A DNA stretch of 64,000 nt, taken from NCBI GenBank assembly GCA_008727115.1, contig CP044131.1, positions 1 to 64,000 of the forward strand, in the 5' to 3' direction. Position numbers and translations under genes: made by a program. Under the pieces are notes generated by a model that ran no database searches, was not told where the DNA came from, and saw only the letters and a list, made by a program, of their open reading frames with translations. Source of the DNA: Comamonas testosteroni (lineage in GTDB: Bacteria > Pseudomonadota > Gammaproteobacteria > Burkholderiales > Burkholderiaceae_C). This document shows positions 1 to 64,000 of the stretch, in pieces; position 1 is the stretch's first letter; each line of letters starts with the position of its first letter.

Positions 1-1407
1 ATGACAGAGGAACCAACCAATGATGCAGGCCAGGCCCTGTGGCAGGTCTGCGTTGAGCAACTGGGTCAGGAGCTGCCCGAGCAGCAATTCAACACCTGGA
101 TCAAGCCGCTGACGGCACTCGTTGCAGAAGATTTTTCCAAGGTCACAGTCTATGTGGCCAACCGCTTCAAGCTGGATTGGATCCGTGCCCAGTATGCAGG
201 CCGCATCTCGGCCATGCTGGAGTCTCTCTATGGCCAGCCTGTTACCCTTGAGTTAGCACTTGCTCAGCGAGAAAGCGTTGTGCGTACTTATGTGCGTCCG
301 CCATCGGCCACGCAGCAGTCCGCACCGCAGACGCACAATGTTGCCGTCCCCACGGTCACCAGCGAAGAGGCCAGCCCACCGGTATTCCGCACCCGCCTGA
401 ACCCCGCACTCACCTTTGAGACGCTGGTCGAAGGTACGGCCAACCGCATGGCCCGCTCGGCCGCCATGCACGTGGCTGGCTCGCCCGGCCACCTCTATAA
501 CCCGCTGTTCATCTACGGCGGTGTCGGCCTGGGTAAGACCCACCTGGTGCACGCTGTGGGTAACCAGCTGCTGCAGGACAAGCCGGACGCCAAAATTCTC
601 TACATCCATGCCGAGCAATTCGTCTCGGACGTGGTCAAGGCCTACCAGCGCCGTACCTTTGATGAGTTCAAGGAACGCTATCACTCGCTCGATCTGCTGC
701 TGATCGACGACGTGCAGTTCTTTGCCAACAAAGACCGTACGCAGGAAGAGTTTTTCAACGCCTTTGAAGCCCTGCTGGCCAAGAAGAGCCACATCGTGAT
801 GACGTCGGACACCTACCCCAAGGGTCTGGCCAATATTCACGAGCGTCTGGTTTCGCGTTTCGACTCCGGCCTGACGGTGGCGATTGAGCCGCCCGAGCTG
901 GAAATGCGCGTGGCGATTCTGATCAACAAGGCCAAGGCCGAGAACGCCGACATGCCCGAGGAGGTCGCCTTCTTCGTGGCCAAGAACGTGCGCTCCAACG
1001 TGCGTGAGCTCGAAGGCGCGCTGCGCAAGATTCTGGCTTACTCACGCTTCAACCAGAAGGAAGTCTCGATCCAGCTGGCCCGCGAGGCGCTGCGTGACTT
1101 GCTCAGTATCCAGAACCGTCAGATCTCTGTGGAAAACATCCAGAAGACGGTGGCGGACTACTACAAGATCAAGGTCGCCGACATGTACAGCAAGAAGCGC
1201 CCGGCCAGCATCGCCCGCCCGCGCCAGATTGCCATGTACCTGGCCAAGGAGCTGACGCAAAAAAGCCTGCCCGAGATCGGCGAGCTGTTTGGCGGCCGCG
1301 ACCACACCACGGTACTGCACGCGGTTCGCAAGATTTCTGGCGAACGTCAGACCAATACCGAGCTGAACCAGCAATTGCATGTGCTGGAGCAAACGCTCAA
1401 GGGTTAA
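1..1407 (+). CDS. dnaA: Chromosomal replication initiator DnaA
   Basis: Initiator ATPase that binds 9-bp DnaA boxes and opens the origin. The 468 residues show all the family parts: an N-terminal DnaB/DiaA interaction domain (about 8-85), a variable linker, an AAA+ core with Walker A GGVGLGKT at 173-180 and Walker [10 protein letters not shown] at 232-240, and a C-terminal DNA-binding domain with the signature GGRDHTTV at 431-438. The length is normal. The gene starts at the first base of the window, so its promoter and any origin upstream are not visible. The stop codon TAA abuts a MITE-like inverted repeat. dnaN follows after 398 bp on the same strand. Confidence 0.99.
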
Positions 1408-1673
1408 GAGCGTGCTCACAATCTCCTCGCGCCGCGACAGTGACTTTGCGGGATGGACTGCAAGGAGCAATACCGCAGCAATAGCCGTGCTATTGCGAGG
1501 ATTTGCGACGCCGCAGACCGCCCGCAAAGCCTCTGTCCCGAAGGGTTGGAGCGAAATCGGGCGATTTCTGCGTGCTGACTCTTGCTTGCACCTCGGTGCA
1601 AGCGGCGAGCCACCCCTTGGAACTCATCCCGATTGCGCTCCAACGCGGATGCGTAGAGATTGTGAACACGCTC
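1408..1673. repeat. MITE-like element between dnaA and dnaN
   Basis: About 266 bp bounded by an 18-bp inverted repeat: GAGCGTGCTCACAATCTC at 1408-1425 and its complement at 1656-1673, with one mismatch. Both ends are flanked by TAA (1405-1407, which is the dnaA stop, and 1674-1676), which could be a 3-bp target duplication. No credible protein is encoded. The structure fits a non-autonomous element mobilised by an IS5-type transposase, but the family assignment is inference. The rest of the dnaA-dnaN gap (1677-1805) shows no further feature beyond the presumed dnaN leader. Confidence 0.55.
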
Positions 1674-1805
1674 TAAGAAACGCCCCCATGAATGTCACTG
1701 TCACACGGCAAAATGGGGGGCTTACGCGGCATGAGGGAGCGACCGCCCTGCCCTGCGGACGCCGCCGCGTTCATATAAATGCGCACTTAAATCACTGAGG
1801 TTGAC

Positions 1806-2927
1806 ATGATCGTCCTGAAAGCCACACAAGACAAAGTTCTAGCGGTTCTGCAACAGGTGGCCGGCATTGTCGAGCGCCGCCACACGCTGCCCATCCTGGC
1901 CAATGTGCTGATCAAGAAGACCGGCAATGCGCTGCAACTGACGACCAGCGATCTGGAAATCCAGATTCGCACCACCGCCGAGCTGGGCGGTGACGCCGGC
2001 GACTTCACCACCACCATCGGTGCCCGCAAGCTGATCGACATCCTGAAGACCATGCCCGGCGACCAGACCGTGAGTCTGGAGACGCAGCAGGCCAAGATGA
2101 TCCTGAAAGGTGGCAAGAGCCGCTTCACGCTGCAGACCCTGCCCGCCGAAGACTTCCCGCTGGTGCAGGAATCGGCCGCCTTCGGCCCCGCTTTCAGCGT
2201 ACCGCAAAAGGTGCTCAAAGACCTGCTGGGTCAGGTGTCGTTCTCCATGGCGGTGCAGGACATCCGTTACTACCTGAACGGCATTCTGTTCGTGGCCGAA
2301 GGCAACACGCTGAGCCTGGTCGCCACCGATGGCCACCGCCTGGCCTGGGCCAGCGCCACGCTGGATGTGGAAGTGCCCATCAAGCAGGAAGTGATTCTGC
2401 CGCGCAAGACCGTGCTGGAGCTGCAACGCCTGCTGAGCGACGCCAGCGGCGAGAACCAGCCCGTCATCGAGATGCAGTTCGCCAACAACCAGGCCAAGTT
2501 CACCTTTGGCGGCATGGAGTTCGTCACAAAATTAGTCGAGGGCAAGTTCCCCGACTACAACCGTGTGATTCCCAAGAACCACACCAACAGCGTCACCCTG
2601 GGCCGCGCACCGCTGCTGGCTTCGCTGCAGCGCACGGCCATCATGACCAGTGACAAGTTCAAGGGCGTGCGCTTGTCGGTCGAGCCCGGCCTGCTCCGCG
2701 TAGCGTCCAACAACGCCGAGCAGGAAGAGGCCATGGACGAACTCGATATCGACTACGGTGGTGACACCATCGAGATCGGCTTCAACGTAACCTATCTGAT
2801 CGACGTGCTCAGCAATATGAGCCAGGACATGGTCAAGATCGACCTGCAGGACGGCAACAGCTCGGCGCTGGTCACCATCCCCGAGAACGAAAGCTTCAAG
2901 TACGTCGTGATGCCCATGCGCATCTAA
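1806..2927 (+). CDS. dnaN: DNA polymerase III subunit beta (sliding clamp)
   Basis: Ring-shaped processivity clamp of the replicative polymerase. The 373 residues are close to the usual 366-370 and open with the typical MIVLKATQDKVLAVLQQV. The three topologically similar clamp domains follow, and the protein ends with the conserved Y-x-V-M-P-M-R-I tail at the hydrophobic protein-binding pocket. It lies downstream of dnaA and upstream of gyrB on the same strand. The usual third gene, recF, is absent between dnaN and gyrB. Confidence 0.99.
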   Translation: MIVLKATQDKVLAVLQQVAGIVERRHTLPILANVLIKKTGNALQLTTSDLEIQIRTTAELGGDAGDFTTTIGARKLIDILKTMPGDQTVSLETQQAKMILKGGKSRFTLQTLPAEDFPLVQESAAFGPAFSVPQKVLKDLLGQVSFSMAVQDIRYYLNGILFVAEGNTLSLVATDGHRLAWASATLDVEVPIKQEVILPRKTVLELQRLLSDASGENQPVIEMQFANNQAKFTFGGMEFVTKLVEGKFPDYNRVIPKNHTNSVTLGRAPLLASLQRTAIMTSDKFKGVRLSVEPGLLRVASNNAEQEEAMDELDIDYGGDTIEIGFNVTYLIDVLSNMSQDMVKIDLQDGNSSALVTIPENESFKYVVMPMRI

Positions 2928-2961
2928 GCCGGCCGAACGTCGCCAGTCCTTCCATTGCCTG

Positions 2962-3051
2962 AAAAACAGGAGCAGCTTGCGCTGCTTTGATAAGGATTTC
3001 AGGCAAGTATTCATTTGAAAGTTATGCCAGTCAGGCGCTGATAGCTTCTGA
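2962..3051. repeat. Structured intergenic element (dnaN-gyrB copy)
   Basis: Degenerate copy of a dispersed element: an AGCAGC-TTGC-GCTGCT hairpin (2971-2986), then an ATTTCAGG motif, then a closing arm containing GGCGCTGATAGCT. Better copies lie at 22641-22727, 35783-35876 and 47610-47697. It fills most of the 147-bp dnaN-gyrB gap. Confidence 0.4.
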
Positions 3052-3059
3052 CTTTGTAG

Positions 3060-5645
<2,586 letters not shown>

Positions 5646-5663
5646 ATCAATATCAGCAAGCCA

Positions 5664-5692
5664 AGCGCCCAACTACGGTTGGGCGCTTTTTT
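5664..5692 (+). terminator. gyrB rho-independent terminator
   Basis: Ten-base stem AGCGCCCAAC / GTTGGGCGCT with a TACG loop followed by a run of six T, 19 bp after the gyrB stop. Confidence 0.9.
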
Positions 5693-5719
5693 GTTGGTGC
5701 AAAGAGTGTTGCAAGCATC

Positions 5720-6127
5720 ATGAAATCCTCCATCCGAATCGTCGATGTGGATCGACTCGAAACCTGGAGCAAATACAAGCCCGGCATGTGCGACAGCTGC
5801 GCTGCCAACTGCTGCACCATGCCGCTGGAGGTACGCCTTCCGGACCTGGTGCGCCTGGAGCTGGTGGACCCGTTTGAGGTCGAAAACATCGAACCCAAAT
5901 TGATTGCCAAGCGGCTGCTGAAGATGCGCTTGATTGACCATTTCAACCCCAAGCACGAGATCTTCACCATGGCCCGCCGTGCAGGTGGTGACTGCAATTT
6001 TCTGGACAAGGAAACGCGCCGCTGCACGGTCTATGAAAAGCGCCCCGAGACCTGCAGACTGCACCCTAAGAAGGGGCCTAAGCCAGGCTTCTGCGCCTAT
6101 GGCAACAAGGCACTTTCTCAGCGCTAA
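5720..6127 (+). CDS. YkgJ-family cysteine-cluster protein
   Basis: 135-residue protein of the UPF0153/YkgJ type, whose conserved cysteines are thought to bind zinc or an Fe-S cluster. An N-terminal CDSCAANCC pattern (about 24-32) and later cysteines in GDCNFLD, CTVYEKRPETC and FCAYG make up the cluster. No enzymatic role is established for the family. It follows the gyrB terminator, so it probably has its own promoter in the 27-bp gap or within the gyrB end. Its 3' end nearly meets the oppositely oriented kinase gene. Confidence 0.85.
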   Translation: MKSSIRIVDVDRLETWSKYKPGMCDSCAANCCTMPLEVRLPDLVRLELVDPFEVENIEPKLIAKRLLKMRLIDHFNPKHEIFTMARRAGGDCNFLDKETRRCTVYEKRPETCRLHPKKGPKPGFCAYGNKALSQR

Positions 6128-6145
6128 GCACGTTGTTGAAACGTT

Positions 6146-7549
6146 TCAGGCGACAGTGACTGCAGGCAACCAAATGCGTGCTATCAAGCCTGGGCTGGCG
6201 TTGTGAAAGCTGAGCTTGCCGCCGTGCAGCTGAACAATGGCGAGCACGCTGGCCAGGCCCAGTCCGTAACCCTGCCGGTCTGATTCCGCACGGTAGAAGC
6301 GAGTCGTCATTTTCTCCAGCGTCTGAGAGTCGGCACCCGCACCATGGTCCCGCACCGTGATTTCGACCCCCCAGGCACCGTCGTCGCTGCCGCCCTCCTG
6401 GGCAGGACCCGCATACAGCAGCACATCAGCGCCATGCGCTGAACCCGAAGCAGCGGCACCGTACTTGACCGCATTGTCGACAAGATTGGAGACAGCGCTG
6501 GCCAGCAAATCGCCATCGCCCAGGGCCTTTACCGGCGACTTCACATTCAGCCTGAGAACGCCTCCGGCGTCCTCTACCAGAGGCTCGTAAAAGTCCACCA
6601 CATCCACCAGTAAATCGCGCAGATCCACCAAAGAAAAATGCTTGCGGCTGGCTCCGCTTTCGACTTCAGCAATCTGCAAAAGCTTTTCGAAAACCACGCC
6701 CAGCTCCGCCACCTCTTCAGCGACCAGCGCCAGCGTGGCGGACTGCATTTCGGGGCTGGCCTGCTGCGCATTGCGCAGGCGCAGCAGAATGCGCGTCAGC
6801 GGTGTTCGGAGGTTGTGCGCAATGCTGTTGGAGACATGGCGTATGCCCTCCATCAACTGCTCAAGCCGGTCGAGCATGGCATTGATATCGCGATTGAGCA
6901 GCGTGAACTCATCCCCCCTCTGATCGACCGGAATGCGTTGTCGCAGATCGCCCGCCGCAACGCGCGACATGGTGCTGCGAATAGCAGCCGCGCGCTCATC
7001 AACCACGCGTCTGAAGATGATGGCACCAACCAGTGCCATGATGCAGGCAGCCACCGCCGCCAGCAGACTGGCCTGGCCGAACAGCTCTTCCATATCGCGC
7101 TGCAGCTGCATATCGCTGCCTACCGCCAGCAGATTGCCATTAGGCGCCTCGACAACAGCCACTCGCCCCACCATCAAGCGCCCATTGCGTTTGACGGTCA
7201 GTTCGCGCACCCCCATGGTGGATAGTTTGCGATGCGGAAAAACCTCTGCATTGCCGACGATGGGTTCGCCCTTGGGATCGAGAAGAATGAGAATTTCCGT
7301 GTCGGTGTTCACTCCATCACGGATGGTTTGCAGGATCTCGCTTTCAAGCGCTCCAGGGCCATATTTGGCCGAGTGCTCCATCAACCTGCGGACATGGTTT
7401 TCAGCCTGCTTATCCAAGCGGATTCGTACCACGCCCACAGTCTGCACATAAAAGACGGACAGCACGATGGCCATGGTCAGCACCATGAGAGCGCCATAGC
7501 TGAGAGCAAGCCGGAAAGCCAGCGAACTCCAGGGCCTGGAGCTTGTCAT
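6146..7549 (-). CDS. Sensor histidine kinase of the metal-efflux operon
   Basis: 467-residue membrane kinase. A transmembrane segment at about 15-37, a periplasmic sensor loop, a second segment at about 162-181, a HAMP linker, the H-box AHNLRTPLTR with phospho-acceptor H245, an N-box NLVDNAVKYG, and G-boxes (DHGAGADS, YGLGLAS) are all visible. Its ATG overlaps the stop of the response regulator by one base (TGATG), so the two are translationally coupled. As the last gene of the leftward operon it presumably senses periplasmic metal and controls czcBCA. The metal ligands cannot be read from sequence alone. Confidence 0.93.
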   Translation of the reverse strand: MTSSRPWSSLAFRLALSYGALMVLTMAIVLSVFYVQTVGVVRIRLDKQAENHVRRLMEHSAKYGPGALESEILQTIRDGVNTDTEILILLDPKGEPIVGNAEVFPHRKLSTMGVRELTVKRNGRLMVGRVAVVEAPNGNLLAVGSDMQLQRDMEELFGQASLLAAVAACIMALVGAIIFRRVVDERAAAIRSTMSRVAAGDLRQRIPVDQRGDEFTLLNRDINAMLDRLEQLMEGIRHVSNSIAHNLRTPLTRILLRLRNAQQASPEMQSATLALVAEEVAELGVVFEKLLQIAEVESGASRKHFSLVDLRDLLVDVVDFYEPLVEDAGGVLRLNVKSPVKALGDGDLLASAVSNLVDNAVKYGAAASGSAHGADVLLYAGPAQEGGSDDGAWGVEITVRDHGAGADSQTLEKMTTRFYRAESDRQGYGLGLASVLAIVQLHGGKLSFHNASPGLIARIWLPAVTVA

Positions 7550-8253
7550 CAGACAACCTCGGGCAGGTTTTGCGGCTGGTCCGAGAGGCTGTAGCCCACA
7601 CCTCGCACGGTATGAATGAGGGCTGTGGCAAAACCTTTATCCACCTTGCTGCGCAGACGGCTGATGTGTACATCGATCACATTGGTCTGCGGATCAAACC
7701 GGTAATCCCAGACGGACTCCAGCAGCATGGTACGTGTGACGATCTGGTGCGCGTGCTGCATGAGAAACGCCAGCAAACGGAACTCTCGTGGCTGCAGCGA
7801 CAGAGGCAAGCCTGCGCGCTCTGCACTGCGTGAGATCAGGTTCACGCGCAGATCGGCCACATGCATTTCACGCGTGGGAGCGGGTATCTGAGCCCGGCGT
7901 ACAAGTGCCTCCAGCCGCGCCGACAGCTCGGAAAAAGCAAAGGGCTTGGTCAGATAGTCATCGCAACCTGCTTTGAGGCCACGCACTCTCTCATCTGTAG
8001 CAGACAAGGCGCTCAGGACAAGGACCGGAGTCTGTTTTCCCATGGAGCGCAGTGCCTGCAGAATCTGCAGACCATCAAACCCGTTGGGCAGCATGCGGTC
8101 AAGAATGATCACATCCCAGCTCTCGCCCACCGCCTGTGCAATACCCTGCACCCCATCGCCACACACGCTGACATGCGCCCCTTGCTGACGCAGCCCCTCA
8201 GCGATGTAACGCGCATTGAGTGCATCGTCTTCGATGATGAGATAGCGGTACAT
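7549..8253 (-). CDS. OmpR/PhoB-family response regulator of the metal-efflux operon
   Basis: 234-residue regulator: a receiver domain with acidic pocket IIEDD (about 6-10), phospho-acceptor D52 in ILDRMLPNG, and a C-terminal winged helix ending in TVRGVGYSL. The start at 8253 (MYRYLIIEDD) is chosen because the upstream in-frame extension of 36 residues has no domain character and would run back toward the czcC stop. It lies 121 bp downstream of the outer-membrane component and is coupled to the kinase, so the whole unit resembles czc/cus systems in which regulator and efflux pump are linked. Confidence 0.93.
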   Translation of the reverse strand: MYRYLIIEDDALNARYIAEGLRQQGAHVSVCGDGVQGIAQAVGESWDVIILDRMLPNGFDGLQILQALRSMGKQTPVLVLSALSATDERVRGLKAGCDDYLTKPFAFSELSARLEALVRRAQIPAPTREMHVADLRVNLISRSAERAGLPLSLQPREFRLLAFLMQHAHQIVTRTMLLESVWDYRFDPQTNVIDVHISRLRSKVDKGFATALIHTVRGVGYSLSDQPQNLPEVV

Positions 8254-8374
8254 GTGGAGTCTGTCTCTGGCCGTTGGAGGAAAGACACTATAAGCCGTTG
8301 CCTCGCCATTCACTGCATGCTGTACAGCAGAGCAAGGAGGTGAAGCAGGGGTCTGCAGCATCTCCCGGCCTCGC

Positions 8375-9670
8375 TCAAGGCTGAATCAGGGGCAGGTCGC
8401 CACTGGCCAGCCGCACTTCCCATTCGGCATCCAGCATGTCCTTGACCAGCTCCAGATGCTCCAGCCGGTGCTCGGTAATCGAGCCCAGGGCATCGATCAA
8501 CTCCAAAATGCTTCCCATGCCCAGTTTGTAGGCATCCTGAGCCATCTGATGCAGTGGAGCAATCTGCGCCAGCCCTTCTTTCTCATAGTCACGCACGGCC
8601 GTGCGGCGCAACGTCAATTGCTGCAAAGAGCGCTGCAGCTCGGACTGTGCGGCAAGCACTGTCGCATCATGTCGCAACTGCGCCTGATCAGCCTCGACCT
8701 TGGCACGTTCAATCGGGCCTTGGCGACGGTCGAACAACGGTATCTCCACACTCACGCCCACCTGGTTGAAGCTGCCATCCATGCTGTTGCGAACTCGGGA
8801 AAGGCCGAAGGATGGCGTGGGCAATGCCTCTCGCTGCTCCAGCTTTACTTTCTGGCGTGTCTGATCGAGCTCTGCCTGCGCTGCTCTCAGGCTTGGGAGA
8901 CGAGTCTGAGCCGTATTCCACAGCTGTTCATAACTGGGAGCCTTGCGCAAATCGGCAGCCTGCAAACTGCCTTCCACCCGCACCTGCCATTGGGGCATGG
9001 CAGCAATGGTAGCGACCCGCGATGCTGCATCACGCAGCGCTGCCTGGGCCTTACTCACCTGCATGCTCATCTGAGCCTGTTGCAGGTTCAGGCGCGCGCC
9101 GTCATAGCGACTGCGCGTACCTGCTTCGATCTGGCCCTTGACGATGCCCCCCGCTTTCTCCAGTTCATCGCGCGCAGCCAGCCACACCTGATAGCGCTGC
9201 TGGGCCACCAGCAACTCGTTGAAGGCATGGGCTGCATCACTCATAGTGACGGCAACCGCAACATCGGCATTGGCCGCTGCAAACTTTTCGCCAAGACTGG
9301 CGTTTTCCATGCGCATGCCGCGCTGGCCAAAGATGGGAATGGGCTGTTCCACACCCCACTCTTTTTCGCCACGCTTGCTGGAGTAATGCATGGAGGGATT
9401 GGAAATGGTGGCCGCTGTTTTGCTGTCTGCCCTGGCCAGATCTCGCTGCATCATGTCTGCGGCCAGATTCGGCTGGTTCTGGACGACGATGCGCAGATAT
9501 TCCTGCAGGGTCACGGCCTGCACAGGAGCTGCCATACGCCCAGCGGCGACAGTGTTCTGTACAGGTGTGCTGATCGCCTCGGCTGCATGCCCCGTGCTGC
9601 TGAAAGCGCCACCATAGAGCGCTACCGCCATGGCCAGAGAGTGCCACTTATTCATCTTGTGCGCTTTCAT
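8375..9670 (-). CDS. czcC: Outer-membrane efflux component, CzcC/TolC type
   Basis: 431-residue outer-membrane factor forming the exit channel of a tripartite metal pump. A signal peptide ends near STGHAAEA, followed by two repeated coiled-coil (OEP) halves rich in Ala, Gln, Leu and Arg. The ATG at 9670 is preceded by AGGAAG with 6-nt spacing and overlaps the end of czcA by 23 bp, which fits translational coupling. An internal ATG five codons later is possible. The length matches CzcC-like proteins (about 420). Confidence 0.9.
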   Translation of the reverse strand: MKAHKMNKWHSLAMAVALYGGAFSSTGHAAEAISTPVQNTVAAGRMAAPVQAVTLQEYLRIVVQNQPNLAADMMQRDLARADSKTAATISNPSMHYSSKRGEKEWGVEQPIPIFGQRGMRMENASLGEKFAAANADVAVAVTMSDAAHAFNELLVAQQRYQVWLAARDELEKAGGIVKGQIEAGTRSRYDGARLNLQQAQMSMQVSKAQAALRDAASRVATIAAMPQWQVRVEGSLQAADLRKAPSYEQLWNTAQTRLPSLRAAQAELDQTRQKVKLEQREALPTPSFGLSRVRNSMDGSFNQVGVSVEIPLFDRRQGPIERAKVEADQAQLRHDATVLAAQSELQRSLQQLTLRRTAVRDYEKEGLAQIAPLHQMAQDAYKLGMGSILELIDALGSITEHRLEHLELVKDMLDAEWEVRLASGDLPLIQP

Positions 9671-12008
9671 CGCGTTCTTCCTGCGTCAACATGTTCTTGG
9701 GGCCCAGCAAGGCATACAGCACCGGCAATAGCACCAAGGCCACCAGTGGCAGCACCACCATGCCACCCACGATGACCGATGCAAAAGGCCGCTGGGTTTC
9801 ACTACCCACACCGGTCGACAAAGCCATGGGCAACAAGCCCAGCAGTGCCAGCAACGACACCAGAACGATGGAGCGCATGCGCTCGGCAGCCCCTTCAATC
9901 AAGGCCTGCATCAAGGGCATGCCCTGGCGGCGCAAGTCTTCAACCGCAGACACCACCAGCAAGCCCGCCAGTGCCACCTGTCCCAGCAGAGCGATAAAGC
10001 CAATGGCGGCACTGATGGACAGCTCAATCTGCGCCAGATGCAAGGCAGCAATACCACCCACCATGGCAAACGGAGCACACAGCAAAATGACACCGGCGCT
10101 GCGCGACTGACCCAATGCTCCAAACAGCAGGGCAAAGACGATGACCAGCGACAGCGGCACCACCACCTTCAGGCGCGCAGCCGCACGCTGCTGGTTCTCC
10201 CATTCACCGCCCCAGACGGCTTGATAGCCTTCGGGCAGCTTGATGTTCTTCTTGAAGGTGGCCAGCGTGTCCTTGACGACCGAGCCAATATCGCGCCCTT
10301 CAACGTTGAACTTCAGTGCCATGTAACGCGCATTGCCTTCGCGGAAGATGGAGGAGTTGCCAATCTTCATGCTGACCGTACCGACCGATCCCAGAGGCAC
10401 GGAGCCCCCTTCAGGCAGCGGTATGGCGATGTTACGGATACGCTCTTCATCCATGCGATCCACATAAGGCAGTCGCACACGCACCGGCACGGGATATTCG
10501 CCCTCCCACAACGTGGTGGCGACATTGCCGGCCAAAGCCACTTCCAGCGTCTTCTGGGCGGTCTCCATGGCAATGCCCTGGCGTGCCAGCGCTTGGCGAT
10601 CAAATTGCACATGCACCTGCGGTGCCGGAGCATCGCGATACAGGTCCAGATCCACTACGCCATCAATGTCCTTCACCAGCGACTTGGTCTGCTGAAGAAT
10701 GCCGCGCAGCGTGGGAATATCGGGGCCGAACAGCTTGAGCACCACCTGCCCGCGCGCGCCCGATGTGGACTCTTCCACGCTGTCACGAATGGGCTGTGCA
10801 AAATTGAAGGCCACACCCGGAATCTCGCCCAGCGTTGCACGCATTTCCTCAATCAGCGCCGGCTTGGTCAAGTCTTTGCGCCACTCCCCATGGGACTTGA
10901 GGCGTACCAGTACCTTGGCCAGATTGAGCGTCTCGTTGTCGGTGCCCGATTCGGGGCGCCCCTGCTCTGTAGTGACGCTAATGACCTCGGGGAACACCTT
11001 GAGGCGCAGGCGCACATCGCGCAGCACTTCCTGGCCTTTTTCAAGCGAAATGGAGGCAGGCATCTGCACCAGCACATAGGCATCGCCCTCATCCAACTCG
11101 GGCAGGAACTCGGTCCCCAGCCATTTGGCTGAAACCCCGGCCACCACCAGCACGCTCACAAACACGGCAATCACGGCCGTACGGCGTTTGGCGGCTCCCA
11201 GTACGCCGGCAATCCAATGCTGATAACCATGGTGTGCCCGGTCAAAGATCTTGGGCTCTTCCACCATCACATGCTTGGGCTTGAGAAACAGCGCACACAA
11301 GGCCGGCACCAGTCCCATGGCAAACACCAGCGCGCCCAGCAAGGCAAAGCTGTAGGTCATGGCCAGCGGGCGGAAGATGCGGCCTTCAATGCTTTCCAGC
11401 GAAAACACCGGTATCAGCGCCGCAATCACGATGGCCATGGCAAACAGGGTGGGCTTGGCCACGGCGACCGCCGAATCCACAATGATGTGGCGCATGTCAT
11501 TGGCCGTCTGCGGCTTGCGCTGGCGTGCATTGCGGATGATGTTTTCCGCCAGCACCACCGCGCCATCCACCATGATGCCGAAGTCGATGGCCCCCATGGA
11601 GATCAGGTTGGCAGGCATGCCCAGCCAGTGCAGCCCAATGAAGGCCACCAGCAGCGACAGAGGAATCACCGTCGCCACAATCAACGAGCCACGCAGACTG
11701 CGCAGGAACAGCCACAGCACGGCAACAATCAGCGTCGCGCCAAACAGCAGGTTGTGCTGCACGGTCTTGAGCGTATGACCCACCAGATCAGAGCGATCGT
11801 AATTGGTGACCATCTCCATGCCTGCGGGCAGACCACCACCATTGAGTTCGGCGACCTTGAGATGAATCTCGTCCAGAACCGTGGAGGGGTTGGTCCCGCG
11901 CTTGAGCAGCACAATGCCTTGCACCACATCGTCCTGGTCATCCATGCCGACCGAGCCCTGACGAGGGGTATGCGACTGTGCCACACGTGCCACGTCACCA
12001 ATGGTCAC
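9648..12008 (-). pseudogene. czcA: czcA heavy-metal RND pump, C-terminal part (after frameshift)
   Basis: 786 residues covering the rest of the HME-RND transporter from the end of the first periplasmic segment. The motif IDFGIMVDGAVVLAEN (fragment residues 141-156, about 391-407 of the full protein) is the transmembrane proton-relay signature of the divalent-cation group (Co, Zn, Cd, Ni), unlike the Cu/Ag group. The reading frame is separated from the N-terminal part by a one-base deletion in a run of C, near 12009-12012. A GTG at 12006-12008 overlaps the upstream TGA, so low-level reinitiation is conceivable, but without the N-terminal 250 residues the product would not function alone. Confidence 0.85.
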
Positions 12009-12760
12009 GGGGCCTTGCCACGCATGGCCACCACTACATCCTGAATTTCCTGCGGAGTGCGCAGCAAGCCAATGCCGCGAATGATGAAGGACTGCTCGCC
12101 CCGACGCATCAGCCCTCCGCCCACGTTGCGGTTGGACTTGGACAGGGCATCGTTCACATCGTCCAAAGACAGACCCAGGCTGTAGAGCTTTTCTGGATCC
12201 ACTTCAACGTGGAACTCTTTGACGAATCCGCCAATGCTCACCACATCGGCCACGCCCTGCACCTGCTTGAGCACGCGCACCACATGCCATTCCTGCTCGG
12301 TGCGCAATTGCGCCAGGTTGTGCCTGTCACTCTTGAGGCGGTAGTAGAAGATTTTTCCCAGCGGCGTGTAGTCAGGTGCCATTTCCGGCGTCATGCCATC
12401 CGGCAGATCTGCCTGAGGCAGTCGCTGCGAGACCTCTGCGCGCGCCGTAAAACTCTGGGCATCGTCGTTAAAAACAAGATTGATCATGGAGAGGCCGAAG
12501 TAGCTCTCCGAGCGCAGCGATATCAGCCCCGGCGTGCCATTGAGCTCTCGCTCCAGCGGCTGGGTGATCTGACGCTCCACCTCCTCAGGTGCCAGGCCCG
12601 GTGCCTGAGTGATCACCCCGACCTGCACATTGGTCACGTCGGGATAGGCTTCAATGGCTGTCTGCAGATAGGCGTAGACGCCATAAACAGCGATCGCCAG
12701 AGTGGCAAACAATGCCAGCAAGCGACGATGGACAACGAATGCAATAAAAGAACGCAGCAT
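12005..12760 (-). pseudogene. czcA: czcA heavy-metal RND pump, N-terminal part (before frameshift)
   Basis: 251 residues with the first transmembrane helix (SFIAFVVHRRLLALFATLAI) and the start of the periplasmic porter domain, ending RGKAP-stop. The next expected residues, VTIGDVARV, continue immediately in another frame. On the coding strand the sequence AAGGCCCCGTGACC has four C where five would keep the frame, giving K-A-P-V-T. Joined, the protein would be about 1,037 residues, as expected for CzcA. This is either a real inactivation or an error in a homopolymer. It starts 20 bp after czcB. Confidence 0.85.
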
Positions 12761-12780
12761 GGTTCAGGCTCCTGCCAGGA

Positions 12781-13944
12781 CTACAGCAGCTGACTGGCTG
12801 CGCCGTCGAGCAACAGGCCACCACGCACCACAATTTTTTCACCAACCTTGAGACCGCTGATGACTGGAACCAGGCCACGCGATGGACGCCCCAGCGTCAC
12901 CACTCGCGCCTCGAACTGGCTGTTCTCGTGCTGGATATACACAACGCTGTGGCTTTCATCCTTGATGAGCACGGCGCTGACAGGAATCAGCATCTCCTGC
13001 AGGTTCGACAGCTGCACACCCACCTTGGCCTGCATGCCAGGTCGCAGCACCGGGTTCTGCTCGCTCAAAGCGACCACCACGGCAGCCCGGCGGGACTCTT
13101 TATCCAGCGTAGCGCCCAGATATCGCACCGTACCCTTGAGTGGTTTGGGCAACTGAGGAACCTCGACCTGAACGGAGCTACCCACAAGAATGCCAGGCAA
13201 GTCAGACTCGAAAACCTCCGCCACCACATTCATGGCCTGAGGATCTCCAATCGTGAAAAGCGCTGCCCCGGGCTCGGCAGACGTTCCCACCACGGCCTTG
13301 CGCTCGGCCACGATGCCGGCGCGCGGCGCGCGCAGTTCTATGCGATCCCCCCCACCCGAGCCCAGCAGTGCGGCTGTGCCCTGAGCACGCCCTAACTCCT
13401 GCGAGGTTTCACGCACTTTGGCCTGTGCAGCACGCAAATCCACCTCCACACCGACACCCTTGTCCACCATGGTCTGCTGGCGCTGGGCCTCCACCACGGC
13501 CACATCGTGCGCTGTCTTGGCAGCAGCCACGTCATAGCGGGTACGCAGTGCATCAGGGCTGACCAGTGTGGCAAGCAGATCACCGGCCTTGACCATATCG
13601 CCCACATGCGCGCTGACTGTCTGAACACGCGCCGATACCGGTACAGACACAGAAGCCACCCTATCTTCCACAAAAGCCACATGTGCAGGTGCCCACGCCA
13701 TCTGCACGCCTTGGGGGTCGGCCACGGCAGCGATGTCCAGCATCTTCACCGACTCTGGTTTGACATGGATAAACCCCTTAGGCAAGGGCTCAGCCAGCGT
13801 CTGCTTTTCTTCTGTGGCTCTGGAGACATCACAGCCCGCCAGCACTGTGGCAAGTGCCAGAGCAGCCACCACCAGCGGCATTTTTGCCAGCGATCCATTT
13901 TGCAAATACGCCGAGCCCGGCAATCCCACGAGGTTCTTGTTCAT
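12781..13944 (-). CDS. czcB: RND efflux periplasmic adaptor, CzcB type
   Basis: 387-residue membrane-fusion protein joining the inner-membrane pump to the outer-membrane channel. A signal segment ends in the lipobox LATVLAGC (about 31-38), so it is probably a lipoprotein. A barrel-sandwich hybrid/lipoyl domain (VSAHVGDMVKAGDLL), a helical hairpin, a beta-barrel (RPGMQAKVGV) and a membrane-proximal domain follow. It lacks the His-rich N-terminal stretch of Cupriavidus CzcB. It is the first gene of the leftward operon, so the promoter should lie just upstream, at about 13945-14060. Confidence 0.9.
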   Translation of the reverse strand: MNKNLVGLPGSAYLQNGSLAKMPLVVAALALATVLAGCDVSRATEEKQTLAEPLPKGFIHVKPESVKMLDIAAVADPQGVQMAWAPAHVAFVEDRVASVSVPVSARVQTVSAHVGDMVKAGDLLATLVSPDALRTRYDVAAAKTAHDVAVVEAQRQQTMVDKGVGVEVDLRAAQAKVRETSQELGRAQGTAALLGSGGGDRIELRAPRAGIVAERKAVVGTSAEPGAALFTIGDPQAMNVVAEVFESDLPGILVGSSVQVEVPQLPKPLKGTVRYLGATLDKESRRAAVVVALSEQNPVLRPGMQAKVGVQLSNLQEMLIPVSAVLIKDESHSVVYIQHENSQFEARVVTLGRPSRGLVPVISGLKVGEKIVVRGGLLLDGAASQLL

Positions 13945-14958
13945 CGTTCACCTGTATGTCCATCACTGACGGGCGACAGGCGGGGCCATGACTTCACCTT
14001 CAGTACTGACTGCCATGCTAGGAACGACGCCTCCTGCCGTGGGTGACGCAAGCATTACGGTTTAGTAAGGCCCTGCAGGTCACCAAGAGCAGATCGACCT
14101 CCATTTCAAAGAGGGCCAGTGCTCAAGACATTCATTGAAGCGGTTTGCTCACTTTTTCATCACTTTCGATGAAAAATCAAAAAATGCTCAAAAAACAAGC
14201 AATTTTGATGTGTTTTTTCATACATGAGTACTACTAGTATCAAAAAATAACGAGGCAACGATGTTCAAGGCAAGTCCTTTGAATTTCAAGAAAAAGTGCC
14301 TCAAACCATTGTCAATCAATGGATAAGTACTATCAAAAGTAGAGCTTGAAAGTTATCCACTCAGTGGATAGATCAAGCACGTCATACGAACTCTCACGCA
14401 TCCATCAACAGAAAAAGCATCTCTGGCATACAAAACGGCTGCAAGCCCTTGAGCCATGCTTTGTTTCACAGATAAAACACCCCTGACAACCTCACAACAT
14501 ACCTGTGGATAAATATCGCATCTTCTTAGCTTCCCAAAGAGAAATTGGCATGAATAAGCTTACTCACAGCGCTTGAAAACTTCAGAATTCCACCTTTATC
14601 AACGACATTCTAAAATCTAAAAAAATCTTTTTATTCATAAAAATTTAACAACATAGTCAACACAGTTAACAACAAGGTTGTAAACATGATTACAACAGGG
14701 GTTGGTCCCTGTTTTTCTGTGGATAAGTTTCTGAAGAACTCCATACTCAACAATCCACAACTACAATGAACAAGTCACATACAAGTGGTGGAGAAGTCTC
14801 TCCAAGAGATTTTCAATGAGATATATCTCAGGCTACACAAACACTGCTGTTTGTATGCCGTATTGCATAAGAAATTCAATCTTATTTAATACATATCTCT
14901 GTACGAATACTTATAAAACGCCAAAGCACAGCGTCTTTGCGTCTCAAAAAACGCTGAA
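13945..14958. other. AT-rich non-coding arm A, candidate origin region
   Basis: 1,014 bp without a gene. The left end (to about 14060) should hold the czc promoter. Further right it carries DnaA-box-like sites: perfect TTATCCACA on the minus strand at 14504-14512 and 14718-14726, TTATCCACT at 14353-14361 within the inverted pair TATCCACT-C-AGTGGATA (14354-14370), and a weaker CAATCCACA at 14751-14759. Between the perfect boxes lies a strongly AT-rich tract; 14581-14640 contains only 14 G or C out of 60. This is the layout of DnaA boxes plus a DNA-unwinding element. That it is an origin is inference. Confidence 0.6.
14609..14650. other. Candidate DNA-unwinding element
   Basis: 42 bp with very few G or C, made of short A and T runs (TCTAAAATC, AAAAAAATC, TTTTTATTC, AAAAATTTAAC). 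It lies between the consensus DnaA boxes at 14504 and 14718. This is the most AT-rich stretch I could see in arm A. Confidence 0.4.
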
Positions 14959-17124
14959 ATGCATGAAAAAAAGTGGGCTGAAGAGGCCCTGAATTCCTTT
15001 GATGCCGTGGTCGGTGCCATGCCTGGATTTCGCAGTCGTGATGGACAGCGAAAAATGGCGGCCCAGATCGCAAAAACCTTGAGCGAAGCCCAGCTCGGAA
15101 AAGTCGATGAAGGCGAGCCAGAACCCCGTCGTGCCATCGCTGTCGTGCAGGCTGGGACCGGTGTTGGAAAGTCGCTGGCCTACAGCATCCCGGCCATTCG
15201 CATGGCACTGTCACGTGGCACGCGGGTGCTGATCTCTACTGCCACCGTGGCACTGCAAGAGCAGTTGGTGAACAAGGATTTGCCAGCACTGGCACAAAAG
15301 CTGGACCAGCCCTTCAAATTCGCCCTGGCCAAGGGGCGTGGCCGTTTTGTCTGCAAGCTCAAGCTGGAGCGCCTCGCAAGCACAGGGGAAGCACAGGATG
15401 AGGAGATGGACGACCTGTTTGGCGATGAGCAAAAACAGACCCAGTTCAAGCGCCCTCAGCACGAGTTGCAGGCGCGCATGCAGTTCTATAAATCCATGGC
15501 CGATGCGCTGGCCACAGAAGCCTGGGACGGCGACCGAGACTCTCTGGAAACACCTCCCGAGGCAGAAGCCTGGAGCCCCGTCGCGGCCGAGTCTTCTTCC
15601 TGCACAGGCAAGCATTGCCCGGCTTTCAGCAACTGTGTCTATTACGAGCGCCGCAAGGACCTAGTGGCCGCGCAAGTCATTGTTGCCAATCATGATTTGC
15701 TGCTTTCTTCGCTGGGATCCAAGCTGCTGCCGGAGCTGGACAACTGCCTGCTGGTGCTCGATGAAGCCCACCATCTGCCCTCCACCGCCTTGGACCAGTT
15801 CGCAGGCGAAATGGATCTGAGTCGCCTGACCTGGATCGACAAACTTGCCAGCCGCGCACTGCGTGTGAATCAGGTCGCAGAAGTAGAAGAGCTGGCCGAT
15901 GTACCCAAACATGCCAGCCAGCTGCGCCAGCAGATGCAGGAGCTGGCCAGACTGGTCATGGAGCACTACGGAGAGGCCCTTAAATCGCAAAAAGACAGCT
16001 ATGGGCCAGCCAGGGTACGAGCAGCCCGTGGCGAGCTGCCAGAAGCGCTTTTAGAGCCTCTGAGCCAGGTTGCGCACCATGCCGACGCCTTTCTGGATGC
16101 GCTGCGTGCTGTCTCCAAGGCATTGCGCGCCGAAATCAAGGACAAGCCCGAGGAAGCACAGCGCCTGTCCACGGTCTATGCGCAGGTGGGTGCCCTGGCT
16201 CCCAGGCTGGAAGCCATCTTCAACACCACGCAATTGCTGCTGCAGAACAATGAGAGCGACGGCGACAGCAAGACAGTGCCCCATGCCAAGTGGTTCACGC
16301 TGGAGATGGATGGGGAGTTCATCGTGGTCAAGGCCCACGCAAGCCCCATCCAGCCTGGCTCCACCTTGCGTCAACATCTGTGGTCACAGGTACGTGGCGC
16401 CGTGCTGACCTCCGCGACGTTGACCAGTTGCGGAAATTTCGACTTCTTTCTGCGCGAAGCTGGGCTGTCCAATGACACAGCAGTCACCACGCTGGAAGTA
16501 CCCAGCCCCTTTGACTATGCGCGCCAAGGTACGCTGATCGCCCGCGAAACCACCTCAGACCCCCGTGAAGCAGCCCGCTTCACGGCAGAAATGGTTGAAG
16601 CTTTGCTGAACGATCTGAGTCGCATTGACGCCGGCGCACTGGTGCTCTTCACCTCACGCGAACAGATGCGCCAAGCCGTGGAGGCACTGTCTACCTACAT
16701 GCGCGATCAAGTGCTCGTTCAGACTGCCCTGCCCCGTCAAACCCTGCTCAAACGGCACCGCGAAGCAGTGGAGATGGGCGAGCCATCCATCATCTTCGGC
16801 ATGCAGTCCTTTGGCGAAGGACTGGATCTGCCGGGAGCGCTTTGCGAGTCTTTGTTCATCACCAAGCTGCCCTTTGCTCCACCCGATGATCCTGTGGGTG
16901 AGGCACGGTCCGAATGGCTGCGCAGCAGTGGCCGCAATCCTTTCAACGAGTTGGTGGTGCCGGCTACAGCCATTCGCCTGGCTCAATGGGTGGGCCGCGC
17001 CATTCGCACCGAGGAAGATCAGGCCCATGTCTACTGCTATGACAAGCGGCTGACGGGCACCAACTACGGCCAGCAATTGATCAAGGGTCTGCCTCCTTTC
17101 ACTCTGCAGCGCAGACCGGTCTGA
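14959..17124 (+). CDS. dinG: ATP-dependent DNA helicase DinG-like
   Basis: 721-residue superfamily 2 (XPD-like) 5'-3' helicase. Walker A is AGTGVGKS at 65-72 and the DEAH box is at 268-271. Four cysteines, C132, C215, C220 and C226, have the same 5- and 6-residue spacing as the Fe-S cluster cysteines of E. coli DinG, and the length is nearly identical (716). DinG unwinds R-loops and D-loops and helps forks pass transcribed genes. Two ATGs lie 4 bp apart; the in-frame one is 14959. No strong ribosome-binding site is visible. The gene stands alone between two AT-rich, DnaA-box-containing arms, an unusual setting. Confidence 0.93.
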   Translation: MHEKKWAEEALNSFDAVVGAMPGFRSRDGQRKMAAQIAKTLSEAQLGKVDEGEPEPRRAIAVVQAGTGVGKSLAYSIPAIRMALSRGTRVLISTATVALQEQLVNKDLPALAQKLDQPFKFALAKGRGRFVCKLKLERLASTGEAQDEEMDDLFGDEQKQTQFKRPQHELQARMQFYKSMADALATEAWDGDRDSLETPPEAEAWSPVAAESSSCTGKHCPAFSNCVYYERRKDLVAAQVIVANHDLLLSSLGSKLLPELDNCLLVLDEAHHLPSTALDQFAGEMDLSRLTWIDKLASRALRVNQVAEVEELADVPKHASQLRQQMQELARLVMEHYGEALKSQKDSYGPARVRAARGELPEALLEPLSQVAHHADAFLDALRAVSKALRAEIKDKPEEAQRLSTVYAQVGALAPRLEAIFNTTQLLLQNNESDGDSKTVPHAKWFTLEMDGEFIVVKAHASPIQPGSTLRQHLWSQVRGAVLTSATLTSCGNFDFFLREAGLSNDTAVTTLEVPSPFDYARQGTLIARETTSDPREAARFTAEMVEALLNDLSRIDAGALVLFTSREQMRQAVEALSTYMRDQVLVQTALPRQTLLKRHREAVEMGEPSIIFGMQSFGEGLDLPGALCESLFITKLPFAPPDDPVGEARSEWLRSSGRNPFNELVVPATAIRLAQWVGRAIRTEEDQAHVYCYDKRLTGTNYGQQLIKGLPPFTLQRRPV

Positions 17125-17202
17125 GAGGCCTTCAGCGAGGCTAAAAAGAGCTTTCAAGCCCCTACCCTGCCTGCACTGTTCAAAGCGATTTGGATCGCTT
17201 CT

Positions 17203-17250
17203 AAGCCTTGTGAGGACCATGACTGGTTGCACAAGGCTTTTGTAATTTTT
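17203..17250 (+). terminator. dinG terminator
   Basis: Ten-base stem AAGCCTTGTG / CACAAGGCTT (17203-17212 and 17230-17239) with a 17-base loop, followed by TTTGTAATTTTT. It lies about 80 bp after the dinG stop. Confidence 0.7.
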
Positions 17251-17920
17251 CTAACAGCTGCATGCCGTCATGCGTAGTAGCAAGCTCCCTCGACAAATCG
17301 ACCTGACCTTCCCGATCTGCCAGAAAAGAAGCGGTGCGGAGACGTCATTGGGAATCTATGCGAATGCAGGATGGAAATCCTGTCCTGATCAGACGCAAGT
17401 CGTACCCACTTCAGCGTTGGCAAGCGGGGCTCTTTCTCTGTGCTTCCTGCACCAAAAACAGGAAATTTCTTTCAAAACAACACCTTACATGTGTTGAATT
17501 TTTTGAATGAAGAAATAACGAGAGCCATCCGCATAACCGCCCTGCGGTGCTTCACCGGATTACCCCCAGCTGTTCATAACATTCTGTTGATAACTATGCG
17601 ATTGAAGGCTCTCCAAGTCCTTCTTATCCCCAAGTCCCTTCATCAGAGGGAGCGCATCTTACGCCAAATTTTCAGACTGGCGCGCTTCAATTTCGATAAA
17701 GCCTTTTTTTGTCATTTTTCCCTTGTCTACAGAGGGATTGAAGGCCTCAGAACCATTCTGACCGCTTCTCTTTTTGATGATCACCAAACTTGTCTTTAGT
17801 TGTTCTTTAGAAGTTTTATAAAAATATAGTCGTAGTAATAAAGATCGACAGATTCTGTGGATAACCTCATAAATCAACGAGAAATCAAGCACTTTTCTAT
17901 GGTGTAAGCATGGAGACAAG

Positions 17921-18011
17921 TAGAGGCTGCTGCTGTCTTCCAGACTTGAACAACTTGCCCTATTGATGAATATCTGTGGAAAACACTGAAATTCATACAT
18001 GCTTGTCCACA
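17921..18011. repeat. DnaA-box module, copy A
   Basis: Begins TAGAGGCTGCTGCTGTC, continues with a CAACTT segment, then CTGTGGAAAACA (box TTTTCCACA on the minus strand) and ends with TTGTCCACA on the plus strand. The same parts in the same order recur at 18350-18452. Confidence 0.6.
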
Positions 18012-18349
18012 TTTTGGCTGTCCTTATAAAAAACTATTTAATCAGCTTTAAATCCTTTATTTATATGTACATGACGCTATTGTTTTTATAGTGAATAACT
18101 TTGATATATGACTTCTCATCACATGGCTTGGCGAGCGTGTGACTTTTAAAAAAGTGTTCGACATGAATTTGTCGGACATTTTTTTTGTCCAAAGCATCCG
18201 TGTATGCTGTGAAAACTTTGACTGAAGTTGTTATTCCTAATCTTACTTTTTTCAATAGTAATAGTAGTAAGTACCCTGCTTAACTGTTGATAACTTATAA
18301 AAGTAAAAGTAAAACAACGACTTAGCTTTGATAAAAAGCTGTGCTCCGA

Positions 18350-18452
18350 TAGAGGCTCCTGCTGTCCTTGTTTTGGGAGCAACTTTTGGGCGATGCATCC
18401 AGCTGTGGAAAACATTGAATTTCAATGGTTTTTATCACCATGTTTATCCACA
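18350..18452. repeat. DnaA-box module, copy B
   Basis: Begins TAGAGGCTCCTGCTGTC, then CAACTT, then CTGTGGAAAACA and finally a perfect TTATCCACA at 18444-18452. Compared with copy A the divergent box pair is about 12 bp further apart. It ends only about 25 bp before the IS target site. Confidence 0.6.
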
Positions 18453-18483
18453 TGGCTTTTAAGAAAGAATAGGCATGAAAAAA

Positions 18484-19948
18484 GGTCCTTCGTCATTTCG
18501 TGTGGAACACAACACTCACAATGCTCCCCTGGTTGTTGAGCCCGGTGGGCATGTGTGCAGGCCGCTGGCCGGCCTGTGCACATGTCCACGAGGCGTGTTT
18601 GATCAGGAGGATGAGTCCATGGGCATTGCCGTAGAAGCTCTGTTCACCAGCGCGCTGGGCTTGCAGCCGCCGTGGGTCGTCGATGACGTCAGGCTCGACA
18701 CCGCCAAGCGGCGTATCGACTTCGAGATCGGCTGCCACACCAGCAGGCTCGCCTGCCCGGCATGCGGTGCGGCCACGCAACCGGTGCACGACCGGCTGCG
18801 CCGATCCTGGCGGCACCTGGACTTCTTCCAGTTCGAGGCCTGGCTGCACTGCGACGTGCCGCGCGTGGCCTGCGGTGCCTGCGGCAAGACCACGCAGGTG
18901 GCCGTGCCCTGGGCGCGTCCGGGCTCGGGCTTCACCGCGGCGTTCGAAGCGCTGGCGCTGACCTTGTGCCTGGACCTGCCGGTGCGCCAGGCCGCCGAGT
19001 TGCTGCGCTGCAAGGACAAGCGGCTGTGGCGGCGCATCGAGTTCTACGTCGCGCAGGCGCGTGCGCTGGAAGACTTCGCCGGCGTGCGCACGGTGGGCAT
19101 CGACGAGACCAGCCTGCGGCGCGGGCAGCACTACATCACCGTCGTGCACGACCTGGATCGCAAGCGGCTGCTGTTCGCCACCGAGGGGCGCGAGCACCGC
19201 ACGGTGGTGGAGTTCGCCGAGGATCTGAAGGCCCATGGCGGCGATCCCGCCCAGGTGCGGCACGTGTGCATGGACATGAGCGCAGCCTACGCCAAGGGCG
19301 TGGCGCTGGCGCTGCCCGAGGCGCAGATCAGCTACGACCGCTTTCACGTCGTCTCGATGGCCATCGATGCGATGGACCAGGTGCGCCGCGCGGAGATGGC
19401 CACCGACGCGCAGGCGGTGCGAGCCGCGCTGGGCGCTGGCGGCCGCAAGACGCTCAGGCAGCTGCTGTGGGGCATGCGGCGCAACCCCAGCACCTGGAGC
19501 GCCCGCCAGCTCGATGCCATGCACTGGCTGCAGCGCTCGACGCTCAAGAGCGCGCGGGCGTGGCGGCTGAAGATGGCGCTGCGCGCGGTGTACGCACGGG
19601 CCACAGCGCACAACAGCATCGAACAGGCCGCATCCGACCTCAGGGCCTGGCTGAGCTGGGCGCGGCGCTGTCGGCTCGAGCCGTTCAAGAAGCTGGCCGC
19701 CACGCTCAAGGAGCGGTTCGACGCGGTGGTGCGCGGCATGGTCGATCACCGCAGCAACGCCTTCGTCGAGGCGATGAACGGGCTGCTGCAGCAGGCCAAG
19801 CGCGCCGCGCGCGGCTTCAGGACGAGCCAGAACTTCATCGCCATCGCCTACCTGCGCATGTCCAAGCTCAAGCACCTGCCGGCCAGTCCGTTCGCGCCAG
19901 CCATGCCGACATGACGCGAAGCGTTTCCACACAAAACGGCATAGAGCC
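18484..19948 (+). mobile_element. ISL3-family insertion sequence, 1,465 bp
   Basis: The ends form an imperfect inverted repeat of about 24 bp (17 matches): left GGTCCTTCGTCATTTCGTGT and right, complemented, GGCTCTATGCCGTTTTGTGT, followed on both sides by GGAA. Identical 8-bp direct repeats TGAAAAAA flank it at 18476-18483 and 19949-19956, the target-duplication length typical of ISL3 elements. Its GC content is much higher than that of the surrounding AT-rich DNA. The transposase reads to the right and is intact. Element boundaries are read directly; the family rests on the transposase. Confidence 0.9.
18619..19914 (+). CDS. ISL3-family transposase
   Basis: 431-residue transposase. An N-terminal zinc-finger (CPACG at 46-50, CGACG at 85-89) is followed by a helix-turn-helix segment and a DDE catalytic core with D162 in GIDET, D219 in CMDMS and E384 in FVEAMNG. 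The ATG at 18619 is chosen because AGGAGGA lies 8 nt upstream; the in-frame ATG at 18475 is outside the element, in the target site. The gene is complete, with no frameshift, so the element may be active. Confidence 0.93.
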   Translation: MGIAVEALFTSALGLQPPWVVDDVRLDTAKRRIDFEIGCHTSRLACPACGAATQPVHDRLRRSWRHLDFFQFEAWLHCDVPRVACGACGKTTQVAVPWARPGSGFTAAFEALALTLCLDLPVRQAAELLRCKDKRLWRRIEFYVAQARALEDFAGVRTVGIDETSLRRGQHYITVVHDLDRKRLLFATEGREHRTVVEFAEDLKAHGGDPAQVRHVCMDMSAAYAKGVALALPEAQISYDRFHVVSMAIDAMDQVRRAEMATDAQAVRAALGAGGRKTLRQLLWGMRRNPSTWSARQLDAMHWLQRSTLKSARAWRLKMALRAVYARATAHNSIEQAASDLRAWLSWARRCRLEPFKKLAATLKERFDAVVRGMVDHRSNAFVEAMNGLLQQAKRAARGFRTSQNFIAIAYLRMSKLKHLPASPFAPAMPT

Positions 19949-19950
19949 TG

Positions 19951-19973
19951 AAAAAAGCCACCTAAAGTGGCTT
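19951..19973 (-). terminator. pagL terminator, partly rebuilt by the IS target duplication
   Basis: Stem AAGCCAC / GTGGCTT with a 5-base loop; read on the minus strand it ends in a run of six T. The T tract on the plus strand (AAAAAA, 19951-19956) is part of the 8-bp IS target duplication. Confidence 0.85.
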
Positions 19974-19998
19974 GTCGGTTCGTGATGAATCTGCGGCG

Positions 19999-20559
19999 TC
20001 AGAAGTGCCGGGCGTAGCGAATCTGAATGAAGTTTTCTCCGGGGTTGGGGCGCTTGATGCCTGCATTCGAATGGTGCTCCAGTCGAAGGCTGAGTTCGTT
20101 TTTGCGTTGCTCGCCGAACAGATACCCGATGCCTATATGGCTGGCGAAGTTGTATCGGGTGGAGAAGTCTTTGTGGTCCGTTTGGTAGCGGTGGTTGATG
20201 GCATAGCTCACCCCCACGCCTGCTTCCATGAACCAGGGGGATTGGCCCTGATTGGGACGCCAGCGCAAGGTGGGTTTGGCTCCAATGACCCAGGTTGCAC
20301 GGTTGCGGCCCTGGTAGTCGCCCGACCACTGTCCGCCCCAGATATCCCAATAGCCGGTGACCAGTCCCGAACCCAGGGCGTAATTCCAGTCTTTCCAGGG
20401 GATGGTGATGCCTAGCGCCCAGCTATCTGCGCTGTGAGCAGCCTGCCCGTACTGAACATAGAGGGCATTGTTTTGTACAGGTTGTGCAAAGCTTTGGCTG
20501 CATAGAAGTGGGCTCAGCAGCATTGCGCTGCAATAGCTGGCAATCTTTAACGAATTCAT
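19999..20559 (-). CDS. pagL: Lipid A 3-O-deacylase PagL
   Basis: 186-residue outer-membrane enzyme that removes the 3-O-linked acyl chain of lipid A. The signal peptide ends near CSQSFA-QPV (about residue 25). Alternating amphipathic strands fit an 8-stranded barrel. The catalytic region HHSNAGIKRPNPGEN carries the family's H-x-S pair (H162, S164) and a downstream Glu (E175), and the protein ends in an aromatic residue as barrel proteins usually do. The ATG at 20559 has GGAGGG 8 nt upstream; an upstream TTG is rejected. Confidence 0.9.
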   Translation of the reverse strand: MNSLKIASYCSAMLLSPLLCSQSFAQPVQNNALYVQYGQAAHSADSWALGITIPWKDWNYALGSGLVTGYWDIWGGQWSGDYQGRNRATWVIGAKPTLRWRPNQGQSPWFMEAGVGVSYAINHRYQTDHKDFSTRYNFASHIGIGYLFGEQRKNELSLRLEHHSNAGIKRPNPGENFIQIRYARHF

Positions 20560-20719
20560 ATTCAAGTCCCTCCAATTGCATGCATTGCCGCAATGGATTG
20601 AGGGCCGTTGGGGCGTTGCCGATGCTGAAAGTGCTGTGGATATAACGGTAGATTCTTGTGTGTAAATTGCCTGTCGGCAAAGGCGGGTGGCTGCAGTCAG
20701 TCAAGCTGCCAATGGCATG

Positions 20720-20752
20720 AAAAAAGCCCTCTGACTTTCATCAGAGGGCTTT
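20720..20752 (-). terminator. Terminator of the Spy-like gene
   Basis: Twelve-base perfect stem AAAGCCCTCTGA / TCAGAGGGCTTT with a 6-base loop. On the minus strand it is followed by T residues, 17 bp after the stop at 20769. Confidence 0.9.
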
Positions 20753-20768
20753 GTCGCCAGATCAGTAT

Positions 20769-21326
20769 TTACTGGGCTTTGGCGGGAGCAGGAGCTGGGC
20801 GTTCCTGGCCGGGCTTGCCTGCATGGCGGTGGTGGCCACCGTGCTTGCCAGGGCCTTGGTGCATGCGCAGAGTGGCGCTGTCGAAAGTCTTTTGCTGGTC
20901 AGCGTTCAGCTGGGCATAAAAGGCCTTGGTGGCTTCTGCACGACGGTCCATTTCGGCGTTGCGTTTGGCGCGCATTTCACGCATCTTGTCGAGGCGCTCT
21001 GGGGTGGTCAGCTTGGCAAAGGCTTCGCGGTCGCCACGTGCAGGGCGCTCACCGGGCTTCATGGAGTCGGTGTAGGTGGTCCAGGCGCTTTCCTGGGCCG
21101 CAGTCAGCTTCAGGTCGGTCTTGAGCTTTTCCATGCGCTGCTTCATATGCTCCATGCGATGGCCACGCTTGTCACCATGATGGTGCTTGTGGTGTTCGGG
21201 GGCCTTCTGGGCAGCGGCTGCGGGCTCTGCGGGAGCCGTAGTCTGTGCAAAGCTGGGCAGGCTCAGGGAAGCGAACAGGGCAGTGGCAACAGCGGCACCG
21301 GTCAGTGTTTGGCGAAAGCGGGTCAT
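20769..21326 (-). CDS. Spy/CpxP-family (LTXXQ) periplasmic protein
   Basis: 185 residues with a signal peptide ending ASLSLPSFA, then a His-rich, highly charged helical body. It contains the family's LTxxQ signature as LTAAQ, and a degenerate second one (LNADQQ). Members act as periplasmic chaperones or stress sensors and some bind metal; the His clusters at both ends (HHKHHH, HGGHHRH) suggest metal binding here. The start at 21326 has AAGGAAA just upstream; the longer in-frame extension has no signal-peptide character. It lies next to pagL on the same strand, but each has its own terminator. Confidence 0.82.
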   Translation of the reverse strand: MTRFRQTLTGAAVATALFASLSLPSFAQTTAPAEPAAAAQKAPEHHKHHHGDKRGHRMEHMKQRMEKLKTDLKLTAAQESAWTTYTDSMKPGERPARGDREAFAKLTTPERLDKMREMRAKRNAEMDRRAEATKAFYAQLNADQQKTFDSATLRMHQGPGKHGGHHRHAGKPGQERPAPAPAKAQ

Positions 21327-21433
21327 GTCTATTTCCTTTTCAGATGAAGTGGAAGAAGTAGCCGCTAGATCCTTCGCTTGAAAGGCATTCGGCAGCGGAT
21401 GACTGAAGTGTGAGGGCCCCATGTTTCTGCGGC

Positions 21434-21532
21434 GTGAGGTTTTGCAGCCGCTCTGTAAAGTATTGATAAGTTTGCGTGGCTGCAGCTGCGCAACAATGCA
21501 TGCATGGGCTGCGTTGGCAGCCGCTTTTTTTC
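21434..21532 (+). ncRNA. Possible small RNA or leader ending in an orphan terminator
   Basis: A plus-strand terminator-like hairpin GGCTGC-GTTG-GCAGCC followed by seven T (21507-21532) lies 57 bp upstream of rdgC, with no plus-strand gene before it. A weak promoter-like pair TTGCAG (21442-21447) and TGATAA (21464-21469) with 16-bp spacing precedes it. This would give a transcript of about 60 nt, or an attenuated rdgC leader. Sequence-only guess. Confidence 0.25.
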
Positions 21533-21588
21533 GCGTGATTTCAACGTTGAAATTCGCAGGACGACTGAAGATTTAGCAAAGGTTTTTG

Positions 21589-22626
21589 ATGTTCAAGAAC
21601 ATGATTGTTTATCGCATTGCCGAAGGCTGGCAGGGCGATCTGCAGGTGCTGGAAGATGCGCTGCAAAAGACGGTGTTTGCCGAGTGCGGAGCCACGCAGG
21701 AGCGCTCTGTGGGCTGGGTTCCGCCGCGCGGCGAGCAGCACGGCCCGCTGGCCGAATCCGTGGCCGGACAGTGGGTGATGCGCTTCATGAGCGAGTCCAA
21801 GATGCTGCCCGCCAGCGTGCTCAACCGCAAGGTCAACGAAAAGGCCGAGCACATCGAAAAAACCGAAGGTCGCAAGCCCGGCAAGAAAGAGAAAAAGGAA
21901 CTCAAGGACGAGGCCAAGCTGGACCTGCTGCCCATGGCGTTTACCAAGCAGGGCAGCATGTGGGTCTGGATCGATCCGCAGGCGCGTACCCTGGTGCTGG
22001 ACACCAGCGCACAGGGCCGCGCCGATGAGATCGTGACGCTGCTGGTGGAAGGCCTGCCGGGCTTTGCGCTGGCACTGGTCGACACCCAGACCAGCCCGCA
22101 GGCGGCCATGGCGCATTGGCTGATGACGCAGGAGCCGCCAGCGGGTTTTGCGATTGACCGCGAGTGCGAACTCAAGGCTGCGGACGAGTCCAAGGCCGTG
22201 GTGCGATATGCGCGCCACCCGCTCGATATCGACGAGGTGCGCCAGCATATCGAGCACGGCAAGCTGCCCACCAAGCTGGCCATGACCTGGGATGACCGCG
22301 TGAGCTTTGTGCTGACCGAAGGTCTGCAGATCAAGAAGATTGCGCTGCTCGATGCCGTGATGGACGGACAGTCGCAGGACGACGGCGGTTTTGACACCGA
22401 TGTGACGATTGCTACGGGTGAGCTGTCACGCCTGATTCCCGACCTGATCGAGGCGCTGGGTGGGGAAGGGCGCACGGGCCTGGGCGATGGCCTTCCCGCC
22501 TCTTTGCAGGCCGCTCCAGCGGCGGAAACCTTGCCAGTGCGACTGGCGCAGGGACGCAGCCAGGGCACGGTCACAGGGCCTGCGACGGCACCTGCTGATA
22601 CTGCGCCGGAAGAAGCCCCTTTTTGA
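21589..22626 (+). CDS. rdgC: Recombination-associated protein RdgC
   Basis: 345-residue nucleoid-associated protein that forms a ring around double-stranded DNA and modulates RecA. The start MFKNMIVYRI and the internal segments FTKQGSMWVWIDP and LAMTWDDRVSFVL are characteristic. The protein is about 40 residues longer than E. coli RdgC (303), through an acidic Ala/Pro-rich tail. The ATG at 21589 follows AAAGG; an adjacent upstream TTG is not needed. Confidence 0.95.
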   Translation: MFKNMIVYRIAEGWQGDLQVLEDALQKTVFAECGATQERSVGWVPPRGEQHGPLAESVAGQWVMRFMSESKMLPASVLNRKVNEKAEHIEKTEGRKPGKKEKKELKDEAKLDLLPMAFTKQGSMWVWIDPQARTLVLDTSAQGRADEIVTLLVEGLPGFALALVDTQTSPQAAMAHWLMTQEPPAGFAIDRECELKAADESKAVVRYARHPLDIDEVRQHIEHGKLPTKLAMTWDDRVSFVLTEGLQIKKIALLDAVMDGQSQDDGGFDTDVTIATGELSRLIPDLIEALGGEGRTGLGDGLPASLQAAPAAETLPVRLAQGRSQGTVTGPATAPADTAPEEAPF

Positions 22627-22640
22627 GGACTTTAAAAACA

Positions 22641-22727
22641 ATAGCTGACTGCGCTTGTTCATCAATGAACTCAGCATGTTTAAAGCCTGAAATATAGATA
22701 AATAAGGCGCAAGCAGCTATTAAAAAA
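22641..22727. repeat. Structured intergenic element (rdgC copy)
   Basis: Two outward arms in inverted orientation: ATAGCTGACTGCGCTTGTTC at 22641-22660 and AAGGCGCAAGCAGCTATTAA at about 22703-22722, with a CCTGAAAT motif between. It runs straight into the terminator hairpin at 22723. Confidence 0.55.
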
Positions 22728-22758
22728 AGCCTGCTGGATGATTCCAGCAGGCTTTTTT
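22723..22758. terminator. Bidirectional terminator between rdgC and thiolase
   Basis: Perfect 16-base stem AAAAAAGCCTGCTGGA / TCCAGCAGGCTTTTTT with a TGAT loop. It serves the convergent rdgC (+) and thiolase (-) genes. Confidence 0.95.
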
Positions 22759-22800
22759 GATGGGCGCTCAAGCGGCTTGAACCGCTTGAAATTCAGTGCT

Positions 22801-23988
22801 TCAGACGCGTTCGAAAATCGCGGCAATGCCCTGACCGCCGCCGATGCACATAGTCACCAGCGCATAGCGGCCACCGGTGCGCTGCAGCTCGTACAGCGCC
22901 TTGGTGGTGATGATGGCACCGGTCGCACCGACAGGGTGGCCCAGCGAGATGCCAGAGCCATTGGGGTTGACCTTGGCGGGGTCCAGGCTCAGCTCCTGAA
23001 TCACGGCGCAGGCCTGGGCGGCGAAGGCTTCGTTGGCTTCGATCACGTCCATCTGCTCGATCTTCAGGCCGGTGCGGGCCAGCACTTTTTGCGTGGCGGG
23101 CACAGGACCAATGCCCATGTACGCAGGCTCCACACCGGCGTGGGCATAGCCCACCAGGCGGGCCATGGGCTTGGCGCCCGAGGACTTCAGGGCTTCGCCG
23201 CTCATCATCAGCACGGCGGCTGCGCCATCGTTGATGCCGGAGGCATTGCCAGCGGTCACTGTGCCGCCTTCCTTCTTGAAGGCGGGCTTCATGCCGGACA
23301 GTGTGTCCAGCGTAGTGCTGGCGCGCACATGCTCGTCGGTGTCGAAAACGATCACGCCCTTGCGGGTGGCGATTTCCACGGGAACGATCTGCTCCTTGAA
23401 GCGACCGGCAGCAATGGCTGCAGCGGCGCGCTGCTGGCTGATGACGGCCAGTTCATCTTGCATGGTGCGGCTGATCTTGTAGCGCTCGGCCACGTTCTCG
23501 GCCGTGATGCCCATGTGCATTTTTTGCCAAGGGTCGTGCAGGATGCCCAGCATGTAGTCGATGCTCTTGGCATCACCCATGCGTGCGCCCCAGCGCGAAG
23601 CCTGGTCGAAGTAGGGGCCACGGCTCATGGATTCGGAGCCGGCACCGATCGCCACTTCGCAGTCGCCCAGAGCGATGGACTGGGCGGCAGAAACGATGGC
23701 TTGCAGGCCCGAGCCACACAGGCGGTTGACGTTGTAGGCGGGGGTTTCGATGGGGCAGCCGGCATCGACCGCAGCCACGCGGGACAGGTAGGCATCACGC
23801 GTCTCGGTGGGGATGACATTGCCCATGACCAGGTGACCTACGGTGTCGGCTGCAATTCCCGCGCGCTCGATGGCGGCCTTGACCACGGTGGTGGCCATCT
23901 GGGTGTTGGGAACGTCTTTAAGGCTGCCGCCAAAGGTACCAATGGCCGTGCGTGCGGCGCTGACGACGAAGATGTCGCGTGTGCTCAT
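22801..23988 (-). CDS. bktB: Beta-ketothiolase (acetyl-CoA C-acyltransferase), BktB-like
   Basis: 395-residue thiolase that condenses or cleaves acyl-CoA and acetyl-CoA. The nucleophilic C91 in NRLCGSG, H351 in GHPVGATG and the second active C381 in MCIGGGQG are present. The sequence closely follows Cupriavidus BktB as I remember it ([35 protein letters not shown] segments), so a role in beta-oxidation or hydroxyalkanoate synthesis is likely. The ATG at 23988 has GGAGGA upstream; six upstream in-frame residues are excluded. A 39-bp tandem duplication lies in its leader or promoter. Confidence 0.9.
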
Positions 23989-24025
23989 GTCAACTGTCTC
24001 CTCCATTGCTGCTGCAATGGCTAAT

Positions 24026-24103
24026 GATGAAATACAAGGATTCGGAGAAGAAAGACTCCCCCCGGATGAAATACAAGGATTCGGAGAAGAAAGACTCCCC
24101 CCG
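24026..24103. repeat. 39-bp tandem duplication upstream of the thiolase gene
   Basis: Two identical, directly adjacent 39-bp units (24026-24064 and 24065-24103), each starting GATGAAATACAAGGATTCGG and ending in CCCCCCG. They lie 38-115 bp upstream of the thiolase start, so the promoter or leader is duplicated. Confidence 0.95.
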
Positions 24104-24177
24104 GAATCCGGTGCCTATTCTGCAGTATTTGTTGCACTGCAGCATGTCTCGAAGTTGACGATTTTGAGAGGCCGGGA

Positions 24178-24193
24178 TGTTCCACGTGAAACG
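24178..24193. other. parS-like site 1 (2 mismatches)
   Basis: TGTTCCACGTGAAACG differs from the parS consensus TGTTTCACGTGAAACA at two positions. It lies between the thiolase and cueR genes. Confidence 0.7.
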
Positions 24194-24255
24194 GCCTTCG
24201 ATACATCTCCTGCAGGCGTTTGTGAGCGCCTTGTGACAGTGCTTCTGGCGGCAGC

Positions 24256-24717
24256 TTATGGCCGCTCAGCCGAAGGCCGGGCATCTGCACTGGCCAGGTC
24301 GTCAAGAATGGGGCAGTCGGGGCGGTCATCGCCATGGCAGCACTGCACCAGGCTTTGCAGTGTGCGCTGCATGGACTGCATGGCGGCAATCCGCTCGGTC
24401 AGTGCCGTGATGTGTTTTTGAGCAATGGTCTTGACCTGGCTGCTGGCGCGGTCCTGGTTTTGCCAAAGTCCCAACAAGGTGCCGATCTCTTCCATGGAAA
24501 AGCCCAGATCGCGGCCACGGCGGATGAAGCGTAACGTATGCACATCGGCCTCGGTGTACTGCCGATAGCCGCTGTCCGTGCGATGCACAGGGGCCAGCAG
24601 GCCCAGCGACTCGTAGTGCCGAACCATGCGCGCAGAAACCCCGGCGCGGCGCGCCGCTTCACCGATGACAACAGGCCAGTTTTGAGCAGTTTTCAGCGTT
24701 GGGTGAGGGGCGGGCAT
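24256..24717 (-). CDS. cueR: Copper-responsive MerR-family regulator CueR
   Basis: 153-residue metalloregulator. The N-terminal winged helix-turn-helix (VVIGEAARRAGVSARMVRHY, about 16-35) is followed by the long dimerisation helix and the metal loop CCHGDDRPDCP. C127 and C135 are 8 apart, as are the Cu(I) ligands C112 and C120 of E. coli CueR. The ATG at 24717 follows GGAG with 5-nt spacing; upstream in-frame sequence overlaps copZ and is rejected. It is cotranscribed behind copZ, 76 bp apart, and should bind the dyad upstream of copZ. Confidence 0.9.
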   Translation of the reverse strand: MPAPHPTLKTAQNWPVVIGEAARRAGVSARMVRHYESLGLLAPVHRTDSGYRQYTEADVHTLRFIRRGRDLGFSMEEIGTLLGLWQNQDRASSQVKTIAQKHITALTERIAAMQSMQRTLQSLVQCCHGDDRPDCPILDDLASADARPSAERP

Positions 24718-24793
24718 GGTGACTCCAAAAAAATCGCGCCAGCGGCCTTCTGGTGTCTCCTGAGGGCTGCTGACGCTGAGGGATGGGCCTGGA

Positions 24794-24988
24794 TCAGGCG
24801 ACCTTGTAGCCTTCTTCGGCAATGGCTGCTGCCACGGCTTCGCGGCTGGCGCTGGTTTCGACTTCCACACGATTGGCTGCGCGGTCGATCTTGACCTGGG
24901 CTTGCGCATCGACACCCTGGATGGCGTTGGTGACGGCACGTTCGCAATGGCCGCAGGTCATGCCTTGAACTTCAAATGTTTGTTGCAT
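24794..24988 (-). CDS. copZ: Copper chaperone CopZ-type heavy-metal-associated protein
   Basis: 64-residue HMA-fold protein with metal site MTCGHC at 10-15. It carries Cu(I) in the cytoplasm to an ATPase or regulator. The start MQQTFEVQGM at 24988 is preceded by AAGGAGCC. A CueR-type promoter lies about 55-85 bp upstream. The exporting ATPase CopA, the usual partner, is not in this window. Confidence 0.92.
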   Translation of the reverse strand: MQQTFEVQGMTCGHCERAVTNAIQGVDAQAQVKIDRAANRVEVETSASREAVAAAIAEEGYKVA

Positions 24989-25041
24989 GGATGGCTCCTT
25001 CAAAAGATGAGTCCGCCGGGATGGCAGCACTCTGTGAGTGA

Positions 25042-25072
25042 ATGCTCAACCCTAACATCATGACAAGGTCAA
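25042..25072 (-). promoter_or_regulatory. CueR-type promoter and operator of copZ-cueR
   Basis: On the minus strand: -35 TTGACC (25067-25072), a 19-bp spacer containing the imperfect dyad ACCTTGTCA / TGTTAGGGT, then a weak -10 GAGCAT (25042-25047). The over-long 19-bp spacer and the ACCTT half-site are the hallmarks of MerR/CueR-activated promoters. Confidence 0.75.
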
Positions 25073-25257
25073 GCTTTTGACAAAACACGAAGCCAAACAG
25101 GGTTGATAAGTCGCAAATGCTGTCGATAAGAACTTGTCATATTGAAGAGCGCTGTGGTCTTGCTTCCAAGTTAAGCTACTTCAGATCTATTGACAATTTG
25201 AAACAATTTGCGGCTTCTGGCCCGACAATGCCAGTCATTCAACGTCGAGAGGGATTC

Positions 25258-26946
25258 ATGAATCTGTTGAAAATGATGAGGGGCTTCACGATTCGCACGC
25301 GCATGCTGGGTGCCATTGGAGTGGTGATGCTGTTGCTGGCATTGCTGGGTGGGGCGGGAATGATGGGCATGCTCCGCATTCAGGGCATGAGCCAGGAGTT
25401 TGCAAACACGGCTTTTGTCCAGTCCGGTTACATGGCACAGCTGCGCATGGAGCTGGGCGGTATTCGCATCAGTGAAAAGGACATGGTCATCCAGTATGAA
25501 AAGCCTGAAGAGGTGCGCAAGGCGTATCAGCAATGGGGCATGTTCATCGATCAATCCAAGCAGACGTTGGGTAAGCTGGGTGCAGGCACTGATGCGCAGG
25601 ACGCGCAACTGGCTACGCGCATCATTGGTCATGTAGACAACTACCGGAAGTTTTTTGAGCCTGTGGCGCGCCAGCTCGAAGCGGGAGGCTATGACTCTGC
25701 AACCACGGCCAACCGCATGAGCGGCAAGGCCTTGGCCGAAGTGGTGGAGGCCGACAAGCTTCTGGCGCAGCTTGACGATTTGCTGCGTCAGCAGGCCGAT
25801 ACTCTGGCCACTGCCGAGCGCAATGTGGCGGGCCAGACTCGCTGGATGTTTGTGCTGGCCGTGATCTTGGCACTGGTGGTGGTGATCCCGCTGACGCTGT
25901 TGAACATGCTGTCCATCTGCCGCCCACTGGAGGTCGCCCGCCAGATGGCATTGACGATTGCCGGTGGCGATCTGTCACACCAGGCAGCGGTCAGTGGCAA
26001 GGATGAGCTGACGGATTTGCAGCAGGCCCTCAAGCAGATGCAGCAGTCGTTGAGCAGTACGGTGGCTCAGGTTCGAGATGCCAGCGGAAGTATCGCCACT
26101 GCCAGCCAGGAGATTGCTACAGGCAATCAGGATTTGTCGGCCCGCACGGAGCAGACAGCCAGCAACTTGCAGGAAACCGTGGCCTCGCTGGCCCAGCTCA
26201 CGGCAACGGTGCAGCAGACGGCTTCGTCTTCGCAGCTGGCGAATCAGCTGGCATCTTCGGCATCCTCGACAGCGGTGCAGGGCGGAGAAATTGTCGGTCA
26301 GGCCGTGCGCAGCATGGAGGAAATATCGGCCTCCAGCCGCAAGATCGGCGACATCATCGGCCTGATCGATTCCATTGCCTTCCAAACCAATATTCTGGCC
26401 CTGAATGCCGCTGTGGAAGCCGCGCGGGCAGGTGAGCAGGGCCGTGGTTTTGCGGTGGTGGCTGCCGAGGTGCGCAGCCTGGCTCAGCGTTCGGCACAGG
26501 CTGCCAGCGAGATCAAGTCACTGATCAACACCAGTGTGCAGACCGTGGATGTTGGTGCGCGTCAGGTGGGCAGTGCCGGCAAGGCCATGCAGGAAACGCT
26601 GGACAGCGCTCAGCGGGTGGGTGACATCATTGGCGAGATTACGGCCGCATCCAGCGAGCAGTCTCTGGGCATTGGTCAGGTCAATCAAGCGGTCGGTGAT
26701 ATTGATCGCATGACGCAGCAAAACGCTGCCTTGGTGGAAGAGTCTGCGGCGGCTGCAGAGTCCTTGCGGGAGCAGGCAGCAAGGCTTGCGCAACTGGTCA
26801 GTCAGTTCAAGCTGGAAGAGGGATCTTTTGCGGCAGGATCTATGCGTGGCTCCAGAGGAATCACGCCACCGGGCATGGCACCTTCGGCTCCAGGATCCAA
26901 GGCCGCTTTGCCTGTGCAAAAGGCCCGGTTGCTGGAGCATGCCTGA
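25258..26946 (+). CDS. Methyl-accepting chemotaxis protein
   Basis: 562-residue chemoreceptor with TM1 at about 16-38, a four-helix-bundle-type periplasmic domain, TM2 at about 196-218, a HAMP domain, and a long cytoplasmic signalling hairpin whose tip includes [18 protein letters not shown] and [16 protein letters not shown]. The C-terminal tail is Pro/Ala-rich without an evident CheR pentapeptide. The ATG at 25258 follows GAGAGGG; 47 upstream in-frame residues have no membrane-protein character. The ligand cannot be predicted. Confidence 0.95.
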
Positions 26947-26992
26947 AGCGAGCATCAATCGCTTGAGTTGAATGGCGAATCAAGAACCCATA

Positions 26993-27019
26993 AAAAAGCT
27001 CGGCAGTGCCGAGCTTTTT
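26993..27019. terminator. Bidirectional terminator between chemoreceptor and GST
   Basis: Stem AAAAAGCTCGGC / GCCGAGCTTTTT with an AGT loop between convergent genes. Confidence 0.95.
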
Positions 27020-27038
27020 CTTTATCAAGATAGGGCGT

Positions 27039-27647
27039 TTACTTGAGCAGGCCTTCTGCCTTCATCGCGGCCTGCACCGCAGGGCGACCCAGGATGCGCT
27101 CGCGGTAGGCCTGAATGTGCTTGAGTTCAGAAACATCGAGACCGACAAACTGGGCCCAGCCTGTGACCGTGAAGAAATAGGCATCTGCGACGGTGAACTG
27201 GTCGCCCATCAGATAGGACTTGTTGGACAGCTGTGCGTTGACCCAGCCAAGGCGCTTGAGCAGGTTGCTTCGCAGCGTGGGCTTGAAGTCTTCCGGAGTT
27301 GCAGGGTTGAACAGAGGACTGAAGCCCTTGTGGACTTCGGTGCTAATGAAGTTCAGCCATTCCTGCAGGTGGTAGCGGCCAATCGTGCCATTGGCCGGAG
27401 CCAGGTTCTTTTCGGGAGCAAGGTCGGCCAGATACTGAACGATGGCCGGGCCTTCGTGCAGGCTGTCTCCGTCGTCGAGCACCAGAAAAGGCACGTAGCC
27501 CAGAGGATTGATGCTGTAGTAATCGGTTCCGTCCTGGAGCTTGTGGCTCTTGGTGCTGACCAGCACTGCTTCATACGGGAGGCCTGCTTCATGCAGCACG
27601 ATGTGCGGAGACAGGGAGCAAGCGCCGGGGCTGTAGTAAAGCTTCAT
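27039..27647 (-). CDS. Glutathione S-transferase, bacterial beta class
   Basis: 202-residue enzyme that conjugates glutathione to electrophiles or protects against oxidative damage. The N-terminal thioredoxin fold MKLYYSPGACSLSPHIVL has the cysteine at position 10 that is typical of beta-class GSTs such as Proteus GSTB1-1, and the C-terminal helical domain carries FTVADAYFF. The start at 27647 matches the family; a seven-residue upstream extension is unlikely. Confidence 0.93.
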   Translation of the reverse strand: MKLYYSPGACSLSPHIVLHEAGLPYEAVLVSTKSHKLQDGTDYYSINPLGYVPFLVLDDGDSLHEGPAIVQYLADLAPEKNLAPANGTIGRYHLQEWLNFISTEVHKGFSPLFNPATPEDFKPTLRSNLLKRLGWVNAQLSNKSYLMGDQFTVADAYFFTVTGWAQFVGLDVSELKHIQAYRERILGRPAVQAAMKAEGLLK

Positions 27648-27757
27648 GGTGAGTGGCTCTCTATGCATTGAAAAGACAAGCGCTCATGCTAAACCGGTTG
27701 CTGCTGAAATGCATGCTTGCATGGCAGTAGTCCAGATCAAGGAGGCATTTGCCGGAC

Positions 27758-28333
27758 TCATTGCAGGCGCTGCGCAGCCCACAGAACCTGTTGCACCAAG
27801 GCCTCCATGCCTTGCTGGTTGTGAGGACGTACCAAGTGACCCGATGCATCAAATGCCTCTGCCGCATGACCGACGGCATGGCTGCGCGGAGCGACCCAGC
27901 ATTCCAGATTCAGTAGCAAGGGAGCCAGGTGTGACTGGGCGCGCAGGCCCCCCATACCTCCAGGTGAAGCGCTCGCCATGCCAACGACCTTGTTGCGAAA
28001 TGGCAGAACGCCATCGGACCATTGCGGGTCGTTCTTGACGGGGCTGGAGGCCCAGTCAATGGCATTCTTGAGCAGAGCCGGGTAGCTGCCGTTGTACTCT
28101 GGACAGCAGATGATCCAGGCGGCGTGGTCATGCATGGCCTGTTTCAGGCGGACAACATCGGCAGGCGTTCCCTGAGCTTCGAGGTCGGCGTTGTAGAGTG
28201 GAATGTCATAGTCCGACAGTTCCAGCAAAGTTGGCTTTGCGCCCAGTTGCTCAGCCATGGAGGCTGCGACTTTGGCCAGCTTGCGGTTGTACGAGTCCTG
28301 GCGGGTACTGCCCGCAAAAATGAGAATCTTCAT
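27758..28333 (-). CDS. NADPH-dependent FMN reductase
   Basis: 191-residue flavodoxin-like reductase of the chromate/azo-reductase type (PF03358). The FMN phosphate loop GSTRQDSYNRKLA (about 8-20) and PEYNGSYPALLKNAIDW are the family signatures. It reduces FMN, quinones or xenobiotics with NADPH. The start at 28333 gives MKILIFAGSTR; 10 upstream residues are excluded. Confidence 0.92.
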   Translation of the reverse strand: MKILIFAGSTRQDSYNRKLAKVAASMAEQLGAKPTLLELSDYDIPLYNADLEAQGTPADVVRLKQAMHDHAAWIICCPEYNGSYPALLKNAIDWASSPVKNDPQWSDGVLPFRNKVVGMASASPGGMGGLRAQSHLAPLLLNLECWVAPRSHAVGHAAEAFDASGHLVRPHNQQGMEALVQQVLWAAQRLQ

Positions 28334-28421
28334 TCCATGGATTGCAGCACAGAGCATTTGCATTTTTCATGCATAGAGGGGGCAATCAGGGCAAACATCT
28401 AGGCTTGAAGTTTGGCTCTGT

Positions 28422-28437
28422 TGTTTCACGTGAAACA
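28422..28437. other. parS site 2, perfect
   Basis: Exact TGTTTCACGTGAAACA. The symmetry extends to a perfect 22-bp palindrome at 28419-28440. It lies in the mnmG upstream region, 85 bp past the reductase start. Confidence 0.97.
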
Positions 28438-28599
28438 ACAAGCTCAACCCCTGACAAGGCATTGTTGGGCCAATGGTGGGAAAATTGCCGGTTCCCCGCA
28501 GGGCTGGACATGGAGCAAACACATGCCTGCCTGCCATGAGAGCCGAGGCATGGGTGCTTCGTGCAGGGGCAAGGGCCGGGCATGGCCCGGAGCAAGAAT

Positions 28600-30564
28600 A
28601 TGTTGTACCCACAGGAATTTGATGTGATCGTGGTCGGTGGCGGACACGCCGGCACCGAGGCTGCGCTGGCCGCTGCACGCATGGGCAGCAAGACACTGCT
28701 GCTGACCCACAATATCGAAACCCTGGGGCAGATGAGCTGCAACCCCAGCATTGGCGGTATTGGCAAGGGCCATCTGGTCAAGGAAGTGGACGCACTGGGC
28801 GGAGCGATGGCACTGGCCACCGACAAGGGCGGCATCCAGTTCCGTATCCTGAACAGCTCCAAAGGCCCGGCGGTACGTGCCACACGAGCACAGGCAGACC
28901 GCATTCTGTACAAGGCTGCGATCCGCGAGACGCTGGAGAATCAGCCCAACCTCTGGCTGTTCCAGCAGGCGGTGGATGACTTGATGGTGGAGGGCGACCG
29001 CGTGGTGGGCGCCGTCACCCAGGTGGGACTCAAGTTCCGCAGCCGCACTGTGGTGCTGACGGCCGGCACTTTCCTTGACGGCAAGATCCACGTGGGACTG
29101 AACAACTATGCTGCAGGCCGTGCGGGTGATCCTCCAGCGGTGAGTCTGTCCTCGCGCCTGAAGGAACTCAAGCTGCCTCAGGGGCGCCTGAAGACCGGCA
29201 CGCCTCCGCGTATCGATGGCCGCAGCATCGACTTCAGTCAGTGCGATGAGCAGCCAGGTGACGGCATGCCCGGTGGTGTGAACGAGGGTGAAGTGCCCGT
29301 GTTCAGCTTCATGGGCAACCGCGCCATGCACCCCAAGCAGATGCCTTGCTGGATCACGCATACCAATGCGCGCACGCACGAGATCATTCGCAGCGGCTTT
29401 GACCGCAGCCCCATGTTCACGGGCAAGATTGAGGGCGTGGGCCCGCGCTACTGCCCCAGCGTGGAAGACAAGATCAACCGCTTTGCCGATAAGGAAAGCC
29501 ACCAGATCTTTCTGGAGCCCGAAGGTCTGACGACCCACGAGTTCTATCCCAACGGCATCTCGACCAGCCTGCCTTTCGATATCCAGTACGAACTGGTGCG
29601 CAGCATGAAGGGCATGGAGAACGCGCACATTCTGCGTCCCGGCTATGCCATCGAGTATGACTACTTTGACCCGCGCTCGCTCAAGAGCAGCTTTGAGACC
29701 AAGCAGATTCAGGGCTTGTTCTTTGCGGGCCAGATCAATGGCACGACCGGCTATGAAGAAGCTGCGGCCCAAGGCTTGTTCGCGGGTCTGAACGCCGCGC
29801 TGCAATGCCGTGGTGAAGGCCCGTGGCTGCCGCGTCGCGATGAGGCCTATCTGGGCGTGCTGGTTGATGATCTGATTACCAAGGGTGTGACGGAGCCTTA
29901 CCGCATGTTCACCAGCCGCGCCGAGTTCCGCCTGCAGCTGCGTGAAGACAACGCCGATATGCGCCTGACGGAAGTGGGCCGCCAACTGGGCCTAGTGGAT
30001 GATGCGCGCTGGGATTCCTTCAGTCGCAAGCGCGATGCTGTTTCACGTGAAACAGAGCGCCTCAAGTCCACCTGGGTCAACCCCCGCATCGTGGCTGCTG
30101 AAGAGGCGGAGCGTGTGCTGGGCAAGGCCATGGAGCGCGAGTACAACCTGTTCGACCTGCTGCGTCGCCCCGGTGTGGATTACGACAAGCTCATGAGCCT
30201 GAATGCAGGCAAGTACACATCGGCCGAAATGCAGCCAGAGGCACTGGGTGAACTCAGTGCGCCAGCGATTGAGCAGGTGGAGATTGCAGCCAAGTACTCG
30301 GGCTATATCGACCGGCAAAAGGACGAGGTAGAGCGCGCATCGCATATTGAGCGCTTGCGCATGCCTGCTGACTTTGACTACACCCAGGTTGCTGCACTGT
30401 CTTTTGAGGTGCGCCAGATTCTGCAAAAGCACAAGCCGGAAACTCTGGGCCAGGCATCGCGTATTTCGGGCATCACGCCCGCTGCGATTTCGCTGCTCAT
30501 GGTTCATCTGAAAAAAGGTGGCTTCAAGGGCTTCAGCGCTCAGAGTGAAGAGGCATCCGCATGA
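28600..30564 (+). CDS. mnmG: tRNA U34 carboxymethylaminomethyl modification enzyme MnmG (GidA)
   Basis: 654-residue FAD enzyme that, with MnmE, modifies the wobble uridine of several tRNAs. The dinucleotide fold [12 protein letters not shown] (10-20), the segment [15 protein letters not shown] and the C-terminal MnmE-binding domain are all present. The ATG at 28600 is preceded by GGAGCAAG; an earlier in-frame ATG at 28582 is possible. A perfect parS lies inside the gene at 30039-30054, encoding the residues V-S-R-E-T. It overlaps rsmG by ATGA. Confidence 0.97.
30039..30054. other. parS site 3, perfect, within mnmG
   Basis: Exact TGTTTCACGTGAAACA inside the mnmG coding region, read as part of A-V-S-R-E-T. 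Confidence 0.97.
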
Positions 30565-31223
30565 GTCAGGTTTTGCGTAGCCAACTGGAGCAAGGCGTCC
30601 AGGCACTGAAGCTGGAGCTGAGCTCGGCGCAAATCGATCTGCTGATGTCCTTCATGGATCTGCTGCAGAAGTGGAACAAGGTTTACAACCTGACTTCGGT
30701 GCGCGACCCGCAGGAGATGCTGACCCATCACTTGCTCGATAGCCTGGCTGCCGTGCCTGCCTTGCTGCGCCATGTGAATACCTTGCCTGTGGAAGAGGGC
30801 AAGCGTCTGCCGTTGCTGGACGTAGGCTCGGGTGGTGGATTGCCCGGCGTGGTGTTCGCCATCTGCTGCCCGCAGATTGATGTGAACTGTGTGGATACCG
30901 TGGGCAAGAAGGCCGCCTTCATTCAGCAGGCTGCTGCATCGCTGCGCCTGCCGAATCTGAGAGGCATTCATGACCGAGTGGAAAACCTCAAGACTCAGTA
31001 TCCCGTCATCAGCTGCCGCGCTTTTGCATCGCTGGTGGATTTCACGACCTGGTCGCGCAAGGCGCTGGCCGATGGCGGAATCTGGTTTGCCATGAAGGGC
31101 AAGCACCCCGATGATGAAATCGCAGCCTTGCCTGCGGATGTGAAGGTGTTTCACGTGGAACCATTGCAAGTTCCCGGCCTGGATGCCGAGCGCTGCGTGA
31201 TATGGCTGAAGGTGGCTGCCTGA
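30561..31223 (+). CDS. rsmG: 16S rRNA G527 N7-methyltransferase RsmG (GidB)
   Basis: 220-residue SAM-dependent methyltransferase acting on 16S rRNA. The SAM motif [13 protein letters not shown] is at 85-97 and the N-terminal [14 protein letters not shown] segment is typical. Its ATG overlaps the mnmG stop (ATGA), so the pair is translationally coupled. A degenerate parS lies near the 3' end (31147-31162), read as V-F-H-V-E-P. A terminator follows and separates it from the parA transcript. Confidence 0.97.
31147..31162. other. parS-like site 4 (2 mismatches), within rsmG
   Basis: TGTTTCACGTGGAACC, two mismatches to the consensus. Confidence 0.7.
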
Positions 31224-31251
31224 GTTTCTTAGATTGGTTCGGCAGGTTTCG

Positions 31252-31284
31252 AGGCACTTTGTTCCCTGGGCAAAGTGCCTTTTT
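31252..31284 (+). terminator. rsmG terminator
   Basis: Stem AGGCACTTTG / CAAAGTGCCT with a 9-base loop and a T run, about 30 bp after rsmG. Confidence 0.9.
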
Positions 31285-31374
31285 ACATACTGTGTCAGGC
31301 AACATCTGTGCAAGGCAGATGCGTGAGTCACGGCCCTCGCATAAACTTGCTGTTTTGCATCGCGCAGGGTTCGA

Positions 31375-31986
31375 ATGTTTGGCATCGCTGATTACGGCGC
31401 TTTTGTCGCTGCCGTTACCGTCTTTTTGCTGATCCCGGGGCCGGGGAATCTGGCCTTGATTACCTCCACGGGCAAGGGTGGCTGGAGGGCGGGCATGGCC
31501 TGCTGCCTGGGCGTGATGGCTGCAGATCAGGTGCTGATGTGGCTGGCCGTTGCAGGCGTTGCCACGCTGCTGGCCACTTACCCGGCAGCCTTTCATGCCG
31601 TGCAATGGGTGGGGGCGGCCTACCTGGCCTGGCTGGGCTACAAGCTGCTGACGGCCAAGCCCGGCGATGCGCCGGCGATTGAAATTCAGCCGCGTCAATA
31701 CTTTCGCCAAGGTGGACTGATCACCTTGATGAACCCCAAGGCCATCGTGTTCTACATGGCTTTTTTCCCGATGTTCGTGAATCCTGCCAAGCATCAGGGG
31801 CTGATTACCTTTGGTGTGATGGCTGCCACTGTCGCCCTGATTACCTTGCTCTACAGCATAGTCGTCGTGGCTTTGACCACGGTGCTGGCCGAGCGCCTGC
31901 GTGCCAATCCGGCCGTGGTGAAGTGGCTGGAGAAAACAGCCGGTGTGTTTTTGATCGGTTTTGGCCTCAAGCTGGCCGCCAACTAA
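31375..31986 (+). CDS. LysE/RhtB-family amino-acid exporter
   Basis: 203-residue inner-membrane protein with about six hydrophobic segments and the family motif FLLIPGPGNLALI near the N-terminus, plus LITLMNPKAIVFY in the middle. Members export amino acids such as lysine, threonine or homoserine lactone; the substrate is not predictable. It sits between the rsmG terminator and parA, 12 bp upstream of parA, so it probably shares the parA promoter. Confidence 0.92.
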   Translation: MFGIADYGAFVAAVTVFLLIPGPGNLALITSTGKGGWRAGMACCLGVMAADQVLMWLAVAGVATLLATYPAAFHAVQWVGAAYLAWLGYKLLTAKPGDAPAIEIQPRQYFRQGGLITLMNPKAIVFYMAFFPMFVNPAKHQGLITFGVMAATVALITLLYSIVVVALTTVLAERLRANPAVVKWLEKTAGVFLIGFGLKLAAN

Positions 31987-31998
31987 AAGAGAAGTTCA

Positions 31999-32769
31999 AT
32001 GGCCAAAATTTTCTGCGTTGCCAATCAAAAGGGCGGAGTGGGCAAGACGACCACTACCGTCAATCTTGCTGCCGGTCTGGCCAAGGTCGGCCAGCGCGTT
32101 CTGTTGATTGACCTGGATCCGCAAGGCAATGCCACCATGGGCTCGGGCGTGGACAAGCGCGCGCTGGATTTGTCGGTTTATGACGTGCTGCTGGAGAACG
32201 CCAGTGTCAAAGAAGCGGCAGTGCAGTCCGAACAGGTCGGCTACGACGTGCTGGGTGCCAACCGCGAGCTGTCGGGTGCGGAAATCGAGCTGGTTTCGCT
32301 GGAGCGCCGCAACGAGCGGCTCAAAGAGGCGCTGGCCCTGGTGCAGGATGACTATGACTTCGTGCTCATCGACTGCCCGCCTTCGCTGTCCATGCTGACC
32401 CTGAACGGTCTGTGCTGCGCCAATGGCGTGATCGTGCCCATGCAGTGCGAATACTTTGCGCTCGAAGGTCTGACCGACCTGGTCAACACCATCAAGCAGG
32501 TACATGCCAACATGAATCCCGACTTGCAGATCATCGGCTTGTTGCGCGTGATGTTCGATCCGCGCACGACGCTGCAGCAGCAGGTCAGCGATCAGCTCAA
32601 GGAGCACTTTGGCGACAAGGTGTTCGATACCGTGATTCCGCGCAATGTGCGCCTGGCCGAGGCTCCCAGCTATGGCCTGCCTGGCGTGGTCTTCGATGCC
32701 TCTGCCAAGGGCAGCAAGGCCTTCGTCGAATTTGCGCAGGAAATGGTCAAGCGCATCAAGAAGATGTGA
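31999..32769 (+). CDS. parA: Chromosome-partitioning ATPase ParA (Soj)
   Basis: 256-residue Walker-type ATPase with the deviant P-loop [10 protein letters not shown] from residue 11, switch motifs DLDPQGNAT and LIDCPPSL, and no N-terminal DNA-binding extension, as in chromosomal ParA. It drives ParB-parS complexes, and thus the origins, apart. A perfect parS lies 1 bp after its stop codon. parB follows after one intervening gene. Confidence 0.97.
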   Translation: MAKIFCVANQKGGVGKTTTTVNLAAGLAKVGQRVLLIDLDPQGNATMGSGVDKRALDLSVYDVLLENASVKEAAVQSEQVGYDVLGANRELSGAEIELVSLERRNERLKEALALVQDDYDFVLIDCPPSLSMLTLNGLCCANGVIVPMQCEYFALEGLTDLVNTIKQVHANMNPDLQIIGLLRVMFDPRTTLQQQVSDQLKEHFGDKVFDTVIPRNVRLAEAPSYGLPGVVFDASAKGSKAFVEFAQEMVKRIKKM

Positions 32770-32770
32770 G

Positions 32771-32786
32771 TGTTTCACGTGAAACA
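32771..32786. other. parS site 5, perfect
   Basis: Exact TGTTTCACGTGAAACA directly behind parA. Confidence 0.97.
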
Positions 32787-32821
32787 GCTCTCAAACCATT
32801 GCCAGCCAAGCGCCAACAGCT

Positions 32822-33370
32822 ATGACATCTGATGCGTTGAATCCTCAGGATGTCTGGTTGCTGCCCGGTTGGCAGAACTCCGACGCTGGTCACTGGCAGA
32901 GCCTGTGGCAGCAGCAATACGGCTATCAACGGCTGGAGCAGCACAACTGGCAGCATCCGCTGCGCGGTGACTGGAGCATTCAGCTGCAGGAGCTGGTGCT
33001 CGATGCGCCGCGCCCGGTGACGCTGGTAGCCCACAGCCTGGGCTGCGTTCTGGTGGCCTGGTGGGCCGCGCATTCGCAGGTTGCCAAGATCAAGGTGCGC
33101 GGCGCCTTGCTGGTAGCCCCTGGTGATACGGAGCAGGAGAGCCTGCGCGCCGTGTTGCCCGGCTGGTCGCCCGTGCTGCTGCAGTCGCTGCCCTTTGCTT
33201 CGATACTGGTGGGCAGCGAGAACGACCCGAACTGCTCTCTGGCCCGTGCGCAGACTATGGCCGAGGGCTGGGGTAGCCGCTTTGTGAATGCGGGGGCGGT
33301 GGGCCATATCAACACGGCCAGTGGCCTAGGACAGTGGGATGGCGGCCATGCGCTGCTTCAAACCCTTTAA
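32822..33370 (+). CDS. RBBP9/YdeN-family serine hydrolase
   Basis: 182-residue alpha/beta hydrolase (PF06821). The catalytic triad is readable as S72 in VAHSLGCV, D135 in GSENDPNC and H162 in VGHINTASG. A tryptophan-rich N-terminal segment (WLLPGWQNSDAGHWQ) is typical. The biological substrate is unknown. It lies between parA and parB with 15 bp to parB, an unusual third gene in the partition operon. Confidence 0.9.
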   Translation: MTSDALNPQDVWLLPGWQNSDAGHWQSLWQQQYGYQRLEQHNWQHPLRGDWSIQLQELVLDAPRPVTLVAHSLGCVLVAWWAAHSQVAKIKVRGALLVAPGDTEQESLRAVLPGWSPVLLQSLPFASILVGSENDPNCSLARAQTMAEGWGSRFVNAGAVGHINTASGLGQWDGGHALLQTL

Positions 33371-33385
33371 GGAAAGATTTCAGCA

Positions 33386-34318
33386 ATGGTGACTAAGAAA
33401 CCCAAGGGTCTGGGACGTGGTCTGGAAGCTCTGCTCGGCCCCAAGGTCAGCGAAAAGCAGGATGCGCAGACCAGCAGCTCGCCGGCCAATCTGCCCAGCA
33501 CATTGGCACTCAATGTGATGGTGGCCGGCCAGTACCAGCCGCGCACGCGCATGGACGAGGGCGCCTTGTATGAACTGGCCGAGAGCATCAAGGCTCAGGG
33601 TATCATGCAGCCGATTCTGGTGCGCCAGCTCTCCAAGGGCGAGAACGCGGGCAAGTACGAAATCATTGCCGGTGAGCGCCGTTTTCGCGCTGCACATTTG
33701 GCCGGACTGGCCGAGGTGCCGGTGCTGGTGCGTGAGGTCCCGGATGAAGCCGCCGCCGCCATGGCGCTGATCGAGAACATTCAGCGCGAAGACCTGAACC
33801 CGCTGGAAGAGGCACAGGGCCTGGCTCGCCTGGTCAAGGAGTTCGGCCTGACCCACGAGCAGACCGCGCAGGCCGTGGGCCGCTCGCGCAGCGCAGCCAC
33901 TAATCTGCTGCGCCTGCTGAATCTGGCAGAGCCGGTGCAGACCATGCTGATGGCCGGCGATATCGACATGGGCCATGCGCGTGCCCTGCTGACGCTGGAC
34001 CGCGCCACGCAGATCACGGCGGGCAACCAGATCGCGGCCAAGAAAATGTCGGTGCGCGAGGCCGAGGCGCTGGTCAAGAAAATCGGTGCCGAGTTCAATC
34101 TGACGGCACAGAAGTCGGTCAAGAAAGATGGCAAGTCACGCGACGTGAAGCGCATCGAGGAAGAGCTGTCCGATCTGCTTACCGCCGATGTGGAAGTGCG
34201 CATCAAGAAGACGGTGCGCCGCCACGGCAAGGCGCATGAAATGGGTGAAATCGCCATCCAGTTCGGCTCGCTGGATGAGCTCAACGGCATCATCGAAAAG
34301 CTGCGTGGTGAAGGCTGA
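33386..34318 (+). CDS. parB: Chromosome-partitioning protein ParB (Spo0J)
   Basis: 310-residue CTPase and DNA-binding clamp that loads at parS. The N-terminal MVTKKPKGLGRGLEALLG is the ParA-interacting tail. The CTP-binding boxes include GERRFRAA and the segment LIENIQREDLNPLEEAQ, a helix-turn-helix follows (TAQAVGRSRSAATNLLRLL), and the C-terminus is a dimerisation domain. Five parS-like sites lie within 10 kb to the left. The next gene overlaps its end. Confidence 0.97.
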   Translation: MVTKKPKGLGRGLEALLGPKVSEKQDAQTSSSPANLPSTLALNVMVAGQYQPRTRMDEGALYELAESIKAQGIMQPILVRQLSKGENAGKYEIIAGERRFRAAHLAGLAEVPVLVREVPDEAAAAMALIENIQREDLNPLEEAQGLARLVKEFGLTHEQTAQAVGRSRSAATNLLRLLNLAEPVQTMLMAGDIDMGHARALLTLDRATQITAGNQIAAKKMSVREAEALVKKIGAEFNLTAQKSVKKDGKSRDVKRIEEELSDLLTADVEVRIKKTVRRHGKAHEMGEIAIQFGSLDELNGIIEKLRGEG

Positions 34319-34847
34319 GCCACTGACCACGTCACGCTTGATTCTGCGGCAATGGGAGCCGCAGGACTTGCCGGAATTCGCCGCGCTGAATGCGGACCCC
34401 GAGGTCATGCGCTACTTCCCCAGCACGCTGGACAGGCAGGCCAGCGACGCCCTGGCCGCCAAGGCCCAGGCCTTGATTGCGGAGCGCGGCTGGGGCTTCT
34501 GGGCGGTGCAGGACAGAGCTTCAGGGCGCTTGGCAGGAATGATTGGCCTGCACACTCCCGCGCCAGAGCTGCCGTTTTCGCCCTGTGTGGAAGTGGGCTG
34601 GCGACTGGCCCGCCCCTACTGGGGCCAAGGCCTGGCGACCGAGGGCGCAAAAGCCGCGCTGGACTTTGCGTGGAATGTGCTGCAGCAGGGTGAGGTCGTG
34701 GCGTTCACGGCGGTGCTGAACAAGCCCTCGCAGGCCGTGATGCAGCGCTTGGGCATGCGGCCCGATGCGCAGACCTTCATGCACCCGGCTGTACCGCCGG
34801 AGCATGTGCTGGCCGAGCATTGTCTCTATCGCATACGCAAGCCATAA
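34308..34847 (+). CDS. GNAT-family N-acetyltransferase (RimJ/RimL-like)
   Basis: About 179 residues with the GNAT core: TSRLILRQWEPQDLPEF at the start, GMIGLHTP, and the acetyl-CoA loop WGQGLATEGAKA. Such enzymes acetylate protein N-termini or small molecules; the substrate is unknown. The only suitable start codons are GTG at 34305 or 34308, both overlapping the parB end, so translation is probably coupled. It ends at a strong bidirectional terminator. Confidence 0.85.
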   Translation: MKAEPLTTSRLILRQWEPQDLPEFAALNADPEVMRYFPSTLDRQASDALAAKAQALIAERGWGFWAVQDRASGRLAGMIGLHTPAPELPFSPCVEVGWRLARPYWGQGLATEGAKAALDFAWNVLQQGEVVAFTAVLNKPSQAVMQRLGMRPDAQTFMHPAVPPEHVLAEHCLYRIRKP

Positions 34848-34875
34848 AAAAGGCATCTTATCGGATGCCTTTTTT
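34846..34875. terminator. Bidirectional terminator between acetyltransferase and aldolase-like gene
   Basis: Stem AAAAAAGGCATC / GATGCCTTTTTT with a 6-base loop. Confidence 0.95.
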
Positions 34876-34892
34876 GCGTCTGGAGCCGAGCC

Positions 34893-35660
34893 TCAGTTGC
34901 GGTAGCCGGGGTCGATTCTGTCCATTTTGCGCAGCAGCGCGGGCCAGGCAAACTGACCGCCGAGCCCGCCGGTCTGCACCTTCATGGCGTGGGCAATGCC
35001 TTGCAGAATCTGCGGGTTGACCTCGGTGAGTTCGCTGCCGCCAGACTGCGCGGCAATCTGGATCTGGCAGGCCGACTCGAACACATACATGGACAAAAAG
35101 GCATCGGCAATCGTGGCCCCACAGGTCAGCAGGCCGTGGTTGCGCAGCATGAGAAAGTTGGCCTCGCCCATGTCTGCGACCAGGCGCGGCTTTTCGTCCT
35201 CTCGAAAGGCCACTCCCTCATAGCCGTGATAGGCCAGAGAACCCAGCACAAACGTGCTTTGCTGGCTGATGGGCAGCAGCCCGTTCTTCTGCGCTGCCAC
35301 GGCCACGCCGGCACGCGTGTGGGTGTGAATCACGCACTGCACATCGGTGCGCGCTTCATGCACGGCGCTGTGGATGACAAAGCCGGCGGGGTTCACGGGA
35401 AATGGCGAATCCATGAGCTTGTTGCAGCCCATGTCCACCTTGACCAGCGACGAGGCCGTGATCTCGTCAAACATCAGTCCATAGGGGTTGATGAGAAAGT
35501 GATGCTCCGGCCCCGGCAGGCGCGCGCTGATGTGGGTGAAGACCAGGTCGCTCCAGCCATAGTGCGCCACCAGCCGGTAGCAGGCGGCCAGGTCCTGGCG
35601 CAGCTGCCATTCTTCGGCACTGACCAGATGCTGCACGCTGGGAATCTCCAAGGCACTCAT
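34893..35660 (-). CDS. Class II aldolase/adducin-family protein
   Basis: 255 residues with the aldolase class II fold. Zinc ligands are readable as the two histidines of IHTHTRAG and a third histidine in RNHGLL; the putative catalytic acid is nearby. Family members cleave or isomerise sugar phosphates, or decarboxylate; this branch is usually annotated without a defined substrate. The ATG follows GGAGACAAGCC. It is monocistronic, facing the parB cluster end. Confidence 0.88.
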   Translation of the reverse strand: MSALEIPSVQHLVSAEEWQLRQDLAACYRLVAHYGWSDLVFTHISARLPGPEHHFLINPYGLMFDEITASSLVKVDMGCNKLMDSPFPVNPAGFVIHSAVHEARTDVQCVIHTHTRAGVAVAAQKNGLLPISQQSTFVLGSLAYHGYEGVAFREDEKPRLVADMGEANFLMLRNHGLLTCGATIADAFLSMYVFESACQIQIAAQSGGSELTEVNPQILQGIAHAMKVQTGGLGGQFAWPALLRKMDRIDPGYRN

Positions 35661-35782
35661 GGCTTGTCTCCTTCATCGTCGATGCCATGAATGTAGAGAC
35701 TCGGCCTGCGCGAGTCTGTTGGCTAGGCGACAGAAGCCGTGCAACCAAGCTGTGGCTGCTTGAGAGACCGGGTGGTGTGAAT

Positions 35783-35876
35783 ATAAAAAAAGGAGCTGAC
35801 AGCGCCAGCTCCTTATGGATTTCAGATGAAAAACCATCTGAAATGACTATTTATCAAGCGCTACCAGCTATCAAAA
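35783..35876. repeat. Structured intergenic element (best-formed copy)
   Basis: Hairpin AGGAGCTG-(8)-CAGCTCCT, then a second hairpin ATTTCAGATG-AAAAAC-CATCTGAAAT, then the arm TATCAAGCGCTACCAGCTAT followed by CAAAA. It occupies most of the 221-bp gap between the aldolase-like and peptidase genes. Confidence 0.65.
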
Positions 35877-35881
35877 CTGCA

Positions 35882-37171
35882 TCACTTGATCTGCCCGCGT
35901 GACAGATCCTGAATCATGCGTGCGGCCAGATACAGGCGCGGGGCAATGGTGTTGATCTGTACATATTCCGCATTGTTGGAGTGCGCCCCATAGCCGGACA
36001 GGCCAAAGCCTTCGATCACACCACCCTTGGCCTTGAGCGCGGCAAACGCTGCATCCGTGCCGCCACCGGTGGCCTTGTCCATGACCTTCATGGGCAGCTT
36101 CAGCTCCTGCTCGTAAATGCCCTGGGCATGGGCGGCCAGCTTGCGCGCCGTGTCATTGGCCTCCAGCGGCGGGCGGCGCACCTCGAACTTCAGCGCGACC
36201 TTGCTGTCAGGCAGCAGCTGCTTGCCAATCTGGTCCTGCATGGCTTTTTCCAGCGCCGTGAAGTCGGCCACGAGCAGGGCGCGGGCATCGGCCTGGGCCG
36301 TGGCTTCGGCGGGAATCACATTGCGGTTGGTGCCGGCCTTGGAGACGGTCCAGTTGAGCTTGAGGCCGCTCTCAGGCTGCGACAAATCCTTCATCTGCAG
36401 AATCTGGTGCGAGAGTTCGTACAGCGCGTTCACACCATCTTCGGGCTTGGCTCCGGCATGCGAAGACTTGCCCTGTACCGACAGATAGGCCGAGCCGATG
36501 CCGCTGGTCGCCAGGCGCAGGCCGCCGTCGGTACCGCCGCCTTCAAAGCTGAACACGGCATCCTGCTCGGCGCCCAGGCGGGTGATGGTGCTGCGTGAGC
36601 CGGGCGAGCTGATCTCTTCGTCGCCATTGATCAGCACCGTGAGCGTGCCGTAGTCCTCGATGCCCAGCTTCTTGAGCAGGGGCACGATGTGCATGATCAG
36701 CGCCACGCCCTGCTTGTCGTCGGCAATGCCCAGGCCATAGGCCTTGTCGCCGTCGATGCGAAACGGCTGATCCTTGATCATGCCGGGCAGATAGACGGTG
36801 TCCATGTGCGCGATCAGCATGATGCGGCTTGTGCCCTTGCCCTTGAATTCGGCGTGCACCATGGGGCCGAGCTTTTCGGGCGTGTCATCGAGGCGGAAGA
36901 TATCGCTGGGCTCGACCACCTCGACCTTGCCTCCCTGAGTCTTGAGCCGGGCGGCAATGTATTCGGCAATCTTTTTCACGCCCGCCACATCCTTGCTGCC
37001 GGACTCGATGTGCACCAGGTCACGCAAGGTGTCCAGGTAAGCCTGCTGCTCCTTCTGGGCCTGCTCCAGCAGCGGGGCTTGAGGCGCGGCATGGGCGCAG
37101 CCCAGGCTCAAGGCCAAGGCCATGGGGGCCAGACGGAATAGGGCGGCTGCGCGAGTGATGCTCCGGGGCAT
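35882..37171 (-). CDS. M20 peptidase, glutamate carboxypeptidase (CPG2) type
   Basis: 429-residue zinc exopeptidase. A signal peptide ends near GCAHAAPQA, so it is periplasmic. The M20 metal ligands lie in AHMDTVY, GIADDKQG, GDEEISSPGS and GYGAHSNNAE; the bridging aspartate and catalytic glutamate are in place. It resembles Pseudomonas carboxypeptidase G2, which releases C-terminal glutamate from folates and peptides. The ATG at 37171 follows GGAGACAAGC; 33 upstream residues are rejected. Confidence 0.9.
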   Translation of the reverse strand: MPRSITRAAALFRLAPMALALSLGCAHAAPQAPLLEQAQKEQQAYLDTLRDLVHIESGSKDVAGVKKIAEYIAARLKTQGGKVEVVEPSDIFRLDDTPEKLGPMVHAEFKGKGTSRIMLIAHMDTVYLPGMIKDQPFRIDGDKAYGLGIADDKQGVALIMHIVPLLKKLGIEDYGTLTVLINGDEEISSPGSRSTITRLGAEQDAVFSFEGGGTDGGLRLATSGIGSAYLSVQGKSSHAGAKPEDGVNALYELSHQILQMKDLSQPESGLKLNWTVSKAGTNRNVIPAEATAQADARALLVADFTALEKAMQDQIGKQLLPDSKVALKFEVRRPPLEANDTARKLAAHAQGIYEQELKLPMKVMDKATGGGTDAAFAALKAKGGVIEGFGLSGYGAHSNNAEYVQINTIAPRLYLAARMIQDLSRGQIK

Positions 37172-37329
37172 GCTTGTCTCCTGATGGGATGAAAAATGAG
37201 GCGTGCTGACTGGCTTGGTTTTTGAGGGGGCAGCGCACGCTGGGACGAGGGCGGTGGGGCCCATGGCCATTCAGCTTAGCAGTGGCTGCGGGTGCCGAGA
37301 GGCGCAATCGCCTGGGGAAAAACACCATG

Positions 37330-37363
37330 AAAAAAGCCCTGCGGCATGGTGCGGGCAGGGCTT
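37330..37363 (-). terminator. Terminator of the MFS transporter gene
   Basis: Stem AAGCCCTGC / GCAGGGCTT; on the minus strand a T run follows. It lies 20 bp after the stop. Confidence 0.8.
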
Positions 37364-37383
37364 GTGAGACAGGGGCGAGGCGA

Positions 37384-38661
37384 TCAGGCCGCGGCCAGCG
37401 GAGCCTTGTTTTTCTTGCTCACGCCATCGCCCACGATGACGGCGGACACCACGCTCAGCACCAGCGCAATGGCTGAGCCGTAGAACACGGTGTTGTTCAT
37501 CTGGTGGTCCAGCATGTAGCCAAACACGGGGGCGGCCAGGCAAAAGCCCAGGTCCAGGCCCGAATACACGGTGCCGTAGACGCGGCCTGTGGCTCCGGGG
37601 GGCGCTGCACGTTTGATCAGCATGTCACGCGATGGGCCGGCCAGACCCGTGCCCACACCAGCCAGCGAGGCCACGACCACGGCCACCATGCCGGGCAGCA
37701 CGCCCGTGCCGACCAGAAACAGCAATGCGGCAGAGCCCAGCATGCAAATCGATATGACTTTCTCCAGCCGCTGCACGCGTCCCACCAGAAAGCCGCCCAC
37801 CACCATGCCGGCAGCACCGCACAGCATGTAGCCGGTGACGATCAATGCCGTTACCGACAGCGGCAGGCCGTACATGGCCTGCATGGCGGGGCTGGCAAAG
37901 CTCTGGATGGCGCTGAGCGCGCAGGTGCTCCAGAAGAAGAAGGAAAAGCACAGCCACACCGAAGGCAGCTTCATGAAGGCCATGGGGTGTTCATCCGCCA
38001 CGGCCGCCGTGCCTGCGACGGGTTTGGCGGCCGTGTTGGCCGTTTCGGCACGGTCATCGAGCGCGTCGCGGTTGATCACCATGATGGCCAGCACCACGGC
38101 GGCGCAGATGGCGCCGCACAGGCAGGCTAGGCGCCAGGAGCCGGTGGCGGTGGTGATGCCCGCCATGAACAGCGGTGCCAGCGCCCAGCCGATATTGCCC
38201 GACAGGCCGTGCACCGAGAACGCATGGCCGATGCGCTGCTGCGACACGCGCTTGTTGAGGATGGTGAAGTCCACAGGGTGGAAGGGCGCATTGCCCAGAC
38301 CGGCAAAGAAGGAGGCGGCCAGCAGCATGCTGTAGCCCTGTGCGGTGCTGGCAATCAGACCCGCCACCACAAAGCTGCTCAGGGCGGCAAACAGAATCGG
38401 GCGGGCCCCAAAGCGGTCCACGGCAAAGCCGGCCAGAGCCTGGCCCGTGCCGGAGACGATGAAGAACAGCGACACCATGACGCTGAGTTCGGCATAGCTG
38501 TAGCCGAAGTCCTTGATCAGCCAGGGAAACAGCGGCGGCAGCAGCAGGTGAAAAAAGTGCGAGGAGCCATGGGCCAGGCCGATGAGGCTGATGGTGCGCG
38601 CGTCGCTGCGCAGTGTCTCAGGCGCCTGGTTTTGAGGTGTTGTGGAGGCAGGGCGGTTCAT
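37384..38661 (-). CDS. MFS transporter, Fsr-like
   Basis: 425-residue inner-membrane transporter with about 12 hydrophobic segments and the A-motif variant GFAVDRFGARP in loop 2-3. The sequence HGSSHFFHLLLPPLF resembles the fosmidomycin-resistance group, but the substrate is unknown. Starts at 38661 or 38670 are both possible; neither has a clear ribosome-binding site. It is divergent from an AraC-type regulator 89 bp away, which may control it. Confidence 0.88.
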   Translation of the reverse strand: MNRPASTTPQNQAPETLRSDARTISLIGLAHGSSHFFHLLLPPLFPWLIKDFGYSYAELSVMVSLFFIVSGTGQALAGFAVDRFGARPILFAALSSFVVAGLIASTAQGYSMLLAASFFAGLGNAPFHPVDFTILNKRVSQQRIGHAFSVHGLSGNIGWALAPLFMAGITTATGSWRLACLCGAICAAVVLAIMVINRDALDDRAETANTAAKPVAGTAAVADEHPMAFMKLPSVWLCFSFFFWSTCALSAIQSFASPAMQAMYGLPLSVTALIVTGYMLCGAAGMVVGGFLVGRVQRLEKVISICMLGSAALLFLVGTGVLPGMVAVVVASLAGVGTGLAGPSRDMLIKRAAPPGATGRVYGTVYSGLDLGFCLAAPVFGYMLDHQMNNTVFYGSAIALVLSVVSAVIVGDGVSKKNKAPLAAA

Positions 38662-38750
38662 GTGTCGCATCTTAGGCAGACCTCTCGCGTCTTGTATGCG
38701 ATAGTCTGCCAATTGCTGTCGCAAGCTAGCCAACCACTGCATACGCTGCC

Positions 38751-39632
38751 ATGTTCCGAACCTCTGTCACCGAGCCGCTGCGTGCGGGCAAGGCCTCGAC
38801 CTATGTCGAGACCATCACACCGCACCTCTACGTTCCTTCGGCCGAGCGGCCCGTGCGCGCCAAATGTCGCTGGCTGGAGGCAGACACCCAGGTCAAGCCG
38901 CACTGCCACCCCTGGGGGCAGCTGGCCATCTCCACCACGGGCACGATTCGCCTGACGGTGGCGCAGGGCACGTACATCGTTCCGCCCTCACGGGCGCTGT
39001 GGGTGCCGCCGGACATGGAGCATGCCGTGACCATGGTGGAGAGCGCGGACCTGCGCACCATGTACTTCTATCAAACCAATGGCCGCTGCGGCCCCAACGT
39101 CAGTGCCGAGCAGGAGGCGCACTGGCGCCAGTGCCGGGTGCTCAATGCTTCGGCGCTGCTGCGGGCGGTGGTGCGCGAGCTGCCCACCTTGCCCGATGAC
39201 AGCCTGGCCCTGTCCGCGCAGGACAGGGCGCGTGAACATCATTTGAGCGAGTTGCTGCTCGACGAGCTGCGCCGCGCCAGCGCCGTGCAACTGGGGGTGA
39301 GCCTGCCCCAGGACAAGCGCCTGCGCCTGCTGTGCGAGGCGGTGCTGGCCGATCCCACGCGTTATGAAACGCTGGAGGACTGGGCGCGAGACACCGGAGC
39401 CAGCCCGCGCACCGTGGCTAGGTTGTTCCGTCAGCAGCTGGAATGCAGCTTCACGCAGTGGCGCCAGCAGGTGGTGCTGGCCCATGCGGTGAGCCTGGCC
39501 GCACGCAACTGGCCGATTCAGCGCATTGCCGCCGAGCTGGACTACAGCCCCAGTGCCTTCAGCGCCATGGTGCGGCGCACTGTGGGTATGCCACCGGCAC
39601 AATTCTTTGGCATGCATGCACAAAATGTATAG
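38751..39632 (+). CDS. AraC-family transcriptional regulator with cupin sensor domain
   Basis: 293 residues. The N-terminal cupin-like half contains HCHPWGQLAISTTGTIRL and the C-terminal half two helix-turn-helix motifs (DWARDTGASPRTVARLF and IAAELDYSPSAFSAMVRR). This resembles the YdeC/NimR group, regulators that often lie divergent to an MFS exporter, as here. Confidence 0.9.
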   Translation: MFRTSVTEPLRAGKASTYVETITPHLYVPSAERPVRAKCRWLEADTQVKPHCHPWGQLAISTTGTIRLTVAQGTYIVPPSRALWVPPDMEHAVTMVESADLRTMYFYQTNGRCGPNVSAEQEAHWRQCRVLNASALLRAVVRELPTLPDDSLALSAQDRAREHHLSELLLDELRRASAVQLGVSLPQDKRLRLLCEAVLADPTRYETLEDWARDTGASPRTVARLFRQQLECSFTQWRQQVVLAHAVSLAARNWPIQRIAAELDYSPSAFSAMVRRTVGMPPAQFFGMHAQNV

Positions 39633-39750
39633 CTGCAGGCGCTTGTAGATAAAGGGCTAGGTGCCGATTTGATACTAATTCAGAGAGGCGGCTTGCAAAA
39701 TATTTGCGCAGGCATGGAATGAAAGCGGCATCTGTGCGCTCTTTAGCACC

Positions 39751-40299
39751 ATGATCTTCTCCGCCGAGTCGCGCTACAACCAGTGGGTGCGCGAGCACTA
39801 TCGCTTTTTGCTGCGCAGCGCCTGGGCGCTGACGGGCTCGCGCGCCACGGCCGAGGATGTGGTGCAGGACTGCTTTACCAGCGCCTGGCGCTTTCGCCAT
39901 CAGCTGCGCGACCAGAGCATGGCCAGAGCCTGGTTGTTCCAGATCATGCGCCGTCATGCCTTTCGCCACTTTGATCCAGCACAACTGCAGGCCCTGCCGC
40001 TGCAAGACAGCGCTGAAGAGGGCGTGAATCACCACGATGCGCTCGATGCGCAGCTGGACGTGGTCAAGGCGCTGGGCCGTATTGCCCCCATTCACCGTGA
40101 AGTGCTGGTGCTTTACTACTTCGATGACATGCCTACGGCCCAGATGGCCGAGGCATTGGACATTGCGCCCGGAACCGTGCTCTCGCGCCTGGCAAGAGCG
40201 CGCGATGCGCTGAGAGCGGCGCTGCAGGAGCCGGTGCGCCAGCCTGCTCCATCCCCCGTTGCTGCGAGCGTGATACCGCTGAGAAAGCGTGCTCCATGA
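39751..40299 (+). CDS. RNA polymerase ECF sigma factor
   Basis: 182 residues with sigma region 2 (AEDVVQDCFTSAWRFR) and region 4 (APIHREVLVLYYFDDM followed by TVLSRLARARDALR). It overlaps the next gene by ATGA, as is usual for sigma/anti-sigma pairs, and precedes a sulfite dehydrogenase operon, so it probably controls it. The 118-bp upstream gap holds a solo repeat arm and presumably the promoter. Confidence 0.9.
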   Translation: MIFSAESRYNQWVREHYRFLLRSAWALTGSRATAEDVVQDCFTSAWRFRHQLRDQSMARAWLFQIMRRHAFRHFDPAQLQALPLQDSAEEGVNHHDALDAQLDVVKALGRIAPIHREVLVLYYFDDMPTAQMAEALDIAPGTVLSRLARARDALRAALQEPVRQPAPSPVAASVIPLRKRAP

Positions 40300-40895
40300 A
40301 ATACCAAGACCGACCCGAAGACTCCGCCTTTGATACGGCCTTCGACCTGCGCGCGCGTGCCGAGCTGGCGCTGGCCTTCGAGCCCGGAGAAGTCCCTGCG
40401 CACTTGCTGCGCCACACGCCCTGGTATGCCCGTCGTGGCCTGCAGATGCTGTGTGCCGCCGTGATCGCCAGCAGCGCAGCCCTGGGGGGCGTGCTGAATC
40501 TGCGCCCGCCCGAGATGGTGCGCTCGGCCATCGAACATGAATACTACGAACGCACCCTGCGCGGCCAGTTCATTCCAGAGGCGGAAGTCGCCAAGCACAT
40601 GGATTGGCCCGTCGATCAGAAGTTGCCCGGCTACACCCAGCTCATGCGGCCCTGCGAGATCGACGGCAGCCGCGCGTATCACCTGACGACCTTTTTTGAA
40701 AAAGGCGGCATCGTCACCGTGCTCGCCTTTGAGCAGCCTCAGCAGATCCCCGATGGACAAGGCTGGTGGGCTAATACCTACTGGCAGGTAGTGCGCTCGC
40801 GCGAGGGGCGTCCCCTGGTGCTGATTGCTCAGAAGAAGCAGGCGCTGGTCATGGCGTCGCGTGCGCTGGGTGCACCAGGCCAGGCCGATAGCTGA
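40296..40895 (+). CDS. Putative anti-sigma factor, membrane-anchored
   Basis: 199 residues: a cytoplasmic N-terminal part (about 1-47), one transmembrane helix at about 48-66 (LQMLCAAVIASSAALGGVL) and a periplasmic C-terminal part. I see no zinc-binding HxxxCxxC motif. The role is inferred from the 4-bp overlap with the ECF sigma gene and the topology. Sulfite or another sulfur compound could be the signal, given the neighbours. Confidence 0.7.
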   Translation: MKYQDRPEDSAFDTAFDLRARAELALAFEPGEVPAHLLRHTPWYARRGLQMLCAAVIASSAALGGVLNLRPPEMVRSAIEHEYYERTLRGQFIPEAEVAKHMDWPVDQKLPGYTQLMRPCEIDGSRAYHLTTFFEKGGIVTVLAFEQPQQIPDGQGWWANTYWQVVRSREGRPLVLIAQKKQALVMASRALGAPGQADS

Positions 40896-40942
40896 CCCGA
40901 TTCTTTGCTTTCTTTTCCCACAGAGTAATGAGGAGACCTCTC

Positions 40943-42166
40943 ATGCAACAACTTACTTCCTTGCCACGGCGCCGAATGCTTGCCGGCAGTGCCAGCGCTT
41001 TGGCTGCCGCAGGACTGGCCAGTTTTCAGAGCCAGGCTCTGGCGCAGGCCGGGTCGCCCGCTGCAGCGCCTGCCGCCAAGCCCTTGCCCGCTTACGCAGG
41101 CTTCAAGAATGCGGATGCGGTGATCGTGCACAGCTCCACCACCATCGAGACCAAGCGCAGTGCATTTGGCTCCAGCGTGGTCACGCCCACCAACCAGCTT
41201 TACGTGCGCAACAACCTGCCCACACCACCCGAGTCCATCGTGGCGGATCGTGATGCCTGGGCCGTGCAGATTGAGGGCGTGAAAAAGCCCGCCAAGCTCA
41301 CGGTGGGTGAGCTGAAAAAGCTGGGCCTGGAGACCGTGACCATGGTGCTGCAGTGCTCGGGCAATGGCCGCGCCTTCTTCCCCAGCAAGCCCAGCGGCAC
41401 ACCCTGGACGGTGGGCGCTGCCGGCTGCGTGGTCTGGAGCGGCGTGCCTGTGCGCGATGTGGTCAAGGCCCTGGGCGGCGTGGCCGACGGCATGGTCTAC
41501 ATGACCGGCACAGGCGGCGAAGTGCTGCCTGCAGGCCTGGACCCCAAGACCGTGATCGTGGAGCGCTCGGTGCCTCTGGCGGCACTGGAAGACGCGCTGC
41601 TGGCCTGGGAGATGAACGGCGAGCCCGTGTCTCTGGCCCATGGCGGCCCGTTGCGCCTGATCGTGCCCGGCTACACCGGTGTGAACAACATCAAGTACAT
41701 CAAGCAGCTGGCGTTTACGCCCAAGGAGAGTGAAGCCAAGATCATGTCGCACGGCTATCGCATCTCTCCCCCCGGCAGCAAGGGTGACCCCAGCCAGCCT
41801 TCGGTGCAGGAGATGAGCGTCAAGTCCTGGATCAACAGCCCCATTCCCGAAGACGGCCAGCAGGCGGCAGGCATGGTGCAGATTCAAGGCGTGGCCTTTG
41901 GCGGCATGGACGCAGTCAAGGGGGTGGAAGTCTCCATCGACGGCGGCAAGACCTGGAAGCAGGCGCGTCTGATCGGCCCCGATATGGGCAAGTACGCCTG
42001 GCGCCAGTTCGCGCTGCTGGCGCATCTGCCCAAGGGCACGCATACGCTGGCCAGCCGCGCCACCGACGTCAAGGGCAATGTGCAGCCCGAAACGCGTGGT
42101 GAAAACCAGAGCGGCTACAACAACACCAGCTGGGCCGACCACGCTGTAACGGTGACCGTTGCCTGA
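40943..42166 (+). CDS. sorA: Sulfite dehydrogenase molybdenum subunit (SorA/SoxC type)
   Basis: 407-residue molybdopterin enzyme oxidising sulfite to sulfate in the periplasm. A Tat signal (LPRRRMLAGS at 7-16) is followed by the Mo-pterin domain with the molybdenum-ligating C138 in LQCSGNGR, and a C-terminal immunoglobulin-like dimerisation domain (VSIDGGKTWKQA). The ATG at 40943 has GAGGAGA upstream; an earlier in-frame ATG overlaps that Shine-Dalgarno. The cytochrome partner follows after 81 bp. Confidence 0.9.
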   Translation: MQQLTSLPRRRMLAGSASALAAAGLASFQSQALAQAGSPAAAPAAKPLPAYAGFKNADAVIVHSSTTIETKRSAFGSSVVTPTNQLYVRNNLPTPPESIVADRDAWAVQIEGVKKPAKLTVGELKKLGLETVTMVLQCSGNGRAFFPSKPSGTPWTVGAAGCVVWSGVPVRDVVKALGGVADGMVYMTGTGGEVLPAGLDPKTVIVERSVPLAALEDALLAWEMNGEPVSLAHGGPLRLIVPGYTGVNNIKYIKQLAFTPKESEAKIMSHGYRISPPGSKGDPSQPSVQEMSVKSWINSPIPEDGQQAAGMVQIQGVAFGGMDAVKGVEVSIDGGKTWKQARLIGPDMGKYAWRQFALLAHLPKGTHTLASRATDVKGNVQPETRGENQSGYNNTSWADHAVTVTVA

Positions 42167-42247
42167 TTGCACGGCTCCTGTTGCCAGGCGCCACCAGAGG
42201 CGGTGCCTGGCAGTGACTCCCTTGATGAATAGACTTTTCCCAGAACA

Positions 42248-42580
42248 ATGATGAAGACCATTTCCACCCTTGCCGCCGTGATGCTGACCGCTTTTGTGGG
42301 GGCAGCCCAGGCCGATGAAGCTGCGCAGATGGCGCGCGGCAAAGAGCTGTTCAACACCGCCGCAGTGCCTGCCTGTGCTGTTTGCCATACGCTGCAAGAC
42401 GCTGGTGCCGAGGGTGCTATCGGCCCTGTGCTGGATGAGCTCAAGCCCGACATGGCCCGCGTGGTGCGCGCCCTGCAAGATGGCATTGGCACCATGCCCT
42501 CGTTCAAGGCCACGATGAGCGAAGCGGACATCGCCGCAGTGGCACTCTATGTGAGCAAGGCCAGCGGCGGCGCCAAGTAA
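42248..42580 (+). CDS. sorB: c-type cytochrome, sulfite dehydrogenase subunit (SorB type)
   Basis: 110-residue monohaem cytochrome c. A Sec signal peptide ends in GAAQADE; the haem site is CAVCH (43-47) and the distal ligand is probably M83 in GTMPSFK. It accepts electrons from the molybdenum subunit encoded just upstream and passes them to the respiratory chain. Two adjacent ATGs (42248, 42251) are possible starts. Confidence 0.9.
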   Translation: MMKTISTLAAVMLTAFVGAAQADEAAQMARGKELFNTAAVPACAVCHTLQDAGAEGAIGPVLDELKPDMARVVRALQDGIGTMPSFKATMSEADIAAVALYVSKASGGAK

Positions 42581-42585
42581 ACGCT

Positions 42586-43338
42586 TCAGCTGCGTTCTGC
42601 GCCATCCAGTGGCATGGCGTAGATCCAGACCTTGTGGCAGCTGTTGCCTGTCAGGCAGGCCGTCGCCTCCGTCCCCGGTAGCGGAAAGTCCAGACTCACC
42701 AGCCAGCTGCCGGGCGACATCTCCGTCGCTGCCTTGACGGCGGCACGGCCCATGCTTTCGGGCCGCTGGAACAGATAGACCAGCTGATAGCCGCTCCAGT
42801 CCGCCAGCCAGATATCGCCGCGTCGCACGCGGGCCCAGGGGCAGCGCAAGGCGCTGAGAACCACCAGCGGCCAGCTCCATTCCAGACCCTGCAGCCGGGT
42901 TTGAGGCAGCTCGCTGCGCAATGCACGCAAGCCATCTCCCATTCCACACCCTGCATCCAGTGCCAGTGCTTGGTCAGGCAGTTGTATGACGTCCGCCAAG
43001 CCTTTGAGCGCATCTTTGGGCGTGGGAAAGACAGGCGCATCGCGCCAGGCGTTGAGTGGATAGATCAGCAGCAACAAGGCCAGCGGCAGCAGCCAGCCCC
43101 AGGCAGGCAGCAAGCTGCCTGACAAGGCCAGAAAAGACAGCGGAAATCCGGCGGCAATGATGATCCGGCGCCACCAGCTGCTCCCAGCAAGGCTGGCGAC
43201 GGTGCTGAAGCTGCAGGCCAGCAGCAGAGCCAGCCACCAGGGCATGAAGCGGGCAAGCACCGTCAACATTGCCCAGGCCAGCAGCCATGTCAGCAAGGCA
43301 GGAAGGGGCCAGAAAAGAGAGAGCCGTTTGTCGAGCAT
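42586..43338 (-). CDS. Membrane-anchored class I SAM-dependent methyltransferase
   Basis: 250 residues: an N-terminal part with three to four hydrophobic segments (about 8-95), then a methyltransferase domain with motif I LALDAGCGMGDGLRAL. No target is predictable. It converges with the cytochrome gene, 5 bp apart, and I see no terminator between them. Confidence 0.8.
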   Translation of the reverse strand: MLDKRLSLFWPLPALLTWLLAWAMLTVLARFMPWWLALLLACSFSTVASLAGSSWWRRIIIAAGFPLSFLALSGSLLPAWGWLLPLALLLLIYPLNAWRDAPVFPTPKDALKGLADVIQLPDQALALDAGCGMGDGLRALRSELPQTRLQGLEWSWPLVVLSALRCPWARVRRGDIWLADWSGYQLVYLFQRPESMGRAAVKAATEMSPGSWLVSLDFPLPGTEATACLTGNSCHKVWIYAMPLDGAERS

Positions 43339-43537
43339 GAGTTTTGCTTGTTTTCAGAGTCTGCTTGCGTGCGCTCAATCGTTGTACACAAAGCCCAGTT
43401 GCAGGCCATGTGCTGGCCGCCTGGCGTGCAAGCATGCGCTTGCTGCTGCTTGGATTTTCAATTTGTAAGTGATACCCCTCTTGAGAGGGGTGCCCACGGT
43501 GTCAACTGATCGTAAAAATTACCAATTTTTGCTTATG

Positions 43538-43565
43538 TATACTTTTTGCCTTGCCAAGGCAAAAA
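43538..43565 (+). promoter_or_regulatory. Promoter -10 and near-perfect 23-bp dyad upstream of the SEL1 lipoprotein
   Basis: TATACT (43538-43543) is a good -10 candidate. It overlaps the dyad TTTTTGCCTTG-C-CAAGGCAAAAA (43543-43565), 11-base arms around one base, which ends 16 bp before the start codon. It could be an operator or a leader hairpin. A second hairpin ACCCCTC-TTGA-GAGGGGT lies at 43474-43491. Confidence 0.5.
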
Positions 43566-43581
43566 TGAATAGGAGACCTTC

Positions 43582-44184
43582 ATGCGCTTGCTCGCCCCCA
43601 GTCTTTCATTGGCGGTTCTCGCATTGACAGCATGCGCTGCTCAAACCCCTGAGGCGCAGATTGCGCCCGCTTCCTCCACTGTACGTCTGTGCGAGGGAAA
43701 TAATTGCTCAGAAGTCGCACGCAATACGGCGACCTTCCGTGGCGAGCCCGTGGACCCAGAGGCCGAGCGTCGTCTGGCGGCTCTGGTGCAAAAGGCAGAG
43801 GCCGATCCGCGTGCTGCGTATGATCTGGGCCTGCGCTATCTGCGCGGCGATGGTGTGGAGCGCAACAGCTATCAGGCCATCGAGTGGATGCGCAAGGCTG
43901 GTGATGCGGGCAATGGCGATGCCCAGTTCGCATTGGGTCGCCTGTATCTGCTGGGCTTTGAAGAAATGGGCTCGGACCCTGCCGAGGCCGAAGCCTGGTT
44001 GTCGCGCGCCGCAGCCAAGGGCTTCAAGGAAGCCCAGCGCTTGCTGCCGCAGGCCCAGGCTGCCAAACAGAATGCTCATGCCCGCTACCAGGCGATCGAG
44101 GACGAACGCAAGTCCTGGGGCTATTGGTATGTGCACGCCCCTTACTACATGGTGTGGGGCTCTTCGGGCTGGTATTACCGTTGA
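43582..44184 (+). CDS. SEL1-repeat lipoprotein
   Basis: 200 residues with lipobox AVLALTAC (about 11-18) and two to three SEL1/TPR-like repeats (AAYDLGLRYLRGDGVERN, AQFALGRLYLLGFEEMGSD). The C-terminus is unusually aromatic (WGYWYVHAPYYMVWGSSGWYYR). SEL1 repeats mediate protein contacts. The ATG follows AGGAGACC. A CsgG-like lipoprotein gene follows after 49 bp, so the two probably form an operon. Confidence 0.85.
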   Translation: MRLLAPSLSLAVLALTACAAQTPEAQIAPASSTVRLCEGNNCSEVARNTATFRGEPVDPEAERRLAALVQKAEADPRAAYDLGLRYLRGDGVERNSYQAIEWMRKAGDAGNGDAQFALGRLYLLGFEEMGSDPAEAEAWLSRAAAKGFKEAQRLLPQAQAAKQNAHARYQAIEDERKSWGYWYVHAPYYMVWGSSGWYYR

Positions 44185-44233
44185 TGCGCTCTGAGCGCAT
44201 CGACACTTTTTTATTTTTTTAGAAAGCATCAAT

Positions 44234-45061
44234 ATGTCCAAGAAGACAACACTGCGACTGGCTGCCATTGCCTCGGCGCTTGCCCTGGGCGGCTGCGTGA
44301 CCCCAGGCGGCGGTCTGCTCTCGACGGGAACCGCTCCTACAGCGGCCACGGGTGCCGCAGGTGGCGCAACCAGCGTGAATGCGAACTCTTCGCTGGAGCG
44401 TTGCGATGCTCCTCTGGGTACGCTGGCAGTGGATGATGGTCGTGGCAAGGATTGGTACGCCAGCTTTGGCGCTGCGACCAAGATCACCAGCATTGAGCCG
44501 CTGATCCGTCTGGCCGTGCAGCAGTCCAACTGCTTTGTGATCACCTCCATCGGTAACAACCGTACCGAAAGCAAGATGACGGCCATTACCGACAAGCAGC
44601 GCAACTCTGGCGAATTCCGCGCCGGTTCGCGCCAGCAAAAGGGTCAGCGCGTGGCGGCCGATTACTACATGGAGCCATCCATCATCATTGATAACGACTC
44701 CACCGGTCAGCTGGCAGCGGGCGTAGGTGGTCTGTTCGGCAGCGTGGGCTCCCTGATCGGCGGCGCCATGCAGAGCAAGGTTTCGGTGGTGACGCTGAGC
44801 ATGTTCGATATCCGCTCGGGCGTGCAGATCTCCATCTCCGAAGGCAACTCCACGGCCACCAACTTTGGTGCAGCCATGGGCGCATTCGGCGGTGGTGTGG
44901 GCGGCGGCATGAGCGGCTTCTCGCGCACGCCTGAAGGCAAGGCCACCGTGGCGGCTTTCATGGATGCCTACAACAACATGGTGATCTCGCTGCGCAACTA
45001 CAAGGCGCAGGAAGTCAAGGGCGGCCTGGGCCGCGGCGGTCAGCTGAAGGTTGGCAAGTAA
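44234..45061 (+). CDS. CsgG/HfaB-family outer-membrane lipoprotein
   Basis: 275 residues with lipobox LALGGC (C21). The core resembles the CsgG/HfaB assembly proteins: SSLERCDAPLGTLAVDD at the start, YYMEPSII and glycine-rich segments (GVGGLFGSVGSLIGG, GAFGGGVGGGMSG). CsgG forms the curli secretion channel; HfaB assembles the Caulobacter holdfast anchor. No curli subunit or holdfast genes are nearby, so the secreted partner, if any, is unknown. Confidence 0.82.
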   Translation: MSKKTTLRLAAIASALALGGCVTPGGGLLSTGTAPTAATGAAGGATSVNANSSLERCDAPLGTLAVDDGRGKDWYASFGAATKITSIEPLIRLAVQQSNCFVITSIGNNRTESKMTAITDKQRNSGEFRAGSRQQKGQRVAADYYMEPSIIIDNDSTGQLAAGVGGLFGSVGSLIGGAMQSKVSVVTLSMFDIRSGVQISISEGNSTATNFGAAMGAFGGGVGGGMSGFSRTPEGKATVAAFMDAYNNMVISLRNYKAQEVKGGLGRGGQLKVGK

Positions 45062-45078
45062 GCACTGCTTGCGGATGC

Positions 45079-45108
45079 AAAAAGGGCCTGAGAAATCAGG
45101 CCCTTTTT
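45079..45108. terminator. Bidirectional terminator between CsgG-like and D-lactate dehydrogenase genes
   Basis: Stem AAAAAGGGCCTGA / TCAGGCCCTTTTT with a GAAA loop. Confidence 0.95.
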
Positions 45109-45150
45109 TATGGTTTGCGCAGATGGATCAAGCGCAGATAGCTATGCTTT

Positions 45151-46569
45151 TTACAGCTCGAAAATCTTGCCGGGGTTCAGGATGTTCTTGGGGTCCAGCG
45201 CCTGCTTGATGGCGCGCATCATCTGCACTGCACCAGCGCCTGCTTCCTCGAGCAAAAAGCCTTGCTTGTGGATACCGATGCCGTGCTCGCCCGTGCAGGT
45301 GCCGCCCAGTGCGATGGCACGGGCCACCAGCGTGTGATTGAGCTGCTCGGCCTGCTGGCGCTGCACGTCGTTGTCGGGGTCGATCAGGTAGCCGAAGTGG
45401 AAGTTGCCGTCACCCACGTGGCCCACCAGGAAGTAGGGGATGCCGCTGGCGTCCGCCTCGGTCACGCACTCCAGCAGTGCATCGGCCAGGCGGCTGATGG
45501 GCACGCAGGCGTCCGTCGTGATGCAGCGGCAACCGGGTACGCTGGATACGGCTGCGAAATAGGCATTGTGGCGTGCGGTAAACAGGCGCGTGCGGTCCTC
45601 AGGGCGCTCGGCCCATTCAAAGGCATTGCCGTCAAATTCGCTGGCAATGTCCTGCACCATTTCCGCCTGCTCCTTGACGCCCGTGGGCGAGCCATGGAAC
45701 TCCATCAGCAGCATGGGCTCTTCACGCAGCTCCAGTTTGCTGTAGGCATTGACCATGCGCACGGAGTTCACATCGACCAGCTCCACACGTGCAATAGGAA
45801 TGCCCATCTGAATTGTCTGGATCACCGTGTGCACGGCTTTTTCAATGCTGGGGAAGGAGCAGATGGCTGCACTTACCGCTTCGGGCAGCGGGTAGATGCG
45901 CAGCGTGATCTCGGTGAAGATGCCGAGAGTCCCTTCGCTGCCCACCAGCAGGCGCGTCAGGTCATAGCCGGCGGCGCTTTTCTTGGCGCGGTTGCCGGTG
46001 CGGATCACATCGCCATGGGCCGTCACCACTTCCAGCGCCAGCACGTTTTCGCGCATGGTGCCGTAGCGCACGGCATTGGTGCCGCTGGCGCGGGTGGCGG
46101 TCATGCCGCCAATCGATGCATCGGCGCCGGGGTCGATGGGGAAGAAGAAGCCCGTGTCCTTGATGGCATCGTTCAGCGCCTTGCGCGTGATGCCGGGCTG
46201 CACGGTGATGGTCAGGTCTTCGGTGTTCACCGACAGCACCTGGTTCATGCGGCTCACATCGATGGTGATGCCGCCCTGCACAGCCAGCAAATGGCCTTCC
46301 AGCGAAGAGCCGGCGCCATAGGCGATCACGGGCACATTGAACTGGTCGCAGAGCTTGACGGCGTCCTGCACGTCTTGCGTGGACTCGGCAAACACCACGG
46401 CGGCGGGCGGAGGAGCGGCAATCGATCCTTCGTCGCGGCCATGCTGCTCACGCACGGCCAGGGCTGTGGAGCACTGCTTGTCAAAGCGCGTCGCCAGCGC
46501 TTGCAAAAATTCATCGGAAACGGGGCGCTGCATGGCTTGCAGCTCATGCGCGGCAACAGGTGCGTTCAT
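45151..46569 (-). CDS. FAD-binding oxidoreductase, D-lactate dehydrogenase (cytochrome)/GlcD type
   Basis: 472 residues. The N-terminal PCMH-type FAD domain has AYGAGSSLEGH and the DPGADASIGGM motif; the C-terminal half carries GHVGDGNFHFGY and TCTGEHGIGIHKQGF, typical of D-lactate dehydrogenase and glycolate oxidase GlcD. It oxidises D-lactate or a related 2-hydroxyacid and passes electrons to cytochrome c or quinone. No glcE or glcF neighbours are present, which favours the single-subunit D-lactate enzyme. Confidence 0.9.
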   Translation of the reverse strand: MNAPVAAHELQAMQRPVSDEFLQALATRFDKQCSTALAVREQHGRDEGSIAAPPPAAVVFAESTQDVQDAVKLCDQFNVPVIAYGAGSSLEGHLLAVQGGITIDVSRMNQVLSVNTEDLTITVQPGITRKALNDAIKDTGFFFPIDPGADASIGGMTATRASGTNAVRYGTMRENVLALEVVTAHGDVIRTGNRAKKSAAGYDLTRLLVGSEGTLGIFTEITLRIYPLPEAVSAAICSFPSIEKAVHTVIQTIQMGIPIARVELVDVNSVRMVNAYSKLELREEPMLLMEFHGSPTGVKEQAEMVQDIASEFDGNAFEWAERPEDRTRLFTARHNAYFAAVSSVPGCRCITTDACVPISRLADALLECVTEADASGIPYFLVGHVGDGNFHFGYLIDPDNDVQRQQAEQLNHTLVARAIALGGTCTGEHGIGIHKQGFLLEEAGAGAVQMMRAIKQALDPKNILNPGKIFEL

Positions 46570-46634
46570 GGCTCTCTGGAACTCTTGAAGGGGTCAAAAG
46601 AATACCATTCGGTCAGCGCCCGGATGACGCGTAT

Positions 46635-46853
46635 TTATACGTGCCTGTTGCCAGTGGGCTTGTCTGCCGGTGTCGCTGGTGCGTGCCGTGCCAGCACCGT
46701 CTGGATGTGAGAGGCCTTGCGGTCTTTGGCGACGCCATGTGTCAGTGCCGCACCTGCGCTGCCAAAGGTCAGCGCGGAAAACAGAATGACGCTCATCACC
46801 TCAAAGGGTGTGTCGCGGTAGTGGCGCCATAGTTGATGCTTTGCATTTTTCAT
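46635..46853 (-). CDS. Small hypothetical membrane protein
   Basis: 72 residues: a charged start (MKNAKHQLWRHYRDTP), one transmembrane segment at about 17-37, and a polar tail. GGAG lies 9 nt upstream of the ATG. It could be cotranscribed with the dehydrogenase 65 bp further on. I do not recognise the family. Confidence 0.6.
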   Translation of the reverse strand: MKNAKHQLWRHYRDTPFEVMSVILFSALTFGSAGAALTHGVAKDRKASHIQTVLARHAPATPADKPTGNRHV

Positions 46854-47024
46854 TGCAGCTACTCCATGAAAAGAGTGGAAAAGCAGGTTTCAGGCCCGCA
46901 TTCCAAACCTGATGCTCCTGTAAAGCCAGCACTCTTGCAGCTTGTTGCCGCAGACAACATTTGCCAGCGGTGTGTAAAGCACAATCGAGGCCTCGCACTG
47001 TTAGACGACCAACAAGGAAGACAT

Positions 47025-47609
47025 ATGGGCAACCGCCTCACACAGATCGCCACCCGCACAGGCGACGACGGAACCACCGGCCTGGGTGACAACACCCGCG
47101 TCTCTAAAAACAGCGGTCGCCCGCACGCCATGGGCGATGTGGACGAGCTCAATTCGCACATCGGCCTGCTGCTGTGCGAGCCACTGCCGCAGGATGTGCG
47201 CGAGTTGCTGATCGACATCCAGCACCAGTTGTTCAACCTGGGCGGCGAGCTGTCCATGCCCGGCTATGAGTTGCTCAAAGACGATGCACTGCTGCAGCTC
47301 GATAACGCGCTGGCCCACTACAACGCCGGGTTGCCGCGCCTGCTGGAGTTCATCCTGCCCGCAGGCACGCGTGCGGCGTCGCAGGCCCATGTCTGCCGCA
47401 CCGTCGCCCGCCGCGCCGAGCGCAATGTGGTGGCACTGGAGCAGGCCGAAGCCATGAGGCCCGCACCGCGTCAGTATCTGAATCGCCTGTCCGATCTGCT
47501 GTTCGTGCTGTCTCGCGTGCTCAACCGCGTGGACGGCGGCGACGATGTGTACTGGAAGAGCGAGCGCCTGGCCAAAAGCCAGGCAGAGTCATCCGAAGAC
47601 AACTCCTGA
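47025..47609 (+). CDS. Cob(I)alamin adenosyltransferase, PduO type
   Basis: 194 residues. ATP:corrinoid adenosyltransferase that makes adenosylcobalamin. The N-terminal TRTGDDGTTGLGDNTRVSK binds ATP, and the later HVCRTVARRAER and LNRLSDLLFVLSR are family signatures. The ATG at 47025 follows AAGGAAG. No other B12 genes are in the window, so it probably serves salvage. Confidence 0.95.
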   Translation: MGNRLTQIATRTGDDGTTGLGDNTRVSKNSGRPHAMGDVDELNSHIGLLLCEPLPQDVRELLIDIQHQLFNLGGELSMPGYELLKDDALLQLDNALAHYNAGLPRLLEFILPAGTRAASQAHVCRTVARRAERNVVALEQAEAMRPAPRQYLNRLSDLLFVLSRVLNRVDGGDDVYWKSERLAKSQAESSEDNS

Positions 47610-47697
47610 ATAAAGAGCTGATAGCGCAATATCTATCTTGATTTCAGGTAGAAAAGATCCTGAAATCATTGAATATCAAGCGCAGTCAGCTCCTTTA
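47610..47697. repeat. Structured intergenic element (between adenosyltransferase and ilvA)
   Basis: Arm AGAGCTGATAGCGC, hairpin GATTTCAGG-(10)-CCTGAAATC, and arm TATCAAGCGCAGTCAGCTCC. Same three-part plan as the copy at 35783-35876. Confidence 0.65.
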
Positions 47698-47743
47698 TTT
47701 GAGACACACAGGCATCCCCTTCGCTGTATTGGAGCGCTTCACC

Positions 47744-48946
47744 ATGCTGAGCTTTGCTGATATCCAAGCCGCCGCCCAACGCCTGAATGGCGCGGTGCTG
47801 CTGACCCCCTGCGTCGAGTCCCGCACGCTCTCGCAGATCACGGGCGCGCAGGTGTTTCTCAAGTTCGAGAACCTGCAGTTCACGGCATCCTTCAAGGAGC
47901 GCGGTGCGCTCAACAAGCTGCTCATGCTCAGCGATGAGGAGCGCGCCCACGGAGTAGTGGCGATGAGTGCGGGCAATCATGCGCAAGGCGTGGCCTATCA
48001 CGCACAGCGCCTGGGTCTGCGGGCCGTCATCGTCATGCCGCGTTTCACGCCCGGCGTGAAGGTGGAGCGCACACGCGGTTTTGGTGCCGAGGTGGTGCTG
48101 CATGGCGACACGCTGGCCGAAGCGCGCGCCCACGCCTACCAGCTGGCGCAGGAGCAGCAACTGACCTTCGTCCATCCCTATGACGACGAAGCCATTGCCG
48201 CAGGCCAGGGCACGCTGGCGCTGGAGATGCTGCAGGCCCAGCCCGACTTGGACACCCTGGTCGTGGCCATTGGCGGTGGCGGCCTGATAGCCGGCATTGC
48301 CACGGCGGCCAAGGCCATCAAGCCCGGCATTGAAGTGGTGGGTGTGCAGACACAGCGCTTTCCTTCCATGGTCAATGCGTTGCGCCAGACCGATCTGCCC
48401 ATGGGCACCTCCACCATTGCCGAAGGCATTGCCGTGACCCAGCCCGGCGTCATCACGCAGGAGGTGGTCAAGCGCTGTGTGGACGATCTGCTGCTGGTGG
48501 ATGAGGGCGATATCGAGCAGGCCGTGCTCATGCTGCTGGAGATTGAAAAAACGCTGGTCGAAGGTGCCGGAGCGGCGGGTCTGGCCGCACTGCTGCGCCA
48601 CCCGCAGCCATTCAAGGGCAAGAAGGTGGGCCTGGTGCTGTCGGGCGGCAATATCGATCCCATGCTGCTGGCCGCCATCATCGAACGCGGCATGGTGCGC
48701 TCCGGCCGTCTGGCGCGCCTTCGCGTCAGTGCCCGCGATGTGCCCGGCGTGCTGGCCCAGATCACCACCACGGTGGCTGCCGCAGGTGCCAACATCGAAG
48801 AGGTTCACCATCAGCGCGCCTTCACCATGCTGGCAGCGCAGAACGTGGAAATCGAGCTGGTGCTGCAAACCCGCAACCAGCCGCATGTGGAGCAGGTGCT
48901 GCAGGCGCTGCGGGCAGCGGGCATGCAGGCGGATCGCATCGGCTGA
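47744..48946 (+). CDS. ilvA: Threonine ammonia-lyase (threonine dehydratase)
   Basis: 400-residue PLP enzyme converting threonine to 2-oxobutanoate. The PLP lysine lies in TASFKERGALNKL, the glycine loop is SAGNHAQG, and a single C-terminal ACT domain (about 325-400) may bind an effector. The length (400) and single ACT domain are those of the shorter TdcB/YgkD-like form. The ATG at 47744 follows GGAGCG; 25 upstream in-frame residues come from the repeat element and are rejected. Confidence 0.93.
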   Translation: MLSFADIQAAAQRLNGAVLLTPCVESRTLSQITGAQVFLKFENLQFTASFKERGALNKLLMLSDEERAHGVVAMSAGNHAQGVAYHAQRLGLRAVIVMPRFTPGVKVERTRGFGAEVVLHGDTLAEARAHAYQLAQEQQLTFVHPYDDEAIAAGQGTLALEMLQAQPDLDTLVVAIGGGGLIAGIATAAKAIKPGIEVVGVQTQRFPSMVNALRQTDLPMGTSTIAEGIAVTQPGVITQEVVKRCVDDLLLVDEGDIEQAVLMLLEIEKTLVEGAGAAGLAALLRHPQPFKGKKVGLVLSGGNIDPMLLAAIIERGMVRSGRLARLRVSARDVPGVLAQITTTVAAAGANIEEVHHQRAFTMLAAQNVEIELVLQTRNQPHVEQVLQALRAAGMQADRIG

Positions 48947-49035
48947 CGCGGCTGGCGGGCTTTCCCTGAGCAAGCCACCGGAGTCGGTGCGCCAGAATGC
49001 AGGCAACTCTTGTTGTGGAAAGGAGCATTGATCGC

Positions 49036-49173
49036 ATGTCACATGATCCCGTTGTCGACCACGAGCCGCAGGATGCGGTGGAGGCCGTGGTGCCCTATAT
49101 CCCCGTCATCATTCCCGCCGCCGGTGCGGTCATGATGTTTTTGCTGGCGTTCATTGCCGTCAACATGGCCTAG
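49036..49173 (+). CDS. 45-residue single-pass membrane miniprotein
   Basis: ATG at 49036 with GGAG ending 10 nt upstream. An acidic start (MSHDPVVDHEPQDAVEAV) is followed by one long hydrophobic helix (VPYIPVIIPAAGAVMMFLL and onward) and the end AVNMA. A clean terminator lies 27 bp downstream. I do not recognise it. The intact signals suggest a real gene between ilvA and pckG. Confidence 0.6.
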   Translation: MSHDPVVDHEPQDAVEAVVPYIPVIIPAAGAVMMFLLAFIAVNMA

Positions 49174-49200
49174 CCTAGGCAAGCTTTCATCTCTCCACCC

Positions 49201-49225
49201 AACCCCGCAATGCGGGGTTTTTTCT
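49201..49225 (+). terminator. Terminator behind the miniprotein
   Basis: Stem AACCCCGC / GCGGGGTT with a short loop, followed by TTTTTTCTT. Confidence 0.9.
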
Positions 49226-49255
49226 TGCCCGAAGAAGCCCATGGAGAATACTGAC

Positions 49256-49282
49256 ATGCATATTTTGATGTTCAAAATGCAT
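49256..49282. promoter_or_regulatory. 27-bp dyad upstream of pckG, probable operator
   Basis: Nested symmetry: outer ATGCAT at 49256-49261 and 49277-49282, inner TTTTGA-TGT-TCAAAA at 49263-49277. It lies about 235 bp upstream of pckG, in a 344-bp gap that otherwise holds only the preceding terminator and a presumed long leader. The GC-poor sequence differs from its surroundings. Confidence 0.5.
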
Positions 49283-49517
49283 ACTTTTTGCCTTTGATTT
49301 GCTGACAAATTCAAAGCCCCTACCTAGAATCGGTGTCCCGCTGCCTTTCAAGGTCAGGCTGTTTTGACTGTTGCAGCAGGAGTTCAGGCGTTGACAAGCG
49401 CCAGGGAAAGTAAGAGAGACACCTTCGAGCCTTTTTTCAAAGACGCAGACGGATGCATGGCACTGGATGGCCGCCTGCTTCTTTGAAAAATTGGTTTTTT
49501 AATTGAAGGACTGCCCC

Positions 49518-51374
49518 ATGAACGCCGCTGTGCAAAACCTGAACATTCAGGCTCCGGACTACGTCAAGAACACCAAGCTCATCGCCTGGGTGGCCGAGAT
49601 GGCCGCGCTGTGCAAGCCCGCCCAGATCCACTGGTGCGACGGCTCGCAAGCTGAATATGACGCGCTGTGCCAGCAACTGGTGGATGCAGGCACCTTCAAG
49701 CCCCTGGCCAAGCGCCCCGGCTCCTTCCTGGCCTGGACCGACCCGTCTGACGTGGCCCGTGTGGAAGATCGCACCTACATCTGCTCCGCCAAGAAGGAAG
49801 ACGCAGGCCCTACCAACAACTGGATGGACCCAGCCGAAATGCGCGCCACGTTGAACCCGCTGTTCGACGGCTGCATGGCTGGTCGCACCATGTACGTGGT
49901 GCCCTTCTCCATGGGCCCTCTGGGCTCGCCCATTGCCCACGTGGGCATCGAGCTGTCCGACAGCCCCTATGTGGCCGTCAACATGAAGATCATGACTCGC
50001 ATGGGCAAGGCCGTGTATGACGTGATCGGCACCGATGGCGAGTTCGTGCCTTGCGTGCACACCATCGGCGCACCTCTGGCAGCCGGCGAAAAGGACGAGA
50101 CCACCTGGCCTTGCAGCAAGACCAAGTACATCGTTCACTACCCCGAAACCCGCGAAATCTGGTCCTACGGCTCGGGCTACGGCGGCAACGCGCTGCTGGG
50201 CAAGAAGTGCTTTGCGCTGCGTATCGCTTCCACCATGGGCCGTGACCAGGGCTGGCTGGCCGAGCACATGCTGATCCTGGGCGTGACCAACCCTGAAGGC
50301 AAGAAGTACCACGTGGCTGCCGCCTTCCCCTCGGCTTGCGGCAAGACCAACTTCTCCATGCTGGTGCCGCCCAAGGCCTTCGACGGCTGGAAGGTCACGA
50401 CCATCGGCGACGACATCGCCTGGATCAAGCCCCAGGCCGACGGCTCGCTGCGTGCCATCAACCCCGAAGCCGGTTATTTCGGCGTGGCTCCCGGCACCAA
50501 CATGCTGACCAACCCCAACTGCATGCTGAGCCTGGACAAGAACGTGATCTTCACCAACGTGGCGCTGACGGACGACGGCGACGTGTGGTGGGAAGGCATG
50601 GAAAAGGACCAGGGCAAGCTGCCCGATCACCTGATCGACTGGCAAGGCAAGGACTGGACACCCCAGATCGCCAAGGAAACCGGTGCCAAGGCCGCTCACC
50701 CCAACGCCCGCTTCACCGTGGCTGCCATCAACAACCCCGCGCTGGACGAAGCCTGGGACGATCCCGCTGGCGTGAAGATCGATGCCATCATCTTCGGCGG
50801 CCGCCGCTCCACCACCGTGCCTCTGGTGACCGAAGCGCGTGACTGGACCGAAGGCGTGTACATGGCAGCGACCATGGGCTCCGAAACCACAGCAGCCGCC
50901 TTTGGCGCGCAAGGCGTGGTGCGTCGCGATCCTTTCGCCATGCTGCCTTTTGCCGGCTACAACATGAGCGACTATTTCCAGCACTGGCTGGATCTGGGCG
51001 CCAAGATCGAAGCCCAGGGCGCAACTCTGCCCAAGATCTTCACCACCAACTGGTTCCGCAAGAACGCCGAAGGCAAGTTCGTCTGGCCCGGCTATGGCGA
51101 AAACATGCGCGTGCTGAAGTGGATGATCGACCGTCTGGAAGGTCAGGCGCAAGGCCAGGAAACGGCTTTCGGTATCGCTCCTCAGTACGCAGAAATCAAC
51201 TGGTCGGGTCTGGACTTTGACGCTGCCCAGTTCGACAGCGTGACCAATATCGACAAGGCTGCCTGGGCTGAAGAAATGAAGCTGCACGGCGAGCATTTCG
51301 ACAAGCTGGCCTACAACCTGCCCAAGGCCATGTTGGATACCAAGGCAGAATTGGAAAAGCGCCTGACTGCCTGA
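49518..51374 (+). CDS. pckG: Phosphoenolpyruvate carboxykinase (GTP)
   Basis: 618-residue enzyme that interconverts oxaloacetate and PEP with GTP, the entry to gluconeogenesis. The P-loop-like FPSACGKTN at 270-278 has the reactive C274, and [12 protein letters not shown] (220-231) binds PEP. The ATG at 49518 follows GAAGGA. It is a single-gene unit; a terminator follows at 51500. The codon choice is noticeably C-rich and uniform, as in highly expressed genes. Confidence 0.97.
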
Positions 51375-51381
51375 TTGCTCC

Positions 51382-51480
51382 CCCTGAGCGGCGTTGCCGC
51401 TTCCCCCTCTCTCTACGCGCTTTGCGCTATGGGAGGGGGACGGCAGCCTCGCTGCGAGGCGGCTCTTGCTTGCTGCCCTG
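51382..51480. repeat. Dispersed ~100-bp repeat, copy 1
   Basis: Begins CCCTGAGCGGCGTTGCCGCT, continues with TCCCCCTCTCTC and GGGAGGGGGACGGCA, and ends near CTTGCTTGCTGCCCTG. An inverted copy lies at 61722-61819. Both lie at the 3' ends of genes. Confidence 0.8.
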
Positions 51481-51499
51481 AGTTGGGGCAGCGCCTATT

Positions 51500-51536
51500 A
51501 AAAAGCCCCGCAGAGAAAATCTACGGGGCTTTTTTC
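51500..51536 (+). terminator. pckG terminator
   Basis: Stem AAAAAGCCCCG / CGGGGCTTTTT with a 15-base loop and T run. Confidence 0.9.
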
Positions 51537-51614
51537 TTGCTTTTGTTTTTATAGCTAATTGCCTTTGCAATTAGTGAGCTACAGGCCAATTTGACTTGAA
51601 GTTCAATCCACAAT

Positions 51615-51650
51615 AAAAAAGCCGCTGGCCTTGTGGGCAGCGGCTTTTTT
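51615..51650 (-). terminator. Terminator of the 142-residue membrane-protein gene
   Basis: Stem AAAAAAGCCGCTG / CAGCGGCTTTTTT with a 10-base loop; it also works in the plus direction. Confidence 0.9.
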
Positions 51651-51667
51651 GCGGATGCGGTCAGTGC

Positions 51668-52096
51668 TTAGCGGCTCTGGCGATCCATGGCACGGGCCAG
51701 ATCGGCCATCAGGCGGGCATCTTGCAAAGCGGCATTCCAGACGCGTTCGTCGGCAGCGGCTTGCTGGCGGCTCTTGACCCAGGCGCGGTAACCGCTGCGG
51801 GCCATGTTGAGGGCGCGGCGTGCGGGGGCGGAGAACAGTGCGACGCTGGCAAAGGCCATGGCCCACAGCACCAGCCAGGCTGCCATCATGTGGCCGTTGT
51901 TCCAGGTTTCCGTAGCTTGAAAGATGCCCACAGCCAATGCTGCCAGCACCACCAGGGCGACGATCCAGCGCGTGCTGGCTTGAGACTTGGCCTGATGCTC
52001 GGCAGCCAAGGCGGCCATGCGTTCATCGCTGGCCTGATAAATGCGCACCACACCGGGGTGCTCGACACAGTAGGAGTTGTAAATAAAGTTGCTCAT
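51668..52096 (-). CDS. Hypothetical inner-membrane protein
   Basis: 142 residues: an N-terminal cytoplasmic part, two adjacent transmembrane helices (about 43-60 and 71-90) and a basic C-terminal helix. I do not recognise a family. It is divergent from a LysR regulator with a 135-bp gap that contains two imperfect dyads (TAGGG-ATTA-CCCTA and TTCAAA-(6)-TTTTGAA), so the regulator may control it. Confidence 0.7.
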   Translation of the reverse strand: MSNFIYNSYCVEHPGVVRIYQASDERMAALAAEHQAKSQASTRWIVALVVLAALAVGIFQATETWNNGHMMAAWLVLWAMAFASVALFSAPARRALNMARSGYRAWVKSRQQAAADERVWNAALQDARLMADLARAMDRQSR

Positions 52097-52231
52097 GGCA
52101 GTTGACCCTTTGACCCACGCTTTTGGCGAATTGCCCGGGGAGTAGGTATAACTATAGGGATTACCCTAGGTGTGTTCAAATTTATATTTTGAATCTGTAG
52201 CATTCACAACAGTGATGTATTGGGTGATGCC

Positions 52232-53212
52232 ATGTCTTTGAACTTCCGCTCTCTGGATCTCAATCTGCTGCGCGTCTTCGATGAGGTCATGTCCGAGCGC
52301 AGCCTGACGCGGGCTGCCCACAAGCTCAATATCACCCAGCCCGCCGTCAGCAATGCCATGCGCCGCTTGCGCGAAGCGCTGGGCGATGAACTGCTGGTGC
52401 GTCAGGGCCAGGGCGTGGAGCCCACGCCACGTGCCCAGGCGCTGTGGCCGGCGATTCGTGAAGCACTGCAGCAACTCGAAGGCGTGCTGGTCCCTGATGA
52501 CTTTGATGCGGCCACGGCCGATGCCACCTTTGTGATTGCCATGGCCGATGCCACGGCGGCCACGCTGATTCCGCCGCTGTACCCGATTCTTGAACGCGAG
52601 GCGCCGGGCATTGGCATACGCGTGCTGCCCTTGACCACGCGTGATCCGCGGCCCTTGCTTGACGACGGAGAGGCCGACATGGCCGTGGGCTACTTCCCGG
52701 CCGTGCTGGCCGATCTGACGGCGCGTGCCCAGGCCGGCGGGCTGGTGGCCTTTGACAGCCGCCGCTTGTATGAGGGGGAGTACCTGTGCGTGATGCGCAA
52801 GGGCCACCCGCTGGAGCATGTGACGCTGACTATGGACAACTACTGTGCAGCGCGCCATATGCTGGTCAGCTTTTCAGGGCGCTCGTTCGGCTTTATCGAT
52901 GAATCACTGGCCTCGCTGGGGCGCTCGCGTGAAGTGGTGCTCACGGTCAACCAGTTCTTCACGGCTGCGCGGGTGGTCATCAACTCCGATCTGCTGACCA
53001 TCTTGCCGCGCCACTTCGTGCCCGTGACAGGCATGAGCGAGCAGTTGGTGCTGCGCGATCTGCCGTTTGACGTCCCTCCCGTGCATGTGGATGCGCTGTG
53101 GCGCCGCCGCGGCCCCCATCCACAGGCCTATGACTGGCTGCTCAGAACGCTGACGCGCTCGGCCGAGATCACTTTTGCCAACGGTTTCGCCCAGGTGGCT
53201 CAACATGGCTGA
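52232..53212 (+). CDS. LysR-family transcriptional regulator
   Basis: 326 residues. The N-terminal winged helix (LNLLRVFDEVMSERSLTRAA, AVSNAMRRLREALGDELL) and the periplasmic-binding-like effector domain are complete. The N-terminal sequence LDLNLLRVFDE is typical of the NodD/LinR-type subgroup. The ATG at 52232 is taken over an upstream TTG because the MSLNFRSLDLNLL start aligns with the family. Confidence 0.9.
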   Translation: MSLNFRSLDLNLLRVFDEVMSERSLTRAAHKLNITQPAVSNAMRRLREALGDELLVRQGQGVEPTPRAQALWPAIREALQQLEGVLVPDDFDAATADATFVIAMADATAATLIPPLYPILEREAPGIGIRVLPLTTRDPRPLLDDGEADMAVGYFPAVLADLTARAQAGGLVAFDSRRLYEGEYLCVMRKGHPLEHVTLTMDNYCAARHMLVSFSGRSFGFIDESLASLGRSREVVLTVNQFFTAARVVINSDLLTILPRHFVPVTGMSEQLVLRDLPFDVPPVHVDALWRRRGPHPQAYDWLLRTLTRSAEITFANGFAQVAQHG

Positions 53213-53237
53213 GGGGTACAGCCCCTAAACTAGGCGT

Positions 53238-54116
53238 ATGAAGATTCAGCTGCTGTCCGATCTGCACCTCGAAGTCCATCCCCAGTTTGTGGCCCAGCCG
53301 GCTTCGGGGGCTGATGTGCTGGTGCTGGCCGGTGATATTGGCTCCTACCAGAGCAGCACTCAGGTGGCCGGTGACAACTTCGGGCTGGAGCGCTTTTCGC
53401 CGCTGCCCCAGTATGCGAGCTGGCCCACACCGGTGCTGTTCGTCCCCGGCAATCATGAGTACGACATGCAGGACTTTGACGAGGCCCGTCTGCGACTGCA
53501 GCGGGTCTGCGATCAGCTGGGCCTGATCTGGCTGGATCGTGAAACCGTGGTCATGGATGGCGTGCGCTTTGTGGGCACCACGTTGTGGAGCGATTTTGAT
53601 GCCATGGCCATGCATGAAGGCGTGAGCGATGTCACACGCCTGCACAAGCTGCGCGAGAAGGCGTTTCGGGCGGCCAACTTCTATCTGCGAAAGACGGGCG
53701 GCACCCGCCATGGCGAGCCTTTCCTGGCCGAGCCCATGCGCGAAGAAAGCCTGCTGTGCCAGGACTGGCTGAGGAATGCGCTGCAGCAGCCCTTTGACGG
53801 CCACACGGTCGCCGTCACCCACTTTGCACCCAGCCTGCGCAGTGCTGACCCACGCTATGGCCTGGTGCCGGGAACGGCCGGGTTCTGCAATGTCATGGAT
53901 GACTTTTTGCCCCATGCCCAGTTGTGGTTGCACGGCCATTTGCATTGCGCAAGCGACTATATTGCCCAGGGGCTGCGCAGCGATGGCAGTGACTGGCAAT
54001 GCCGGGTGGTGGCCAATCCGCTTGGCTATGCCCGCAAGGGTGAACAGAACGATTTTTTGCCAGCGTCGACGATTGACTTGAGCCAAGTCAAGACGCGGCA
54101 GGCTGCAAGCGCGTAG
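53238..54116 (+). CDS. Metallophosphoesterase
   Basis: 292-residue calcineurin-like phosphoesterase. The dinuclear-metal motifs appear in order: LLSDLHLE (5-12), LAGDIGS, PGNHEYD, an ATTHFAP-like VTHFAP, and LHGHLH. The substrate is unknown. It lies 25 bp after the LysR gene and 29 bp before a UspA gene, all on the same strand, so a small operon is possible. Confidence 0.9.
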   Translation: MKIQLLSDLHLEVHPQFVAQPASGADVLVLAGDIGSYQSSTQVAGDNFGLERFSPLPQYASWPTPVLFVPGNHEYDMQDFDEARLRLQRVCDQLGLIWLDRETVVMDGVRFVGTTLWSDFDAMAMHEGVSDVTRLHKLREKAFRAANFYLRKTGGTRHGEPFLAEPMREESLLCQDWLRNALQQPFDGHTVAVTHFAPSLRSADPRYGLVPGTAGFCNVMDDFLPHAQLWLHGHLHCASDYIAQGLRSDGSDWQCRVVANPLGYARKGEQNDFLPASTIDLSQVKTRQAASA

Positions 54117-54145
54117 TCTTTGATTATCAACAAGGAGAAATTGCC

Positions 54146-54568
54146 ATGAAAATTTTGCTCGCCGTGGACGGCAGTGCCTACACCCAGAAAATGCTGGACT
54201 ACCTGACCTCGCATCAGGAGATGCTGGGCACGGGCCATGAATACACGCTCATCACCGTGCAGCCCACGCTGCCTCCGCGTGCACGCGCTGCGCTGGGCAA
54301 GGAAGTGGTGGAGCAGTACTACGACGAAGAGTCGACCAAGATTTTGCAGCCCGTGCAGGAGTTCCTGAAGGCGCGTGGCGTGGAAGCGCAAAGCATTGCC
54401 AAGGTCGGCCCCATTGCCGACACCATCATTCACACAGCGCAGGACGGCAAGTTCGACCTGATCGGCATGGGCACGCATGGTCACGGCGCGCTGGGCCGCC
54501 TGGTCATGGGCTCGGTCAGCTCGCAGGTGCTGGCAGGCTGCACGATTCCGGTGTTGCTGATTCGCTAA
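54146..54568 (+). CDS. Universal stress protein UspA family
   Basis: 140 residues with the start MKILLAVDGS and the ATP-binding signature GMGTHGHGALGRLVMGSVS near the C-terminus, so it probably belongs to the ATP-binding Usp class. The ATG follows AAGGAG. Confidence 0.93.
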   Translation: MKILLAVDGSAYTQKMLDYLTSHQEMLGTGHEYTLITVQPTLPPRARAALGKEVVEQYYDEESTKILQPVQEFLKARGVEAQSIAKVGPIADTIIHTAQDGKFDLIGMGTHGHGALGRLVMGSVSSQVLAGCTIPVLLIR

Positions 54569-54572
54569 TAAT

Positions 54573-54664
54573 TTCATAGCTGATGGCGATTGCTGCATAT
54601 GAATAGCAGCTCAAAATCATCTTTGAATCAAGGATAGACGAGCGTCCACAGCTACAAAAAACAA
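54573..54664. repeat. Structured intergenic element (uspA copy)
   Basis: Arm CATAGCTGATGGCGATTGCT, central TTTGAATCAAGGAT, and closing arm CAGCTACAAAAAACA. Degenerate version of the element at 35783-35876. Confidence 0.4.
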
Positions 54665-54688
54665 AGTACCTCCGCGTGATATCCCCTC

Positions 54689-54717
54689 AGGCTGCGCCGC
54701 AAAGCGCAGCCTTTTTT
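54689..54717. terminator. Terminator between uspA and argP-like gene
   Basis: Stem AGGCTGCG / CGCAGCCT with an 8-base loop and TTTTT. The T run reaches the stop codon of the convergent regulator gene. Confidence 0.85.
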
Positions 54718-55642
54718 ATGCAGTGCATCCATCTGTCTGGAGCGACTGCATGGCCTCATCAAGCAAGGCCTGGCTGACGCGTGTCAGCACCTGGGACTGC
54801 AGGTTCCAGCAATGCCAAAACAGTGCGATGGACAGCGACTGGCCCGTTGCCACATCGACCAGCTCGCCCGCGTCCAGTGCAGGCTGCACCAGCAATTGCG
54901 GCAGCACGCCAATGCCCCAGCCAGCCCGCACGGCGCGCACCTGTGCCTCGCAGCTGGGCAGCAAAATCTGGTGCTGCAAAGACACGCTGCGCAGCCCCAG
55001 GCAGCGCGCCACAAACTCGGCCTGCATGTCGTCCTTGCGGTTGAAGGAGAGGTAAGGCAGCTGGTTGAAATTCTTGCGTGTCAGGCCTTGGGGCAGCCGC
55101 TGCTGCGCAAACTCGCGTGAAGCAACGGCCACATAGCGCATGGCACCCAGAGGCTGCACCGTGCAGCCGCGCATGGGCTGGCTCAGCGTGGTCACGCAGC
55201 CCATGACCTGGCCCGAGCGCAGCAGCTCCTGCGTGAAGTCCTGGTCGTCCACCACCACCTCCAGCGGCAGGCCGCTTTTCACCAGCGCATCAAGCGCCGT
55301 CATGGCCCAGGTGGCAATGCTGTCGGCATTGATGGCAATCGAGATGATTTCTCCGGCCTGGCTTTGTCCGGTCTGCGGTGCCAGCTCTTGCAGCTCGTGC
55401 GCCAGATCGGCCCGCAGCAGGCGTAGCTGCTTGGCATGCTTGAGCAGCAAGCGCCCTGCACTTGTGGGCTTGACGGGGCGCGTGCGCTCGACCAGAACAG
55501 AGCCCACTTGCGACTCCAGCGCGCGCAGGCGCTGCGACACGGCGGACTGGGTGATATGCAGCTTTTGCGCCGCGCGTTCAAACCCGCCTTCTTCGACGAT
55601 GGCCGCCAGACATTCCAGTGCAACCGGGTCCCAGTAACTCAT
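54716..55642 (-). CDS. argP: LysR-family regulator, ArgP (IciA) type
   Basis: 308 residues. The N-terminus WDPVALECLAAIVEEGGFERAA and ITQSAVSQRLRALE match the ArgP/LysG group, which responds to arginine and lysine and controls amino-acid export and metabolism. It is divergent from dadA with a 96-bp gap, so it probably controls D-amino acid catabolism here. The more common dadA regulator in other bacteria is Lrp-like; this arrangement is therefore of interest. Confidence 0.85.
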   Translation of the reverse strand: MSYWDPVALECLAAIVEEGGFERAAQKLHITQSAVSQRLRALESQVGSVLVERTRPVKPTSAGRLLLKHAKQLRLLRADLAHELQELAPQTGQSQAGEIISIAINADSIATWAMTALDALVKSGLPLEVVVDDQDFTQELLRSGQVMGCVTTLSQPMRGCTVQPLGAMRYVAVASREFAQQRLPQGLTRKNFNQLPYLSFNRKDDMQAEFVARCLGLRSVSLQHQILLPSCEAQVRAVRAGWGIGVLPQLLVQPALDAGELVDVATGQSLSIALFWHCWNLQSQVLTRVSQALLDEAMQSLQTDGCTA

Positions 55643-55738
55643 AGAAAACCAATCTTGAACTGCATTAGCAGAACTAATGAAACTGCTGAAAATTTAATGA
55701 TGCTTTTGGTTGTAGGCAAGAGTGCAGACACTGCTCGC

Positions 55739-57073
55739 ATGAACATCATCGTCCTGGGCGCCGGCATCATCGGCATCAGCACCGCCTGGCATCTGCGCGA
55801 GCGCGGTCATCAAGTCACCGTGGTGGATCGCCAAAGCGGCCCTGCGCTGGAGACCAGCTATGCCAACGGCGGGCAGATTTCGGTCAGTTATTGCGAGCCC
55901 TGGGCCAATCGCCAGGCGCCGTGGAAGGCGCTCAAATGGATGTTCGACAAAGAAGCGCCGCTGCTGTTCAGGCCGCAGCTCGATCCTGCCCAATGGCGCT
56001 GGTGCCTGCAGTTTCTGGCGCAGTGCAATGACAAGGCTTTTGCGCGCAATGTGCAGCAGATCGTGGCGCTGGGTGCCTACAGTCATGCGGCGCTCAAGGA
56101 AATGGTCAAGAAGACCGGCATTGAGTTCGAGCGCCTGGAGCGCGGCATTGCCCATTTCTACAGCACCCAGAAAGCCTTTGATGAGGCTGCCGAGGGCGTG
56201 GAACTGATGCGCCAATACGGTGTGCAGCGTCGCCTTGTCAGCCGCGACGAATTGCTGAAAATCGAGCCCGCATTCACGCCTTATGCAGAGCACATTGCAG
56301 GCGGCACTTTTACCGAGTCCGATGAAAGCGGCGATGCGCGTGTCTTCACCGAAAAGCTGGCGCAGTTGTGCGCAGCTGCTGGCGTGGAACTCCTTTATCA
56401 GCACGACATTTTGAGCCTGCAAGCTGCAGATTCAGGCAAGCCCGCCAGCGTGCAGATTCGCGCAAAAAATGGCGGCGCTGCACGCCGCCTGAGCGCGGAT
56501 GCGGTGGTGGTCGCCTGCGGCTCCTACACGCCGCTGCTGCTCCAGCCATTGGGCGTGAAGCTGCCCATCTATCCCGGCAAGGGCTATAGCGCGACGCTGG
56601 CGCTGCTGCAGCCAGAAAAAGCACCGGTTGTCTCCACCATCGACGACAGCTGCAAGGTCGCCATGAGCCGCCTGGGCAACCAGCTGCGTGTGGCGGGAAC
56701 GATTGAGCTGGGCGGCTTTGACATGCGACTGGACACGCCTACGGCCAGAGCCCGCTGCGAAATGCTGGTCAGGCGCGTGGAAGCGCTGATGCCTGGCGTC
56801 TGCGACACCCGCCTGCCTGAAGAGGGGGGTGATCCGCAATTTTGGTGTGGCCTGCGCCCTGCGACGCCCACGAATATTCCCTGCATCGGTGCCACCCAGG
56901 CCGCAGGAATCTGGGTCAATGCCGGCCATGGCACGCTGGGCTGGACGCATGGTGCGGGCTCGGGCAAGGCGATGGCGGCACTGATGAGTGGTGAGCGTCC
57001 TGCACTGGACTTCGGCTTCTGGGGTCAGTCAGAGCTGCGCGGCCTGAGCGGCTCGCTGGCCGCTACGGGCTGA
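55739..57073 (+). CDS. dadA: D-amino acid dehydrogenase small subunit DadA
   Basis: 444-residue FAD enzyme that oxidises D-alanine and other D-amino acids at the membrane. The N-terminal dinucleotide fold IIVLGAGIIGISTAWHL, the segment ETSYANGGQISVSY and the C-terminal VNAGHGTLGWTHGAGSGK are typical. The start ATG at 55739 gives MNIIVLG; an ATG 14 codons earlier is possible but has no ribosome-binding site and gives no recognised residues. Confidence 0.92.
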   Translation: MNIIVLGAGIIGISTAWHLRERGHQVTVVDRQSGPALETSYANGGQISVSYCEPWANRQAPWKALKWMFDKEAPLLFRPQLDPAQWRWCLQFLAQCNDKAFARNVQQIVALGAYSHAALKEMVKKTGIEFERLERGIAHFYSTQKAFDEAAEGVELMRQYGVQRRLVSRDELLKIEPAFTPYAEHIAGGTFTESDESGDARVFTEKLAQLCAAAGVELLYQHDILSLQAADSGKPASVQIRAKNGGAARRLSADAVVVACGSYTPLLLQPLGVKLPIYPGKGYSATLALLQPEKAPVVSTIDDSCKVAMSRLGNQLRVAGTIELGGFDMRLDTPTARARCEMLVRRVEALMPGVCDTRLPEEGGDPQFWCGLRPATPTNIPCIGATQAAGIWVNAGHGTLGWTHGAGSGKAMAALMSGERPALDFGFWGQSELRGLSGSLAATG

Positions 57074-57199
57074 CGCCTTTGCGACGTCCGGAGGTCGGCG
57101 TGGAGCACGCGTGCGTCTGCGCGTGGAGTTTTGCGAAGATTGCCTGTATTGTGGAGCCGGGCTCTCACTACAATGCCGGCCAGCTTACTGATCACGACC

Positions 57200-57691
57200 A
57201 TGACTCAGCCTGATCTCACTCCTGCAGCCCCCTCTTCGCGCAGCTTTGCGCGCTCTTTGCCTCTGGCCTTGCTCAAGGCCAGAGAGGCCGTCACCTCGCG
57301 CTTCAGGCCCACATTGCGTGAACACGGGCTGACCGAGCAGCAGTGGCGTGTGCTGCGCACCATGTGGACAGCCGACAGACGCCTGCGCCCGATGGAGCTT
57401 TCACAGCTGACCTTCATCAGCATGCCCAGCCTTTCGCGCCTGCTCAAGACGCTGGAAGGGCGCTTGCTGATCAAGCGCGGCAGGCATGTCGGTGATCTGC
57501 GGGGCGCGGAGTTTGCGTTGCTGCCCGCAGGCGCGGAGATGGTGGAGCTCATCGTGCCTCTCTTCGAGAGCATCTATGCCGAAATCGAGAGCCAGCTGGG
57601 CCAAGCACAGAGCGAGCAGCTGTTTCGCATACTCGAGCATGTGGTGCAAAGCCTGGGCCTGCCCGGCGAGGATGATCTGGGCTCGGACTGA
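57200..57691 (+). CDS. MarR-family regulator, HpaR type
   Basis: 163 residues with the winged-helix MarR fold. The segment SLPLALLKAREAVTSRFRP, followed by HGLTEQQWRVLRTMW, is characteristic of the homoprotocatechuate-pathway repressor group (HpaR/HpcR). No hpa genes are in the window, although a flavin reductase gene lies 0.76 kb downstream. The ATG at 57200 is preceded only weakly by a ribosome-binding site. Confidence 0.85.
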   Translation: MTQPDLTPAAPSSRSFARSLPLALLKAREAVTSRFRPTLREHGLTEQQWRVLRTMWTADRRLRPMELSQLTFISMPSLSRLLKTLEGRLLIKRGRHVGDLRGAEFALLPAGAEMVELIVPLFESIYAEIESQLGQAQSEQLFRILEHVVQSLGLPGEDDLGSD

Positions 57692-57719
57692 GGCGAGAGA
57701 CGCACGGCACAATGCAGCC

Positions 57720-58361
57720 ATGAGTTCTGCGATTGCTGTCATCGACTTTGAAACCACGGGCATGTCGCCAGGTCAGGGCGCTCGGGCCACCGAAGTGGCC
57801 ATCGTGATGCTGGAGCAGGGGCGCGTGGTCGACCGCTTCCAGAGCCTGATGCAGACCGGTGCCTGGGTATCGCCCTTTATCACCGAGCTGACGGGTATCA
57901 CCAACGAGATGCTGCGCACTGCACCTGCGGCCGCAGAGGTCATGCGCGAGGCGGCGCGTTTTGTGGGGGACACACCCATGGTGGCGCACAACGCATCATT
58001 CGACAGCAAGTTCTGGCAGGCCGAGCTAGCGCTGGCGGGAGAAGCCGCGACGCAGGCGTTTGCCTGCACCGTGCTGCTGTCACGGCGCATTTATCCGCAG
58101 GCGCCCAGCCACAGCCTGGGCAATCTGGCGCGCTATCTGCAGCTGCCCTCCACAGGTCGAGCCCACCGCGCCATGGTGGATGCCGAGATGACGGCGGCCC
58201 TGCTAGCCCGCATGCAGCAGGACTTGTGCGCCCGTCATGCCTTGCCCTGGCCCGACCATGAGCTGCTGATGCAATTGCAGCGCTGCAGCAAGGCCAAGGC
58301 CAGCAGCTGGCTGGTGCAAAAAAGTGCGGAAGGCTTGCTGGCGGCAGAGAGTCAATTGTGA
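57720..58361 (+). CDS. DnaQ-like 3'-5' exonuclease
   Basis: 213 residues with the DEDDh exonuclease motifs: IDFETTG (Exo I), VAHNASFDSKF (Exo II) and HRAMVDAEMT (Exo III). It resembles the epsilon proofreading subunit family but stands apart from a polymerase; such proteins act in repair or RNA trimming. It begins 28 bp after the MarR gene. Confidence 0.9.
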   Translation: MSSAIAVIDFETTGMSPGQGARATEVAIVMLEQGRVVDRFQSLMQTGAWVSPFITELTGITNEMLRTAPAAAEVMREAARFVGDTPMVAHNASFDSKFWQAELALAGEAATQAFACTVLLSRRIYPQAPSHSLGNLARYLQLPSTGRAHRAMVDAEMTAALLARMQQDLCARHALPWPDHELLMQLQRCSKAKASSWLVQKSAEGLLAAESQL

Positions 58362-58448
58362 TGCTTTCAGGCCTCTAGCCATTGACGGGAAAGCATCTGT
58401 AGCTATCAAAAAAGATAGTCTTCTTCAAGACGTAATCCCTTACGAAGT

Positions 58449-59084
58449 GTGACTGGAGAGGTTCAAGTTGATAATCGCCCCAGCCCTGCAGCTGCTGACA
58501 GTCTGCTGAACTTGAATCGCGGTGCACCGTTGAGGTCGCTGTCTTTAGCGCTGAATTTCGTGAACTCTGCCTTGCCTTCCTCCGTCTTGCGTTCGGCCTT
58601 GCCTTTCTCGCAGCGCGAATTTCGCGATGCGCTGGGCCAGTTCGCCACGGGCGTGACCATCATCACGGCGCGTAGTGCAGAGGGCCATCCGGTGGGCACC
58701 ACGGTCAGCTCCTTCAATGCCCTTTCTCTGTCTCCAGCCCTGGTGCTCTGGAGCCTAAACCTGCACGCGAATTCGTTGCCGGTGTTTCGCCACTGCACGC
58801 ATTACGCCATCCACGTGCTGGCCGCTTCACAAAAGTCGCTGGCCGAGTTGTTTGCCCGCAAGGGCGCGGACCGCTTCAGTCACACACCGCATCACAACTC
58901 CGAGCATGGCGTGCCTTTGCTGGAGGGCTGTGCAGCGGTCTTTGAATGCCGTCACCGCAATCTGCATGAAGAAGGCGATCACCTGCTCTTCGTCGCTGAA
59001 GTGCAGCGCTGTGAGCACCATGTGGATCGCGCCCCCCTGCTCTACCACGCAGGGCATATGCATACCCACGGCTTTCAGAAATAA
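58449..59084 (+). CDS. Flavin reductase-domain protein
   Basis: Up to 211 residues; the flavin reductase-like (FMN-binding split barrel) domain starts at about residue 52 with PFSQREFRDALGQFATG and includes VGTTVSSFNALS and HYAIHVLAAS. It supplies reduced flavin to an oxygenase or reduces flavin freely. The first 50 residues, read from a GTG at 58449, look unlike protein of this family, and the true start is uncertain, possibly near 58590. Confidence 0.8.
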   Translation: MTGEVQVDNRPSPAAADSLLNLNRGAPLRSLSLALNFVNSALPSSVLRSALPFSQREFRDALGQFATGVTIITARSAEGHPVGTTVSSFNALSLSPALVLWSLNLHANSLPVFRHCTHYAIHVLAASQKSLAELFARKGADRFSHTPHHNSEHGVPLLEGCAAVFECRHRNLHEEGDHLLFVAEVQRCEHHVDRAPLLYHAGHMHTHGFQK

Positions 59085-59228
59085 GCGCTTGCAGCACGCA
59101 GCGCTGAGCCTTGACTGGTAGCCCTACCTAGTCGGCTTGAACGATACCGATCCCCTTTGCCCGGCCTAGATTGAGCGGTAGTCCTGCAGGACAGGTCTGC
59201 GGACATATTCCAAGCTTTGGAGGCCAAC

Positions 59229-60140
59229 ATGATCGAGTGCGAAGCCGTGGCGGTACAGACCCATGCCAGAGTGGGTGTGGAGAGCAAGACCGGGATTGAG
59301 CTCAGGCGCATCACGCCAGCCATAGGCGTGGAGGTCTCGGGCCTGGACTTGCGCCAGCCCTTGAACGAGCAGCAGGTCGGTGAACTGCGCCAGGCGCTGG
59401 TGGCGCACAAAGTGCTTGTGTTTAGAGAGCAGAACATCACCCCAGCCCAGCATGTGGCGTTTGCGCGCTGCTTCGGGGAGCTGGAGCACCATCCTGTGCT
59501 TCCGCCACATCCTGAGCACCCGGAGCTGGTGCTGCTGGGCGGCAACAGCAAGATGCCGGGTACCGAGAACGTCTATCACACCGATGTCTCCTGGCGCGAG
59601 ACGCCTTCCATGGCCTCGGTGCTGCGCTGCGTGGAATGCCCGGAAGTGGGCGGTGATACGGTCTGGGTCAACATGGAACTGGCCTACGAAAAGCTGCCAG
59701 AGGCCCGCAAGCAGCAGATCGCCAAGCTGTTTGCCGTGCATGACATCCTGCCGTCTTTCGGTGCCCGCATGACGCCCCAGGAGCAAGCCCAGGCGCGTTC
59801 CAAATATCCACCTGTGGTGCACCCGGTGGTGCGTACCCATCCCGAAAGCGGCAGGAAAATTTTGTATGTGAACGAGACCTTCGTCACACATTTCTCCAAC
59901 TTCACCTCCGACTATTCAGGCTTTCGCTCGGCCAACGAAATCCACGCCCAGCAGCGTGACCTGATGGAGTATCTGCTGCGTCAGCCCGGCATTCTGGAGT
60001 ACCAGATGCGCCTGCACTGGCAGCCCAACACCATCGCCATGTGGGACAACCGCTCTACCCAGCACTATGCGGTTCAGGACTATTTCCCCGCCGTGCGCCG
60101 CATGCACCGTGCCACAGTGATTGGTGACAAACCGTTTTAA
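59229..60140 (+). CDS. TauD/TfdA-family 2-oxoglutarate dioxygenase
   Basis: 303-residue Fe(II)- and 2-oxoglutarate-dependent dioxygenase. The facial triad is visible as H and D in YHTDVSW and H in RSTQHYAVQDY, with the 2-oxoglutarate-binding arginine after it (RRMHRATV). Relatives desulfonate taurine or open aryloxyalkanoates; the substrate is not certain. The ATG at 59229 has GGAGG 6 nt upstream. Confidence 0.9.
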   Translation: MIECEAVAVQTHARVGVESKTGIELRRITPAIGVEVSGLDLRQPLNEQQVGELRQALVAHKVLVFREQNITPAQHVAFARCFGELEHHPVLPPHPEHPELVLLGGNSKMPGTENVYHTDVSWRETPSMASVLRCVECPEVGGDTVWVNMELAYEKLPEARKQQIAKLFAVHDILPSFGARMTPQEQAQARSKYPPVVHPVVRTHPESGRKILYVNETFVTHFSNFTSDYSGFRSANEIHAQQRDLMEYLLRQPGILEYQMRLHWQPNTIAMWDNRSTQHYAVQDYFPAVRRMHRATVIGDKPF

Positions 60141-60230
60141 CGCGCTGTTAAGTCCGCTGCGGCAGTCTTGTCTTGTAGAGTGCAAAGCAAAGAGCTTCAG
60201 CCTTGAAGCTCCCAACCAGCGAGACAAAAC

Positions 60231-61595
60231 ATGCAGCAACAGGACTTTGATTACGACTTTCTGGTCATCGGTGGTGGCTCGGGCGGCGTGCGCGCCAGCC
60301 GCCTGGCGGCTGGCCTGGGTGCCCGCGTGGCCGTGGTGGAGGCCGCCCAGCTGGGCGGAACCTGCGTCAACGTGGGCTGCATTCCCAAAAAGCTGCTCAG
60401 TCATGCCGCGCACTTCAGCCAGCAGGCCGAGGAAGCCAAAGGCTATGGCTGGCAACTGGACAAGCCGCAGTTTGACTGGGCCACGCTGATTGCCAACAAG
60501 GATCGTGAAATCACGCGCCTGAACGGCGTTTATGACCGCATGCTGGCTGGGGCCGGGGTGACGGTCATTCACGGCCATGCCACGCTTTCCGGTCCGCATG
60601 AGGTGCAGGTGAATGGTCAGGCCATTCATGCGCGACACATTCTGATTGCCACGGGCGGAACGCCCCGCCTGCCCGATATTCCAGGCATCGAGCATGCCAT
60701 CAGCTCCAACGAAGCCTTCCACCTGCCGCAGCTGCCCAGGCGTGTGGTGGTGGTGGGCGGCGGCTATATCGCGGTGGAGTTTGCCTCCATCTTCAACGGC
60801 CTGGGTGCCCATACCACCTTGCTCCACCGCCGCCAGCAGTTGCTGCGCGGCTTTGATGCCGACCTGGGTCTGCACCTGGCGCAGGAGATGGCCCAGCTGG
60901 GCGTGAACTTCCGCTGGGATGAGGAAATCCAGTCCATTGACAAGCAGACCGATGGCCTGCATTTGCAGCTGCAGGGCGGCGAGAAACTGGTGGTGGACTG
61001 CGTGATGTATGCCACAGGGCGGGTGCCGCTGACTGCAGGGCTGGGTCTGGACGCGGCGGGCGTGAAGATCAACGACAAGGGGGCGATCGAGGTGGACTCG
61101 CACTTCACCACCAATGTGCCCTCGATTCACGCCGTAGGCGATGTGGTGGACCGCATGGCACTGACCCCTGTGGCGCTGGCGGAGGGAACGGTCGTCGCCC
61201 ATCATCTGTTTGGTCAGGGCGGCAAGAGCGCTCCTGACTATGAGCTGGTGCCCACGGCGGTGTTCTCGCACCCGCAGGTGGGTACGGTGGGCTTGTCTGA
61301 AGAGGCCGCTCGTGAGCGCTTTGGTGCGGTGCAGATCTTCCAGTCCAGCTTCCGCCCGCTGAGCAATCGCATGGGCGGCGAGCCCGAGAACGTGTTTCTC
61401 AAGCTTATCGTCTCCAAGGCGGATCAGCGTGTGCGCGGTGTGCACATGGTGGGTGAGGGTGCAGGCGAGCTGATGCAGGGCTTTGCCGTGGCCCTGCAGT
61501 GCGGTGCCACCAAGCAGCAGTTTGACGCAACCATCGGCATACATCCCACGGTGGCCGAAGAGCTGGTCACCATGCGCGAGCCGGTGCGGGAATAA
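60231..61595 (+). CDS. gor: Glutathione reductase (NADPH)
   Basis: 454-residue flavoenzyme that regenerates reduced glutathione. The FAD fold FLVIGGGSGGVRASR, the redox-active pair C45 and C50 in GGTCVNVGCIPKK, the NADPH fold VVVGGGYIAVEFA and the C-terminal H in GIHPTVAEE are present. Two arginines after the NADPH fold (LLHRRQQLLR) fit NADPH specificity. Confidence 0.95.
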   Translation: MQQQDFDYDFLVIGGGSGGVRASRLAAGLGARVAVVEAAQLGGTCVNVGCIPKKLLSHAAHFSQQAEEAKGYGWQLDKPQFDWATLIANKDREITRLNGVYDRMLAGAGVTVIHGHATLSGPHEVQVNGQAIHARHILIATGGTPRLPDIPGIEHAISSNEAFHLPQLPRRVVVVGGGYIAVEFASIFNGLGAHTTLLHRRQQLLRGFDADLGLHLAQEMAQLGVNFRWDEEIQSIDKQTDGLHLQLQGGEKLVVDCVMYATGRVPLTAGLGLDAAGVKINDKGAIEVDSHFTTNVPSIHAVGDVVDRMALTPVALAEGTVVAHHLFGQGGKSAPDYELVPTAVFSHPQVGTVGLSEEAARERFGAVQIFQSSFRPLSNRMGGEPENVFLKLIVSKADQRVRGVHMVGEGAGELMQGFAVALQCGATKQQFDATIGIHPTVAEELVTMREPVRE

Positions 61596-61634
61596 GCAAT
61601 GGCAATCCGTCCTTCCAAGGGGATGTGCATATAA

Positions 61635-61663
61635 AAAATGGGCCTTTTCAGGCCCATTCCTTT
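61635..61663 (+). terminator. gor terminator
   Basis: Stem ATGGGCCT / AGGCCCAT with a 4-base loop and a modest T run (TCCTTTAT). A solo arm of the structured intergenic element, ATCAAGCGCAAGCAGCTATG, follows at about 61668-61687. Confidence 0.7.
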
Positions 61664-61721
61664 ATCCATCAAGCGCAAGCAGCTATGAATAGATGAGCTC
61701 TTTGCTGCGCACAGTCTTGGT

Positions 61722-61819
61722 GAGGACACCGAGCAAGGGCCGCCCCGCAGCGATGGTGTCGTCCCCCTCCCGCATTGCGAAGCAAAGCGAGAGAGGGGGA
61801 AGCGGCGCAGCCGCTCAGG
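61722..61819. repeat. Dispersed ~100-bp repeat, copy 2 (inverted)
   Basis: Reverse complement of the repeat at 51382-51480, sharing GCGGC, CCCCCTC and GAGAGGGGGAAGCGGC blocks. It covers the stop codon of minE (61815-61817), so the repeat contributes the end of that gene. Confidence 0.8.
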
Positions 61820-62090
61820 AGGTGGTGATTCTCGCCTCCGGCAACTCGATCTTCACTTCCAGCACTTCAAGGTTTTCCTGGCGCTCCAGCTGTACCTTGA
61901 TGTCATTGGGATTGATGTCCACATACTTGGAAATCACGGCCATCAGCTCTTTTTGCAGGGCTGGCAGATAGTCGGGCGTGCTGCTTTCGCCACCGCCCAC
62001 GCGCTCACGCGCGAGGATGATCTGCAGGCGCTCCTTGGCAACCGAGGCGGACTTTTTCTTTTCTCCGAGCAGAAACGACAGCATGGACAT
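61815..62090 (-). CDS. minE: Cell-division topological specificity factor MinE
   Basis: 91 residues. The N-terminal membrane and MinD-binding part ([25 protein letters not shown]) is followed by the dimerising beta domain (VISKYVDI). It stimulates MinD ATPase and drives pole-to-pole oscillation. Its ribosome-binding site GGGAGG overlaps the minD stop, so the two are coupled. The final residues ITTS come from sequence within a dispersed repeat. Confidence 0.95.
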
Positions 62091-62095
62091 CTGGC

Positions 62096-62908
62096 TTACC
62101 TCCCGCCAAAGATGCGCTTGAAGAAGCCGGGCTTGGCCGCCTCCGTAAAGCGCATGGGCTTTTCTTCACCCAGGAAGCGGGCGATGACGTCCTGATAGGC
62201 CTCGGCCACATCGGAGCCTTGCATGTGCACGGCCGGAATGCCCTGGTTCGATGCCTGCAGCACGGTTTCCGACTCGGGAATCACGCCGATCAGCTCGATG
62301 CGCAGAATGTCCTGAATGTCTTCCAGCGACAGCATCTGGCCATCTTCCACACGGTGAGGGTTGTAGCGCGTGATCAGCAGGTGCTCCTTGATGCGCTCGC
62401 CCTTGGTGGCATGCTCGGTCTTGGAGCTGAGCATGCCCAGGATGCGGTCCGAGTCACGCACGGACGAGACCTCGGGGTTGGTCACCACCAGCGCCTCGTC
62501 AGCGTAGTGCATGGCCAGCAGTGCGCCACTTTCAATGCCGGCGGGAGAGTCGCAGATGATGTACTCGAAGTCCATGGCGGACAGGTCGTCCAGCACTTTC
62601 TTCACGCCCTCCTGGGTGAGCGCTTCCTTGTCACGCGTTTGCGATGCGGCCAGGATGAACAGGTTGTCGCACTGCTTGTCCTTGATCAGGGCCTGGTTCA
62701 GATTGGCTTCGCCCTGGATCACATTGATGAGGTCATAGACCACGCGGCGCTCGCAGCCCATGATCAGATCCAGGTTGCGCAGACCCACGTCAAAGTCGAT
62801 CACGGCGGTCTTGTGGCCGCGCAGAGCGAGGCCCGATGCGAAGCTGGCGCTAGTGGTGGTCTTGCCGACCCCGCCCTTGCCAGAGGTCACGACGACGATT
62901 TTGGCCAT
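62096..62908 (-). CDS. minD: Septum-site-determining ATPase MinD
   Basis: 270-residue ParA-like ATPase with the deviant P-loop [11 protein letters not shown] (9-19), switch sequences and the C-terminal amphipathic membrane helix ([11 protein letters not shown]). It recruits MinC to the poles. It lies second in the leftward minCDE operon, 55 bp behind minC. Confidence 0.97.
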
Positions 62909-62963
62909 GTTTGCACGATTCCTTTAAGACAATTGGGGCTGGTTGATAGGTGACCGGTCTTTC

Positions 62964-63710
62964 TCATACCGGTTCGATGATGATCTTTTCTCCGTCCAGA
63001 CGCACTTTGGCAGCTTTGCCGGCGACGTCTTTCGGAAGGTCGGTTTCAATTGTGCGGTAGATACCTGCAATGGAGAGCAGTTGTGGCTCCATGCAAGTGC
63101 TAAAAATTCTTGCGTTGGTGTTACCACTGGCCCCCGCCACAGCGCGGCCTCGCAGCGGCGCATAGACATGGACGTTGCCATCGGCAATCACCTCGGCACC
63201 ATAGCTGACCATGTCCAGAACCACGATGTCTGTGCCTTTGGCATAGACGCGCTGACCTGAGCGCAGAGGGCGATCCACGATCACGGCATCGGCCAGCGGT
63301 GCGGGCACCTCGACCTCGTGCACGACTTCTACTTCGCGAATGATTTCGTGGATTTCTGGCTCGGTGCGGCGTGCGGGCAGGGCATCGGGGGCGGCGCTCA
63401 GGCCAAGGGCCTTGGCGGCCTCCATCTGGGCATCGTTGCCGCCACGCACGGCCACGGGCACGGTGTGATGGGTGCGCAGTGCCTCAAGCAGTGCTGGAAA
63501 GTCGATGTCCTGCTCGGTATCGCAGACATGGCTGAGGTCGATCAGTACGGGATCGTTGTCGAAAAAATCCGGGTCGTCGGCCATGCGGCGAGCCAAATCC
63601 TGTGCCAAAGCCTCCATGTCGGGGCTGCGAAGCACGACGGAAAGCATGGGCAGTTGCGCGCTTTTGAGGTCAAAGCTGGGGCGCTCGGCGCCGGTCGATT
63701 CAACAGACAT
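62964..63710 (-). CDS. minC: Septum-site-determining protein MinC
   Basis: 248-residue FtsZ inhibitor. The N-terminal domain binds FtsZ; an acidic linker (about 113-140) follows, then the C-terminal right-handed beta-helix with RSGQRVYAKGTDIVVL and GAEVIADGNVHVYAPLRGRA, which binds MinD and self-associates. It is first in the operon. Confidence 0.96.
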   Translation of the reverse strand: MSVESTGAERPSFDLKSAQLPMLSVVLRSPDMEALAQDLARRMADDPDFFDNDPVLIDLSHVCDTEQDIDFPALLEALRTHHTVPVAVRGGNDAQMEAAKALGLSAAPDALPARRTEPEIHEIIREVEVVHEVEVPAPLADAVIVDRPLRSGQRVYAKGTDIVVLDMVSYGAEVIADGNVHVYAPLRGRAVAGASGNTNARIFSTCMEPQLLSIAGIYRTIETDLPKDVAGKAAKVRLDGEKIIIEPV

Positions 63711-63842
63711 GGGATGGAGTCAGCGCACGCAAGGTGCTCTATGAGGACGCCAAAGTGTACCTGTGTACTGGCAAAAGATATGGTCACTGAGTGTTTGCAC
63801 TGCAACACTTAATGCCGGGCAAGACCGTGTTTTGGGCTCTTC

Positions 63843-64000
63843 ATGAATGAAAATGCCGCCATGTCTCCAGAGCTTTTGATCCAGGGAGCCCGCGCCAGCA
63901 TTACCTTGCGCCGCCCCGAAGTTGCCAACAAATTGCAGCCCGAGGACCTGATCGTGCTGCGTCGTCACCTCGATGAGGTCAATGCCAACCCGGCTGTGCT
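63843..64000 (+). CDS. Enoyl-CoA hydratase/isomerase family protein, 5' part
   Basis: The first 52 residues of a gene that runs out of the window. LLIQGARASITLRRPEVAN followed by KLQPEDLIVLRRHLDEV is the N-terminal strand and first helix of the crotonase fold. The catalytic glutamates would lie beyond the window. The ATG at 63843 is divergent from minC. Confidence 0.8.
   Translation, partial: MNENAAMSPELLIQGARASITLRRPEVANKLQPEDLIVLRRHLDEVNANPAV

Follow-up and report, generated by a model that had tools for sequence, protein, structure and literature searches.

Where does replication of the Comamonas testosteroni chromosome begin? The sequence record starts at dnaA, and some 14 kb further on two AT-rich, non-coding arms enclose the helicase gene dinG and carry DnaA boxes, an arrangement that an earlier note on this DNA read as a bipartite origin displaced from dnaA. 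Here, we consider the window, that is, the whole 64-kb stretch of DNA that was analysed (positions 1 to 64,000 of contig CP044131.1), together with its own genome and related loci. Chromosome replication very probably starts in this stretch, 18 kb from dnaA and on one side of dinG. We are confident that the right arm (~17.6-18.46 kb) is the chromosomal oriC, formed by two same-strand copies of a module conserved in the family.

DnaA boxes in the two arms

The left and right arms measure 1,014 and 1,350 bp, with GC contents of 0.40 and 0.41 respectively, in agreement with the AT-rich arms of about 1.0 and 1.35 kb described earlier. All exact TTATCCACA DnaA boxes in the 64 kb lie within them, two in the left arm and two in the right (box 1 of module 1 and box 3 of module 2; Table 1), at the positions first given for them and far above chance. 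The wider claim that the arms hold most box-like sites stands for these exact sites and shrinks to about half when up to one mismatch is allowed, with 11 of the window's 23 sites in the arms (3 left, 8 right). Judged against 500 dinucleotide shuffles per arm, the left arm has 3 such sites where 0.27 are expected and the right arm 8 where 0.31 are expected, and none of the 500 shuffles reached as high in either case. The very AT-rich tract noticed at 14609-14650 is real: the most AT-rich 60-mer within 13945-18474 starts at 14596, in the left arm, and is 83% AT, with right-arm 60-mers at 17786, 18050, 18281 and 18214 reaching 75-78% AT. The right-hand end of the region as originally drawn, 18475, is set by an ISL3-family insertion, flanked by an 8-bp target duplication (TGAAAAAA, at 18476-18483 and 19949-19956), and not by a host gene boundary.

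A duplicated module in the right arm

Two complete modules lie on the same strand of the right arm, 429 bp apart, and follow one order: AT-rich DNA, a DnaA-trio run, a 14-bp spacer, box 1, an IHF-like site, box 2 and an inverted box 3. Box 2 is placed at 119 bp from box 1, and box 3 follows 28 bp on in module 1 or 40 bp on in module 2. Three unbroken trios adjoin the spacer in module 1, and five do so in module 2. The IHF-like sites (17883-17895 in module 1, 18312-18324 in module 2) agree with the IHF consensus at 12/13 positions each, counted by eye; an exact consensus match is present in neither window module and in 13/90 modules overall. The 39-bp spacing of the accessory box pair is repeated in C. 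testosteroni-like relatives.

Table 1. Features of the window (strand. where the feature has no direction)
Feature	Position	Strand	Details
dnaA	1..1407	+	Pfam Bac_DnaA, Bac_DnaA_C, DnaA_N
Left arm, upstream region of dinG	13945..14958	.	DnaA boxes present, strong module match absent
Exact DnaA box, left arm	14504..14512	-	
Exact DnaA box, left arm	14718..14726	-	
dinG, ATP-dependent DNA helicase DinG	14959..17124	+	NCBIfam NF008729, 819 bits
Accessory inverted box pair	17585..17632		17585(-), 17624(+), 39 bp apart; one mismatch each
AT-rich stretch, candidate unwinding site	17786..17845	+	78% AT; includes module 1 trio run
Module 1 DnaA-trio run	17827..17841	+	TAG TCG TAG TAA TAA
oriC module 1 (very probable)	17856..18011	+	box 1 17856(-), box 2 17975(-), box 3 18003(+)
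AT-rich stretch, candidate unwinding site	18214..18273	+	75% AT; includes module 2 trio run
Module 2 DnaA-trio run	18256..18270	+	TAG TAA TAG TAG TAA; 14 bp from box
oriC module 2 (very probable)	18285..18452	+	box 1 18285(-), box 2 18404(-), box 3 18444(+)
ISL3-family insertion sequence	18484..19948	+	31 bp past last origin box
PagL-type lipid A 3-O-deacylase gene	19999..20565	-	
LTXXQ (Spy-like) gene	20769..21422	-	frequent origin neighbour
rdgC	21586..22626	+	frequent origin neighbour
Perfect parS sites	28422..28437, 30039-30054, 32771-32786	.	
mnmG	28561-30564		
parA	31999-32769		
parB	33386-34318		

A published search rule takes three or more DnaA-trios, no further than 16 bp from a DnaA box, as the mark of a basal unwinding system, and both modules carry such a run (PMC8287927). 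With both strands scanned, at least three trios at most 16 bp from the box were found at 2 of the 8 right-arm boxes, those at 17856 and 18285, where chance would give about 1% per box; under a looser published form of the rule (any NAN), two further right-arm boxes pass, so this looser form alone is weak (PMC8287927). Of 90 non-redundant modules, 86 carry TAGTAG, TAGTAA or TAATAG upstream of box 1, against 7.4% of shuffles. A module model, R1, scores modules 1 and 2 at 66.4 and 79.7 bits. A leave-out model, R2, built from 38 modules, none of them from this genus or from Delftia-like loci, still gives 40.3 and 49.7 bits, and when it was run over the 4.14-Mb genome with E up to 1 the only other matches scored 11.1 and 10.9 bits. 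By sequence match, then, the two window modules are the only strong hits genome-wide to a model lacking this genus's modules.

In the mechanism that we propose, DnaA would bind at box 1 and be led across the spacer onto single-stranded trios, and the AT-rich DNA to the left of box 1 would be opened by DnaA as in a basal unwinding system (BUS). A bend at the IHF-like site may bring boxes 2 and 3 to the complex; helicase loading would follow, with two forks leaving in opposite directions from whichever module fires.

Strand asymmetry in the chromosome and in relatives

Over 124 contiguous kb, the cumulative GC skew reaches its minimum at 18122, between the two modules, in keeping with the location that the earlier note had proposed. 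Of the 20-kb stretches sampled, all nine in the interval 64 kb-1.93 Mb have positive skew and all eleven from 2.14 Mb onward, up to the contig end, have negative skew; the polarity of all 20 matches an origin at ~18.1 kb with the terminus somewhere in 1.93-2.14 Mb, on a curve that samples ~11% of the genome and records a long-term average. The polarity of GGGNAGGG, counted forward to reverse, is 19 to 5 in the nine right-hand stretches and 3 to 27 in the eleven left-hand ones; within the window, the counts are 0 to 4 on the left side, up to 17.8 kb, and 3 to 0 on the right side, from 18.5 kb on. With a switch at ~18.1 kb and none at dnaA, the proposal of an origin displaced from dnaA is borne out; dnaA lies 17.8 kb from the modules, and dnaA, dnaN and gyrB are read toward the leftward fork of an origin at ~18 kb, as had been foreseen. 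The third-position skew of dinG is intermediate (-0.033) and the window alone separates the arms poorly, so the distinction between left and right arm rests largely on relatives.

These relatives offer a natural experiment: where the module lies 2.5-7.4 kb from dinG, the skew minimum goes with the module. Left-replichore skew marks dinG and the sequence between it and the module in 20/20 scored loci (the window plus 19 relatives), with a support of 6.8 to 102.5 nats that is highest where the module is farthest from dinG and is too generous, since nats treat bases as independent. The test took in 21 of 69 loci, picked for their box cluster, one of which (L066) was not scorable; left-flank skew is weak in L099 and L103. 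Moreover, skew is higher to the right of the modules than to the left in 18/18 stretches of other family genomes that extend 6.6 kb or more on both sides; comparing half against half in 20 stretches of the window's own genome gives 10/20. Two more stretches, both from G004, have less than 600 bp to the right and are little informative. dnaA lies far from the module in seven further genomes; the DNA between the two fits a module origin in five of them and disagrees in two (G158, G263), as judged from single 20-kb stretches in which 5/7 skew values are under 0.015, a weak signal. Beyond dnaA, the sign of the skew is wrong in four of the six genomes sampled there (G223, G158, G121, G190).

Alternative locations of the origin

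It is very improbable that the origin sits, as it does in many bacteria, in the dnaA promoter region, here the rpmH-dnaA gap, with the boxes around dinG serving as a DnaA-titrating or DnaA-reactivating site of the kind that E. coli has, likewise with DnaA boxes. The gap does hold an exact box (66-74 bp before dnaA) and, nearer to the gene, a single-mismatch box at 4136457; however, cumulative skew falls through the 40 kb to the left of dnaA and continues down to 18 kb, neither R1 nor R2 finds a strong module match upstream of dnaA, and a trio run adjoins 0 of the 2 boxes. A skew minimum or a denser box cluster upstream of dnaA, which the earlier note had named as evidence against its own proposal, was thus not found there, and we reject a dnaA-adjacent oriC, since this gap offers two boxes (one of them inexact) but neither a strong module match nor a skew switch. 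Two other landmarks were also set aside: an E. coli-type origin beside mnmG (gidA), as this gene lies 10 kb from module 2, and parS as an origin marker, as the three sites that match the parS consensus perfectly fall at 28.4-32.8 kb and mark the neighbourhood only.

A bipartite origin, in which the two arms flanking dinG act together with the DNA looped across the helicase gene, has more in its favour and is still improbable. Box numbers are above chance in both arms, the most AT-rich 60-mer sits in the left one, and, by eye, a left-arm box at -455 aligns (TGTGGA) in 14/14 Comamonas/Delftia-like loci, with an inverted partner (at most one mismatch) in 13 of them, the window being the exception. 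Nevertheless, the left arm lacks both a strong module match (8.6 bits at best) and a trio run (0/3 boxes), whereas both modules lie in the right arm. Furthermore, C. kerstersii, C. avium, C. aquatica and Comamonas sp. NoAH2 have their box cluster, and with it the skew minimum, 3.3-7.6 kb downstream of dinG, Delftia loci L056-L058 have the full right-arm cluster and no exact left-arm box, and no exact box lies within 1.5 kb of dinG in Acidovorax dinG loci. The unwinding site does not lie in the left arm, which as half of an origin is rejected on its module content, its trio content and the relatives. The claim of an origin bracketing dinG is not supported, nor is any tie between the skew switch and the dinG-flanking layout, the minimum being at the box cluster where this is separated from dinG. 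The left-arm boxes most likely belong to a dinG control region or to an accessory DnaA-binding site. LexA control of dinG was considered and rejected: the E. coli-type pattern CTGT-N8-ACAG has one match in the window, inside dinG, where 1.01 are expected by chance.

On this evidence, dinG is a neighbour in Comamonas/Delftia-like loci and not part of the right-arm oriC. Among the loci seen, Comamonas- and Delftia-like genomes alone have dinG directly beside the origin. Of 16 stretches from other family genomes, 9 have the LTXXQ (Spy-like)-rdgC pair as the origin's neighbour and 1 has dinG. A PagL gene adjoins the origin in C. testosteroni ATCC 11996 (L105) as well. No RNA gene reached the Rfam gathering score in the window, and no tRNA was found in it.

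Comparison with known origins

The B. subtilis origin is bipartite around dnaA, the arms of the H. pylori origin flank dnaA, and oriC of E. coli lies tens of kb from dnaA, with a DnaA box by the unwinding element and an IHF site. The origin proposed here shares with the E. coli one its remoteness from dnaA, a box beside a candidate unwinding element and an IHF-like site. It differs in being a duplicated unit and in its distance of 10 kb from mnmG (gidA), the gene that together with mioC flanks oriC of the E. coli type. In Helicobacter pylori, two box clusters are regarded as one origin (PMC8235120), unlike here, where the left arm has no module and both modules lie together on one side of dinG. 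The BUS at B. subtilis oriC likewise has trio runs by a DnaA box across a short spacer, with AT-rich DNA (PMC8287927); here, in contrast, two complete modules stand in tandem away from dnaA, each with an IHF-like site and with additional boxes at the fixed distances of 119 and 28/40 bp.

An origin away from dnaA has already been reported in the same order. On chromosome 1 of Cupriavidus metallidurans CH34, according to the available part of the report, the skew transition lies ~90 kb from dnaA-dnaN-gyrB, a 213-nt region with three perfect DnaA boxes precedes it, and a perfect box is still present upstream of dnaA (PMC2864759). This 213-nt region is likely the same module, although trios, fixed spacing and module copies do not figure in that part of its description (PMC2864759). 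For chromosome 1 of Burkholderia cenocepacia J2315, a well-studied member of the order, the authors call the exact origin unclear; the region is alike in being AT-rich and carrying DnaA boxes, has another box cluster close to the skew minimum, and differs, compared by description only and within the portion available, in that the conserved module is not described (PMC4948915). A conserved, duplicated origin module of fixed geometry in this family was not found among the titles and abstract openings listed in a search of mostly open journal literature; a prediction for this site may already be present in the DoriC database.

Distribution and duplication of the module

The module is present in 94/100 family genomes, the window's own included, with six lacking it at threshold, and in 41/41 genus genomes, again own included, of which 38 have two copies. 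The Comamonas, Delftia and Acidovorax relatives identify this family as Burkholderiaceae in the wide sense. Outside the family, 15/97 genomes of the order match at 1e-4, the best at 45.6 bits. A single module is found in 65 of the 94 positive family genomes, and neighbouring modules lie 2-24 kb apart in 18/100; genes lie between the modules in the six split loci inspected. The cassettes of such distant pairs share a strand in nearly every case, and the genes that separate them in the inspected loci include the LTXXQ gene and rdgC.

That the two copies are separate, redundant origins, either able to fire, is a variant of the same explanation with the same location, and we think it rather unlikely. 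Each module does have its own AT-rich DNA, trio run and boxes, many genomes manage with one, and the split loci keep neighbours more than 1 kb apart; yet two copies are kept in nearly the whole genus, and in C. testosteroni-like and Delftia loci the two are of different types, with either 28 or 40 bp before box 3. This difference, together with the retention of both copies in 38/41 genomes, suggests a division of labour.

A broader proposal, to which we give slightly less than even chances, is that the family shares one portable trio-box-119 bp-box-box cassette that has moved relative to dnaA (adjacent, or 18 kb to 260 kb off) and has been repeatedly duplicated, with about a fifth of genera (18/100) having two cassettes 2-24 kb apart and chromosomes in which replication would begin at a pair of unwinding sites separated by genes. 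If so, the twin sites would be either two alternative origins or one origin working over kilobases.

For the family, a module search from sequence alone yields one or few origin candidates of ~170 bp each in 94/100 genomes. A record that starts at dnaA, as here, need not start at the origin, which calls for caution in placing origins by dnaA. The fixed 119-bp spacing raises the question of a structural requirement of the DnaA complex, and the twin modules, close here and kilobases apart elsewhere, bear on whether one bacterial chromosome uses two unwinding sites.

Position of the predicted origin

The cumulative GC skew of 124 contiguous kb, from 40 kb before dnaA to 84 kb, reaches its minimum at 18122, between two copies of a DnaA-box module in the right arm of dinG, and shows no switch at dnaA. 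A candidate origin displaced from dnaA had been proposed in the earlier note, which named a skew minimum at 14-18 kb as a supporting result; the displacement is borne out here. Along the single 4,136,480-base contig, whose record begins at dnaA with the window as its first 64 kb, GC skew is positive in 9/9 stretches sampled between 64 kb and 1.93 Mb, and 11/11 sampled between 2.14 Mb and the contig end are negative. Because the sign changes between these stretches, the terminus is placed between 1.93 and 2.14 Mb, roughly opposite an 18-kb origin. The word GGGNAGGG, which we take to be KOPS-like, occurs 19 times forward and 5 times reverse in the nine right-hand stretches versus 3 and 27 times in the eleven left-hand ones; in the window, the counts are 0 forward versus 4 reverse left of 17.8 kb and 3 versus 0 right of 18.5 kb.

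The earlier note is correct on the four exact TTATCCACA sites, the lengths of both arms and the AT-rich tract. Its statement that the two arms carry most DnaA-box-like sites is correct for exact sites (4/4 of those in the window) but not for sites with at most one mismatch (11/23). Box numbers as high as those observed were never reached by 500 dinucleotide shuffles of each arm. The genome holds 28 exact sites, and the dnaA-rpmH gap (rpmH named by eye from sequence) contains one exact and one single-mismatch box. The closest named DinG loci are from Comamonas, at 94% identity.

Features around the predicted origin (window positions)
Feature	Position	Detail
CusA/CzcA-type RND efflux permease	9648-12760	(-)
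Conserved TTGAATTTTTTTGAA-like element	17494-17508	upstream of right-arm accessory box pair
DnaA-trio run, module 1	17827-17841	TAG TCG TAG TAA TAA; 14-bp spacer upstream of box 1
Module 1 boxes	17856/17975/18003	
DnaA-trio run, module 2	18256-18270	TAG TAA TAG TAG TAA; 14-bp spacer upstream of box 1
Module 2 boxes	18285/18404/18444	
ISL3-family element	18484-19948	8-bp target duplication TGAAAAAA
parS sites	28422, 30039, 32771	

Twin modules in the right arm

In C. testosteroni-like loci the right-arm box plan is fixed, with offsets 0(-) and 39(+); 272(-), 391(-) and 419(+); and ~701(-), 820(-) and 860(+); between species it varies by shifts and losses. A single unit is repeated in the last two triplets: a pair of same-strand boxes spaced 118 or 119 bp, followed after 28 or 40 bp by an inverted box. 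An IHF-like sequence sits at a fixed place between boxes 1 and 2: the IHF consensus WATCAANNNNTTR is matched exactly in 13/90 modules, all at offset 27 (0.1% of shuffles), and CAANNNNTT lies at offset 30 in 58/90, while the IHF-like site of each window module misses one consensus position by eye. Additionally, TAGTAG, TAGTAA or TAATAG occurs at most 60 bp upstream of box 1 in 86/90 non-redundant modules versus 7.4% of shuffles. In a box-by-box test for [TA]A[GA] trios on the proper strand with a spacer of at most 16 bp, at least three trios accompany 2/8 right-arm boxes (three at 17856, five at 18285; chance ~1% per box), 0/3 left-arm boxes and 0/2 boxes upstream of dnaA. The published trio rule allows any NAN triplet (PMC8287927). 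Under this rule 17975 and 18003 pass too, and no left-arm box does.

Several further features lie nearby. The TTGAATTTTTTTGAA-like element is found at the aligned position in 16/21 loci. The ISL3-family element, one of 15 identical full copies in the genome, starts 31 bp from the last origin box without touching any box; it marks the end of the right arm as drawn in the earlier note, and stands between the origin and the PagL, LTXXQ and rdgC genes. Three perfect parS sites lie 10-14 kb from the origin, one of them inside mnmG, with parA and parB beside them. The efflux permease is divided into two ORFs of 786 and 251 aa and is a single ORF in relatives (1,037 aa in locus L105, 1,034 aa in L058); the split is due either to disruption of the gene or to an error in sequencing.

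Specificity of the module

The pattern TGTKGAYAAN{109,110}TGTGGANAA was found in 118/300 family genomes, with 0 backward-read controls among the matches listed. R1, a sequence-only model of 52 modules, two of them from the window, detects two strong copies in the window's genome (next match 14.3 bits) and, with that genome included, a module in 94/100 family genomes and in 41/41 genus genomes, 38 of which have two copies. Because R1 includes the window's own modules, we built R2 from 38 modules, none from this genus or Delftia-like loci. R2 recovers 18284-18455 (49.7 bits) and 17853-18014 (40.3 bits), and elsewhere in the genome only 11.1 and 10.9 bits. Outside the family but within the order, 15/97 genomes match at 1e-4 (best 45.6 bits).

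One arm or two

The earlier note joined both arms into a bipartite origin around dinG, a reading the comparison with relatives argues against. No module is strongly matched in the left arm, where the best partial hit scores 8.6 bits; its boxes have no adjoining trio run, and in relatives the skew minimum goes with the module. Five relatives have their first exactly matched module 2.5-7.4 kb downstream of dinG, with the locus skew minimum at the box cluster: C. kerstersii, C. avium, C. aquatica, Comamonas sp. NoAH2 and the MAG STC155. Left-arm boxes are retained beside dinG in the four named Comamonas species and absent from STC155; thus these boxes follow dinG while the origin does not. Of 69 loci (the window and 68 relatives), the 21 with a box cluster near dinG entered a likelihood comparison; L066 was left out of scoring, having no exact module match. 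Across dinG and onward to the module, left-replichore skew fits better than right in 20/20 scored loci, by 6.8-102.5 nats, generous values since bases are treated as independent; left-flank skew is weak in L099 and L103. The left-arm boxes lie upstream of dinG, and 14/14 loci compared align at the TGTGGA of the -455 box. These boxes are most simply read as sites through which DnaA would control dinG, and next as an accessory DnaA site.

Modules with genes between them are found elsewhere in the family. Of the 94 positive family genomes, 65 have a single module. Neighbouring modules stand at most 25 kb apart in 25 genomes (28 pairs, 25 on the same strand), and 18 of the 100 genomes have one or more pairs with a spacing of 2.1-24.2 kb; 17 of these 18 rest on full matches (2.1-20.1 kb), as G034 pairs a full match with a partial one at a contig end. 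In all six split loci whose ORFs were inspected (G004 and G057 from the 100 genomes, four from the 300-genome set), the modules are separated by genes: LTXXQ together with rdgC in G004, G146 and G296, rdgC in G057, a Gate-domain gene in G057 and G146, and a PTPS-domain gene in G192 and G103. TAG-type trio runs occur in most of their modules, among those listed. Such loci resemble a gene-spanning bipartite origin more closely than the window does. The single-contig genome G004 has three modules within 30 kb (C1:40106, 49307, 69375). Pairs usually share a strand, but G036 and G093 have oppositely oriented modules at a distance of ~4 kb.

Neighbourhood of the module across the family

Among the pattern matches listed, 20 stretches from 19 family genomes were picked for sufficient flank. 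Skew right of the modules exceeds that on the left in 18/18 stretches flanked by 6.6 kb or more on each side; both G004 stretches show the same direction, but with <600 bp on the right. Half-against-half skew in 20 own-genome control stretches gave 10/20. The LTXXQ (Spy-like)-rdgC pair is present in 9/16 annotated stretches, rdgC in 10/16 and dinG in 1/16. We looked for dnaA in 36 genomes; where it shares a contig with the module, the module lies in the gap just behind dnaA (G064, G132, G142, G165), 29-165 kb away, or up to 260 kb away (G057 alone). The first of these, seen in some genera, may be the ancestral place. In G142 (L162), the module is between dnaA and dnaN. A less favourable result comes from seven genomes whose dnaA is distant: the skew of a single intervening stretch fits an origin at the module in 5/7 and contradicts it in G158 and G263, with weak values, and the stretch beyond dnaA has the wrong skew sign in 4/6. 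The 9/16, 18/18 and 4/6 counts bear on the family as a whole more than on the window.

Relation to known origins

Displacement from dnaA is already known: in Cupriavidus metallidurans the skew of chromosome 1 is reported to switch ~90 kb from dnaA, after a 213-nt stretch containing three perfect boxes (PMC2864759), and for Burkholderia cenocepacia the exact origin of chromosome 1 has been described as unclear (PMC4948915). Trios as such are expected, given potential trio systems in 1,755/2,070 predicted origins of a published survey (PMC8287927). For the conserved spacing, duplication and split copies of the module, no earlier description was found in the literature searched. The sequence evidence identifies the right arm of dinG with high confidence as the predicted oriC, where initiation would take place. 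Judged from its sequence, the window thus holds a predicted origin of the basal unwinding system (BUS) type, away from dnaA and with a duplicated module of fixed geometry.
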